From Ptychodera flava (lineage: Eukaryota > Hemichordata > Enteropneusta > Ptychoderidae), in assembly GCF_041260155.1 (NCBI RefSeq), contig NW_027248377.1, forward strand, positions 342,501 to 406,500: a stretch of 64,000 bases of DNA, in the 5' to 3' direction. The notes beneath the pieces are model-generated. The model did no database searches. It worked only from the letters and a program-made list of their open reading frames with translations, and had not been told where the DNA came from. Within the stretch, counting starts at the first letter, position 1. Each line of letters starts with the position of its first letter. The translations under genes and the position numbers were made by a program. Shown here one piece after another: positions 1 through 64,000 of the stretch.

Positions 1-260
1 CGAAACGCTCCTTCGTTACCGGCGAATCCATTGCTTTAGCGAGGCAATCCCACCGGCGGCCGTTAGTAATAGCTGGGTGAGAGCATGGAGGTGAGAGCGA
101 GAGGTGAGAGCGAGAGAATTCGCTCTGTCCTTCTACCTCCATGTCATAACAAACTAGCGTCGTTTTATGTTGATGTACTGTCCTTTCGACACAGCGATAA
201 CCTTAAGTTTTCTGTTGCTTATTTTGGTAATTTCGACAGTTGTGCATTGATTTTGACATC

Positions 261-485
261 ATCGTTGAAGACAGTGTGTGCTTTAGACTGTCGACAGTCC
301 TCGTGCCTTCTTTTGACGGATCCGGAGTCACTTGCGGTAGTAATCCAACGTAGGCGATCGAGCGCCGAAGCATCATTGTTGAAGACAGTGTGTGCTTTAG
401 ACTGTCGACAGTCCTCGTGCCTTCTTTTGACCGGATCCGGAGTCACTTGCGGTAGTAATCCAACGTAGGCGATCGAGCGCCGAAG
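261..485. repeat. 111-bp tandem duplication (2 copies)
   Basis: Two adjacent copies start at about 261 and 371. Each runs from a TTGAAGACAGTGTGTGC block to a GATCGAGCGCCGAAG block, with only a few differences. They lie directly upstream of a TATA box, so they could be duplicated promoter or LTR-type upstream elements. The base content (many CpG) differs from the AT-rich DNA that follows. Confidence 0.85.
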
Positions 486-517
486 GCGCAAGGTCGAGTG
501 CCGAAGGCACGAGCTTG

Positions 518-525
518 TATAAATA
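518..525 (+). promoter_or_regulatory. TATA box of an unidentified promoter-like sequence
   Basis: TATAAATA lies about 30 bases downstream of the 111-bp duplication and is followed by GC-richer sequence that could be a transcript start. No long open frame follows, so the transcription unit is unknown. It could be a solitary terminal repeat of a retroelement fossil or the edge of a host promoter lying outside the window. Confidence 0.35.
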
Positions 526-684
526 CCGAAAGCTACGCGAGACCAAGCAGTACAAGCGACTGGCGAGAGTCTATGTGTGCTTATGTTGACCGATTTACGC
601 GCACTTCAGAATCACGGCATAATCCGACATGGTAATTTGGCATGATCATCAGATCATACATGATCCGAGATTGCACTTTAGCAA

Positions 685-792
685 GGTCACGATTAGCCCT
701 GCGTACAGGTCTGTGTGTTCCCGGCGTTATACGGCCTGGAGGCCGTATAACGCCGGGAACACACAGACCTGTACGCAGGGCTAGGTCACGAT
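685..792. mobile_element. Palindromic (foldback) MITE with 9-bp target duplication
   Basis: The element at 694-783 is almost a pure palindrome. Arms 695-737 and 740-782 are 43 bp, perfectly complementary and separated by two bases. It is flanked by an exact 9-bp direct repeat, GGTCACGAT (685-693 and 784-792). Termini TAGCCCTGCG/CGCAGGGCTA resemble those of the 448-bp element at 55204. A 9-bp duplication fits Mutator-like transposition, but the superfamily is not proven. Perfect arms imply a recent insertion. Confidence 0.85.
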
Positions 793-1759
793 AACTAATG
801 TTGTTTGTTTCACTGTGTTTAATACCTATATTTCCACTAAAAGACCATTAGAATTTCCTCCTGGCTACTTTGAAATCGTGCACTGGCATGCATGTAGTTG
901 TCAACATCACTATGCTTGAATGTAGTAGACTCTTACTATGAATATATCGACTGTCACTGCATATTGCATATGTGTGCAAGTCACTCCATATCATATCAAA
1001 AAATGTAGTATTGCGACGTTTGAGCTGCCACAAGCCAGAATTTACAGTTTATGAGAAAGTTATCTTACATGTAAAACTCAGTTCTACTGTGAACAAAATG
1101 CAAGCTATGTTGCTTAACTATGGTGAATAACATAATATTTTGTACCTATCACCGTGTCAGAAAATCAGAAGGAAACAACCACTCAGACAAACTCTGGTCA
1201 GGATGATACTGTCCAATTTTAATATGTCTCTCGACACACTAGATACTCATGACTGTAAAACAACATTTCCATATAATTGTATATTCAGTTTTTATATTTA
1301 GTTTGCTTTTCACCATATTCTATGTCCTTCCCTGCACTACATAATTCAAAATTAAATATTGTTTTTGGCCTAAACATACTTGAGGGATAAGCTTATTTAG
1401 TCTCATACATTAAAGATGCACTGTTGACCTGCAGAGTCCAAACTTTTTATCATTGTATTGTTGATAGGTGTACACTCCAAATACTAAGTACAAGTGTGGT
1501 GAGTGTAACAAGCAAATGTTTTTTAGTCAATGGCCCAAATTTATTTTCTATTTGATGGACAATAAATACATGTGTAATCAATGCCAACAATCCAGTTTAA
1601 GTAATTTGGTTTAGATTAGCCATTGTCCATTATATTACAATAGTTTGTGGCTAAATTTTCTCCCCTTCTGTATCATATAAGTTCACCGTTTCCTGTTTTA
1701 GATATTGTTGATCCTATTGAGTTCCATCTCTTATTCTTGATTCACTTTCACATTAACTT
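793..1759. other. No gene recognised; AT-rich flank
   Basis: There is no convincing coding sequence or RNA gene. The stretch probably contains the 3' non-coding part and edge of the Helentron that ends near 1760, but I could not locate a terminal hairpin or a precise boundary. Confidence 0.5.
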
Positions 1760-2215
1760 TCATTTATGTCCAAACAATTTGACTTTTTGCCAGATTTCAC
1801 ATTTATGGCAAATAATAAACAGTAAGGAGGCACAAAGGACGTTGGTGCCCCCGGGCCCCATGTCTTGTAATGTGGTTATGTTGAGACCACTAAGTCTAGT
1901 CACTCTGCTTAAAGCAACATAGTGTACATGACACTGATTTCTCTTGCTTGCTGTACTGAAGTCCACAACCACATTGTTAAGTGTATCACCTTGACAACGA
2001 TGTATTGTTTTGGCACTAGCTGGTCTGAGTGGAAATTGTTTTCTCACAACTTCTGCATTTTTGTGTCTTCCCACTCTAAATTGCCGTGATATCTGTAAAA
2101 CTGGCGTCCATCTGTGAGATACTCTGGCATGTGTTAAGTGTCGTTTTTCTCGTCGCAGGTTTTTCCCAACACAATCGTCATCAAATAAAATCCATAGAAT
2201 AGTGACATGATCCAA
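1760..2215 (-). pseudogene. Helentron copy 1: C-terminal helicase segment
   Basis: Continuation of the PIF1-like helicase in another frame after a one-base change near 2250. The overlapping sequence GVIKYIDGPDLDHVTILW resumes where the upstream frame reaches NDGLINV. It carries the conserved C-terminal block with SAKTIHRCQGDTL and HYVALSRVTRLSGL (about 1888-1920), typical of PIF1/RecD-like motifs V and VI. After SGLNITTLQ the sequence no longer resembles a helicase tail, so the true 3' end of the gene may be truncated or replaced near 1860. No apurinic endonuclease domain, present in some Helentrons, is seen downstream. Confidence 0.85.
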
Positions 2216-2238
2216 ATCAGGTCCATCGATATATTTGA

Positions 2239-5200
2239 TTACTCCTGGAGTACATTTATCAATCCATCATTTACAGACAGATTAATGCAAAGCTCAATAC
2301 GCTGATTTGTTCCAATTGATAATTTAGAAACTAACCCCATTGTTTTTTGAGCAGGAAGCATGACAACAATACCTAATGTTTTGTGTTTTATGATTTCAGA
2401 GACATCGCCAATGACAGTATCAGTAGCAGGTATACATGTTTTTATTCCTGCAAGTCTGTCATATGCTATTGCATTGTGGTCATCAACAAGTCTGTTCTCG
2501 CAATAAAGATGTACTGTTGACTCATCAATAGATGAGGTTTCTTTATCAACACTGACTATTCGAGTTTGCAGAACTTTTATGTCATCAGATGTATGCTTTC
2601 CCTCACGTATACGGTTGAGTAATTTAGCAAAATTCTGGTCATCTTTTTGCCTCATAATATCTGTTAATTCAAACATTTTGAACAGGTCTTTCCAGATATT
2701 GACAGCCAATGGCCCATAATCATGTTGAAGGTCGTTAAATATCCAACCATCAAAGACAGGTTTTAGTTGATATAAGTCGCCAAAGCCAACGACGCTGACA
2801 CCACCAAAGATTTTATTGTTGGCCATTATCTGTTGTAGTCTGAGATTGATATAATTTAACATACCATTACCAACCATGGAGATTTCATCTATGAATATGA
2901 CTTTTAAGTTCCTGTATTTTGCTTGTAGAGTATTAAGTCTTTCAGATGTCAGTGGTCTATAATGAAAACCTTGAGATGCAGGAATTTGAAAAGCTGAATG
3001 AATTGTAGTACCCTTAATGTTGTAAGCGGCTTTTCCAGTAGGTGCAACTAGTAATAAGTGTATGTTGTCAGGATTTTCACCAGGAAGACTTGAAAGATAT
3101 TTTAAAAGTACTTGATACAATGATTTGAGAACAACAGATTTCCCTACACCAGCGCCACCTGTTACAAAAATATGCAACGGCTCTGTCCTTGTTTTCATCC
3201 AATGTACTATGTGATAGAATATTTCTTTTTGTTTCTTGTTGAGTTTCTGTAAAAGTGGATATAATTCATTATCAGCCATTCGTGGTTGTTGAAGATCTTC
3301 AATAATGGGATTATTAGTACTGATGCCAATGTCCTGTCTAATGTCATATTGAGAATGACTGTCATCACGTGGTGCAAACATACTCAATGTTTCACTTGGC
3401 CTTGATCCTTCTAAAATGTCTTGTTGTTCTTGATGTTGTGTGTTTGGAGCAACATTATCAAACATATCAATGGCTGTGTTCTGTACTGCTTCAATAGCTT
3501 GATCTAATTCCTGAGCATTTTTATTGTACTCCTTTTCTTTAGAATCTACTTCACATTTTACTTGCATATAGCGATCATAGTATGTTTTACATCCTGCAAG
3601 GAGTTCATTTTCATTTCGCCACGGATAAAACAACATTATTAACTCTCTGTAATGATTTTCTTTGTCTTTTTCCCTATGAAAACGAACATATCTGATAACT
3701 TTACTTTTGGTGCGTTTTTTATACAGAAGGCCACGTATCTGATATGTTGTTTTGTTTTCATCATCATCATCCTCTTCATCGGTTTTGTACAGGTCATCAT
3801 TATCTTGATAATGATTTTGTGGTTTATCTTTTAACTTTTGAAAACTGTACCATGCTGCCAAGTCTGCCAAGCACAATTTTTCAAGAGCTTTTGGGCGCCT
3901 CTCATATTTTTTCAAGATGCTATCACTCTCTATGTCAGTAGCATTTGGACGCATGTTTTGTATGTCATCAAGAGGTTTCAATAGGATAACTCTGTCATCA
4001 GGGGGTGATGTGTTAATAAATATGAAGCCGCGTGAAGCTCTTCTTAGTCTCATTTGCATAACAAGGTAAACTGCCTCTTGAGCACTAACTTCAACATGAT
4101 TAAGGAATTTGTTTCCTATATGTCTGACACTTTCTCTGATATCATGACATCCTTCCCTTGCTTCTTCCACAGCTCTACTGAGCAAATTACTCATTCCACG
4201 TTGAGCTTTGCTAATATAAGATGCTATGTACATGGCACATGCGTATGGATCTAGTATGAATTGAATGTCCATGTTTGCTCTCCAAGCTTTGAGTAGGATT
4301 TCATTGTAGCTGTTAATTCTTATTTCATTTGGTGACCTCTTGAGGAATATTTTATCTGATGTTAGAGATGATTGTATTGCATTAATATAGGTTTGTTCAT
4401 CAAGTTGTAGTTTATTTAAGAATTCAGAAAAAGAGACAGTTTCTCCAAATTTTAAATCAGCAAGTACAGTCTTGATATTGTCATTATAGTGCTTTTGAAG
4501 GATCTGTTCTGTTCTTTCATCAGTATCCATTGGCAATGGCTGCAATATCATTGTTCTTGGCATAGGTGGTACAGGAAATCCAAATCTGCAAACACATTGG
4601 CCTTTTCTCTTACAGGTTTTAGCATGTCTGTGCATCTGATAATTTATCAATTCAGCAAAGGATTCATTAGTGGTATCATTTGAACATGTAATATACTGAT
4701 CTATAAACTTTGTGATCTCATCATCACTATTTTCATTATATTGCGGTGCATCTTTAACCCATACAAGCATGTGTATATGTGGTGATCCTTTCTGTTGGAA
4801 TTCAACTCTGTAAAAGTAATCCTGTATTTCACCAATTGGATGATGTGAGCTCATTAGGAAATCATGCATAAATCGTTGAAATGAATAGTCAAAGTGTCGA
4901 GCACAAGTAACAGGGTCAGATTTTATCAAATCAGATTTTGTATTCCATGACATGTTCAATACATCATCATCTGTGTATTCCTTATTGTGGACTGTCCTAC
5001 CAAGAATTTTCAATAGATGTATCCATTTAGACTCTGCTGATGAAAATGACATGAAAAATGTTGGAATACCAAGTTGACGTATCATGGCAAATATATCTTT
5101 CTTTGCGCTCTCCCAGTATGGTGGTGAACCTCTAAGTGTCTTTAACACTCTAAATCCCTCATCAAGTCGAACAATTTTATCAACATTTTGTGGTGATTGA

Positions 5201-5739
5201 AGTTCACCAGCTGTTAATTTACGGCCTTTCAGATTACATTTTCGCAAACACAATGTTGCCTTGTCTTTAATCTGCTTGATTTGTAATTTTTTCAGTTTAA
5301 AGAAAATGTTAGGCATCGACTTTGCAACCCTCCTATCTTTGTGTCGAAGTTCCCATTTACACAATGTACTATATAGTACAGGGACTATGCGTTTCTTTAC
5401 TCTGGCCTGACCACAATATATTGTTGGAAATGACAGTTCCTCAGAATATTTGTCTTGAAATATGCCTAGTGGTTTATTATTTTCGCCTGGTGCATAACAA
5501 ACTGCGCCATCAGAGTCTGTGTGTTGATATATAAAGGTGATAGCATTGTATCCAATGTGCCAGCAGGATGATCTTCCAATTTTATTCTTCAGTCCAATTA
5601 TCATCATCATCATGATCATCATGATCATTACTGTCATCTTGTTTACATGTTTGTTTATCAGATATCTGAGAATAATCGTGACCATCATTTTCTTCACAAA
5701 ATTCCTGCCAATTGTGGTTTTCATCCTTTCTGCAAACAA
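2239..5739 (-). pseudogene. Helentron copy 1: Rep (HUH/Y2) and PIF1-like helicase
   Basis: Long open frame of about 1160 codons; the authentic part starts near 5530 (HTDSDGAV). It has the Helitron_like_N region with FFMSFSSAESKW, and the HUH nuclease motif SPHIHMLVW with metal-binding histidines at about 4771-4779. The tyrosine motif YIASYISK (4207-4230) holds the two Tyr that would attack DNA. A Lys/Glu-rich linker leads to a superfamily-1 PIF1-like helicase with Walker A GGAGVGKS (about 3139-3162) and Walker B FIDEIS (about 2871-2895). Rep nicks and joins single-stranded DNA and the helicase unwinds it during rolling-circle transposition. Rep and helicase motifs look intact. A single shift at about 2250 separates the last part of the helicase, which continues at 1760-2215. 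Confidence 0.92.
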
Positions 5740-8030
5740 CCCAATCTGTAGATATTGTAATCTGTTCTGCTTTATATAAGGGGCTATTTTTAACTAACCA
5801 ATTAGCTGCTTTTAACACTTTCACTGGTCTGACATTTTCTACCTGATAGGCATGACTGTAGCTCATCTTTCTTTTAAATTTGACAGGTATTGTCTGCGAT
5901 TCATTCAAGGTTCTAGGTAATGTAGAGACAGTAGTTGATACATCAGCTATAACATTGACTATGTTACCTCTGAGACTAACTTTTCTACCTCTTGGCAATT
6001 CTCTTATTTGCATGAATGGAATGCGTAAGGCAACAAGTCTTTCTTCCAGTGGATGTAACTGTAACTCAGGGGGAATCAATGGAAATGACATGTTATTGGC
6101 CACAGAACAAGGAGGCAACTTTGACTCTTTTAAATATGAATAGCAATTTAGTTTTACATAATGGTGCCATATCATTATCTGTAGCCTGAGATGATGCAAG
6201 GTGTTTAGCTTTTCTTTAACATTATTGTAGTTCAACACACTTTCTCTGTACCACAGCTGTTGGCAGCACACACATACAAAATTTGGGCCATTCTGAACTG
6301 CACCGTGAAAAATGTGTATAAGCTCTTCAATAGATTTGGCAGCACTACATCTTCTGTTGTTTAGTTTGTTTAATCTATCTCTCATTTGCTCTCTCTCTCT
6401 ATATGATTTATCAGTTCTTTTAATACTTTTAATATTGGCATCTCTGATCTTTTCGCTTTCCCTGAAGAGCTGGTCAGTTCTCTTTGTCTTTTTGGCATTT
6501 GCATTTCTTTCCCTTTCATTTTCTCTGTACTCATCATCACACCGTCTTAATTTCTTTGATGCCCTGTTTCTCTTCCTTTCAGTTTGTCTAAATAGTTCAC
6601 CAGATCGTTTCGTTTTCTTATCATTCAAATCCCTTAGTCTTTCATTATGTCTGTACTCATCATCACACCGTCTTAATTTCTTCGATTCCCTATTTCTGTT
6701 GTTTTCAGTTTGTTTATATACATCATCACTTCTCTTTGTTTTCTTAGCAATTAAATTCCTTTGTCTTTCAGTTTGTCTGTATTCATCATCAGACCTTCTC
6801 AATTTCATTGATGTCGTGTTTCTCTTGTTTTCAGTTTGTTTATATACTTCATCAGTTCTCTTTGTTTTCTTAGCAGTCGCATCTCTTTGTCTTTCAGTTT
6901 GTCTGTACAGTTCATCAGCTCTCATTGTTTTCTTAGCATTGACATCTCTTTGCCTTTCAGTTTGTCTGTACAGTTCGTCGGCTCTCATAGTTTTCTTAGC
7001 ATTGACATCTCTTTGTCTTTCAGTTTGTCTGTACAGTTCATCAGCTCTCATAGTTTTCTTAGCATTGACATCTCTTTGCCTTTCAGTTTGTCTGTACAGT
7101 TCGTCGGCTCTCATAGTTTTCTTAGCATTGACATCTCTTTGTCTTTCAGTTTGTCTGTACAGTTCATCAGCTCTCATAGTTTTCTTAGCATTGACATCTC
7201 TTTGCCTTTCAGTTTGTCTGTACAGTTCGTCGGCTCTCATAGTTTTCTTAGCATTGACATCTCTTTGCCTTTCAGTTTGTCTGTACAGTTCATCAGCTCT
7301 CATAGTTTTCTTAGCATTGACATCTCTTTGCCTTTCAGTTTGTCTGTACAGTTCGTCGGCTCTCATTAGTTTTCTTAGCATTGACATCTCTTTGTCTTTC
7401 AGTTTGTCTGTACAGTTCATCAGCTCTCATTGTTTTCTTAGCATTGACATCTCTTTGCCTTTCAGTTTGTCTGTACAGTTCGTCGGCTCTCATAGTTTTC
7501 TTAGCATTGACATCTCTTTGTCTTTCAGTTTGTCTGTACAGTTCGTCGGCTCTCATAGTTTTCTTAGCATTGACATCTCTTTGTCTTTCAGTTTGTCTAT
7601 ACAGTTCGTCAGCTCTCATAGTTTTCTTAGCATTGACATCTCTTTGCTTTCACTTTGTCTGTACAGTTCGTCAGCTCTCATAGTTTTCTTAGCATTGACA
7701 TCTCTTTGTCTTTCAGTTTGTCTGTACAGTTCGTCGGCTCTCATAGTTTTCTTAGCATTCATATCTCTTTGCCTTTCAGTTTGCCTGTATGCCGGATCAG
7801 CTCGTTTATTTTGCTTAGTTGTTAAATCTATTTGCTTTTCACTTTGCCTAAACTCTATTTTTTCTCTCTTTTCTCTCTTGGCAATCATGTCTCTCTGTTT
7901 CTCTATTTCTCTATAATTTACACAATTTTCATTTTGCGCCATAGAAGATTTCTCTGTTTGTGCTGATCTATAACTGTTTACCTTTATTGCTTGTGACAAA
8001 TTTTGCTCTGTGCTTTGCAGAAAGTACGTC
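5582..8030 (-). pseudogene. Helentron copy 1: 21-residue charged repeat region and zinc-finger linker
   Basis: After the OTU domain comes a short linker and about 24 units of a 21-residue, highly charged repeat (type MRADELYRQTERQRDVNAKKT). Roughly 14 units are near-identical at DNA level (about 6890-7770) and the rest are diverged. Such repeats would form a long charged helix. Then follow cysteines CVCCQQLW and a PCSVANN segment, compatible with a metal-binding module, and an Asp/His-rich stretch ending at NWTEE. Frames are broken by one-base indels at about 7647 and 7367 inside the array. A one-base loss near 5585, partly offset near 5530, separates this region from the Rep part. The segment between about 6150 and 6240 appears shifted and re-shifted compared with copy 2. 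Confidence 0.8.
6890..7770 (-). repeat. 63-bp coding tandem array, ~14 near-identical units in dimer order
   Basis: Units are 63 bp and encode the 21-residue repeat. Two subtypes alternate through most of the array, one with TTCATCAGCT and one with TTCGTCGGCT (plus-strand reading near 7037/7103/7163/7229/7289/7352). This gives a 126-bp higher-order repeat. The inverted Helentron copy has only two to three such units (about 59223-59345), so the array expanded or contracted between copies. Confidence 0.9.
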
Positions 8031-8528
8031 ATAGTGACCACTATCAATTTCCCCTTCAACACGGATTGCATGATACAAAACATGTATAGTTACAGAAGAA
8101 TTACCAACAGTTTGTAATGGTTCACTTAAAGTGTCAAGATGAACTGCAATATTAATGTTATATGCAAGTGCTGCAGCATTTATTTCAATGTCCCCTCCAT
8201 AAGTTGCATTACCTGGTTCAGATCTGGACATATACTGCCTATAGTCATCTTGAGTGACAATATGCCATCTTTCATATTCACCTTTAATTGGATCCTCATA
8301 TCTGTCCCAGTGTTCAATTACATAGTCAACAGTACCTACTCTTATTGCATGATGATGATCTTGTGTCCCATAGAGTCCTAGACTTATAGCACGGAATAAG
8401 CAATTACCATCACCTTCGACATTAACCTTTGTGTAACATCTGTGAAGAATCTGCAACTGTCTTTTTCGTTGCATGTACATTTTACTTCTTTCATTTTTTG
8501 CTTTTATGCTCAGTTTTTTTACTCTCAT
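7968..8528 (-). pseudogene. Helentron copy 1: OTU cysteine protease domain (start of polyprotein)
   Basis: The frame begins at an ATG at 8528 with a basic leader, followed by an OTU-type protease domain. The catalytic cysteine is in the motif GDGNCLFRAI (cysteine near 8400) and the histidine is in SGHYD (near 8033). OTU proteases cleave ubiquitin chains or act on polyproteins; in Helentrons the role is not established. The domain is about 150 residues, normal for the family. Just after SGHYD this copy has a 4-base GTAC insertion (about 8024-8028) relative to copy 2, shifting the frame. The same protein continues in another frame from about 8030 down. In copy 2 the domain reads straight into the repeat region, so one long protein was probably original. 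Both catalytic residues are intact here. Confidence 0.85.
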
Positions 8529-10418
8529 TGTTGTATTGTAGTAACGTTGTGTTATGGGTGTGCTTAATATTATAATAAAGTTCTTGCAGTCAATTCAAGC
8601 ACTTGTGTAGGTAGATAGAAATTAATAATTTGACTGATGTTGCTTATTGTTTCCTTGATTTCTTCTGATTCTATGAAAAGTGAAACCTTAAAAGTTGAAG
8701 TATTGAATCAGATGTAAGAATGTGTTTGTTGAGATTGTAGACTATGTATTTATTATTGCTTGTCAATATTGTGCAGTATAAACGTTGAACCCTTTCACTA
8801 CCAAATTTAGGTCCAACTGTATTGGGGAAGCTGGACCTAGACAGAAAAAAGCAGTTAAAAGGGTTGTCAGATATAAGTAGACAATGATAGAGTGTGGTGT
8901 GACTGTTCTTGTTTATTATGAAGTAAATGAATGCAAATTTTCAGAAATTGTTGAGAAATGTCAGTCTTCCTAATATATTCAGTACGCTGAAGTAATTCTA
9001 TTTGATTGCAAATAATCTGCCTGTAAACAATACTCTTGTTTCCTATCAGGAAGTAAATGATAGAGCACTAACTTGTGTGCTGTTAAATATTCACGGTATA
9101 ATTTCACGATGTACACTGAGGAAGACAAAGACAAAACTTTACTGCCTTATTTTTTTTCTTCTGCAAGCTAATACTGAATATTATCAATATCAAATCAGTT
9201 GTGATCTAAATGCGAAATTAAGCACAACACTGTTTGCTCAAAGTACTAATCAGCAATGTTGTAACCAATGCTTGTTGACTATCAATTTGTGATCTTGAAT
9301 GCGCCTCTACAGGCAGTCTGTACCTCCTATGGGCAAGTGTGCCTCAACTGGGCAGTCTGTGTCTCTTATAGGCAAATGATGGTGTTGTACCCCTTTGGGC
9401 AAGCTATTGTTTGCGCCTCCTATGGGCAAGTTATTATTGCGCCTCCTATGGGCAAGTGATTATTGCGCCTCCTATGGGCAAGTGATTATTGCGCCTCCTA
9501 TGGGCAAGTGATTATTGCGCCTCCTATGGGCAAGTTATTATTGCGCCTCCTATGGGCAAGTTATAGCTGTGCCTCCTATGGGTGAGTGAATTTCACCACA
9601 TATATGGCCTCCTGGTATAATCTGTTAAAGAAAGAAAAAATCAAAGTAAGACATCCATTGCACCTGTTAAATGTACATATTTGTACCAATGAGAAAAATT
9701 GGCAAAAATGATGAATTTGATGTTTTACAACATGTAAAGAACTTACTCCATTTTTTTCATGGAAATTATTGACCAACAAGTTCATGATGACACGACACCA
9801 TTCCCAAAACGGCAAGTTTGCATGAAATTGGTCCAGGCATGTCAGATATATCTTTGTGAATGGCCAGAAAATGTAACATAATGGCTGCCTGATGGCACTG
9901 ATAGGATCAAAGAACAAATTGAAATCGGTTTGGGCATGTCTGAAATATCTACCTAGATGCCTGAATGCACACACAATGAAAAGCTGCATGGACTAACTAA
10001 GAATGGCAAAAGTGAATGAACTCACACAAAGAATACGTGGATTTAATTGGACTGTCCTAATAAATGGCCTGTGGTGATGTAATCATCAATAGACCACTTC
10101 TGCAAATGAAAAAAACATAACATCAAGGATTAAAATGACCACTGTCATAAATTTTGTTTACTCCATGAAGTGCCATATAATTTACTAGAACAGTGATACA
10201 ACATTATCGACAGCTCTGTTAACCTTTGTCACACAACTTTCATGTCCAACAATCTCTTCAAGTAGCTATTTTGATGTTTTTGATGTGTGCATGGTGTGTC
10301 ATTTTATTTTAATGAAATAAAGGGGCAACACACGGATGTTAATCTCTTCAAATTAAGTTTATCTTTTAGGACCCATTTCAACCTCATTAGTTCATTCATA
10401 GCGTATACTTTTCATTAA
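8529..10418 (-). other. Helentron copy 1 5' non-coding region with minisatellite
   Basis: No gene is supported. The region is collinear with 56640-58483 of copy 2. It holds a short MITE-like stretch (8788-8862) beginning AACCCTTTCACTACC and ending AAAAGGGTT, present in both copies. It also holds the 26-bp minisatellite and, at about 9760-9990, sequence resembling one unit of the GTCCCC-family tandem arrays (CCGATTTCAATTTGTTCTTTG-type, in reverse). Confidence 0.6.
9300..9590. repeat. 26-bp minisatellite inside Helentron 5' region
   Basis: The unit is about TATTGCGCCTCCTATGGGCA plus AGTGAT. Six nearly perfect copies lie at about 9410-9570, with older degenerate copies on the left (9300-9410). 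The reverse complement is at 57490-57720 in copy 2, with fewer perfect units. Confidence 0.9.
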
Positions 10419-11959
10419 TAATTAGTCATTGACAATGACATAGTCCCCACTTGTAATGGGAGTATTAGTCTTGATGGGGCAGGGAAATGTGGTCATTAAG
10501 AAGTATAACTGGAGTGCATATGTTCAGATCTATGGGCACGTAGGTTTATGTCATTTCCCAATTTATAACAAGAGGCATGTCTAAGTTATGGTTCGAAATC
10601 GGGAAAAAAGATCAGACCTCTAGCTGTATTGGCCAGCCAAGAAATACATATGTGCATAATAAATGAGGTACAAGATGTGACATCTTAAGGTCTAATATCC
10701 TATCAAAATTGAAGCATATAGAACTTGTGGTTACTGAGTTATGTATATATATGTATAATCAAGGTCAAAGGTGATCAAGGTCACGTGACATTTTGAAAAA
10801 AAAATTGTATTGCTAATTAATCCCTATATGCCAAAATTCAGACCTCCAGCTCTATTGGCTTGCCAAGAATTAGATATGTGCATAATTAATGAGGTAAAGC
10901 CTGTGTTGTCATAAGGTCTCCCATCCTACTAAATATAAAGGACATAGCACTTGTGGTTACTTATTTATTGACATAAACGTATATTTAAGGTAAAAGGTTA
11001 TCAAGGTCACATGACATTTTGTCAGAAAATTTCTATCCTATCGTTATCCCTATATACCAAAATATCTGACAACCAGCTCTATTGGCTTGCTCAAAATTAG
11101 ATATGTGCATAATTAATGAGGTACAATATGTGGCGTCATAAGGTGTCCCATCAAACAAAATATGAAGGGTGTAGCACTTGTGGTTACTGATTTATGGAAA
11201 AGTATGTATATTCGAGGTCAAAGGTCACCAAGGTCACGTGACATTTTGTCAAAAAAAATGTATTGCTAAGTTATCCCTATATACCAAAAATCAGACCTTT
11301 AGCTCTATTGGCTCGCTCAAAATTAGATATGTGCATAATTAATGAGGTACAATATGTGGCGTCATAAGGTGTCCCATCATACCATATATGAAAGGTTTGG
11401 CACTTGTGGTTACTGAGTTGTGGACAAATATGTATATTTGAGGTTAAAGGTCACCAAGGTCACATGACATTTTGTCAAAGTGTCTGAGATATCTGCGTGA
11501 ATGGATGGACTCACGGATGGACATGTCTAAATCTATAAGCCCCCCTGGACTTTATTTGTGGGGACTAAAAACTGTGTCACTGCATCCTTTTTGCAATATG
11601 AATACGATGAGAAACTAAATTTTTATTTATCTTGGCCTTATACATGGGAGACTATGGAGAGCTGCCTTATACATGGGAGTCTATGGACTGCCTTATACAT
11701 GGGAGTCTATGGACTGCCTTATACATGGGAGTCTATGGAGGTGAAAACTAACAAGTCCTCTAACACGGCCAAATTTGATCGCATTGTGAAACAAATCGAC
11801 GTGCATCTGTATGAGGTAGGGTACTATTCTTTTCCAAAGTTTGAAAGAAATTGACCTGGGCATCTCTGAGATATGTGCGTGAATGGACGGACGTACGGAC
11901 GCACGGACGGACATGACCAAACCTATAAGTCCCCCCGGACGATGTCCATGGCGACTAAT
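10419..11959 (+). mobile_element. GTCCCC-family non-autonomous element, copy B1 (inside Helentron copy 1)
   Basis: Copy 2 of the Helentron preserves the empty site (about 56640-56655), so the insert is defined as 10423-11955 with a probable TAAT duplication. Left end: GTCATTGACAATGAC palindrome, then ATAGTCCCCACTTG. Right end: (GGAC)-rich microsatellite, then a hairpin AGTCCCCCCGGAC...GGCGACTAA. The interior has about four tandem units of 221-232 bp, then a tail related to the 150-bp units of copies B3 and B4. Hairpin end, microsatellite and tandem array recall Helentron-derived interspersed elements; the CTAA end is Helitron-like, but the family is not proven. Confidence 0.8.
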
Positions 11960-13099
11960 AAATGAATTCATGGTTTATCATCACTTTGTCCTATGACATT
12001 TCATCACATTAAAATTTTGTCCTCATGATGACTTCATTCAACAATAAAAGCTGGATAAAGGGCACTAAAATTAATCTGCATATTACTAAACTTGTGTAAT
12101 TGGTCTGTAAAGTTGTTCCAAAATTTGCTTCAAACGTTGCACCGACTTCTTAGCTGCGGTGAAAATCACAGAGCTTTTATGGACCCTTAATAAACACACA
12201 CCAGTGAGTAGCCTTTGCAGTGCACTTCACATACACAGAATCATATTGCACTCCTTACCATGCTGCCCTATGTTACATCGTATCACAACCGAGTCAAGAG
12301 TTGGTATTAAAATTTTGTTGCCTTTCATTGCGTGAAGTTCTCTGGCAAAAACAAACATGATCCACAGGAAAGAGGTGTAAATAGGTAACAAGCTGTACTT
12401 TAGAAAATTGTCAAAATTTACAGGATGGAAAATCAGGAAATCTCCACACTACACACACAGACACTAATTGATCAGTTCCTTCCAGCCGACAGGCTTTATT
12501 GATCTATCAACAATTACAGTGGTAGCCTACTCACAAAGTCTTGCAAGCAATATTTGTCTGGAATTTTTGAATATGATGAATAAATGTCATTTTTTCATTA
12601 TACAAGCCTTCCCACCCATGGACTGTTTTCTTCAAAATACTATAAGACACGAGATAGCTAGCCTAGGGTTCAACCCCGGTGCAGGGTATAAAAGACCCCT
12701 AACAGTAACACATCGAAAATTCATAATGGCGCTTGAGTGACAACTGGCAACAGCAAGGTAGACCGCTCCGTGAAAATCAGCTGAAGCCATTCTCAGACAA
12801 ACATTATTGGCATACCATAAACATAGACTGTTTCATCTTAATCATTGCCAGCCATGCAATAAAATATGACTCCATAGTAGTTGACGTACTAATAGGAAAC
12901 TAAAAAAGTCTGTAAATGGTCAGACATATTATGGCGATTTCATGAAAATATTACCTGAAACCCTTTCGGAGCACAACAACAGACCCTATACACAAACAAT
13001 AATAGTAACTATTCATCATTGCTACCAGTGTACCCATGTGATGATGTCCCCGCGATATCTAGAACGATAACTGTAGCCCTATCTAAAATCCCTAACCCT
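11960..13099. other. Helentron copy 1 5' region continued; no gene
   Basis: Partly collinear with 55980-56640. About 290 bases (12110-12400) are missing from copy 2. A segment at about 12610-12920 differs completely from its counterpart (about 56115-56275), so one copy has had a replacement or insertion there. A TATAAAAG lies near 12688 without a recognisable gene. Confidence 0.5.
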
Positions 13100-13843
13100 A
13101 ATCTATGGTTTTGCATCGACCGGGTGCCACGACAAAATTAGCCTATTCAGTCTATGACTCTCGTCGATTGTCACAAAACAATCTTTACGTGGACTATTTT
13201 TATGAAGTAGTAATAATATTGACACCAGTCAAGTTGTTAATCTTCGTGCAGAACCTTTCTTCAGTTTCGAGGTACACGCTTAGGGATACGCTATCGGGCC
13301 CACGTGGGTTTTGGCCCGGCGACGTTGCAGCGTACACAGAAATCGAGCCGACTGTACAAATCTATGCAATGAAAAAGTCAAGTTCGGAACTACAGCTCCC
13401 AGTCGCGATCGAGTCCCAGTCGCGCTCCTTCTCAATGCTTTTGATGCATGTTCCGTATTATTCACTTACTCAATCGTAATCTCAAAGCATCCCAGTCAAA
13501 TCGTGGTATCGAACAAAGGTGCATACATCAAATCATGACATAAAATCAACACACAAATAATCTGACTACTTTGAATTACTTACCGACAGTGCGACACCAC
13601 ACCGACAGTCCACCAAAATCACGCTTCAGAATTTGTACAGCAAAAAGCCGGATAAGCGTACTCACAGCACAGAAAGGCTGTGGAGACAAGCGAAGAACTA
13701 CGTGCTTGTACTTAAAATTCAAGTTATGATACGACGGTGTAACTTGGTTTACGCGACGATGGCGGCGAGACAAAGTGTGCAACTTCAAGCACAGCTTGCC
13801 TGGCTCTATATGGGGGCTCTATGCCGCTAGGGTTCGTGGGTAA
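13100..13843 (-). promoter_or_regulatory. CpG-rich 5' end of Helentron copy 1 with consensus splice donor
   Basis: The outer 5' end is rich in CpG and carries ACGATGGCGGC, resembling a YY1 site (about 13759). In the transcription direction (minus) a consensus donor GTAAGT occurs at 583-578 of 13 kb (ACTTAC on the plus strand at 13578-13583). It is conserved as GTAAGT at 54965 in copy 2. This suggests a promoter plus an untranslated first exon spliced towards the OTU frame. Alternatively it is a captured host promoter and first exon. Confidence 0.45.
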
Positions 13844-14017
13844 AACGTATCAGGCATGCCGCTGTCAACATACTTTTTTGAAAAAAGATAAATTCATTGC
13901 AAAAAAGTGAAAAACAAAACAAAACACATCTACATAACTATGAATGTGTCAAGCGTTTGAACAAATTTAATAAATTAATTCTGTCAATACACACCATTTG
14001 AAGAAGCAGTTGTAAAG

Positions 14018-14312
14018 CGCCCTCAACAGGAGATTTGGTAATGCCTTTTTTGCTCACGTGTTCACACACGTGGGCATATGTCGTAGCGATGTCTGTCTGT
14101 CTGTGTGTCTGTCTGTCTGTCTGTTGGTCCATTTTCTCAAAAACGGCTGAACGTATTTCAGTCAAATTTGGTAGACATCTTCAGAATTCAAATGGCTAGA
14201 ACTGGAAAGGTTTTGGTGGGCGTGGCTTGCATATTAATGAAGTTATCACAGTTTTAATTTTTCTGATACATGGTAGTCTATGGGAAGCCGGTATCTGTGG
14301 TTTGAGGGCGCT
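14018..14312 (+). mobile_element. AGCGCCCTCA-family MITE with (GTCT)n and CACGTG hairpin
   Basis: The ends are inverted: AGCGCCCTCAA at 14018 and TTGAGGGCGCT ending at 14312. Inside are the hairpin GCTCACGTGTTCACACACGTGGGC, then GTCTGTCTG microsatellite (about 14090-14130) and GGTCCATTTTCTCAAAAACGG. A close relative in the same orientation lies at 54432-54696 and a diverged one on the minus strand near 17440-17640. Confidence 0.75.
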
Positions 14313-14506
14313 ATCCCCACGTTACACTCTGGCTAGACGATGCTGAAATTAGACTCGGTTTCGGATTCGGTTTCGGATTCTAGAGACTGAAAGAAATTTT
14401 ATATTTTCAGCCAATTGTTACACTGTGGAATACTGGATTTTCCTTACTTTCCCTGGACCCTTTTTCAGCTAAAATAATATCTAATCACACTAAACAAAGT
14501 GAAAAT

Positions 14507-16285
14507 CAGTATATAGGGATAACTTAGCAATACAAATTTTTTGACAAAATGTCATGTGATCTCGATGACCTTTGACCTTAAATATGAGTATATGTCCATA
14601 ACTCAGTAACCACAAGTGCTACACCCTTCATATTTGGTATGATGGGAGACCTTATGACATCACATCCTGTACCTCATTAATTATGTGCATATCTAATTCT
14701 GAGCCAGCCAATAGAGCTAGAGGTCTGATTTTTGGTATATAGGGATAACTTAGCAATACAATTTTTTTGACAAAATGTCACGTGACCTCGGTGACCTTTG
14801 ACCTCAAATATACATATTTGTCCATAACCCAGTAACCACAAGTGCTACAGCCTTCATGTATGGTATGATGAAACACCTTATGACGCCACATATTGTACCT
14901 CATTAATTATGCGCATATCTAATTTTGAGCGAGCCAATAGAGCTAGAGGTCTGATTTTTGGTATATAGGGATAACTTAGCAATACAATTTTTTGACAAAA
15001 TGTCACGTGACCTCGGTGACCTTTGACCTCAAATATACATATTTGTCCATAACTCAGTAACCACAAGTGCTACAGCCTTCATGTATGGTATGATGAAACA
15101 CCTTATGACGCCACATATTGTACCTCATTAATTATGCGCATATCTAATTTTGAGCGAGCCAATAGAGCTAGAGGTCTGATTTTTGGTATATAGGGATAAC
15201 TTAGCAATACAATTTTTTTGACAAAATGTCACGTGACCTCGGTGACCTTTGACCTCAAATATACATATTTGTCCATAACTCAGTAACCACAAGTGCTACA
15301 GCCTTCATGTATGGTATGATTGGACAGCTTATGACGCCACATATTGTACCTCATTAATTATGCGCATATCTCATTCTGAGCGAGCCAATAGAGCTAGAGG
15401 TCTGATTTTTGTATATAGGGATAACTTAGCAATACAATTTTTTTTGACAAAATGTCACGTGACCTCGGTGACCTTTGACCTCAAATATACATATTTTCCA
15501 TAACTCGGTAACCACAAGTGCTACACCCTTCATGTTTGGTATGATGGGACACGTTATGACGCCACATACTGTACCTCAATAATTATGCGCATATCTCATT
15601 CTGAGCGAGCCAATAGAGCTGGATGTCTGATTTTTGGTATATAGGGATAACTATAGGAGAGAAATTTTTTGACCAAATGTCATGTGACCTCGATGACCTT
15701 TTACCTAAAATATATGTTTATGTCATAAATAAGTAACCACAAGTGCTATGTCCTTTGTATTTAGTAGGATGGGAGACCTTATGACAACACACGCTTTACC
15801 TCATTAATTATGTACACATCTAATTCTGGGCAAGCGAATACAGCTAGAGATCTGATTTTTTGGCATATAGGGATTAATTAGGAATATAATTTTTTTTTTT
15901 GAAAATGTCATGTGACCTTGATGACCTTTGACCTTGATTATACATATATATGCATATTTCAGTAACCACAAGTTCTATACCCTCCAATTTTGATAGGATA
16001 TTAGACCTTAAGATGTCACATCTTGTACCTCATTTATAATGCGCATATGTATTTCTTGGCTGGCCAATACTGCTAGAGGTCTGATCTTTTTTCCCGATTT
16101 AGAACCGTAACTTAGACATGCCTCATGTGTTTCAAATTGGGAACAACGACATAGACCTATGTGCCCATAGATCTCAACATATACACTCCAATGATACTTC
16201 TTAATGACCACATTTTCCTGCCCCATCAAGACTAGTACTCCTATTACAAGTGGGGACTATGTCATTGTAAATGACTTGTTGAGTT
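14507..16285 (-). mobile_element. GTCCCC-family element, copy B2, with ~8 tandem units
   Basis: On the minus strand it starts near 16285 with GTCATTTACAATGAC and TAGTCCCCACTTG. It runs through about seven to eight tandem units of 225-230 bp and stops abruptly at TATATAGGGATAAC (14507), without the terminal hairpin seen in other copies. Each unit carries AGGTCAAAGGTCA followed by a GTCACGTGAC-like box on the minus strand. The three central units (about 14730-15410) are nearly identical, showing recent homogenisation. Confidence 0.85.
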
Positions 16286-16479
16286 AATGGTTGTATCACA
16301 GTATTCGATATATCTAATTCTGTATTTTTTCCATTTTATATTCTGAATAATTACATTAAACATATTTCACTGTCTCCAGTACATTTCATTTAAGTATTTT
16401 CACTTCATGCACTTTATCCCTTTCACACATGTTCAAATATCTGACCAGAGAACAAACACTAAATAGTCCAGGATGGGAG

Positions 16480-17120
16480 CTACAGTGTCATTGACGCTAT
16501 TTTTACTTCAGCCAATTCCTAATTTGCATATTAAATGAATTTTCATACTTAGGGATATTCATCTGAATTGACTTGATCAAAATTGATGTAACTTGCTATG
16601 CACTGTAATACAATATTATTGAAAGTCATTAATCATTTTCTCTTCAGCAAATTCCTAATTTGCATGTTTAATGAACTTTCCTAATTAGAGATATATATCT
16701 GAATTGACTTGACCAAAGTTGACAAAACTTGCTACATATATTGCAGATACCATGATACAACATTATTGACAATCATTAAGCATTTTTACTTAAGTCAATT
16801 CCTAATTTACATATTTAATGAACTTTGCTTATTAGGGATATATACTGGGATTTACTTGATCAAAGTTGGCAAAACATGACAACATTGATGATTATACCTG
16901 GTTAAAACAATATCGAAAGTCATTTCACATTTTCATGTCAGCTAATTTACAATTTGCATATCTAATGAGCTTTCACAGCTCGGCATATATGGCTTGAAGG
17001 ACTTGGCCAACGGTAATTACACTTGCTATATAAATGACAGCAGTCAAAGAACTTTAATATTTTTATTTCAGCTAATTACATATTTGTATACTTCATGACC
17101 TTTGAGAATTAATCAGTGGT
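16480..17120 (-). repeat. ~145-bp tandem array (5 units)
   Basis: Units restart at about 16504, 16648, 16794, 16939 and 17067 with the block CAGCNAATTCCTAATTTGCAT. The units are diverged. The array is probably the interior of the AGCGCCCTCA-family element whose hairpin end lies at 17640. Confidence 0.75.
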
Positions 17121-17439
17121 GATTATTGTTCATTATGTTGATCATAATACTTTCAATGAAGTTGCAAACATGTGGCAAAGGTTCAAATTTACACATAACT
17201 GTATGAAACACGTGAGCATTTTCAGTTCATATCTGGTTTTATTTCACTGACAACAAAACCCCAATCAAATTAATTTCAGTTATGCTCATTTACCTAATTA
17301 TGTATCCATATCATACATTGATTGAACAGGTAATGTCATTGCACTGTTGCAACAGCCTACAAACGTTCACTTCACTCAGACCATTCATTTGTAAGTTATA
17401 ACAAGTTTTAATAAAATACATAATTATGCAAATGAGGCT

Positions 17440-17552
17440 TAATTATGCAAGCCAGACCCACCAAAAACTAATCAGTTCTTGCCATTTGCTAACTGAATCT
17501 ATGTACCAGATTTGATTCTGATCTGATCAGCCGTTTTTGAGATATCGGACCA

Positions 17553-17591
<39 letters not shown>

Positions 17592-17640
17592 TCGCTGCGA
17601 CATATGCTCACGTGTGTGAACACGTGAGCAAAACATACCT
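17440..17640 (-). mobile_element. AGCGCCCTCA-family hairpin end, minus-strand copy
   Basis: On the minus strand it reads GCTCACGTGTTCACACACGTGAGC, then CATATGTCGCAGCGATGTCT with (GTCT)n, then GGTCCGATATCTCAAAAACGG. This matches the copies at 14018 and 54432. The (ACAG)n run is at about 17553-17590. Confidence 0.75.
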
Positions 17641-17908
17641 TTGTTTCCTTTGGGCCATAGAGTTGCCCCAAGGCATTCTGCTTCCCTTGGCTTATGGCCT
17701 CCTGAAACAGACTGTTTTGGGTGACTGTCAGGCTCTTGGGCAAAACATGTATGGTGTTGCCCTCCTTGCAGTCAATATTTATATACAATATTCTCAGCCA
17801 TGGGTTTTGGTACTCAACTCACTCGTTATGCCAAGACCAGTGAATATTCAGTAGTATACGCAAACCCAGCTTGGAAATTGTATGGGATGTTTAGTAGCAT
17901 ACACAGCC

Positions 17909-18068
17909 AGCTCTGAACATGTGAGATTTAAGCGGTTCCATACATTTCCAACAAGTATTATGAAGTTAAGGCCATCTATTTCCAAATACAGCTCTGAAAC
18001 ATGTGAGATTCAAGTTCCATACATTTTCAACAAGTATTATGAAGTTAAGACCATCTATTTCCAAATAC
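17909..18068. repeat. 80-bp tandem duplication (2 copies)
   Basis: Two adjacent copies start at 17909 and 17990 with AGCTCTGAA and end in CCATCTATTTCCAAATAC. They differ at a few bases and small indels. Confidence 0.9.
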
Positions 18069-20474
18069 AGTTAATTTCACTGCTTTGTTTAAATATACCA
18101 TAGTAGGCCATCGATTCAGAAAGTGAAATTTCCAAAATTCTTTACAGTGAAGTTTTCTTACTTTACAGTTGTATAAAGTGATGACAGCTGCATATGATGA
18201 GAGAGTGCAAGAATTCTACACTGGTTGTATTTGCATATAAAGTGTTTTCTTCTGTGTTGTAGCAGCAATCCTTTCATCAAAGGAGTGAGACAGAGGGTAG
18301 TAATTTTTCTGCAGCAAATTTTCCTGTCAAAAATAGCGTAACCGTAGTTTTACAACACCTGCACTATACAACCAGATGTCTTTTAGCTTGTGTTCCCTTA
18401 TTAGTACTTTATGTTCAGTATTAATTTCGGAAAGACTTCTTTAAATTCTAAAGCAGAGTAAATTACTAAGAATGAAGATACAGTCCTGGTACAAAATTGT
18501 CACTTCAAAGGCCATAATGAATATGACATTACTTCTTTCCCATTGACCTGCTAAGCCACACCTTATTTCTGATTTGTTTCTATTTACTCTCTGGAATATT
18601 GGTATTTTAGAATGCGATATGATGGCTATACAAATTGTCCACTGCAAATTTTTTGCATATTTCAGTCTCTGATTTTCTGTGGGCATATTTGATGTTTTTG
18701 AACAAAAAAAAATGGACTGCATTAGATTGCTGTTGCAATGAAAAAATGTTGTGGTCAAAAAATGTGGTTAAATCTTTTAAGTGACATTTTTGAAGAATTT
18801 TGATCAAAATGTACCGGTATACAATCCAGAAAGCTGACAGCGGGTATTTTAACAACCATTCTAGTAATATAAATAATTTGTTTGATTTCCTCCCACCTTC
18901 TGGTTCCACTACCAGTTCATATGTTGTATTAGATTTTGACTGAAAAATCCTACACATTTCAACAACAGAAAAATACTCTGGCAAGGAGCATGTGGTGCAT
19001 GTTCAAGGGCGAAACATTTCTGAAAGTTCAATGACAGTTTGCTGTTTCAAAAGTCAATTGAGTTGTTTTGATATTCTGGTTTTCTGCCCACTTCTTTCTA
19101 TTTTGAAACTACTGTTATTATGCTTCTAAAGCTAGAGAGTTATTCAGGAAACTATTTTAAAGTCAAGCTGAGGAATTGAACTCTTCCATTGGGTATGGCA
19201 TATCTCAATTGTATTTGTTTTGGAAAGATTACAAGACTTTAAAGTCAAATGAAGCTGGGGAGGGAGTCCATGGTATCAGTAAAATTTGTAATGTCTGCTG
19301 ATGGGGAGCAATTGGGTTGGCACCTTGAATTTTACTCTTATATCAGATAAAAAACAAAATCTACTGAAACAAGTTCTAAATATTAATCAAGAGTAATGTA
19401 TTTTTAACTCAGAAATCTTCCAGAATTATATTCAGACAGATTCAAAATCATGTTTTCCTTGGATTAAAGTGTATGTGAAATGGTTTATGATTGCTTACAT
19501 ACTTGTGAACAAGAACAGTGGCTTTGTCATATTCTGAATATATGTTCTGATAATTTTTTTAAATACCCTACTTAAAAATAGGAGAAAATTATTTTTTTCA
19601 TGGATTTTTGTGATTTACTGCCATGCTTCAGATGCTATCAAGCCCCATGAATCAAAATTATTGAAAAACACAGAAGACCCTGACAATTTGCAAAAAATAA
19701 TCCTAGTGTTAACACTAACAGGATGTTTAAAGAACTATTGCTATTTCAATGCAGCAGATAATGAAGTGGAACATTGACAGCCTGCATGTGTCAAACAACC
19801 TCCAACATTTTAGAATTGACTCCTGAATTTTATTTCCAGTGGCAGCTAGCATTTTGCCTCAGGAAATAAAAGATGATTTCTAGCCCTGACACATGTACAA
19901 TGTTTGAAAATGTTTTTCACATTTTCCTGTAAAAATTTCAGTCTTCTTTGAAGTTGCTTGTCTAGGATGTTTGTAAATTGTTATGCAATGCTTGCATCTA
20001 AACTGCTTTGTTTCCCTGTGTGTCCTGGATGATCTGGAATATCACTATTTCTGTCACTTTAACCATAGACATACACCTCTACTGGCTATTGTTTTAACCG
20101 AATGATGTACTCTGTATTATCACATGCACTTGCCTTTGTCCTCGCCAACAAAAAATATGGAATTTTATACCTTTGTCATTCTATGTCACAAAGACCTGGC
20201 TCATTAGTATTATCAATTTTGTTGCGTTTAAACTTTTATCTGCATCAACCTTTAATCCTTCAATGTGCCTGTCAATGTAAGCAAACAACATGATGGCCAG
20301 TATTTCTCCTGTGACTGAAATTTTAGCCTGACATGAAATTAAATAATCATTAAAACCATGTACAATAATCTACCAATTGAAAGTACATCTTCTTGAGGTG
20401 ATAACATAATTAACTTCCATCAATATAGGTACGAGCATTACAATTTCTCCTAAGCAAACACTTTTACTACACAA
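18069..20474. other. No gene recognised
   Basis: AT-rich sequence with only short random open frames. No repeat structure, splice-bounded exon or RNA gene could be supported. Confidence 0.5.
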
Positions 20475-21452
20475 GTCATCGTTGATGACACAGTCCCCAC
20501 TTGTTAATGGGTACTTTGATTGCAGGTCCTCAGAGAGGATCAGAGTCTTCTTCATAAGGTCAGTGATAAAAATATTTCTGAATAAATTCGCTTGATACAT
20601 GTCTGAGCTGTAGTTCAGGACATGAAAAAATCATAATAAAATGGCTACATGGCGGCCTTATTGGATCGTATCACAAAACAAATCAATGTGCATATGTATG
20701 ACATAGGTCAATGTCCTTGTACCAACTTTCAATATATCGGTTGAAATATGAGTTTAATGGCTCTGTACATGAAAAAATCGTAACAAAATGGCCGCACGGT
20801 GGCCATATTGGATCGTATCACAAAACAAATTGATGTGCATAGCTATGACATTGGTCAATGTCCTTGTACCAACTTTGAATAAAATCTGTTGAAACATGTC
20901 TGAGTTATAGCTCTGTACATGAAAAAATCGTAATAAAATGGCTGCCTAGCGGCCATATTGGATCGTATCACAAAACAAATTGACGTGCATATGTAAGACA
21001 TAGGTCAATGTCCTTGTAACAAGTTTGAATACAATCAGTTGAGATATGCCTGAGTTATGGCTCTGTACATGAAAAAAAATCAAAACAAAATGGCCGCCAG
21101 GCGGCCATATTGGATTGTATCACAAAACAAATTGGTGTGCATATCTATGTTATTGGTCAATGTCCTTGTACCAACTTTGAATAAAATCGGTTGAAACATG
21201 CCTGAGTAATGGCTATATACATGAAAAAATCGTAATAAAATGGCCACACGGCAGCCATATTGGATCGTATCACAAAACAAATCGACATGCATCTGTATGA
21301 CATATGAAGTAATCCTTGTAACAAGTTTGAATGAAATCGCTCCAGGCATCCCTGAGATATCTGCGTGAACGGATGGACACATGCACGCACGGACCCACGT
21401 ACGGAAATGACCAAACTTATAAGTCCCCCAGATGGTGTCCGTGGGGACTAAA
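20475..21452 (+). mobile_element. GTCCCC-family element, copy B3
   Basis: Starts GTCATCGTTGATGACACAGTCCCCAC and ends AAGTCCCCCAGATGG...GTGGGGACTAA, so both ends match copy B1. The interior consists of about five 150-bp units (ATGGCCGC...GGCCATATTGGATCGTATCAC...CAATGTCCTTGTACCAAC), different from the 225-bp units of B1 and B2. The family therefore swaps internal arrays between conserved ends. Confidence 0.82.
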
Positions 21453-24436
21453 ACCATCTGCACAAAGTTTCATCAGATTTGGTACAGTTGTACCAGAAAC
21501 AGCGCTCTAATCTCGAATTATGCAAATTAGACCTAATTATGCATGCCACACCAATATAAATGGACCTGCATATGTATGCCACAGTGTAGTATCCTTGTAC
21601 CAAGTTTAAAAAGAATTGGCACAGGAATATCTCAGATATCTGCATTCATGAGCCCCTATGCATGGACACAGCATTAATATTAATTTCATCCTGGAATGCG
21701 AGCTATGTAAGCAGTCTGAAATCACCAAACTGCGCCGGCAAACTGCGCCGGCGCATTTCAAACTGCGCCCCCATTTTGCGCCGGTATATTGCGCCGCCCA
21801 AACTGCGCCCTTACTCTGCGCCATTGCGAAGTTTCAATGTCAAGCACGGTATTAATAGTCTATTTTGGTTTAGTCAGGTGTTTTCAAAGAAATATTCATG
21901 TTTTTCGTGGGAAATATGTTGAAATGTGTCACTAAAATGGGGAGGATGGGAGTAATTTTTTTCCGACACGTATGTGAAGTATGTAGGCCTAATAGCATCA
22001 CCCGAGAGGGAAGGTAAGCTTAACTCGGCCAGTCGAGTGTCATTTGCATCGTAAATCGACCTTTGGATCTGTTTGTAGTTTCTACCCGAACCTTGTCGGT
22101 AAATACTTTCACAGTTAAAAAAGACGCTAAATTTTACTCTCAAACTATTTCGATGGCCAAATATCTCTGCCATTATACGTTTCGTAGGGTAACTCTATAC
22201 TCAGTATATGTCTGAATAGGCGGTGAGGCCGTAAACCGGACACCCCATACTCATTCCCTTGTTTGATCGGAACCTCGTGGACCGTAATTCTTGCTCTAAT
22301 TCTGCGACCTTTGAATCGTCCAATAATTGCTACTTCCAATTCATTACGACCCCAACTGATAAGGAATGCGACTGATTCTGAGACTCTCAGTTCATAGAAG
22401 AGTCAAAGTGCGATAACGTTTGCGACTGAACTTGAGATTCCCATTTCGCTTTGTGATGTATATTTGCGAGTGAATTTGAGACCGGGTCTGAGACTCTCAT
22501 TTAACGTGCAAACAGCAAATGCGACCGTCCTTAATACGACTGACTTCCTGACGTAAGGTGTAAGGGTACCGGAAATCGACAAGTGCGAGGCTAAAGTTAG
22601 GCAGGGGACCGTGAGCGAATGTGAGGGCTTGAAGTGTACGTGCTCACTTTGAAAGTGCGAGCGATAGTGAGAATGTGAAGTGAACTCGGTCTGTACATAG
22701 TTAGTGCTTGTCAGCATTTATTTCATCACTTTGGTCGAATGAAAACTTACGATCAAAGTCATTGCTAAAACAGCGATACGATCTCCATGGAAGTACAGTG
22801 CTGTGTATCATGAGCGAACCGCTGAGTGAATTCATCATTGAAGTCCCCGATGGAAATTATTGCAACACATTTATTTCCAAACACCAAAAAGTTGATATAT
22901 ACGTCTAAATAAAAATATGAATGAGACATTCATCTTTACATAATGGAGAATAGAATATTATATCTGACTACAAAGAACTTTATTTACCAGGTTTTAAAAA
23001 TCAGCGAGAGACTGATCGACCTTGGACGTACGATTCACAGACTGATTCAAAGTGCTTGTCAAAGTGAAAGGGGACGCCATGAACACTCAATCCCGATGGG
23101 TATTTATATAGTTGTGTCAAAAACGGGAGTCACGACCGTGATTAGGTTATTCAGAGTCAATTAACCTTGAAATGGACCAAACGATAGCACACATACAATC
23201 TACGTCTAGCGTCCTGTGACACTATGGCCGATTTCCGAGTCCCTGTCGCGGTTTGGAAAACGACCTGCTGACAGCTGATGACAAAACGCGCTCATACTTT
23301 TGATCATAGACCCTGGAGCGATGTTTTGATGGATTTCTAGCTTCCTTACCCTATAAACAACTTGAAACTAAAATGAAAGACGAATTTCAAAAAAGATCCG
23401 TGAACGGACGAGAGGTTTCCTGTAGAAACTTCAGATATTTACTGAGGCGGATCATCTATTTTTTTACATCCATGGGCGGATCATGGCAGTGAAATTTACC
23501 TCAATGGATGGATCAATCGGAGCACCGAGAATATGGCATTTCCCGTTTGATTTCCAAAACATCATCGTGGAGTTTCTAACAGAAAGGAAACAAATTGAAA
23601 CGACAACTGATATCGTGTCATTTAAATAGGGCTTTTAATTGTTCATTCATTTTAGTTATTATCGTCGTGCCGTTTTAGAAGATTTGTGAGGACCTAAACG
23701 ACATCATGTGTTGGTCCATTGCCATGGAATCCTATGCCAACGAAAGGCGGTGACTTTTTTCAAAGTTGAATAAAATTTCCTTTTTGGTTGTGTTAGTCAA
23801 TTAATCGAAATATTTTTGTTCCCAATTGATCATAAACCCTCGATTCTCCCGTCTATGATTCGATATTCACTGACTCATTCTTTCTCTTCTTTGTCGATCG
23901 ATGAAAGTAATTTAATCTTCAATACTCTGTCCTAATTTGACAGATGTAACATCTTCACCTATATTGTCATTAGTTTCTAACCAACGTACAAAAACTTGGC
24001 CCGTTTGCCAAAGCACATGGGTCTATGATTGCATGAACGGCCGTACTCTATGCATTGGGAAGATATTCATGTTGCAGTCTGCCCGAAAACAAAACAAAAC
24101 CCGAGGATGTTTAGGCGATAACAAAGGCGATGACTCAGTTGAATAAAACAAACTAAACTTTTCGGACATCATATTTTTATCTTGGCGTCGGTTCGATGTG
24201 CGACCATACGCTGAGAGCCCATATTCTCCATAAACAGATAAAGCTAGTCATTACGATTCTGCGACAAATCCGTGGTGTTTCTCGCCATGAACGTCCTTGA
24301 ACCTGTAGGCGCGACCATTGTTTTTTTATGTGTTCCGTGCTTGATGATTGGTAGAATTATGTATCAAAATTTGAATACATGTGACTAAATCCTGTGATTG
24401 TTAGGCAATTGACGGTGTGTAGGGGCGAGACGGAAG

Positions 24437-24490
24437 GCAACAATCCAAGGACCAAGCTAGGGAGCAACAATCCAAGGACCAAGCTAGGGA
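24437..24490. repeat. 27-bp tandem duplication
   Basis: Two exact adjacent copies of a unit starting GCAACAATCCAAGGACC (24437-24463 and 24464-24490). Confidence 0.9.
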
Positions 24491-25106
24491 GCATCATGCA
24501 TTGCATGCTTTCTAACAATGAGCCGCGTGTTTCCATATCTATATACCATACGAAATCCGGCTTTGACCAGTGTTCCTGTCCTATTTCGGAGGATAACTTT
24601 CGAGCTGCGTAACCGATGTTGAGGTTCAGATATCCGAATATCTTTCGTGTTCGAAAGGCTTATTGATTTACAGTGAATACAACTTTTGTATAATTAGTTT
24701 ACGTGTACATAACCCAGCACACGGGGCAAAGCCAAATAAAAATACCAGGTTGGAAATTTTCAGCGGGTCGCTCTCATCAGAGGTCGAGGAAAAAAATATG
24801 TCGGTATCGTTGCTCCGCCATGTTTATTGTTGTTTGTGCGACTAGTTTGAAAGTCATAGACTTTCTTAACGGTGAAATTCATATTGCCATTCAATATTTT
24901 ACACACGAAGTCACCTGTCCCCTCCATTCGGAAGCAAAAACGTTCACACAGAATGTTTTTATAGTGAAAACTTAGCTCCAGGCCGTGACATGTCTCTCTA
25001 GAGTTACGAAGAAACTTCGTAAATCGAAATCGACATCAACATTGAGCGGTGATCGTGAACCGTTAAATAAATGTCGGCAAAATAAAACATCAAATGGCTA
25101 AACTTT

Positions 25107-25107
<1 letters not shown>

Positions 25108-25158
<51 letters not shown>
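25108..25158. repeat. (GA)n microsatellite
   Basis: About 24-25 uninterrupted GA dinucleotides, within the 4.8-kb TIR element. Confidence 0.95.
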
Positions 25159-25160
<2 letters not shown>

Positions 25161-26500
25161 AGGGGTTTATGCAGTCGCGAACTGATCATGGTCTTTAGGA
25201 TGGATAAATGCAGGGTCGGTTTACACATTTGCGCTGCAGAGATATCGAAAATGTACAGATACTTTCCCGAAATTTTGACTTATTTTATAACATGAGTAGA
25301 ACAAAACCAAAAATATTGACGTTACTCTTCGGATGTTTGACTCGGAAGTTTGCCAAAGTTAGATTACATGTATACTTACAGAAAATGGTCGCCGCAGTCT
25401 TCTGTTTAAATAATATATATGTTCTTCAACACCACGTTTCTTATGATCGGTGATGTCAGGCACCGATTTCAAACCGTTATTATTTTTTCTTGTCGAATTG
25501 AGAGAGTTTTTAGTAGTTCTGTAGACAAAACGATCAGAAACAGCAGAGTATCTTGGCAATGGCACGACATCTACGCTATCGTTTAGCTACAATAATTGTA
25601 CAGTTGCAGCCAGAGCCCCGGGTAAGCCAAATTCGGAATGTAATAACGCCAGTTACACCGGCGTCGTGTATTGACTGTACCTTTGTCATTTCTGTTGAAG
25701 TACACCTATTGTTGCTACAAGCATTGTGGGCTTCATGAAACGTTGTTTCTCTGTACATGTATACTGGTCTTGCCGTTATATTCAGTGTCGTATAATCTGT
25801 TGTTTGCATGTCAACACATTGGCCTGTGTACAACCTCCTGTGCACACTAATCGTGACCGTAATTTACAAAGACATAAACATTCGATCCCGTCCGTGAATG
25901 TCAAAGGTGAACGGGATTAACTTGATCCCGGGTATCAAGTCCCTGGCCTTTAATGGAGATGCAAAATTCACAAATTTTGACTGCTGCTGAAGCCATATCC
26001 TTTCACGATACCGCCAAGTGAGTGTAATCCGTCCCATACAAACATAACATGGTCTCGTACCTCCGAGACTCCATTCTGAAAACATGTCAAAAATCTTACT
26101 GGCGAAAGATATATTTTCACACCTTATTGAAAGAAAATTTCTTTACTGCAAGCTCCTGTTTGAGAAGTAACTTATGGTACTGTCCGCTAACTACCTCCAT
26201 GTGTCCACGTACGTATGTGCGTAGTCCCAAAACAACTACAATTAAGCTTAACTTGTTGCCAATTCACGTCATTTTTCGAGCTGCATTTTTTAGGGCACGA
26301 ATATTAATATCTAGTCTACACTGCTAAAGCGTCCTGCTACGATGTTGTGACACTCGGAGGAAGTGTTTTGGCGCAGAGTAAGGGCGCAGTTTGGGCGGCG
26401 CAATATACCGGCGCAAAATGGGGGTGCAGTTTGAAATGCGCCGGCGCACATTGCCGGCGCACTTTGGTGATTTCAGACCGCTTACATACCTGGGAATGCC

Positions 26501-27110
26501 TGTGGATCATACCTGGGGACCCTGTGGATGGACATCAAATACAGGAAAGAAAACGGCCGTCACACAGCCATTTATGATCGAATCATTACAAAAATTAGCG
26601 TGCATATATATGTGATAAGGATTAATATAGGTACCAACTTTCAATGCAATCGCGCCCGGCATCGCTGAGAAATTTACGTGAACGAACGCACAGTCGTAAA
26701 ATATAGGAAATAAAATGGCCGCCATGCAGCCATTTTAGACCAGATCAAAACAAAATTGATGTGCACATGTATAACATATAGCGTAATCTATGTACCAAGT
26801 TTGAATGGAATTGCTCTTAGCATCACTGAAAAATTTGCATGAACATACGCATCAACATCAAATACAGGAAACAAAATGGCTGCCAGACGGCGAAATTGAA
26901 TCTGATCGTAAAACAAATCAACGTGCATATGTATGGCATAGGTGATAATCCTTGTACCAAGTTTGAATGAAATCGCTCCTGGCATCTCTGAGATATCTGC
27001 GTGAACGGACGGACGGACGGACGCACGCACGGACGCACGCACGCACACACGCACGCACGGACATGACCAAACCTATAAGTCCCCCCGGACGGTGTCTGTG
27101 GGGACTAAAA
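26501..27110 (+). mobile_element. GTCCCC-family element, copy B4 (right part)
   Basis: About three to four units of about 160 bp (AAATACAGGAAA...AAAATGGC, restarts near 26540, 26700, 26860). They are followed by a (GGAC)/(CGCA) microsatellite (about 27006-27060) and the hairpin end AAGTCCCCCCGGACGGTGTC...GGGGACTAA (to about 27108). The left end is missing, apparently cut at the junction with the 4.8-kb TIR element. Confidence 0.8.
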
Positions 27111-30100
27111 ATGACTTTGAATGCCTTTTTCCACAATAGATCCAACTTTTTACACTGTTTTATCTGCAAGCAAGGCCCATATAAACAATTTACATGTACG
27201 GTACGTTTGACTTCACAAGATAACACAACATAAGTCTCCAATTTTGCACATTACATTGTTTCCGTGAGTGTTCAAACCATGATCTGGATCATCACTATTA
27301 CTGTCATTTTAGCTAATTAATGATCTATTTTGGGCTGATGCAGAAAGAAAGAAGTCAAATTTGTCCCAAAGAATGCTTAAGAGTTATTGATACTGTGCTG
27401 CTTTGTGTGAAATCTTTTGTGTCATGATATCAGTATATGTCTCATCCAAATTAAGTTAGCTTCTAAGGAAACATGCCACTCCATTGAAGAGTGGTATACC
27501 TCTCACTGAAGAAAATTGTAGATATTACTTGTATCAGTATAGGGCTGTATACTCAATGTAATGTAAAAAATTTAGTAACTGTTTCAAACAATTCAGGTGT
27601 AAAGTTAGAGGGATAATGTTTTAGATCTTCTTTATTTTAAGTTTAAAATGCTGCTTCAAAAAAATCCTAATATTTAACCAGATTGATCTGCCATAATATT
27701 TTTGTAAAATAAGTAAGCAGAAGCTGAGGAAATATCAACAACAAGAGTTGAAGTAGGTGATTATACTGTTACAAGATTACTATTTTGAGACAAGAAGTTG
27801 AAGTAATTTGTATGTTAAATACATTGCCCTCGCTATGTAGCATAGCAGAATGTAAATTTTCCTATTTCCTGTGCATTCATTTCTATTATTCTATTTTTAG
27901 GGACAATAAATATATCATGACAGTTTTGTTACCCTGTGGAAGTGTAACATTATAAGTGACACTGATGATTTTATCATGTAAGCATTTAATCTATCAAACT
28001 GGATGGAGTTGACTTTTGTAGACTCCCAACTGTGGTGCATCAGAATAAATGTGAGTAGCAGCTTTTACTGTGAGTCACACCCAGATGGGGTGTACCTTTG
28101 AAATTATTTCAGTCACTGAGACTAAGAATTCATGAAGCTGCATAGGACAATCAAAAGTCACATCACACATGTGGATGAATTTAGTTAAGTCAAGAATTTT
28201 AATCAGAAAAGAAGGGCACTGCAGGCTGCTATGATAGAAATGATGGAAAATTACAACATCCTAATACATTTAATGGATATGTAAAATGTATAAGACTTGA
28301 TCCGCAGAAATTTAATTTGATGATTACATTAAAGGAAAAATTGTATCTCTATGAATATTTGAAAGATCACCAAGAGAGATTAAGAATGTAATGCAATGAT
28401 GACCACAATGTACTTAGTGGCAAAGTTTAGGACACTGTGATGGGCTAAACTGAGCTAGCACTGGTGACTACCCAAAGTCTAGTGTTTGATAAGCAGAACA
28501 TGCTGGTGTCTTTTTTTTGAATCTGTATATTCTGACAATTTCCATCGACAATTTCCGTTGACCATATCAGTGTATGAATTAGGTTATTGATATCTGTTAC
28601 TGATAAACTGTTGCAATATATGCAACACCTTGAATGTAATTATTAAGGCCTTGCAATATCTACACCGATCCTATCAAGAGTAATACACATGTTTCATTGG
28701 TGTCACAGCTTGAGCTACATGCAGTTCAAATTATTCTTAGCTGTGTTGTTATAGAAGTCACTATTTTATGGAGTTATATCATCATCAAGTGTAAAAGTGT
28801 TAGGTCAAGTTCATTATCAGGTGCCAGCTGTAGCCGTCCTGGTCACAGTCACCTTGTCAAAGAGATTTCATACCTTGAATGTATTTGTAAATTTACATTG
28901 CTGGTATTCATTTGGAAAAATATCTTTCAAACAAATTAATTAGAAAGTATTCAAAAAATGTTTGTTACATTGAAAAAACATGAAAAACTTACAGTATTTC
29001 TGACTTTAAGGATTTTAATTTTGCCCGCCACAAAGCCTTACATAATTCCATCTTTTTCTATCCGATTTAAACTTGCATCATTCAGTATCTACTCAGTCAG
29101 CAATGAATCTGTGATCAAAACCTTTCAGCTACATCTTCAACTCCTCAAATATCAATTTAAATTGTTGCAATTTTGATGGCAACCTCTTGACACAGCTGAA
29201 GTTCAATGAAGCTGTGACACATACTGGCAAATATACTCTGGTACAAATTGCAGACAAATGTAGCCAAAGCTATATCAATGCTATTGAAAACTTGACATTG
29301 GGTTATGATTCAAACATACTTCTATTTTCAAAAATGCATATCCATTCATTCAGGCTTCATCCTCTGTACCCACATTGTGGTACTTGTATGTCTTTTATGA
29401 GTACATCTTGAGTGTTCACATAAAGAAGCTCTTGACAATTTATTATTATGGCAATATTATTAAAAGGTTGCTTCCTTTATAAAGTGATATTAGGTTTTCA
29501 GGAAATCTATTCAGTAGCACAATGAATTGTCCCTTGAATGTGTGTATTTTATTTCAGTGCCACCATGTGTTGAGGAAGATATTTTGTTTCAGATCATGAG
29601 TTGTAAAGATTGAGGAGAGAGTGTAAGGAAAAAGAAAAGTCTAAAGTACTTTCTGTAGTTGAGGGCGCTAGTTCTAGATGATTCAAACACTAATATAGAC
29701 CATGTTGTTTTAAAGTATAGTGCAAGGTGTTATTGGTTACTTTAAATATCAAAGAGATCAAAACGCCATAGTCAATAGTTTGCTACAAGATAATGCTTCT
29801 CACCATTTTACAGATTCAAACCTTGTTATCATCACTGGGTGGTAATTTGATGAAATAATTTAAAGCTGTTGTACTGGTTATAATGTGATTGTGAATGGTT
29901 GATATGACTTTAAATTACATAAAAACATTCCACCTACCTGTTTAGTTTTCTGGATCAGCAGGATTTTCATGCATGTTACTTTCAAATGTATGAATGTGAG
30001 AAAGCTAATATGGTATGTGGATGTCAGCTTATAGGCAACTATAAGAACCCTCGGGACTATTTGTTGTGACATAAACTTGATCAGTGGATAAAAAGTTGGA

Positions 30101-32167
30101 AATAAAGATTTAAGAAAAAATGGTATACTTCTTTTTATCTCAAGAAATAAATTTAAATGTACACATACTGGACTGCCATGATCCTACTGTATTGACAATT
30201 AAAATGATGTAAAGTGCTCTCAGTATTTACAATGTGTCACTTTTTAACATTCTTGAAAATCTCCTCCATCTATTAATTCATGGTTACATTCCTGATGTGT
30301 GTTTACATTTAACGACATCTATTCAAAACATTAGGAATATATTGGACTTAAGAAAAAAGTGATTGACATGCTGACCAAGCATATGATTTACACTTATAAT
30401 CATACTTGTATAAATTCAAAAGCTATCAAAACCAGGTTTCAGCAAGTGTGAATGATTGCTGATCTATTGTCAAAAAGAGGGCAGTTTGAGGTCAGAATAA
30501 AGCTGTAGGCTTTTAATCGAAGTTCCTCTTCTACTTTCCTTCTTACTCATTAACCAGAGATTTTAAAAGTGGGGCGCCACTAGAGTCACTTAATGTTAAT
30601 TTTCTTAGTATTCAGCCAGTGTGGACAAAATTATTTGATATGCAAGTCATCTGTCTGGCCAAAATATTCATGACAGACTTAGATTTGAAATCTTCCAAAA
30701 GTGCAATAATGCATTTACTCAGGAGATAACTTGACATGATTACTCATCATAGGAGTCTTGCATTGAACAATAACCAAGTACTGTGTCAATAGCGATCAAA
30801 ACAGTTTGTCAGATTCATTCAGATGTTGGATGATACCAGTACTGAGAACTCCTTCAGAGTTTACTCTACCAATGTATGGCAGTGGTCAATATTCTCTATA
30901 ACCCCAGGGTAGACCTTTTGTTGATGGATATGAGTTTATGGTCTTAATACAGTGTAGAAATAAGGTGTAGAAATCTTCATTTATCAAGATTCCATGGCAA
31001 TGATCATTTGAGGTTGTGTATTTTTACAGTGGTTTTGATTTCACAGAGAGAAAGTTAATATATGAACATTATATTGTATTTATTGTATATAATGATGCAC
31101 TTGGTGTATCACAACAACTTTTATTGCAGATGGTATGATCGAAATAGGTACAACGTACACAAAGCTCTTTTTCTGTTGAATTGGTTATCAACACAGACAT
31201 GTTATATATACAGTAAAATTATGATCAATTAGACAGTTCTTGCTGAAGCTTTGCTACATAGGCTTATTGCAATAGTATGATATCTTACTTGTCTTTCTGT
31301 TAGATTTCAAAATTTATGCTGTACCATAATTATTTGTAATAAATATAACCATTGACAATTAGGAATGTGGTGTGATGTTAGGCCATCAAAAACAATTACA
31401 GAATCAGAGAGAGTGAAGGAAATTACTGTAATCATGAAAGATAATGGGAATATTTTGTGCACAGTTCAAGTTTTTAGTACTTTATTATTTTGGTTAATTA
31501 TTCAGTTATTCACCAATTAAAAAGAATAACATTGTGTTTTTATATTATTTTCACAAGTTTTTCTTACAAGACCATGTACATGTATTTTCTTGCCTGAAGG
31601 ATGTTACAATACAAATAATCACAACGTCACCAATAACAGTTAATTTTGTACATTGTGTGTCATTGGAGACAAATGCATCAGTCTCTAATGTAGTTTTCAA
31701 CAATATACTGAACATAACATTCATGCAGGCTGTATTGACAATTTGACTACGATACATGGCAACATAATTTGCTTTTGAGAAGAAGAAACTGCATTAAAAA
31801 TACACTCAGCCAATCTGGTAAAATTCTGGGGAAAAAACAGCCAAAGTTAGAGCATGTGCAACTTTAATGTACACAAATTCAGTCTGACAATTTTAGAAAC
31901 AAAAGTGAGGATTCATTTAAAGGGAAACCTAAGTCAAGAATTGCTGCATAATCTTGATATCAAGAACAGTACAAATTGCAGCGTAATACCATCCCAGCCA
32001 CTGTACCTAAGAGATGCTAGGATCTTAATTTTTCTGTTGTCATTAAAGGAGGATGGAAAAGTGAGTTCAGTGGTCTGTTGATGCCATTCACTGTATATTT
32101 TGTCTAATCAGTCAACTCAACAATTAACAATTCTTTTAACAATTTATCATTTCATTTTGTCTTTCAG
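27111..32167. other. AT-rich DNA, probably intergenic or intron; no exon supported
   Basis: No exon, RNA gene or mobile element could be supported. From about 31930 the sequence is related to 38940-39120 and forms the upstream part of the first microexon unit. Several short frames (for example 29160-29420, 31534-31746) lack splice or domain support. Confidence 0.5.
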
Positions 32168-32188
32168 AGTGGGGCAAGGCAATTGATG
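32168..32188 (+). CDS. 21-nt microexon 1 of an unrecognised host gene
   Basis: Acceptor TTTTGTCTTTCAG and donor GTAAGC bound exactly 21 bases. In the only frame open in all members of the series (two bases complete a codon, one is left over) it encodes W-G-K-A-I-D, with split codons that make Glu at the joins. It shares about 30 bases of upstream intron and about 100 bases of downstream intron with microexons 2 to 4. The gene is not recognised; the residues resemble a charged linker. Coding status is inferred from splice signals and phase only. Confidence 0.6.
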
Positions 32189-33157
32189 GTAAGCCAAATA
32201 CTGTGCACATTTTCATCATGTTTATTCCATCCCCGCACTTGTCACATACCGGTAGTGGTGTGGATGTAAAGTCAGTCTGACACTCTGAAATCAAACCAAT
32301 CAATGATTATTGTATATAATTATAATATGGAAAAATACGATAAATTTGGAAGAAATCAATATGGATTGCTGCGTAGAATAGTCAGGATGTATAAATTATG
32401 ACTGAAGAAGTATGACCTCATCCATGGACGTCTTTTTTTATGTCCATGCCTCATCACAGTCCCGTGGTTTGTACCTCTATTTGTTGTGTTGTCAACAGAG
32501 ATGTTAAAAGCAGTAGTTAAAATGGTCTGTTTATGTTTTTCATGATTCACTCTGTCCCATTAATAGACTTCAAAGTCAGACTTCAGCATTGTGAGTGGCA
32601 GTAAATGATATAACTTTGGAAATAGCTTGCAGTGGGCTTATCTTACATTAAACATGGATTAGGAACTTCATTGGTAACAGTGTCATTGTCATAGTTTGTA
32701 TCAGAAGAGGCATCATCGTTGGAATTATAAATTTATCTTTGAAAATACAAATGAAATGTTTTTCTGCAAGTTTTTCAAAGTACTTTCAATTCATGTTGTT
32801 TTACAATGGGAATATCATGCAGTTGATGAAATGGTGATGCATTAATTCTGCAAGCGTGTTAATTGTGTCAGTATGGATATATTGTAATTTCTTAGAAGTG
32901 TGGACATTGGTCTGAATGACATGTATTCCTATGGACGTCTGACACTTTCAAGATATTATTCAGAGCATTGATGCATGCCATTGACAGAAATTTCATAGGG
33001 GTGGATTTGCTGTGTGGTTTATATTTCATATAAAGGAGAGATCTTTGAATGACAACAATCTGAACTTTACAAAAACTTATTTTAAAATTGATATGTTTCA
33101 TAATTGTTACCACCATGCTTTCAGTTTTGTTTGTTGTGATATCAGAAGGGAGGTATG
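32189..33157. other. Intron of the microexon gene
   Basis: The first 100 bases resemble the introns following microexons 2 and 3 (TTCCATCC...CAC, then CAGTCTGACACT). The rest holds nothing recognisable. Confidence 0.45.
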
Positions 33158-34441
33158 TAATTGTCTCACAACTGACATTGTACGAACAGAAGTACGGCCT
33201 CGTACTTTCACAGAACGAGTGACGTAATGTACCCATACTTTCAAAATACGAGTGACGTACAATGCTGGTTTATCATACACAGCAAGATTTTGACGTAAGG
33301 CCGTAAAATTCATTAGTGAAGCTGCGGTTTGTATTAGGAACTATTTTTAGACCCTCTCCAATCTTGAACTCCAAAATCTATTTGTCTGGACTCAACTACG
33401 TCACGTTGAAAATTACCAGCAAGGAGACTATTATTATGCAAATGACCACAGCTGCATTTCTCCGCAGTAGTGAGACTAAGTTATACATTTTTTCAGCTTT
33501 TCTCCTCTTTCTTTCGAATAAAGATGATAAACCCTTGCACTTCCAAGCCTTAAATAATTGTACACGCCGCTGTCCCACACAAGCGCGGTGCTGTCGACTC
33601 CAAGCTATGTTTCACACGCTGCATGCCTGCCAGCTAATTTATGCATACGTTTGCAATAACCTCAGGAACAGCTGTGCGGGCCTGCTCATGTTCCGTCGAT
33701 CGATATTTTTAGAAATCTGGAGACATGGCACATCACATTTTTATTTTAATAGTTTACAAAATATGTAAGAAGCATTGATTTTGTCGAAAATTCTGAAAAA
33801 AATATAGGAAGATTTTATCGCGAACACATTTTCACTTGGGGTCGACATGGGGTCGCAGCCATGTTGCCTCAAAACTTATTTCTGTCTGCACTCAAAACTC
33901 AAAACTTTCGAATATGAACCTGTAAAATCGGTCATTTTGTCAAACTTCGGCGAAATTTAACTCTATAGACAAGATTTCATCTAGGTAAGGTAAATTTACT
34001 GAAATTTGATCGACAAATAATCCTGAATTTGAACCTGACAGCTCGCCTTCTCCGGGAAGTCAAGCATCAAGCTGTCCATACACAGCTGCCCATATTGCTT
34101 GGTTTATGAGATTGTTTTCAAGCGACGGCGGTAGACCGTACGGGGCTCTGGATATGAACCTACCGCCGGTGTAGCTGTAATAACTGTTGCGTTGTTTTTT
34201 CTTGAAGTTTTTTTTACATTAAACCTGCCATATTCCTTCAAATTACAACGAGATTTTTTTCGATCACACAGCCATGTATTGCAATATGTCACTCGCAAAA
34301 GTATGCTGAACACAGACAGGCTATAGAGAAATACTGACATTACGTCACTTGTACGGTGAAATTGCGGCACATTACGTCACTCGTAATTTGCTCGTACGAG
34401 CTCGTACGTCTGCTCGTAGTTCGTCCGTTTTGAGACGATTA
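33158..34441. mobile_element. 1.28-kb TIR element with repeated TGACGTAA motifs
   Basis: The inverted ends pair from TAATTGTCTCACAAC (33158) with the complement of GAGACGATTA (to 34441) over about 100 bases. Each arm contains ACGAGTGACGTAATG twice or nearly so. No transposase is seen; a 150-codon frame at 33316-33768 has no recognisable domain. It interrupts the intron between microexons 1 and 2. A clear target duplication was not found. Confidence 0.65.
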
Positions 34442-34813
34442 GATAAATGCAGAAGGGTTAAATTGTAATCATACAAGTCGTTGAAACCATGGTACCGGTA
34501 TATTAGTGTTGCTTGATCTACCGGTATATGACTTGTGCTTCCATGGATATCTGCATACTCACATTGAAATCTGTATTTCCAGTATTACAACTTTAGTATA
34601 CCTGGAAGTAGTCTTTTAAACAGTTGTACAATCAACGCTGTGTCAATTATGTCAATTACAATTGGAGAAAATAAAATGGTTACTTGATAAAGTGTCCTGC
34701 CAATTACAAAAATGATCGAAACACCGGTTGTTGTACCCGTAAAGTTTGCTTTAATTCATTCAATATTTGTTACCATGGTTTTTAAAAAATTATTATTTCA
34801 TTTTGTCTTTCAG

Positions 34814-34834
34814 AGTTGGAAATAGCAAAATACG
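34814..34834 (+). CDS. 21-nt microexon 2 of an unrecognised host gene
   Basis: Bounded by TTTTGTCTTTCAG and GTAAGG, 21 bases. Encodes L-E-I-A-K-Y plus split Glu codons in the shared frame; the first frame contains a stop, which supports the chosen phase. About 200 bases upstream and 130 bases downstream are close to those of microexon 3, showing tandem duplication of the whole exon-intron unit (spacing to the next exon 1088 bases). Confidence 0.65.
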
Positions 34835-35901
34835 GTAAGGAAGAACTGCCTCAGCCTATCATTTTCTAACATACTCATTCCATCCACACATTTCTCACAC
34901 TGCAGTATTGATACATATTCAGTCTGACACTTTCAAGATATACATGTATTGCAGGATCACTACAGACATGGAAAAGAATTGAATCTCTGTGAGATTAATT
35001 AGGGCCATCATTTTGCAAGCACAATTAAGTTCTGTATAGTCATTGTGGAAAAGTGTCAGGACCTTGCATCTATTATATTCTACTTCTCCTTTTTGTGTCA
35101 GGTCCTTGTGCTATGATATAGTGTTTACAGTACTCTCTCTCTCTCAGGCCTGCTTGTTCTGATTTTGAAAATGTTGTCTAGGTTGCGTTAATAATCTGTT
35201 GCATTCACTCTACCAAGTTTATTGAGGTTATATAAAAAAAGAAATTTGAGAGTCAAAGACTTAACTAGTCATGATGCTTATTGAGGATTTAATGTAGAAA
35301 AGGAAGAGTAACTTATAAATATCAAGTTCATTATGTTTTGAAGTTTCTTAATTTTTCTTGAAGCTGTTTTATTTCTGCACTCTCAGTATTGACATAGTTA
35401 TACTGGTACAAGAGATTTAAGACTTGACAAGAGAGATTACTTGAATATGTAGCTCCATGCTTTGCAAAAGAAAATGTTTGTCTGTGGCTACTCTGTCACC
35501 CATCTTGTGGTCTGTACATCATGTAATGTTCAACTTTGTTTACTCTTGAAATTGATTTGACTCATTAAAAGAAATTACAGTCCTGTCACAAAGAATCATT
35601 AAAATTTGATGGAATTTTCTAGTACTGACCACTTGCAATGGTTCTTCAGCAGTCCATGGACATATTGGAGTGGTATGAGGTCATTGTCTGAGTCTTTTAA
35701 ACTGTTGTAGAATCAACGCTGTGTACATTATGTGAATAAAAACAATCAGAGTAAAGGAAATTACTTGATAAAGTGTCTTGCCAATTACAAATATGATGGA
35801 AACACCATTTGTTATACCAGTATGCAGCTAAGTTTGGTTTATTTCATTCAATATTTTTTACCATTGTTTTTAACAAATTATCATTTCACTTTGTCTTTCA
35901 G

Positions 35902-35922
35902 AGTGGAGAAAGGCATCTCGAG
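35902..35922 (+). CDS. 21-nt microexon 3 of an unrecognised host gene
   Basis: Bounded by CACTTTGTCTTTCAG and GTAAGA, 21 bases, encoding W-R-K-A-S-R plus split Glu codons. The flanking introns align with those of microexon 2 (AACTGTCTCAGCCTATCATTT after the donor). The residues resemble microexon 1 (W-x-K-A). A 152-bp insertion follows in its downstream intron. Confidence 0.65.
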
Positions 35923-35985
35923 GTAAGACAGAACTGTCTCAGCCTATCATTTACTAGCATGCTCATTCCATCCACACACTTCTCA

Positions 35986-36147
35986 CACTGATCAACCCAG
36001 CTTCTTGGAAGCTGTTATCTAATTGAATGGCTGAATCTGACCGTTATAATTGAATAATACAAATAGGCTCCCTAAGTTGCTGTGAATAGTGACAATCGAC
36101 CAATCAGATAGAATCTTCTGAGGACGCGCTGCACATCAGCAGCACTG
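35986..36147. mobile_element. 152-bp insertion with 5-bp CACTG duplication
   Basis: Compared with the paralogous intron after microexon 2 (ACACTGCAGTATTGATAC), this copy has 152 extra bases (35991-36142) flanked by CACTG at 35986-35990 and 36143-36147. The paralogue serves as the empty site. There are no clear inverted ends, so the element type is unknown. Confidence 0.7.
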
Positions 36148-36660
36148 CAGTGTTGATACAAATTCAGTCTGATACTTTCAAGATATATAGCAGGATCATT
36201 GTAATCTGAAGTCCTGTTAACAATGACAGAAAGCTATAATATGAATAATCCATCTGTATACCATATATTTCTTTTGTAAAAGTTGTGTGTTTGTGTCATT
36301 GAAGAACTCATTGAAATGTGGTAGAATTTTCTTCTACTTTCTATATACTAACATGCAGTGGTTCTGCAGTGTCCATAGGCATATTAGAGTGATGGCATGT
36401 CTTTGTCTTAGTATTTGAAAGTAGTCTTGAACTTTTGTGTCAAAATGAATAATTGTTGGTGAATGTCAGCATTGGCATCAAAGAATACATTTTGTTATTG
36501 ATTAACAAATGAAATTACGTGTAAAAAAAAGAGTAAAGGAAATTTCTTGTAGTCTTGCTCATTACTAAAAATGAAAGGATTGCTGTGCAAGTGTGTGGCT
36601 TAAGTTGTTTGATTTGAAGTTTTTTCATCAATTTATTTAACATTTATTTGTCACAATTTT

Positions 36661-37965
36661 TAGCTACTATAGACTATAGTCTATAGAAGCTATTGGGATG
36701 GGTATCCGTCCGGCGTCCGTCGTCAGTCTGTATGTATGTATGTATGTATGTATGTATGTATGTATGTCCGTTTGTGAGGCGTCCGTCCACTCAAATATCT
36801 TGAGAACCGCAGTACTTACTGATTTGATATTTGTTGTGTAGATGAAAAATACGATTTTGAGAAACTGTTTTTTTTAATTTTTTGATATTGTTGAAAATAG
36901 GCAAATTAATGCCAAAAGAGGTGTTTTTGGTAAAAAATCTTCTTCTTCATAACCGCTGGTCAGACAGCTTTGTTATTTGGTATACAGGTCCCTAGGGGTA
37001 ACCCAACTTAGACTTGTTCAAATTGTGATGAAATATGCAAATCTGTATTTTTAAGGAATTTTTTTGTCATTTTGGTCAAAATTGACTGACATTGTATGTA
37101 ATTCTTGTACTGTATAAACCCTATCAATTCACCCAGAAAAAAATAATTAATATGATTTTAAATAATTGAATTAATTAGGAAATCATCAAAGCCAAAATAA
37201 TTTTAGTGTAGAATTATCAGAAAGTTCAACTTTTTTTGACAGTTCATAGTGAAATGCTTACCATCTTGGAGGATTAAAAACATGTAAAGGCAACTTTCCT
37301 GAATCCCAACTTTGACATATTCTGAACCGTCATTTATTGTGCCCTGTATGTTATCTAAAAGAAATTGCTCAAAATAGTCAATAGAGATAGAGATAGAGAT
37401 AGAGATAGAGAAAGTTCTAATTTCCATTTATGGTTGACTTGGTAAGGATAAAATAAAATTACTTTTTGAGGAAAAAAATATAGAGTGGTCAATTAAAAGA
37501 GTGGTCAAAGTGATAGGGTTTTTATGGTAAAGCTGGGCTGTATAAAGATTCCTCATGTGCTATTTATAGCAATTATGCAATCTGTGTAAACAGTGCAATG
37601 AAAGTGTAACATGATTCCTTATAATGCTTTTGATGACCTTGAACTTCTTAAGTTTCAAACCTTTGTCTCTTCAGTGTGCTTTCTCTGAGTATGTACAGTC
37701 TCAACTTATTAAACAGAACTCACAATGTTAATCAAAGATATCCACCTTCTTCATCAATACATGTGTCACAAAAGGTTATTCTCTACATAACTCAACAGAG
37801 CTCTGTCAACTGTTGAGTTGCTTGTTCTTTCAAAACCGCTGGTCAGACAGCTTTAATATTTAGTTTACTTGTCCGTTGGATGACCTTAGTGAGATAATTT
37901 CATACAGTAAGGAAATACTTAATTTTGTATCCATGTCTATAGTAGCTTCAGGGACTTTGGCCCTA
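36661..37965. mobile_element. ~1.3-kb MITE-like element with GCTACTATAGAC ends
   Basis: Begins TAGCTACTATAGACTATAG and ends near GTCTATAGTAGCTTCAGGG, so the end motifs are inverted. The paralogous introns show it is an insertion between TTGTCACAATTTT and TTTTAACAAAATATC. The interior has GTCCGTCCGGCGTCCG, a (TATG)n run at 36725-36768, two ATAACCGCTGGTCAGACAGC-like blocks and a (GAGATA)n run near 37380-37412. No transposase is seen. Confidence 0.65.
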
Positions 37966-38000
37966 TGTTTTAACAAAATATCATTTCATTTTGCCTTCAG

Positions 38001-38021
38001 AGGTACAGAAGTCTGGAAAAG
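38001..38021 (+). CDS. 21-nt microexon 4 of an unrecognised host gene
   Basis: Bounded by CATTTTGCCTTCAG and GTAAGC, 21 bases, encoding V-Q-K-S-G-K plus split Glu codons. It is the most diverged member of the series, but its acceptor side (TATCATTTCATTTTG) and donor side (AAATACTGTTTTACTCATT) still align with the others. Length, phase and splice signals are preserved despite sequence change, which is the best sign of coding use. Confidence 0.6.
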
Positions 38022-39480
38022 GTAAGCGAAAACTATCCCAAATACTGTTTTACTCATTTCGTCCCTACATGTACACCTGGAAAGTGTATAGAAGTGCTAT
38101 TTCAAGTATTGATACAGAGCTTTAAAATCAACAAGAACACCATTTAAAAATCTGATCATCAACAGCAACAAATATTTTGTATGAAACTTGAGGAAGTCGC
38201 TTTTTTACAATTTACTGACATGTTTACTTTTCTGTTTGTAAGCACACACCGCTACACAGGATATGGCGTTCAAGGAATTTAATAAGCAACAGTGGACAAA
38301 TACAAAGCAGTGATAACCTAACTACAGAAAATACAATGTCAAGCAAAACTACAAAGTAAAATCTAGGCAAAAATCCATTTCAAAACTAAGCACAAAATAA
38401 CTCAAAGATTGGGTGAGGGGTCTCCGCCAGTCTGCTTCCTGGGCAAAGGTTTGGGTTGCAAAGTTGTGTTTGCAGACCTTTGGAAAGCCGAAAGTGAAAA
38501 TGGTTCCACTGGGCCGGTGAAGACCACCTTCTTGAGTGGGGGTACATGCAATAGACGGCCCAAAATGGGAAGCAGACTAGTGGAATCACGGAGGAGATGG
38601 GGTTGGTGGCGGGATAGCTTGGCAGACAGCCTGATGGCCTAGAATGAACGAACTTGGACCAGAAACGTGCAGCAGTAGGCTTAGGTTAAGTGTAATGCGC
38701 AAGTAAGATTGGTAGCTAGATAGCGGGTGCTAAGGTGTCTACGTCAGCAGATGAGTAGTTAGATAGCCAGTATTAAGATGTCTATGCCAACAAAATGGAA
38801 AGCTGGAAAGCAGGTATTGAGCTGTCTACGTCAGCAATGCAAAGTGACTTCGGGACATGTTTGTTCTGCAGGCAGCCTATCTCCGTGGACTTACAAACAT
38901 GATTTGTGTTAACACACAATTCCTTATTTTGTAAGAACTTCAGGGTAGAGTACATACAGATTCTGTAAAAGAGAATCCCACTGCAGCCACTCTACCACAA
39001 GGGATGCTGGGATTTCTGTGTTTCTTTGCAGTCAGACAATGAAAAAGTGATAACAGTGGTCTGTATGTACTATTTGCTGTACATTTTGTCTTATCAGTCA
39101 ACTTTACACTGAGACTTCAACTTCACAATTTGTTGGGTATGATGGATTTCCTATGTGTATTTTCTCATCTGTAATAAAAGTACATGAAAACTGAAATAAT
39201 TTTTATGAAGTTGTTCACAAAGCAGTTTGGTTTGTTGTGATATCAAAGAGATGAAATTGTATAGTATGAATTAAGAAAACTTTCAATAATTGTAAATGGA
39301 CTTCATATCACTTTTAAAGGCCTATTAATTCAATTTCAAGGAAATATTGTATCCATGAAAATCTTGAAGATGTGGTTGTAATCCAAATGATGACCATCAA
39401 ACCTTTACTTTTATTTCTCAATCAATACAAGTGTAATAAGCTAATTAAAACTACAAAAGTGTTGCTGACCAAAGCCAGTC
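38022..39480. other. Intron with an unclassified insertion and a fifth, exon-less unit
   Basis: 38246-38880 is GC-richer and contains three degenerate copies of about 60 bases (TAGATAGC...TGTCTACGTCAGCA); I could not classify it. 38940-39120 matches the upstream part of the microexon 1 unit (GCAGCCACT...TACCACAAGGGATGCT and GTCTTATCAGTCAACT), but the microexon itself is absent. Confidence 0.5.
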
Positions 39481-40400
39481 TGTCGACAGGGTTAAATATT
39501 CTTGAATATTATTTTCAAATTTTCAATTCACTGCCAAAAATATTTTTCTCATTACTAGAAAAGAAATCTTATATCAAGAAAAATTATCTTGAATCAAGAA
39601 ATTTTATCTTGGGAGTATACCTAGAAAATATAACTTGTTTCTGCACATGGTTTATATCTTGAAAAGAGAAAAAATTTTCCTAAATCAAGAAAACTTTATA
39701 TCTTGAACCAAGAAAATGTTTCCTAGATCAAGTAACAGTATATCTTGAGACAAGAAAATTTTTCCTGAATCGAGAAATCTACATATCTTGAAACAAGAAA
39801 ACTTCTTAAATCAAGATAAATACAAATCTTGAAATAAGAAAACGGTTTCTTACATCAAGTTAATTTATTTCTCACTTAATTTTTCACTTTTCTCAATTCA
39901 AGATTTTTTTTATTTCAGAAAAGACAAGAAAACATAAAACTCAATTCAAGAATTTTATTTTCTTAATATCCCCATCTGAGTGAGATAAAAATTCTTACAT
40001 CAAATTTTACAAATTCTAGTAAACTTCTCAAAACAAGATTTTTCTTATTTAAGATTTGCCATTTTTCTCAAAACAAGAAATTTGGGAGTATAGCTACAAA
40101 TAACATCTTGTTTGGAAATATTTCTTGTTTTCAGCTGTAAATAAGATATTCCAAAATCTTGAAAACAAGAAAATTAACATGGTACAGGTTTCTTAAAATT
40201 GAAAATAAGTTCAAACAGATTTCTTACATCAAGAATCTTTAAATTCTTAGAATTTTTTTAAAACAAGATGTTTTCTTAATCTAAGATGTCCTTTTTTCTT
40301 GAAATAAATCCACAAAAGAAGAAAATTAACACAGTACACCTTTCTTGAAATAATTAAAAAGATTAATCAAGAAAATTAACATTGACACAATTTCTTCTTT
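39480..40400. repeat. Degenerate palindrome-rich array (TCTTGAATCAAGAA)
   Basis: Dozens of variants of a self-complementary motif such as ATCTTGAATCAAGAAA occur in a loose array of about 53-bp units, AT-rich and poorly homogenised. The same motif forms a second array at 48740-49600. Confidence 0.7.
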
Positions 40401-43219
40401 TAATAACATGATGACCTTTGGTCATTATGTTAAAAATGGGATAACACACAGGTTTCTAGCTTAAAACGGACATCAGCTGTATCTTTTGTCTATATCTTTA
40501 GTTTTCTGGTTCAGTAAATCCACTACAGTTAATTGCTATGTCATGCAGCCAATTTAGAGAAATTCTCATGTGAAACAAATTTAAAGTAAGTAAAAACATG
40601 CAAGACTAGGTCATTTTCTGACCAATTTGAGATTGGGGTCTTCCCATTTCAACATCGCGGTATGATGGGCCTTTTTTTAAACGTGTTGACATTTTAGCCT
40701 GCTTGTAAAAAAAATACAACCAATATAGAGTCAAATTTACCACTTCAATGTTTGTTACATGTACTGGATGTTTTGTTGCAACATATTTAACTCTGCTGAT
40801 AAATCAGCAAAATATACAAATTCACCAGATTACAGCAGATGCCATTTCAAAGGAAGTTTCACAATTCATTGTCCTTCTGGCTCAAGGGTCTATGACATTG
40901 GTATTGTTTGTATTCAAATCCAAACTGGTATTCATTTGACCATTTCACATCTACCGGTACAGGCTGTGTTGACAATCGTAATAATGGGCATTCAAGCATG
41001 ATAAAATGGACTAGGATCAGAAACTGTAGTTGATATACAGAAAAACAATACTGAAAAAATAGAAAAAGATACAGCTGGAGTCAATGTAAATGAAGAATTC
41101 GTTCTTTTATAAAAGCAAACTAAGCAGTAGCACATGCATGACTCAAAAATTATCCAAAATGGAATTGAAAAATTTCATGAATATTGTATTTAGTGGTTTC
41201 ACTATTCAACTGCATAGACCTATTCAGTTTGTATATTCAAATGGAACAGTTCAGTCTATAGGGCAACTTAATTTTAGTTATGCTTATTTTGATAAACAAG
41301 TTTTGATATTTTTTTCAGTATTCTGATTCCCTGTATCCAATAATTTTTGTATTAATTCTGAAATGCTATACTATTCTTTGCGTTGAAGTTTAACGACCCA
41401 CGAGCACATCACAGAACATAGTTTCTTTGGAGATTTCATTATCATTACATGTCCATTGAAACCTATATGTTTGCAATTGTTTCTTCAGGGTATTTGATTT
41501 ACAATGCAAAATTTTCAAGAGACAAATTTTACTTTCTAAATAACCAAGTGTTTGTTATACTGATGATTGTTATTGTGAAATTCTACCCGATGAAAGGGAA
41601 TAATTGGTTTTCGTTGGAATCTGACATTAAATCAATCCCAACAATCATTATCATTCAAGGCAAATGAAATTTCCAGGAACAAAATACAACAACACCCACT
41701 GACCAAACCAATAGTACAATTTCTAACCACTTGTCAATTGCAGTGGTGGTAATGGTTGTCCTGAGTTGGTAAGCCTTCCCTGCAAGCATACTGCATACAT
41801 CAAGTTGAACTAAAGTGACAAAGTAATTGTGCGGAGGTTCAGAGCAACTTATTACAGTTGTGAATCAAGGGATTCAGCTGTCTCTCATAAGACCTGCATG
41901 GCACTGATGGAATCATGCAATTAACCTAAATTGTTATGTATGCCGTTTACACAAAATATATTGCACACTAAGCTGTATGACAAAAGGACCAATTTCAATT
42001 TTGAAATCATTTCTGTATTTGACCAGTAATTATATAATTTTCCAACTTGTGCATGGTGTATGGATTTCACAATTCCTGAGATACTGTAGAGTTTATCGGT
42101 GTGACTTTCAAGTGAGAGACAGCTTTTTAGTCTTAAAGCTTTTGAAACGGGGATTTTTCACAAAGCAGGTCGGCTAGATATTTAAGACGTTCTGTGGTAG
42201 ATGTGGCAATCTTACATCCAAATATGACAAATGTAACACTCTGATGATGAGAAACAGTATTCACGACTTCGACCCGGTATTTTGACAGCAAGTTGGGTAA
42301 TTGTACTATAACCTTGTCACTTTAGTCCAATCATGAGCTGTAGCATGCTAGTAGGGTATGCTTACCAGATCTGGGTACCCAGTATCACCATTTGACCAGT
42401 AGTTCTATTACAAACCATCAGTTATAACGAACGTAAACTGTGTCCCCCAAGAGTTTTGCATGGTTAATCAGACACAACGTAGAATGGAGAGCAAACGTAA
42501 AAGGTGACTCTTAAGAGTGATATGATGTTCGTTCTTCATAATGAACACTTCAATTTAACGAAAATTTCTATGTACCCCAGCCATCATGATCATAATAGCA
42601 AGGGTCTACTGTATTAATTTAAAAACCTCAATACTGTACATCACTATGAAACTGTTTCTTGTGACTGTTAATTTTATACAAAATGTTGTGTGGTACACTG
42701 GTCAATGTTTCTAGGGTTTTCGATTTTTGGATCATCACACATATTGTGTGATTCCTTACTCGTATGGCATCAAACCAACCTGGCCTTGAAATTGCAATTT
42801 TCTATAAAACTTTCCAAAGTCCTATGGCTATATGTTCCTACCGTCAAGCTCCTTTCTCTTGCTGGATTCTATACAATGACAGTCATCTGTTATTCAGCGA
42901 CGGGATACATCCACAACATGCCAAAGTTGTCAATACTGATGAAATAAAAAAAAAGACAGTGTATGAACAACAAGGAGCATAGCATACAATTTTTCACAAG
43001 ACAAAGAACACGAATTAGAGCTAAAGCTGTCCCTTTAATGATCTTAGTAACTGAAATGTGTCATATATTCACAATAGCTTAAAAACACAAATTTATCTGG
43101 CATTTTTGAAGCGTCCGTAGCGTTGACATTGAGGACTGTCACTACCTAGTACCTACCGATGCAAAGTACAATTGTCAAACTTTGTGAAATTGCTACAATG
43201 TTGCAGAGGTAAAAAAAAA
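40401..43219. other. AT-rich intron or intergenic DNA, no gene recognised
   Basis: Only short open frames without domain or splice support. A stretch near 40930-40990 resembles 31700-31740 (GTACAGGCTGTGTTGACAAT), indicating another diverged duplication. Confidence 0.45.
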
Positions 43220-44262
43220 AATTGGCGCCGGCGCGAAGCCATTGATTGCAGATCGGGAAAACCAAGGACAGTTCAGTTCGGTTGACGGGATTAGTAATCC
43301 TTTCAGGATTCTGGTCATCCCTCTAGACTTCTCTGGTTTCATAGTACAAGTCAATGACGTTTTTGAAAGCATTTACTGTTGGCGCTGTAACAACTTCATC
43401 TGGCAGACTGTTCCATTCGTTTACTATCCTGCATGAGAAGTAGTACTTCCTGACATCCAGTTTCGCGTGAGTTTTCTGTCTTTTGTGAATATGACCTCTC
43501 GTTGACCTACTGTGTGGTTTATGGAACTTCAGATTGCAGTGATCAATGTTGGACATTATTTTATACATCTGGATCATATCTCCACGTCGTCTTCTTAAAC
43601 TTAAAGATGTCAAGTGTAGTTTTTTCAGTCTCTCTTCATATGGTAAATGACGTAAATCTGGTATAAGTCGTGTGGCTCTTCTCTGCACTTTTTCAATCAT
43701 GTTTATGTCTTTCTGTAGCCATGGTGACCACGCTTGTATGGCATATTCCAGTGATGGTCGGACAAACTGCTTGTATAGTCTCATCATGATGTCTTTTGAT
43801 TTAAATGAAAATGATCTCTTGATTAATCCCAGAGTCTTGTTTGCTTTTTTCACTGCTTCCGCACATTGACAGGCTGGTTTAAGTGATTCATGAATTGTAA
43901 CTCCAATGTCTTTTTCTTTTGATACTGTTGCTAGTGAAACTGCATTCATATCGTAGTGAAAGTTCTGGTTTTTAGGACCAATATGCATAACTTTACACTT
44001 GTCAACGTTGAACTGCATCTGCCATGTAGCTGACCAATTCAGGAGCGTGTCCAAGTCTGCTTGTAACTCTTTGTTGTCCTGTTCTGTTTCAACACGTCTG
44101 TACACCTTGGTATCATCTGCAAACTTTTTTACTTTTGAGTGAATACCAGAATCGATGTCATTTATGTAAATTAAAAACAAAGTTGGTCCCAACACAGATC
44201 CCTGGGGGACGCCACTGGTTACTAGAGACCAATCTGAGCAAGCACCTCGAATAACAACACGT
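43220..44262 (-). mobile_element. 5'-truncated LINE (CR1/L2-like) reverse transcriptase
   Basis: Minus-strand frame readable from about 44262 (RVVIRGACSDWSLVTSG) through 43323, about 310 codons. It contains the reverse-transcriptase core with SGVPQGSVLGP, LFLIYINDI and the catalytic FADDTK (about 44110), then thumb-like NVDKCKVMHIG, QFVRPSLEYAIQAWSPW, KVQRRATRLIP and the conserved C-terminal RKYYFSCRIVNEWNSLPDEVV. This order is typical of CR1/L2/Rex1-type non-LTR elements. The endonuclease and first half of the polymerase are missing, cut abruptly at 44262, as expected from incomplete target-primed reverse transcription. The remaining frame is uninterrupted to its stop at 43323, so the insertion is fairly young. 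The exact 3' end was not resolved. Confidence 0.9.
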
Positions 44263-44802
44263 TAGGACGTGCGCCATTTTTGGAAAAAAAAATTATATTT
44301 CGTAAAAATGACGTTCGATACAATAAAATGGCCAAACTTCGTATCAAATATTTTCTTTTAAATTGAAAACTCAGTGATGAAAAGATAAAACAAGAAAGAT
44401 CTCACGATTTGTCAGTCGTCATACAGGTAATACTCATGTTGAAGAAACTATCACGACGACAAACATGAAATATGTTGAAAGTTTAGTCAATTTCTTACCG
44501 TATTTTTACTGCCAGTCCTCTTGTCGTTGACCTCTAGTAGTTTTTTTTCTCGTGAATATTGCTGTAGACATTTTACCAGTGACATCGACAGCGGCCATAG
44601 TCCCGATAGACAGACAACCGCTGCGCGACCTCTGTTGTTTTTTCAAACGTCTCTTCGTCGCAATATTACTTCTCAACTTGTCCATTCATTGCGATTCGAA
44701 ATCTGGTCTTTGGACAAAAAAAAATACGAGCTAGCGACGTTCTTCTAAAAGGCCAGTACTGGGGCTTCAGCTGGTTCTCGATCACGGCTTTCATTTGCGT
44801 AC

Positions 44803-46821
44803 TCCGTACACGCGGTCCTACTAAAAACTGCCCGGCAATGCCCGGCAATGCCGGCAGACAAAACAGACACTGCCCGGCACGAAATAAGCGCGTCAGCTAT
44901 CACAAGAAGTCGATATCTACATACCACAGACCACTAACTCTTATTAAAATCCTAAAAAACCATAGTTCAAGCCTCGAAAACGTCGATTACTGGTTTATAG
45001 TTACGGCGTTCGTAACCTACGCTGGGCCGGCCCTACGCAATCTTGTTTACAGTAGCGAGCCCAGTCACTGAGGGCGCCTATTCTGGAGCAATGTAAACAT
45101 AAGTGAAATAGTTGTATGCAATCCTCGGTGTCTTTGTCCCAAAAACGTAAATCCAACTTAGAAATAGTTCCTTAAACATACCAACATCCACTGGATGAAA
45201 ACCTGTATAGTAAAATGCGCTTGTACAGAAAGCTTGGTCAGTAAATATCGAACGGCAAAACGCACCAATCGTACATGGAAGCTGCCATATTGGGAAATTA
45301 CGACATCTCTGAAGGAAATCGCGCGAGATTTGGAATGACCAGTGGAGGTGCGTGACAGCAAGTAAACAACGTCATTTGATCTCCCGCAGGCGATGGAAGC
45401 GGAATTTCGCCCAACGGAGCCAAATTGCCGTAGTTTTTAGGTAAGTCTGCAAATTATGATATAGTGACTCATTTATCTATCGATATGTAACCGTAGACGA
45501 ACGTCAGACGCTATGTAAAGGACAAATTAGGTTATTCCCCTTCCATTGACATCAAAAAAAAGCGCTATCGGTGATTGCGCATTTCAGCGCCAGTCAAATT
45601 TCCGGCGATGGAACACTTTGCAAACAAAGAACATCGGTAGGGCAGGCAGAACTTTCTTATTTAAATGACAATGCCATCTGAAGTACAGCGTGGAAAGTTG
45701 TATAGATGTACCCAAAAAATTAAAGCTGTGCAAGCAGGTGTGAAGTATTGGCACCAAATTTTATGTTAATATTTGCAAATGATATGCAAATGAAGTCATG
45801 ATAAATACAATGATGCAGAAATTGTTATCTCACATTATATGAAGACAGCTACATGTATGCGTGTGCTTGGTGAGTGTTGTATTGTACGTTACACACACAC
45901 TCTTACAGAGACACACAACCCAACTAACAAAAGCATTTTCTTTTTAAAACACAGTAAAATAATGTAATAGTTATAGGACAAAGGTTTTTGTGTCATAAGT
46001 ATGAAGTGGTAGGTGTAGAAATGTTTTTTATGATTTTTTAGGTTTAAAACACAATTTCATACTTCAAAAGTGTTATTTTGTACTTCACCAGGTTAAGCAC
46101 CTTCACAGTTACAAATTTGACCCTGAACAAGACTTGATAGGTGGTAATGAATACTTCCTAATATGTAAATTTTTACACGCTCATTTGCATATCAAAAGAC
46201 AGCCATTTTGGAAATTTGTCAGAATGTTCAGCCCAAATACCACATTTTAAATCAGCGTTTCTCACTCATTATGCCTCAAAATGCTTTCTTTTTTTCAGAT
46301 CCCGTACTTTTGGGACCACACTTCCAGAAGAAGTTGTCTGATCCCTGTAAAACTTCAATAAAAAATTTCCAGTGGGATAGCTATTTACAGAACCAACTAT
46401 TTACTGAGAGAAGGGGTAGTAGCCTATCGAAATTTAAACGAAACTTCGCCTTGTACTTTGAAGTCTTGCTGGATGGGGTGTCCGAAAGCAAGTGCTTGCA
46501 TATTGCATTTGACAGTTCCAGATTCCCGGTTTTTTTTTTCCACTTTTAATGTTATCGATGTACAATTCATTATTCTGAGGGCTAACTGGCCCAGCGTAAG
46601 GTTACAAACGCCGTAACTAAAGACCAGTAAATCGACGTTTTGAGGCTTGAACTATCGTGTTTAGGTTTTTATAAGAGTTAGTGGTCTGTGGTATGTAGAT
46701 ATAAATTTTCTTGTGATAACTGACGCGCTATTTCGTGCCGGGCAGTGCCCTGTTTGTCGCCGGGCAGTGCCAGGCATTGCCGGGCATTGCCGGGCAGTTT
46801 TTAGTAGGACCCCTCCGTACA
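44803..46821. mobile_element. 2.0-kb hAT-like non-autonomous element with ~220-bp TIRs
   Basis: The exact 8-bp direct repeat TCCGTACA (44803-44810 and 46814-46821) flanks inverted arms 44811-45030 and 46586-46813. The arms start GGTCCTACTAAAAACTGCCC and contain repeated GCCCGGCAAT. An 8-bp duplication and a GGGGTCC-type end suggest hAT. The interior lacks a transposase but has a CpG-rich segment with ATGGAAGCGGAATTTCGCCC (45393), a consensus donor TTTTTAG/GTAAGT (45440/45441) and a strong acceptor TTTTTTTCAG ending at 46298. Confidence 0.85.
46299..46549 (+). pseudogene. Possible exon inside the hAT-like element, function unknown
   Basis: After the strong acceptor ending at 46298, about 83 codons are open to a TAA at 46547, with a protein-like composition (LLGPHFQKKLSDPC, FALYFEVLLDGVSESK). 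I do not recognise it. The upstream candidate exon (about 45393-45440) ends in TAG before its donor, so the spliced product would not read straight through. It may be a remnant of the parent transposase's last exon or captured host sequence. Confidence 0.3.
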
Positions 46822-47915
46822 TACTGTCACGGGCCCGGGGTTACCCGATGTAGATGGTGTGTTGACTCACGTCACTAGCTCCGTCTGATCGATTCATCTT
46901 CGCTGGAATAAGTCTTATCCGAAGGAAGTGTTTGTTCCTTTAAATGGTGGAAGAAATCCAAGGACATTCTCATTCAAAAAATGTAATTTCGAGATAGTTT
47001 GTTTATCAGACGACTACCTGCATGCAGTCAGCCAGGCCAGCAGCTTGTGAAGTAAACAGGCGCGCGCAGATAAAAAAGGTCAGAGGTCATAAACTGCACG
47101 GCTAGGGCTGTCACTCACATTACACAACCGTAATGCGTAAACCAATACAAATGTTTTCAGCGTGGTTTTAGAGCTTTGTCCATTCATTGCGATTCGAAAT
47201 CAAAGTCCTGTGATATGAGAATATATTCTAGGACGCGCCATAGCGCAATTAAATCTCGAATGGCTGTCATTTCAACGTTCGATGCGTCACTAAAGGCGCA
47301 ACATTGTGTGTGAACGGATCAATCACACGGTGAGTTCACGTAGTTCATACGTTCGTGTAGCTTCGGCCGTCCGACGGTCATCACCTCGGTCATAGTGTGA
47401 CACATAAAACGATTCAGTTACCCATCGACCTTTGTAATTCAATACCCAGTACAGAATATACGGTGGTACATAGGAAGCTGGGTAGAAAGGACTGATGTAG
47501 GGGCAACGGTGTATTTGAGCTGTACGCATGTGGCACAAGCCGCTACGTTGTGGCGAAAAGCTAGTCGCCACTCGTATATTTAACGCCATTATGTGTATAG
47601 TTGATGAACCCGTTTTAGAAAAAGACGATCGGGCAGTCCCTTAAGTCGAAGCGTTTGCAACGTCTACCGTCTGTATAAACGAAACGTTGAACACTGCAGG
47701 GAAAGCATCCATGCTAGGCCGGATGATCCGATCGTTTTGAAGAGCAACATTTTAGGTCGGACACTAAGCTATCTCGTTTGCCTTTTTCCAGAGTAGCCAG
47801 TTCTATGCATAGAACAACACCGCTGTGTAAAACCCTTTGGTGAGAACCAATGATCGCAAATTTGCTAATACATACAAGTTCTGTTTAAAAGTTGATGTAT
47901 CCATCACTTTATGTA
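46822..47915. other. No gene recognised; CpG-rich
   Basis: Mixed-composition DNA with many CpGs. A 22-base stretch TGTCCATTCATTGCGATTCG is repeated directly at about 44680 and 47177, on both sides of the hAT-like element, suggesting an older duplication. No exon or element boundary could be fixed. Confidence 0.4.
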
Positions 47916-48011
47916 GGTCGTACGCACAGGTCCGTGGAGTTGCCGTGTAGTATACATAGAGAGAAGGGCTATGTATACTACACGGCAACTCAACGGACCT
48001 GCGGTCGTACG
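47916..48011. mobile_element. 78-bp palindromic element with 9-bp target duplication
   Basis: The element at 47925-48002 has about 35-bp arms (CAGGTCCGTGGAGTTGCCGT...CTATG and its complement) around a 9-base loop. It is flanked by the exact 9-bp repeat GGTCGTACG (47916-47924 and 48003-48011). It resembles the element at 694 in design and target duplication. Confidence 0.82.
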
Positions 48012-48739
48012 GGTAACTCTCAAGAGTCGATGCGTGAAAAGTAGGGGTCACTCTCGGAAAAATCCTACCGGTGCGGTAAGCTTTGATCATGATTGTTTCC
48101 ACAGTCAAAATCACAGATTAGCAATTTGTACAGTTGTTCAAGTCCGACATACATGTATCAATAATTTATCACACAAGTTACGTAGACAATTGAATCAAAT
48201 GAAACTGTTAGTTTGCTGTCGCCATTGTTGGGCCTGTTGCGTACGTATGGAGGACAACTTTACAGTATGCTTGGTTGGTTACGGGGGCCCTATCTCCAGT
48301 ATGACTATTGTATTTTCTGCAGAAAATTCAAGGGTTTTACATGTGTGTTGATGATGGCCCACTTTGGGACAAGAGGTTTTAATACATCCCAGAATGAACA
48401 CTGAAAAAGTCAGTAGAAACTCTGATTGCTTAAAATAAAGCTTTTTGGCAAAAAATATGGTAACCGATTAAAGAAATAAAATATTACTGCAACAGTGTTG
48501 AGTAAACCTAAATGTTTGTATTATTTGTGTAATTTTGATTTACACATTCTGGTGTGTTTTTCTATAAAAAATACTTTTACTCAATATATTTTGACAGGGG
48601 TTTTCATGGAACATACACAAAACTTTCAATAGAAAATATCCTGTTAGATCACCCATGACCCCCATGCAATAAATGATTAAGTGCAACTGTTCGAGCAGAC
48701 TTTTCAAAGATCTTGCAGAGTTTTAACTTTCCAAAAAAA
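48012..48739. other. No gene recognised
   Basis: AT-rich sequence without supported features. Confidence 0.45.
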
Positions 48740-49600
48740 ATCGGTTAACATGATCTTAAATGTATATTTTGATTTTCTCTCAATGTTGGAATTTTCTTGT
48801 TTGCAACATCAAACACCTTGCAATTTCTTGATAAAACCATTGGGAATATTTTCTTCAATCAAGAAAAATATTCCCATTAATTGTCAGCTCAATACCGAAT
48901 ATAATCTTGCTAGAATGGTTAACATGATCCTAAATCTAGATATTGATTTTCTTAACCCTTTGACTACCACGTTTTTACTGCCTAAATTTGTAAGCAAAAT
49001 TTTTCATATTTTCTTTTATTTTTAATTGACACTGTTTTCCTTTTTTGGCACACAATTTATAGCCTCACACTGATTTTAGACTTTGGTCAAAATTACGTAA
49101 AATTATCATACATACTTTATTATTATTATAGCAGATAATAAGCAGGCTGTTTTGTGGTAGGTGTCAAAAGTTTACAATGACCCTAAAAGGGTTGATGTTA
49201 GAAATTTTATCTTGTTATCAGAATTGAAAACAAAAATATCTTGATAAAACTTACATTGAGAATATTTTTCTTGAATCCAGAAAAATATTCTCAACTGGTC
49301 AGCTCAATACTTAACATGATCTTGCTTGAATGGTTAGCATGATCATAAATCTAGATAATGATTTCCTTAATATAAGAAATTTTATCTTGTTAGCAAAATT
49401 AAATGACTAACAATTTCTTAATAAAACTTATATTGAGAATATTTTTCTTGAATCAAGAATATTTTTCTCAAATCAAGAAAAATTTACTTATTACTTGTTT
49501 AGCTGAATACCAAATAAGATCTTCCTAGAAAACGTTGTAACAATTTTTCTTATTTCAAGAAAATTTATCTCATATTAAGAAAAAATTTCTTGTAAGAAAA
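48740..49600. repeat. ~190-bp degenerate tandem units rich in TCTTGAATCAAGAA palindromes
   Basis: Three to four units restart with AACATGATCNTAAATCTAGAT (about 48748, 48918, 49315 and related sequence at 49490), each with ATATTTTTCTTGAATCAAGAA. One unit is interrupted by the MITE at 48956-49191. The motif is the same as in the array at 39480-40400. Confidence 0.7.
48952..49195. mobile_element. 236-bp piggyBac-like MITE at a TTAA site
   Basis: The insert at 48956-49191 starts CCCTTTGACTACC and ends CCTAAAAGGG. It is flanked by TTAA (48952-48955) and TTGA (49192-49195). The next tandem unit (TTTCCTTAATATAAGAAATT, near 49365) is the matching empty site with one TTAA. This supports TTAA-specific insertion, as in piggyBac elements. 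Confidence 0.75.
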
Positions 49601-51906
49601 ATATTTTAGCACTATTTGATTTGATTTTTAATTTATGTTATTACTAGACTGAGTATGCTTTACACACATTCACATGTGAAAAAATGATTCTGCACTGGAG
49701 AACAATATTGGATTAGATGACATATCTATCTTGGGAGAGAAATATTCCCACTAGATGCTGATATGTCCCTTCAGAGGGAATCTTTCAGATTTTATGGAAG
49801 TACACAGTGTGTTCTGACAGGTGTATGACTCATCTTTTGTGACTCAAATTTTGTGAAGATATTCTAATTACTGAAAAGTTTCTGAAAGTCTAAACATCTG
49901 CGTATTAACTCTATACATATGGTGACTGGCCATGCAGTCCCATATTTTACTGACCAAGGTAAATATACTGGATGATAGCCAAAAAAATGGAGCTCAGACT
50001 TTGTACCATCCATGGTTCATCTTTGTTGTATTAAATTTCAGTTCCAATTCAAAAATTGTTTTTGATGACCTTACCAGCTGATCACATTCTCAAAACTCTA
50101 TCTATTTTGCTATGCTGATGAACTAAGTGATTGATTCATTGTTGCTTCTAGGGGTACTCTAAAACAAATCCTGTGAGATTAAGCAAAAACTTAAAAATCA
50201 TGAAATGATGCCATATGCAATGACTCCATTATGGCTGCTTCTACAATATTATACATGTACTGCAATTGTATTCCTGAGAACATGTGAATAGTTATCATGC
50301 ATATCATAAAAATCTGCCAGTTATCAAAACATTAGAGCATACACAGTGGGGGATGTATTGAAGAGGTAAATTGCAGGTACTATTGCCTTTATTGAATATT
50401 AAGGAGTACATTGCATATCACATGATCTAACTTGTTGTTTCTTAATATATAGTAATGATTCAAAATCAATCTAACATTATTGCAATATTTTTAAACAAGA
50501 CCTTAGAATAAAAATTCAGATCTGATGAATGAATGTCGACTAATGATCGAGTCATTCAATTCACGATTGTCAGCATTTCTGAGTACAGCATTGATGTAGA
50601 CTGGTCATAGGGAGAAGGGAGCCAAGATTACAATGTAGATAGGCAATTTTCTTCCTCCAAAATTGTTGACAAATGCATTGGTCAAGAAATAAGGACATAA
50701 GCCTTATAATCACAGTAAATGTTATTGCTTTGCTGACAAAGTCCACCACTTAGCTTTACATTGCCATCTGGTTATTTTTCATATATACAATATATATAAG
50801 TACCACTGTCACCAAACATGGTGGACTACAATGTTCTAACTGATTAAGACACTGGTGATTGCCAAGATACAAAATTTTTTAGTTTGTTTTTTATTGCCAT
50901 CGCTGTTTCACTTTTTTCTTTTTTTATTTCAAACATGGAGAAATCCTGATCCCAATGACTGATGGTCTAACTTTCATACTTTAATCAAAAACTCAAGCTG
51001 TACCAGAACAATAGTCTTTCGTCACTTCATTAATCAAGTTTCTTTCAGGACATTTAATCATTCTAATGCATTCATTTCAAAATACTCAGCTGAACACAAT
51101 GTAGAACTTTGAATGGGATTACAATCAGGCTTCCAGATGAAAATGAATGAAAATTATGCGTGGAAATGGTTGCAGCTCCAGTGGATATATAGCACAGCAT
51201 ATAGTCTCTTCGCTGTGGTCAGGATATCAAGTGCAGTGCTATAGTGATGGCTGCATTATTCATAATAAATAATCTTCAATTCCTAATACTGTGAGCAACT
51301 GACTAGGCATTTACTCATTAGCACGAAAAACTTTTCCACTGATTAACAGGTGTCAATGGGTTCCCTATTAGCATGCTTGTCACGTCTGTTTCTTGGGCCA
51401 AAATATTTGATCATAAAAAAATACAATAATTCAGTCTCTTAAAGGTGCTACAGATACACATTGTCAATTGGGTCCTAGGTAAAAATTGGTCTAGCGTCAG
51501 AAATGGGATTCCTGATCAACTCAAAGTTTGTATATGTGAGCATTGCCTTACAGTCTAAGTTATTCAGTTTAGTTTCTTCTTTGTATCCTTGTGCATAATT
51601 ATGACCTCTGTAAATATGTAAAGGATAAATGTGAGTTGCAACACAAAGATGGATGTTCATTAATTTCAAAATTCATTTTCTCAAATTTATTTGACATGTG
51701 TAATTGTGTCTTCTTGTACAAATGAAACTGTAACTTGTAAACAAGTAAAGACAATGAAAAATACAGATTGAAATCTCTCAAAACAAATGGATTTCTTTGT
51801 ACCTATAAATCTAGCATATTAGATCATTGACAGCTAAAGTTTGGTGATGTGATGACTTCCATTCATATAATACCATAATTAATGTACATTGTATATTTCC
51901 TTTCAG
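49601..51906. other. AT-rich DNA, presumed intron; no gene recognised
   Basis: No supported coding sequence, repeat structure or RNA gene. Confidence 0.45.
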
Positions 51907-51936
51907 AAAGACATGGCTTGGGAGCTACAGAGGAAG
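51907..51936 (+). CDS. 30-nt candidate exon in the same phase as the microexons
   Basis: Acceptor TATATTTCCTTTCAG and donor GTGAGA bound 30 bases. Read in the microexon phase (two bases, nine codons, one base) it gives R-H-G-L-G-A-T-E-E after a split Glu codon, with no stop. The flanking introns do not match the 21-nt units. It may be the next exon of the same gene 13.9 kb downstream, but a chance splice-like pair cannot be excluded. Confidence 0.4.
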
Positions 51937-52066
51937 GTGAGAATCAAATCTTACAAATATGTTAAATGTTGTTTATAGCTTTAATTTCACTACACAATAT
52001 GTATATCATGGGGAGTTTGATTTAAATGAGTGAACATCTGTCTGACTCTCTGTTTAACTATCTACA

Positions 52067-53655
52067 TGTATCCAGTGTTGTCCTTAGAAGCCGGGTGCCG
52101 GGTAAATAACCCGGCTGTTTTGCATTTTTTCCCGGCTACTTTTAACGTAATTAGATTATTTTTCTAGACCTATTAATTTCACTGCACTGCCACTGCACTG
52201 CACTGCACTGCACTGTATTGCACTGCCAGCTGTTAGACGGCACACGTACGATTAGCAGTTTCGCGACCCCTTTCCCACGCATGGCACTGCACAAACACAT
52301 AACAGTTTCTAAATACCCATTTGTGGCTTTTTTAGCCCGATCTTTTATTTGTCAAATAGTGTTATTGGCTGATGGACGCGCCTACGGTGTTGCCTTTGTT
52401 ACGAGCAGTGTAATTGGTTTGATTAGTATGAAGGTCATCTTAGGTCATTTTTAACCGTGCCGTCAAAAAGAAATGTGGCGTCAGCCACTGGCACCTTGCC
52501 GATGGAATATTTTTTCCTGAAGAAAGCCCGTTCGAAAGGTATACTTGATTCCAACAATACATTTAGTTTATGTATGAAAAACTTCAATTTCGCGGAATTT
52601 GTGAGAGAAAAGCGCCGAAAAGATGTGATTTTGATCGACGGTTCGAAGTTCATGAGACTGGCAAGCTAGTTTTCTGCGCTGGCTGCCAACGTCACTACGA
52701 GTATGATCTTCTCAACAAATCAAGTTATTCTCAAAGCACTAGATTAATTTTTTTTAAAATGAGCTAGAACTGATTTTTATTTAGAACCAACTGTTTATTT
52801 GCATGGGTATTTTATTTTCATCGATTATTTTTACGTACTAGAATCCACGGTCACAGGCATGTTGCCGACCGTTGCCGACCGGCGCATCATCGTCACGGCT
52901 CACAGCTTCACCGTGACGCTGATCCCCCGTTGTTTAAGACAACAGGATAATACGTCGTGGATTCCAGCATGGGTTCAATTTCACTGCACTCCTCCATGTT
53001 CTCTATGTTGGGTTGCCCGATAGTATCCTTCGATGGACACTCTGAATCATTTTTTTCACGGACTCGTGGAGCAAATTCGAAAGAAAATGTTGTTGTTTCC
53101 TTCCGACGCAATACTGCATATCTGCTTTGATCAAATTTGGGGACAGCGAGATGCGATGATCGTGCACGGTTGGCATTTATTAGTAATTTGTTGCAACATT
53201 TCTGTCAATCACTCACTTTGTGTCATAAGTTTCAGAAACTATGTGGTAATGAAGAATGGGAAATGTACAATGAAATGAGCAGACTGCAGGTGATTTAAGA
53301 TTAAATGTTAAATCTTCACTGCAAATAAAACCATAAGTGTGTCATAAATAATACAAACAAAACAAAATCATGTTTGTTTGTTTTGTTGTATGTGAACCAC
53401 GTCTAAGACACACAACAAAAGTACTGTTTCAGTCTCAGCTAAATGTCACCTCAGATGCCACCAGAGAACACCATTTCCACTCCAAAATTTCATTTTCGCC
53501 TTGCGAGAGGGGGGACACCCCCCTCTCGCCGCCTCTCCCCCCCTCATTCGCTACGCTCACTCGCCGCTCGGTCGCTTCGCTCCCTCGCAGTCTCCACCCG
53601 TCTACTTTCTTAAATTACCCGGCTACTTTTAAATATAAGGACAACACTGTGTATC
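52067..53655 (+). mobile_element. 1.58-kb hAT-like element with degraded N-terminal transposase
   Basis: Ends CAGTGTTGTCCTTA (52073) and TAAGGACAACACTG (to 53649) are inverted. TGTATC flanks both sides (52067-52072, 53650-53655), a 6-bp duplication. CAG-type ends fit hAT. A frame at 52457-52669 is followed in another frame by GKLVFCAGCQRHYEYDLL (about 52645-52720), resembling the BED-like zinc finger that opens CGGBP1/hAT proteins, so one frameshift near 52640 is likely. No catalytic core remains. It also has a (CACTG)n run (52175-52215) and a GC hairpin at 53504-53528. Confidence 0.75.
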
Positions 53656-54431
53656 TCGTATATACCGTATAATATTATATAGGGCTGAGAGCCCTTGGTG
53701 TTGTGCCAGGCGTTGAGATTAAAAATGTTATTTGTATCGATTCATGATTAATAATCATAAAGGATAAAATAGAATTAATTGTTACTTTCTATATACGTTT
53801 GTATAAGTATGACCGGTTTACCCTCTGATGACAGTTCACGTACACGATGTCAGACCCTGTAGGTATAGATTTTCTGTTATGTGTAAAAATGTTTGACATA
53901 AATGTGCAATTTTTACCATGATTACTATCTATTGTGTTCAACAAAGGACGTATTGTGCCATCATTAACTTTGCAATAGTAACTGTACTGCCAAACTTCCA
54001 ATATTGTAAGCTGAAAACCAGCGTTACTTCTAAATACAGGTAAATTTTGCATATACCGGGGTAGTTATTGACACAGAGGGCGCCTTTTAAGATGCAATCC
54101 CAGCATTCTTTGCAAATGTTCTTGTTCATATGCACGACAGTTTTCTCTCTTCTTTTAATTTTTAGGCGTGATAAGAAATTTTGTATCAACGACAGGGTGG
54201 ATAATAATAATTACTCGCTAATAGAAAAGATATATTTTATTAATGGCATGTTATAAAATAATAGAGAGCACGTTTCGAATTTGTTTACTTACGAGCACTC
54301 AAAAAAACATGGCGGCGCCCATGAAAGAAGGGTACACTTCCGGTTACTCGCAGAGTATATTATGAATATGCGCATGCGTAGTCAGTAAGCCGCTGGCGCG
54401 ACTATAATATGTATCCATACATACTTTTCCA
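53656..54431. other. No gene recognised
   Basis: AT-rich sequence; a short CpG-rich piece near 54300-54420 (ATGGCGGCGCCCATG) could be a promoter fragment. Nothing further is supported. Confidence 0.4.
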
Positions 54432-54696
54432 TTTTTTGCTCACGTGTGAACACGTGAGCATATGTCGCAGCGATGTCTGTCTGTCTGTGTGTCTGTCTGT
54501 CTGTCTGTTGGTCCATTTTCTCAAAAACGGCTGAACGTATTTCAGTCAAATTTGGTAGACATCTTCAGAATTCAAATGGCTAGAACTGAAAAGGTTTTGG
54601 TGGGCGTGGCTTGGATATTAATGAAGTTATGAAAGTTTTAATTTTTCTGTTACGCCGCGTATGACAAGTGAAAACAATCGACTGTTTGAGGGCGCT
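54432..54696 (+). mobile_element. AGCGCCCTCA-family MITE, second plus-strand copy
   Basis: Hairpin GCTCACGTGTGAACACGTGAGC, then the same CATATGTCGCAGCGATGTCT, (GTCT)n and GGTCCATTTTCTC as at 14046, ending GTTTGAGGGCGCT at 54696. The left AGCGCCCTCA end is not visible. It abuts the 5' end of Helentron copy 2. Confidence 0.75.
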
Positions 54697-55194
54697 GTGA
54701 AATGTGCTTGTCCAGGTTGGCTACAGCTGGATACATTTTACCCACAAACCCTAGCGGCATAAAGCCAGTCTTACTGCACTTACTGTACTTGTACATTTCG
54801 TCTCCCCGCCATCGTCGCGTAAATCAAGTTATACCGCCGTATCATAACGAGCACATAGTTCTTCGCTTGTCTCCACAGCCTTTCTGTGCTGTGAGTACGC
54901 TTATCCGGCTTTTTGCTGTACAAATTCTGAAGCGTGATTTTGATGGACTGTCGGTGTGGTGTCGGTAAGTAATTCAAAAGTAATTTGTGTGTGATGTGTT
55001 GATTCTATGTCGTGATTTGATGTATGCACCTTTGTTCGATACCACGATTTGACTTGGACGCTTTGAGTTTACGGTTGAGAAAGTGAATAGTACGGTACAT
55101 GCATCAAAAGAATTGAGAAGGAGCGCGACTGTGACTCGATCGCGACTGGGAGCTGTAGTTCCGAACTTGACTTTTTCATGGCATAGATTTGTAC

Positions 55195-55660
55195 GGTCGG
55201 CTCTTGCCCTGCGTACCCTGCTGTGTGTTTCGGGCGTTACACGGCCCCCGCCACTATCATCTACATCATCACATCTTTCATCTAGTCTAATGAGGTCTTC
55301 CAAATCCTTTGTATTCATTTAGACCCATATTTTTTGAGCAACGGCTTTTGAGATTTTCTGGCGCACGTTTGTTGGCTCATTATAAAGTGAGTCTTGGGGT
55401 CGACTGTTCAGAGATGACAGCTGTAGTTGCTTCATTGTAAGAAGGCAGACAAGGCCCTCTGTCACAAACCTTAAAAAGTCTGTAGCATGATTGAAAGAAT
55501 CCATTACTTTACGCTTCACTGTTCTGTGATTAAATGTTTTCTTGGCGTGCGCCAATGTCAGCTACGCTGGCTCCTCTGTAGAATTCATCCATTAGATGTG
55601 GTGGGGCCGTGTAACACCTGAAACACACAGCACGGTACGCAGAGCTAGCTAGGTCGGGTA
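55195..55660. mobile_element. 448-bp TIR element (AGCCCTGCGTAC family) with 9-bp duplication
   Basis: Helentron copy 1 gives the empty site (GTCGGCTCGATTTCTG, reverse at about 13340). The insert at 55204-55651 has about 40-bp inverted ends (GCCCTGCGTACC...CGTTACACGGCC), akin to the palindrome at 694. Flanks GGTCGGCTC (55195-55203) and GGTCGGGTA (55652-55660) match at seven of nine positions. On the minus strand (about 55230-55610) it has coding-like sequence with VKRKVMDSFNHATDFLRFV and KDLEDLIRLDERCDD, interrupted by one stop at 55319-55321. The source is unknown. Confidence 0.8.
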
Positions 55661-58483
55661 GATTTCTGTGTACGCTGCACTGTCTCCAAAACCCACGTGG
55701 GTCCGGCCCGACAGCGTATCCCTTAGCGTACACGAGAGGTCCTGCACGAAGAATAACAACTTGACTGGTGTCAATGTTATTACTATTTCATAAAAATAGT
55801 CCACGTAAAGATTGTTTTGTGACAATCGACGAGAGTCATAGGCTGGTTAGGCTAATTTTGTCGTGGCACCTAATTTTGTCGTGGCAAAGCCATAGATTAG
55901 GGTTAGGGATTTTAGATTGGGCAATAGTTTTCGTTCTCGTAGATGTCGCGGGGACATGGATATTCTAGGTACACTGGTAGCAATGATGAATAGTTACTAT
56001 TATTGTTTGTGTATAGGGTCTGTTGTGGTGCTCCGAAAGGGTTTCAGGTAATATTTTCATGATATCGTCATAATAATATGTCTGATCATTTACATACTTT
56101 TTTAGTTTCCTATAATGTGGGACAAGCTACTGAATTTCGATGGTTGGTACTCAGTGGCAAAGACTTTGCTCGGAAAATGCGTTACCATCAAAAGCGAATA
56201 AGAATGTAAAATGCCCCCAAAAATCTTCCAGACCCCCCCCCCCAGGATATCAAATGGTCCACCCCATAGGTGGGAAGGCTTGTATAATGAAAAAATGACA
56301 TTTATTCATCATATTCATAACTTCCAGACAAATATTGCTTGCAAGATCCTGGTAGTAGGCCACCACTGTAATTGTTGATAGATCAATAAAGCCTGTCGGC
56401 TGGTAGAACTGATCAATTAGTGTGTGTGTGTAGTGTGGAGATTTCCTGACTTTCCATCTGTAAATTTTGACAATTTTCTAAAGTACAGCTTGTAAAAAAT
56501 TACACAAGTTTAGTAATATGCAGATTAATTTTAGTGCCCTTTCTTATCCAGCTTTGAGTGTTGAATGAATCATTATGAGGACAAAATGGTAATGTGATGA
56601 AATGTCACAGGACAAAGTGATGATAAACCATGAATTCATTTATTATTCATGAAAAGTATACTCTATGAGTGAACTAATGAGGTTTAAATGGGTCCTAAAA
56701 GATAAACTTAATTTGATGAGATTTACATCCGTGTGTTGCCCTTATATTTCATTAAAACAAAATGACATGTCATACACACATCAAAAACATTAAGATAGCT
56801 ATTTGAAGAGATTGTTGGACATGGAAGTTGTGTGAGAAATGTTAACAGAGCTTTCGATAATGTTGTATCACTGTTCTAGTAAATGATATGGCACTTCATG
56901 GAGTCAACAAAATTTATGACAGTGGTCATTTTATTTTAATCCTTGGTGTTATGTTTTTTTTCATTTGCAGAAGTGGTCTATTGATGATTACATCACCACA
57001 GGGCATTCATTAGGACATTCCAATTAAATCCACATATTTTTTTGTGTGAGTTCATTCACTTTTGCCATTCTTTGTTAGTCCATGCAGCTTTTCATTGTGT
57101 GTGCATTCAGGCATCTAGGTAGATATTTCAGACATGCCCAAACCGATTTCAATTTGTTCTTTGATACTATCAATGCCATCAGGCAGCCATTATGTTATAT
57201 TTTGTGGCCATTCACAAAGATATGTCTGACATACCTGGACCAATGTCATGCAAACTTGCCTTTGTAGGAATGGTGTCGTGTCATCAATGATGAACTTGTT
57301 GGTCAATAATTTCCATGAAAAAAATGGAATAAGTTCTTTACATGTTGTAAAACATCAAATTCATCTTTTTGCCAATTTTTTTCACTGGTACAAATATGTA
57401 TATTTAACAGGATGCAATGGATGTCTTACTTTGATTTTTGTTTCTTTAACAGATTATACCAGGAGGCCATATACGTGGTGACATTCACTCGCCCATAGGA
57501 GGCACAGCAATAACTTGCCCACAGGAGGCGCAATAATAACTTGCCCATAGGAAGGGCGCAATAATAACTTGCCATAGGAGGCGCAATAATCATTTGCCCA
57601 TAGGAGGCGCAAACAATAACTTGCCCAAAGGGGTACAACACAATCACTTGCCTATAAGAGGCACAGACTGCCCAGTTGAGGCACAGTTGCCCATAGGAGG
57701 TACAGACTGCCTGTAGAGGCGCGTTCAAGATCACAAATTGATAGTCAACAAGCATTGGTTACAACATTGCTGATAGTACTTTGAGCAAACACTGTTGTGG
57801 TTAATTTGCATTTAGATCACAACTGATTTGACATTGATAATATTCAGTATTAACTTGCAGAAGAAAAAAAAATAAGGCAGTAAAGTTTTGTCTTTGTCTT
57901 CCTCAGTGTACATTGTGAAATTATACCGTGAATATTTAACAGCACACAAGTTAGTGCTCTATCATTTACTTCCTGATAGGAAACAAGAGTATTGTTTACA
58001 GGCAGATTATTTGCAATCAAATAGAATTACTTCAGCGTACTGAATATATAAGGAAGACGACATTTCTCTACAATTTCTGAAAATTGGCATTCATTTACTT
58101 CATAATAAACAAGAACAGTCATACCACATTCTATCATTGTCTACTTATTACTGACAACCCTTTTAACTGCTTTTTTCTGTCTAGGTCCAGCTTCCCCAAT
58201 AAAGTTGGACCTAAATTTTGTAGTGAAAGGGTTCAACGTCTAAACTGCACAATATTGACAAGCAATAACACATTCATAGTCTACAATCTCAACAAACACA
58301 ATCATTCTTTCATCAATACTTCAACTTTTAAGGTTTCACTTTTCATAGCATCAGAAGAAATCAAGGAAGCAATAAGCAACATCAGTCAAATATTAATTTT
58401 TCTTCTATACAAGTGCTTGAATTGACTGTAAGAACTATTATAATATTAAGCACACCCATAAAACAACGTTACTATAAAAGTAC
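55661..58483 (+). other. Helentron copy 2 5' non-coding region
   Basis: Matches 8529-13330 of copy 1 in reverse, without the GTCCCC insertion. Contains the 26-bp minisatellite at 57490-57720 and the shared MITE-like stretch near 58155-58232. No gene is supported. Confidence 0.6.
57490..57720. repeat. 26-bp minisatellite, copy 2
   Basis: Reverse complement of the array at 9300-9590 (CTTGCCCATAGGAGGCGCAA units). It has fewer and less regular units, so the two arrays have evolved in length separately. Confidence 0.88.
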
Positions 58484-61400
58484 AATGAGAGTAAAAAAAA
58501 CTGAGCATAAAAGCAAAAAATGAAAGAAGTAAATTGTACATGCAACGAAAAAGACAGTTGCAGACTCCTCACAGATGTTACACAAAGGTTAATGTCGAAG
58601 GTGATGGTAATTGCTTGTTCCGTGCTATAAGTCTAGGACTCTATGGAACACAAGATCATCATCATGCAATAAGAGTACATACTGTTGACTATGTAATTGA
58701 ACATTGGGACAGATATGAGGATCCAATTAAAGGTGAATATGAAAGATGGCATATTGTCTCTCAAGATGACTATAGGCAGTATATGTCCAGATCTGAACCA
58801 GGTAATGCAACTTATGGAGGGGACATTGAAATAAATGCTGCAGCGCTTGCATATAACATTAATATTGCAGTTCATCTTGACACTTTAAGTGAACCATTAG
58901 AGACTGTTGGTAATTCTTCTGTAAGTATACATCTTTTGTATCATGCAATCCGTGTTGAAGGAGAAATTGATAGTGGTCACTATGACTTTCTGCAAAGCAC
59001 AGAGCAAAATTTGTCACAAGCAATAAATGTAAACAGTTTTGGACCAGTACAAACAGAGAAATCTATGCCGCAAAATGAACATTGTGTAAATTATAGAGAA
59101 ATAGAGAAACAGAGAGACATGATTGCCAAGAGAGAAAAGAGAGAACAAATAGAGTTTAGGCAAAGCGAAAACCAAAGAGATTTAACAGCCAAGCAAAATA
59201 AACGAGCTGATCCAGCATACAGGCAAACTGAAAGGCAAAGAGATATGAATGCTAAGAAAATTATGAGAACTGATGAGCTGTACAGACAAACTGAAAGGCA
59301 AAGAGATGTCAATGCTAAGAAAACTATGAGAGCTGATGATGTGTATAAACAAACTGAAAACAAGAGAAACAGGACATCAATGAAATTGAGACGGTGTGAT
59401 GATTGAGTACAGAGAAAATGAAAGGGAAAGAAATGCTAATGCTAAAAAGACAAAGGAACTGACCAGGTCTTCAGGGAAAGCGAAAAGATCAGAGATGCCA
59501 ATATTAAAAGTATTAAAAGAACTGATAAATCATATAGAGAGAGAGAGCAAATGAGAGATAGATTAAACAAACTAAACAACAGAAGATGTAGTGCTGCCAA
59601 ATCTATTGAAGAGCTGATACAAATTTTTCACGGTGCAGTTCAGAATGGCCAAATTTTGTATGTGTGTGCTGCCAACAGCTGTGGTACAGAGAAAGTGTTT
59701 TGAACTACAATAATGTTAAAGAAAAGTTAAACACCTTTGCATCATCTCAGGCTACAGATAATGATATGGCACCATTATGTAAAACTTGTTATTCATATTT
59801 AAAAGAGTCAAAGTTGCCTCCTTGTTCTGTGGCCAATAACATGTCATTTCCATTAATTCCCCCGAGTTACAGTTACATCCACTAGAAGAAAGACTTGTTG
59901 CCTTACGCATTCCATTCATGCAAATAAGAGAATTGCCAAGAGGTAGACAAGTTAGTCTCAGAGGTAACATAGTCAATGTTATAGCTGATGTATCAACTAC
60001 TGTCTCTACATTACCTAGAACTTTAAATGAATCGCAGACAATACCTGTCAAATTTAAAAGAAAGATTAGCTATAGTCATGCCTATCAGGTAGAGAATGTC
60101 AGACCAGTGAAAGTCTTACAAGCAGCTAATTGGTTAGTTAAAAATAGCCCCTTATATAAAGCAGAACTGATTACAATATCTACAGATTGGGTTGTTTGCA
60201 GAAAGGATGAAAACCACAATTGGCAGGAATTTTGTGAGGAAAATGACGATCATGATTATTCTCACATGTCTGACAAACAAACATGTAAACAAGATGACAG
60301 TAATGATCATGATGATCATGATGATGATGATAATTGGACTGAAGAAATAAAATTGGAAGATCATCCTGCTGGCACACTGGATACAATGCTGTCACCTTTA
60401 TATGATCAACACACAGACTCTGATGGCGCAGTTTGTTATGCACCAGGCGAGAACAATAAACCACTAGGAATATTTCAAGACAAATATTCTGAGGAGCTTT
60501 CATTTCCAACAATATATTGTGGTCAACCCAGACAAAAGAAACGCATAGTCCCTGTATTATATATATAGTACATTGTGTAAATGGGAACTTCGACACAAAG
60601 ATAGGAGAGTTGCAAAGTCAATGCCTAACAATTTATTTAAACTAAAAAAATTACAAATCAAGCAGATTAAAGACAAGGCAACATTATGTTTGCGAAAATG
60701 TAATCTGAAGGGCTGCAAATTAACAGCTGGTGAGCTTCAATCACCACAAAATGTTGATAAAATTGTTCGACTTGATGAGGGATTCAGAGTGTTGAAGACA
60801 CTTAGAGGTTCACCACCATACTGGTAGAGTGCAAAGAAAGATATATTTGCCATGATACGTCAACTTGGTATTCCAACATTTTTCATGTCATTTTCATCAG
60901 CAGAATCTAAATGGATACATCTATTGAAAATTCTTGGAAGGACAGTTCACAACAAGGAATACACAGATGACGATGTATTGAACATGTCTTGGAATACAAA
61001 ATCTGATTTGATAAAATCTGACCCTGTTACGTGTGCTCGACACTTTGACTATTCATTTCAACGATTTATGCATGATTTCCTAATGAGCTCACATCATCCA
61101 ATTGGTGAAATACACGATTACTTTTACAGAGTGGAATTCCAACAAAGAGGATCACCACATATACACATGCTTGTATGGATTAAAGATGCACCACAATATG
61201 GTGAAAATAGTGATGATGACATCACACAATTCATAGATCAGTATAAACATGTTCAAATGATACCAGTAATGAATCCTTCGCTGAATTGATAAATTATCAA
61301 ATGCACAGACATGCAAAAACCTGTAAGAAAAAAGGCCAATGTGTTTGCAGATTTGGATTTCCTGTGCCACCTATGCCAAGAACAATGATATTGCAGCCAT

Positions 61401-62664
61401 TGCCAATGGATACTGATGAAAGCACAGAACAGATCCTTCAAAAGCACTATGAAAATATCAAGACTGTTGTTACTGATTTACAATTTGGAGAAACTCTTTC
61501 TTTTTCTGAATTCTTAAATAAACTACAACTTGATGAACAAACCTATATTAATGCAATACAGTCATCTCTAACATCAGATAAAATATTCCTCAAGAGGTCA
61601 CCAAATGAAATAAGAATTAACAGCTACAATGAAACCCTACTCAAAGCTTGGAGAGCAAACATGGACATTCAATTCATTCTTGATCCATATGCATGTGCCA
61701 TGTACATCGCATCTTACATTAGTAAAGCTCAACGTGGAATGAGTAATTTGCTCAGTAGGGCTGTGGAAGAAGCAAGGGAAGGATGTCATGATATCAGAGA
61801 AAGTGTCAGGCATATAGGAAACAAATTCCTTAATCATGTTGAAGTTAGTGCTCAAGAAGCTGTTTACCTTGTTATGCAAATGAGACTAAGAAGAGCTTCA
61901 CGCGGCTTCACATTTATTAACACATCACCCCCTGATGATAGAGTTATCCTATTGAAACCTCTTGATGACATACAAAACATGCGTCCAAATGCTACTGACA
62001 TAGAAAGTGATAGCATCTTGAAAAATATGAGAGGCGCCCAAAAGCCCTGAGAAATTGTGCTTGGCAGACTTGGCAGCATGGTACAGTTTTCAAAAGTTAA
62101 AAGATAACCCGCAAGATCATTATCAAGATAATGATGACTTCTACAAAACTGATGAAGAGGATGATGATGATGAAAACAACACAATATATCAGATACGTGG
62201 CCTTGTGTATAAAAAACGCACCAAAAGTAAAGTTATCAGATATGTTCGTTTCCATAGGGAAAAAGACAAAGAAAATCATTACAGAGAGTTAATAATGTTG
62301 TTTTATCCTTGGCGAAATGAAAATGAACTCCTTGCAGGGTGCAAAACATACTATGATCGTTACATGCAAGTAAAATTTGAAGTAGATTCTAAAGAAAAGG
62401 AGTACAATAAAAATGCTCAGGAATTAGATCAAGCTATTGAAGCAGTACAAAACACAGCCATTGATATGTTTGATAATGTTGCTCCAAATACACAACATCA
62501 GGAACATCAAGACATTTTAGAAGGATCAAGGCCAAGTGACACATTGAGTATGTTTGCACCATGTGATGAGAGTCATTCTAAATATGACATTGGACAGGAC
62601 ATTGGCATCAGTACAAATAATCCCATTATTGAAGATCTTCAACAACCACGAATGGCTGATAATG
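58484..62664 (+). pseudogene. Helentron copy 2 OTU-repeat-Rep coding remnant
   Basis: The ATG at 58484 matches copy 1 but an extra A breaks the leader. The OTU domain (DGNCLFRA at about 58600, SGHYD near 58975) reads in frame through the linker into two to three 21-residue repeats. Differences from copy 1 break the frame about nine times: extra base near 59403, losses near 59455, 59650 and 59870, a 4-base insertion near 60560, stop TAG at 60825-60827, shifts near 61243 and 62022. Rep motifs survive: FFMSFSSAESKW, HUH SPHIHMLVW (histidine codons 61158-61166) and YIASYISK (61703-61726). The copy keeps LCKTCYSYL (about 59780), where copy 1 is frame-shifted. The helicase is absent. Confidence 0.9.
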
Positions 62665-62988
62665 GATGATTATGGCTTGCTATAATCATGGTTAACGCGG
62701 GGAAGGGCACGGAGACGCAGGCCATTCTACCTTTGCCTCACAACCACGCCTCACGCTTCTGCCGAACACACAATGAACCCTTGCCTCTCGAATCACAGCT
62801 GCTTCTTGTCCACCCTCACTATCAAATATGAATGCCATGCATGCCTTGCATGACGTCCAACCCGTTATCTGCTCGCATCACTGACCATCAGCTATCCATG
62901 CATACCCCCCTTGGCCAAAGCCATTTGCCGCCACTTCAGCTCCTGCAACGATAACGTACACATCACAAATCCTTCTCGCATCCCGACC
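62665..62988 (+). other. Junction and 5' leader of a retroelement
   Basis: Immediately after the Helentron break lies a 24-base near-palindrome (ATGATTATGGCTTGC...ATAATCAT, 62666-62689). GC-rich leader sequence follows to the first ATG of the next frame. The palindrome could be the terminal structure of the incoming element or a junction feature. Confidence 0.45.
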
Positions 62989-64000
62989 ATGGGTAAAACA
63001 AAGAAAAAGACCGGGCAAGCTGCCCGCCGATCTTCATCGCGACCGAAGCGGACTCCGAAGCACCTTGATCCCTACTTGGTACGGAGACAACAGGCTCAAC
63101 CCGATGACCAGCGCCCTACCACTTCGAACCCCGATGCAGTACCAATGCAGGGAGCGACAGACCACATCTCCAAACTCATTGAGGCCGGAATCGCCACAGC
63201 CGTCGAATCGATCCGACGTGACCTGCAAGTCCAAACGACCGGTGCTGCTGGCCTGACGGCACATCACCCATCAAGCCACCCTATCACTTCCGCTCACACA
63301 GATACTGGACCTCTATCGCCTGCTTCGATCATCGAGACCAGTGTGGAGCGGGCAGCCCGACCGGCCCACTCGCAGACTCACCAACAGCAGGCGTACGCTG
63401 TAACACAACAACAACCAGCCATTACAGCGAGCCACACAACTGACCTGGTCACCGCTGATGGCGTACATCACTTCCTGGATCAACCCACCGTAGGAGGCGC
63501 GCCTCATAACAACATAACAGCCAACATGGCTGCGCCCATGTTGCAGCGGACCCAGCTTCCCAGTTCCACAGAAACAACGCGGCGTCCACCCCCTCGTTCG
63601 GGAACACCGGCTAACGCACCAGCAGCTACGCCGCCAGCCGACCTCCTTCTACCATACGTTGAGCAAACGACTCTGAACAATCTGGCGAACATCGGTAAGT
63701 TCATCGACCTCAGTGAGCTACACCCCGATGCCCTTGCCCCAAGCGCATCAAGGGCCACAAAAACACAAATAGCCTTTGATCCTGACAACCCGGGTATAGC
63801 TACGTTCACCACCGAAGTCAAACGAAAGAACATTGACAACTTTGAGATCTGGTCTCAGTGTTACAGTACCTTCTTGATGTATAGATCATTCTACCATCCG
63901 CACCTAGCTATCCCCCTGGCTAACTACCACCGTTTCATAGCAGCACAGGCAGCTGCCTATAAACCTGAGGCCTGGCTAAACTACGACAAAGCCTTCCGCC
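62989..64000 (+). CDS. DIRS/Ngaro-like retroelement, 5' gag-like frame (runs off window)
   Basis: From the ATG at 62989 the frame is open to the window end (337 codons). The order is a basic leader (MGKTKKKTGQAARRSSSRPK), a Gln/Pro/Thr/Ala-rich low-complexity region, then a folded-looking segment (FIDLSELHPDAL, FEIWSQCYSTFLMYRSFY) ending with WLNYDKAFR. The W-x-x-Y-D-x-x-F-R signature and layout match the first frame of tyrosine-recombinase retroelements (DIRS/Ngaro). This is family recognition from memory, not a search. The visible part looks whole and the insertion postdates Helentron copy 2; nothing can be said about the rest. Confidence 0.5.
   Translation, partial: MGKTKKKTGQAARRSSSRPKRTPKHLDPYLVRRQQAQPDDQRPTTSNPDAVPMQGATDHISKLIEAGIATAVESIRRDLQVQTTGAAGLTAHHPSSHPITSAHTDTGPLSPASIIETSVERAARPAHSQTHQQQAYAVTQQQPAITASHTTDLVTADGVHHFLDQPTVGGAPHNNITANMAAPMLQRTQLPSSTETTRRPPPRSGTPANAPAATPPADLLLPYVEQTTLNNLANIGKFIDLSELHPDALAPSASRATKTQIAFDPDNPGIATFTTEVKRKNIDNFEIWSQCYSTFLMYRSFYHPHLAIPLANYHRFIAAQAAAYKPEAWLNYDKAFR

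Follow-up and report, generated by a model that had tools for sequence, protein, structure and literature searches.

A probable cassette of four tandem 21-nt microexons with diverged coding segments in the acorn worm Ptychodera flava

Four 21-nt blocks stand in tandem on the plus strand of the 64,000-nt stretch of Ptychodera flava DNA analysed here (hereafter the window). We consider that they probably form a cassette of symmetric microexons in a plus strand coding gene, made by tandem duplication and diversified by selection, each copy adding seven residues when included and removing them when skipped. The common origin of the blocks, the retention of their exact length and frame, and their strong splice sites can be seen in the sequence itself. 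How might such a cassette have arisen? A unit consisting of an exon and its intron flanks was probably duplicated into a tandem array within a protein-coding gene, and the array would later have been stretched, in part, by mobile-element-like inserts. The microexon blocks would be spliced into the mRNA and, because any subset of them keeps the frame, their inclusion would vary, so that the protein would gain up to four seven-residue segments, or none, patterned as E-hydrophobic-x-K-A-x-x. Selection would have favoured different residues in each copy, mainly at positions 3, 6 and 7, which suggests a segment that tunes an exposed linker or a helical stretch and not a catalytic fold.

The microexon array and its origin

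32168-32188, plus strand: microexon copy 1, EWGKAID with the split Glu; acceptor rank 22 of 3421, donor rank 20 of 3851; flanks match copies 2-4
34814-34834, plus strand: microexon copy 2, ELEIAKY; acceptor rank 21 of 3421, donor rank 12 of 3851; flanks similar to those of copy 3 (81.5% identity over 303 columns)
35902-35922, plus strand: microexon copy 3, EWRKASR; acceptor rank 25 of 3421, donor rank 9 of 3851; flanks similar to those of copy 2 (81.5%)
38001-38021, plus strand: microexon copy 4, EVQKSGK; acceptor rank 28 of 3421, donor rank 2 of 3851; 86-89% identical to copies 1-3 over the 36 columns up to the acceptor

The first-pass annotation had reported these blocks, each with a CAG acceptor and a GTAAG donor, and all four were verified at their positions on the plus strand. 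Scored with generic splice matrices entered from general knowledge, their acceptors rank 21-28 among the 3421 AG dinucleotides of that strand and their donors 2-20 among its 3851 GT dinucleotides. Counting acceptor and donor pairs separated by 9-60 nt in which each site scores 9 or more, we found four on the plus strand and none on the minus strand; they comprise three of the four blocks and the segment 45390-45440, copy 1 falling just short with a donor score of 8.998. In 60 dinucleotide shuffles the mean number of such pairs was 0.3 (maximum 3), and a 21-nt pair appeared in none. The four blocks with their strong short splice pairs exceed chance expectation.

Only one frame, with two leading bases and a single trailing one, stays open throughout the four blocks; of the other two, one is stopped in block 1 and the other in block 2, as had been claimed. 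In the open frame each microexon begins with the second base of a codon and closes with the first base of another. The codon split at the joins (G followed by AG) encodes Glu, and the four seven-residue peptides proposed earlier are all correct. An open common frame in exons this short is weak evidence taken alone; together, four lengths of 21 nt and a common open frame support the earlier description of symmetric, frame-neutral microexons that add seven codons each. Residues 3, 6 and 7 are different in every one of the four copies, and Cys is absent from all four peptides. A search of the PDB with the 28 joined residues gave no matches at E≤10.

The following segments bear on the origin and spacing of the array.

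34610-34902, plus strand: tandem unit surrounding copy 2, with its homologue at 35691-35990 (81.5% identity, E=8.9e-80)
35691-35990, plus strand: tandem unit around copy 3, homologous to 34610-34902 over about 300 columns around the exon
38984-39103, plus strand: possible exon-less remnant of a fifth unit, similar to the upstream flank of copy 1 (31995-32117; 75% over 124 columns)
33154-34445, no strand assigned: insert separating copies 1 and 2, its inverted ends about 106 nt long (33154-33259 and 34445-34341, 74.5%)
36662-37947, no strand assigned: probable insert whose end lies 53 nt before copy 4; its inverted ends match perfectly over 13 nt (36662-36674 and 37935-37947)

Judging from these matches, the four microexons are tandem copies of one unit, an exon with its intron flanks, that were spread apart later. 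Blast matches among the flanks show that homologous flanks repeat in tandem on one strand within 6 kb, the identity of matched flanks among copies being 69-89%; shorter matches (76.9% over 121 columns, 69.2% over 159 columns and 86-89% over 36 columns) link copies 1 and 4. Because the flanks are homologous, the four blocks are not independent coincidences. The earlier reading of an in-phase series stands, but it had overlooked both this shared origin and the divergence of exon over intron, and it had included a non-homologous exon at 51907. A profile built from the four copies recovers those four by construction; five further rows had E values of 1.3-9.2, and no fifth copy rose above threshold. 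The segment 38984-39103 may be a degenerate fifth unit, in which no exon-like splice pair was found at the cut-offs used.

The copies are unequally spaced, at 2646, 1088 and 2099 nt from start to start. The insert at 33154-34445 appears mobile-element-like; that at 36662-37947 is probably a mobile-element-like insert with inverted ends as well, its end match (E=0.069 with that stretch searched against itself) being weak alone. These two probable inserts, and a shorter gap near 35991-36142, would explain the unequal spacing in part, since the spacings minus the inserts (about 1354, 1088 and 659 nt) are still unequal.

Other segments of the window also resemble exons, among them the one that had been appended to the series.

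51907-51936, plus strand: 30-nt exon candidate, acceptor 8.2 (rank 75 of 3421), donor 10.6 (rank 4 of 3851), open in all three frames

The strong splice sites of this block were upheld, and it seems a good exon candidate; its supposed agreement in phase with the array is not established, because it can be read in any of the three frames. The donor reads GTGAG, no similarity links the flanks to those of the four copies, and the block is not homologous to the array, in which its membership is doubtful. Looser phase-1 microexon candidates fill 14 rows on the plus strand and 12 on the minus strand, and 51907-51936 (8.2 and 10.6) and 56246-56269 (11.0 and 7.3) outscore every minus strand row (best 8.2 and 8.4). 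The latter, on the plus strand, is a 24-nt exon-like block with an acceptor of 11.0 and a donor of 7.3, open in the phase of the array. Neither matches the array, and neither was taken as a member of it. The 51-nt block at 45390-45440 on the plus strand has very strong splice sites (10.2 and 10.4), and its sole open frame differs from the array phase. Longer exon candidates, many of them overlapping, gave 64 rows on the plus strand and 72 on the minus strand; because the plus strand is not favoured, none was adopted.

Exon change compared with intron change

On the aligned copies, the exon sequence has evidently diverged faster than the flanking intron. Compared pairwise, the exons have just 8-14 of 21 bases alike, whereas copies 1-3 have 31-32 of their final 34 intron bases in common; once a one-base gap is allowed, the intron end of copy 4 shows 3-4 differences in 33 bases. 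Differences in exon and flanks were compared by Fisher tests, which are not independent of one another because the copies are related.

Copies 2 and 3 (the cleanest pair): exon 11/21, flanks 32/260, P=3.6e-5
Copies 1 and 2: exon 9/21, flanks 16/95, P=0.013
Copies 1 and 3: exon 7/21, flanks 12/86, P=0.044
Copies 1 and 4: exon 13/21, flanks 14/79, P=1.5e-4
Copies 2 and 4: exon 12/21, flanks 16/83, P=0.001
Copies 3 and 4: exon 13/21, flanks 4/36, P=9e-5 (little flank aligned)

When splice-site bases were removed, five of the six pairs gave P≤0.04, and the pair 1 and 3 was not significant (P=0.099). In the alignment of copies 2 and 3, the exon window holds 11 mismatches and any non-overlapping 21-column window at most 6, gaps being uncounted; an alternative alignment of these copies with compensating gaps leaves about 6 mismatches and 3 gap events in the exon by a hand count. 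Maximum likelihood on all four copies, whose four-way alignment of the downstream flanks is poor in places, gave an exon rate 3.0 times that of the flanks (likelihood-ratio statistic 13.2, P=2.9e-4). For the 18-base exon core the ratio was 3.4 (statistic 12.2, P=5e-4), and with splice-site columns dropped from the flanks it was 2.1 (statistic 6.1, P=0.013). The control statistics, from 18 sliding windows, included 7.4 and 6.4 in two fast windows and 10.6 in the slowest, so that the full and core tests lie above all 18 controls and the test without splice-site columns lies below the fastest of them. In 36 codon pairs we counted 29 nonsynonymous, no synonymous and 7 identical. A local mutational hotspot is a possible source of the excess change in the exons.

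Exons that outpace their own introns are unusual, and are often a sign of conflict or of adaptive tuning. Microexons that are equal, frame-neutral and arranged in tandem amount to a natural experiment, since the intron context is common to the copies and exon-specific selection can be measured within one gene. Short exons are easily overlooked by annotation, and a search for strong short splice pairs combined with flank homology could therefore find others.

Host-gene context and competing explanations

Inspection of the splice-site lists by eye revealed no neighbouring coding exon and no start, stop or terminal exon; the larger exons of the host gene may have been overlooked or may be located beyond the window. 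Pfam was searched with stop-masked plus strand frames of 8701-16032, 16001-31002, 31001-38502 and 38001-52802 (three frames each) and of 52701-58400 (one frame in full, the others as far as about 55702), with three stop-masked minus strand frames of 23001-52802, and in an extra search with four long frames of mobile elements. Outside the mobile elements no family was found at cutoff in the frames searched, reverse transcriptase being the only family at cutoff in the stop-masked frames. Rows below cutoff were DUF6394 (E=0.16), DUF3915 (0.23), Atrophin-1 (0.26 and 0.76) and EGF_MSP1_1 (0.29). A weak sub-cutoff match to the sodium:alanine symporter family (Na_Ala_symp, E=0.014) lies upstream of the array at 29412-29567 on the plus strand. 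A tRNA scan and an Rfam scan of the window gave no matches.

The recognisable proteins in the window are Helitron frames and the reverse transcriptase, and such mobile elements fit an animal. Scanning prokaryote genomes with this reverse transcriptase gave 18 pattern matches, of which none was confirmed. Two Helitron copies lie inverted to each other (3267-6712 and 62664-59224, 94.5%; 7639-10422 and 59367-56642, 91.4%); more inverted blocks extend inward as far as about 13.9 kb on one side and 54.7 kb on the other. The left copy has Helitron-like N and PIF1 helicase matches, and both carry an OTU domain (7968-8591 and 58495-59403). About 15 copies of a 63-nt repeat, open on both strands, occupy 6829-7789 in the OTU-linked region, and a 535-aa frame on the other strand (6309-7916) spans them. 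A 225-nt tandem array at 14509-16090 has an inverted related array at 10424-11479, with up to 91.5% identity.

Could the blocks be dead or non-coding exons, belonging to a UTR, a long non-coding RNA or a fossil array? The searches made around the array yielded no recognisable coding exon, start, stop or domain, in agreement with this reading, which we consider unlikely: all four copies have kept strong splice sites and exact length despite high exon divergence, and neutral exons would be expected to diverge like introns, whereas these have diverged faster. A choice of one microexon out of four, yielding one alternative seven-residue loop in a miniature Dscam-like manner, is also unlikely, though slightly less so. 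Mutually exclusive exons are usually tandem and homologous, equal in length and phase, and diverged in sequence; the array has this layout, and the differences at residues 3, 6 and 7 among all copies fit such a choice. However, double inclusion of 21-nt exons carries no frameshift penalty, and no shared docking site stood out beyond three column-shuffled controls when 24-nt sites in 27-54 kb were tested for pairing to the flanks (-160 to +130) of all four copies, the best site reaching -18.3 kcal/mol or better and the controls -17.8, -18.5 and -19.5 kcal/mol.

A special case of the diversified cassette, whose odds overlap with it, would make each exon one heptad of a helix, with position 2 as a, position 5 as d and the invariant Glu as g. 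If one exon is exactly one heptad, skipping would alter the length of the helix and leave the coiled-coil register unchanged; if true, the protein would possess a helix adjustable by whole heptads through splicing. Position 2 is W, L, W and V and position 5 is A, A, A and S; within-exon permutations attain the hydrophobic contrast of a and d in 1.2% of cases, and shuffles attain the helical moment of the 28 residues in 4.5%. On the other hand, column permutations, which respect the common origin, reach the contrast in 34% of cases, and Ala, Ser and Gly, which are poor core residues, suit a helix core badly. The idea of one heptad per exon is attractive but weak, and we regard such modules as quite unlikely; its fuller form, in which splicing would add or remove whole heptads while diversifying selection rewrote them faster than the introns change, is slightly less likely still. 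Kinship with the effector-type microexon families, the schistosome micro-exon genes or the aphid bicycle genes, is very improbable. The microexons are symmetric and, like the internal exons of bicycle genes as described in excerpts of PMC9168663, begin at codon position 2 and evolve fast; yet they are far fewer than the bicycle average of about 17 given there, their peptides are without Cys, and no signal-peptide first exon was recognised by eye among plus strand donors scoring at least 7.5.

Relation to known systems

The first-pass annotation had likened the array to schistosome micro-exon genes. As excerpted from PMC10526429 and PMC4015677, these have short symmetric exons, mostly multiples of three (6-81 bp), which are separated by long introns and can be skipped with the frame kept; they have an N-terminal signal peptide in common, up to 75% of their coding sequence is microexon, and most of the short exons are 15 bp. 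The likeness in architecture holds, in that the array too consists of short symmetric exons skippable without a frame change; membership is unsupported, the array being four homologous 21-nt exons with no recognised signal-peptide exon. Aphid bicycle genes, according to excerpts of PMC9168663, have numerous small internal exons beginning at codon position 2, show positive selection, number about 17 exons on average and at least five, and carry a CYC motif. All four microexons share the two leading bases, but only four exons are sure. The defining extras of bicycle genes were not found, and membership of neither family was adopted. Tandem duplicated exon substitution events, as outlined in an excerpt of PMC9741552, likewise involve alternative exons of tandem origin; the array differs in an exon of just 21 nt and in a docking-site scan that gave no signal beyond its three controls.

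By analogy, troponin T would be the nearest architectural precedent found, closer than the schistosome genes. In some birds, seven P exons encode seven tandem AHH[A/E]E pentapeptides (excerpts of PMC11016001 and PMC5062619), and in human TNNT3 most of the alternative 5′ exons fall in one phase class (excerpt of PMC2447309); the title of a 1986 paper on these troponin T exons speaks of 'unusual interspecies divergence'. The P exons of avian fast skeletal troponin T (TNNT3), or mammalian exons 4-8, resemble the array in that several small alternative exons lengthen a variable region, whereas their units are five-residue and rich in His and Glu and those of the array are seven-residue and contain W, K and A. 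The Pfam Troponin family was not matched at E≤1 in any of the stretches searched, a search that short exons could escape and that downstream exons beyond the window may have evaded. In searches of open-licence papers, the titles and the openings of the abstracts showed no matching hypervariable, heptad or tandem microexon array.
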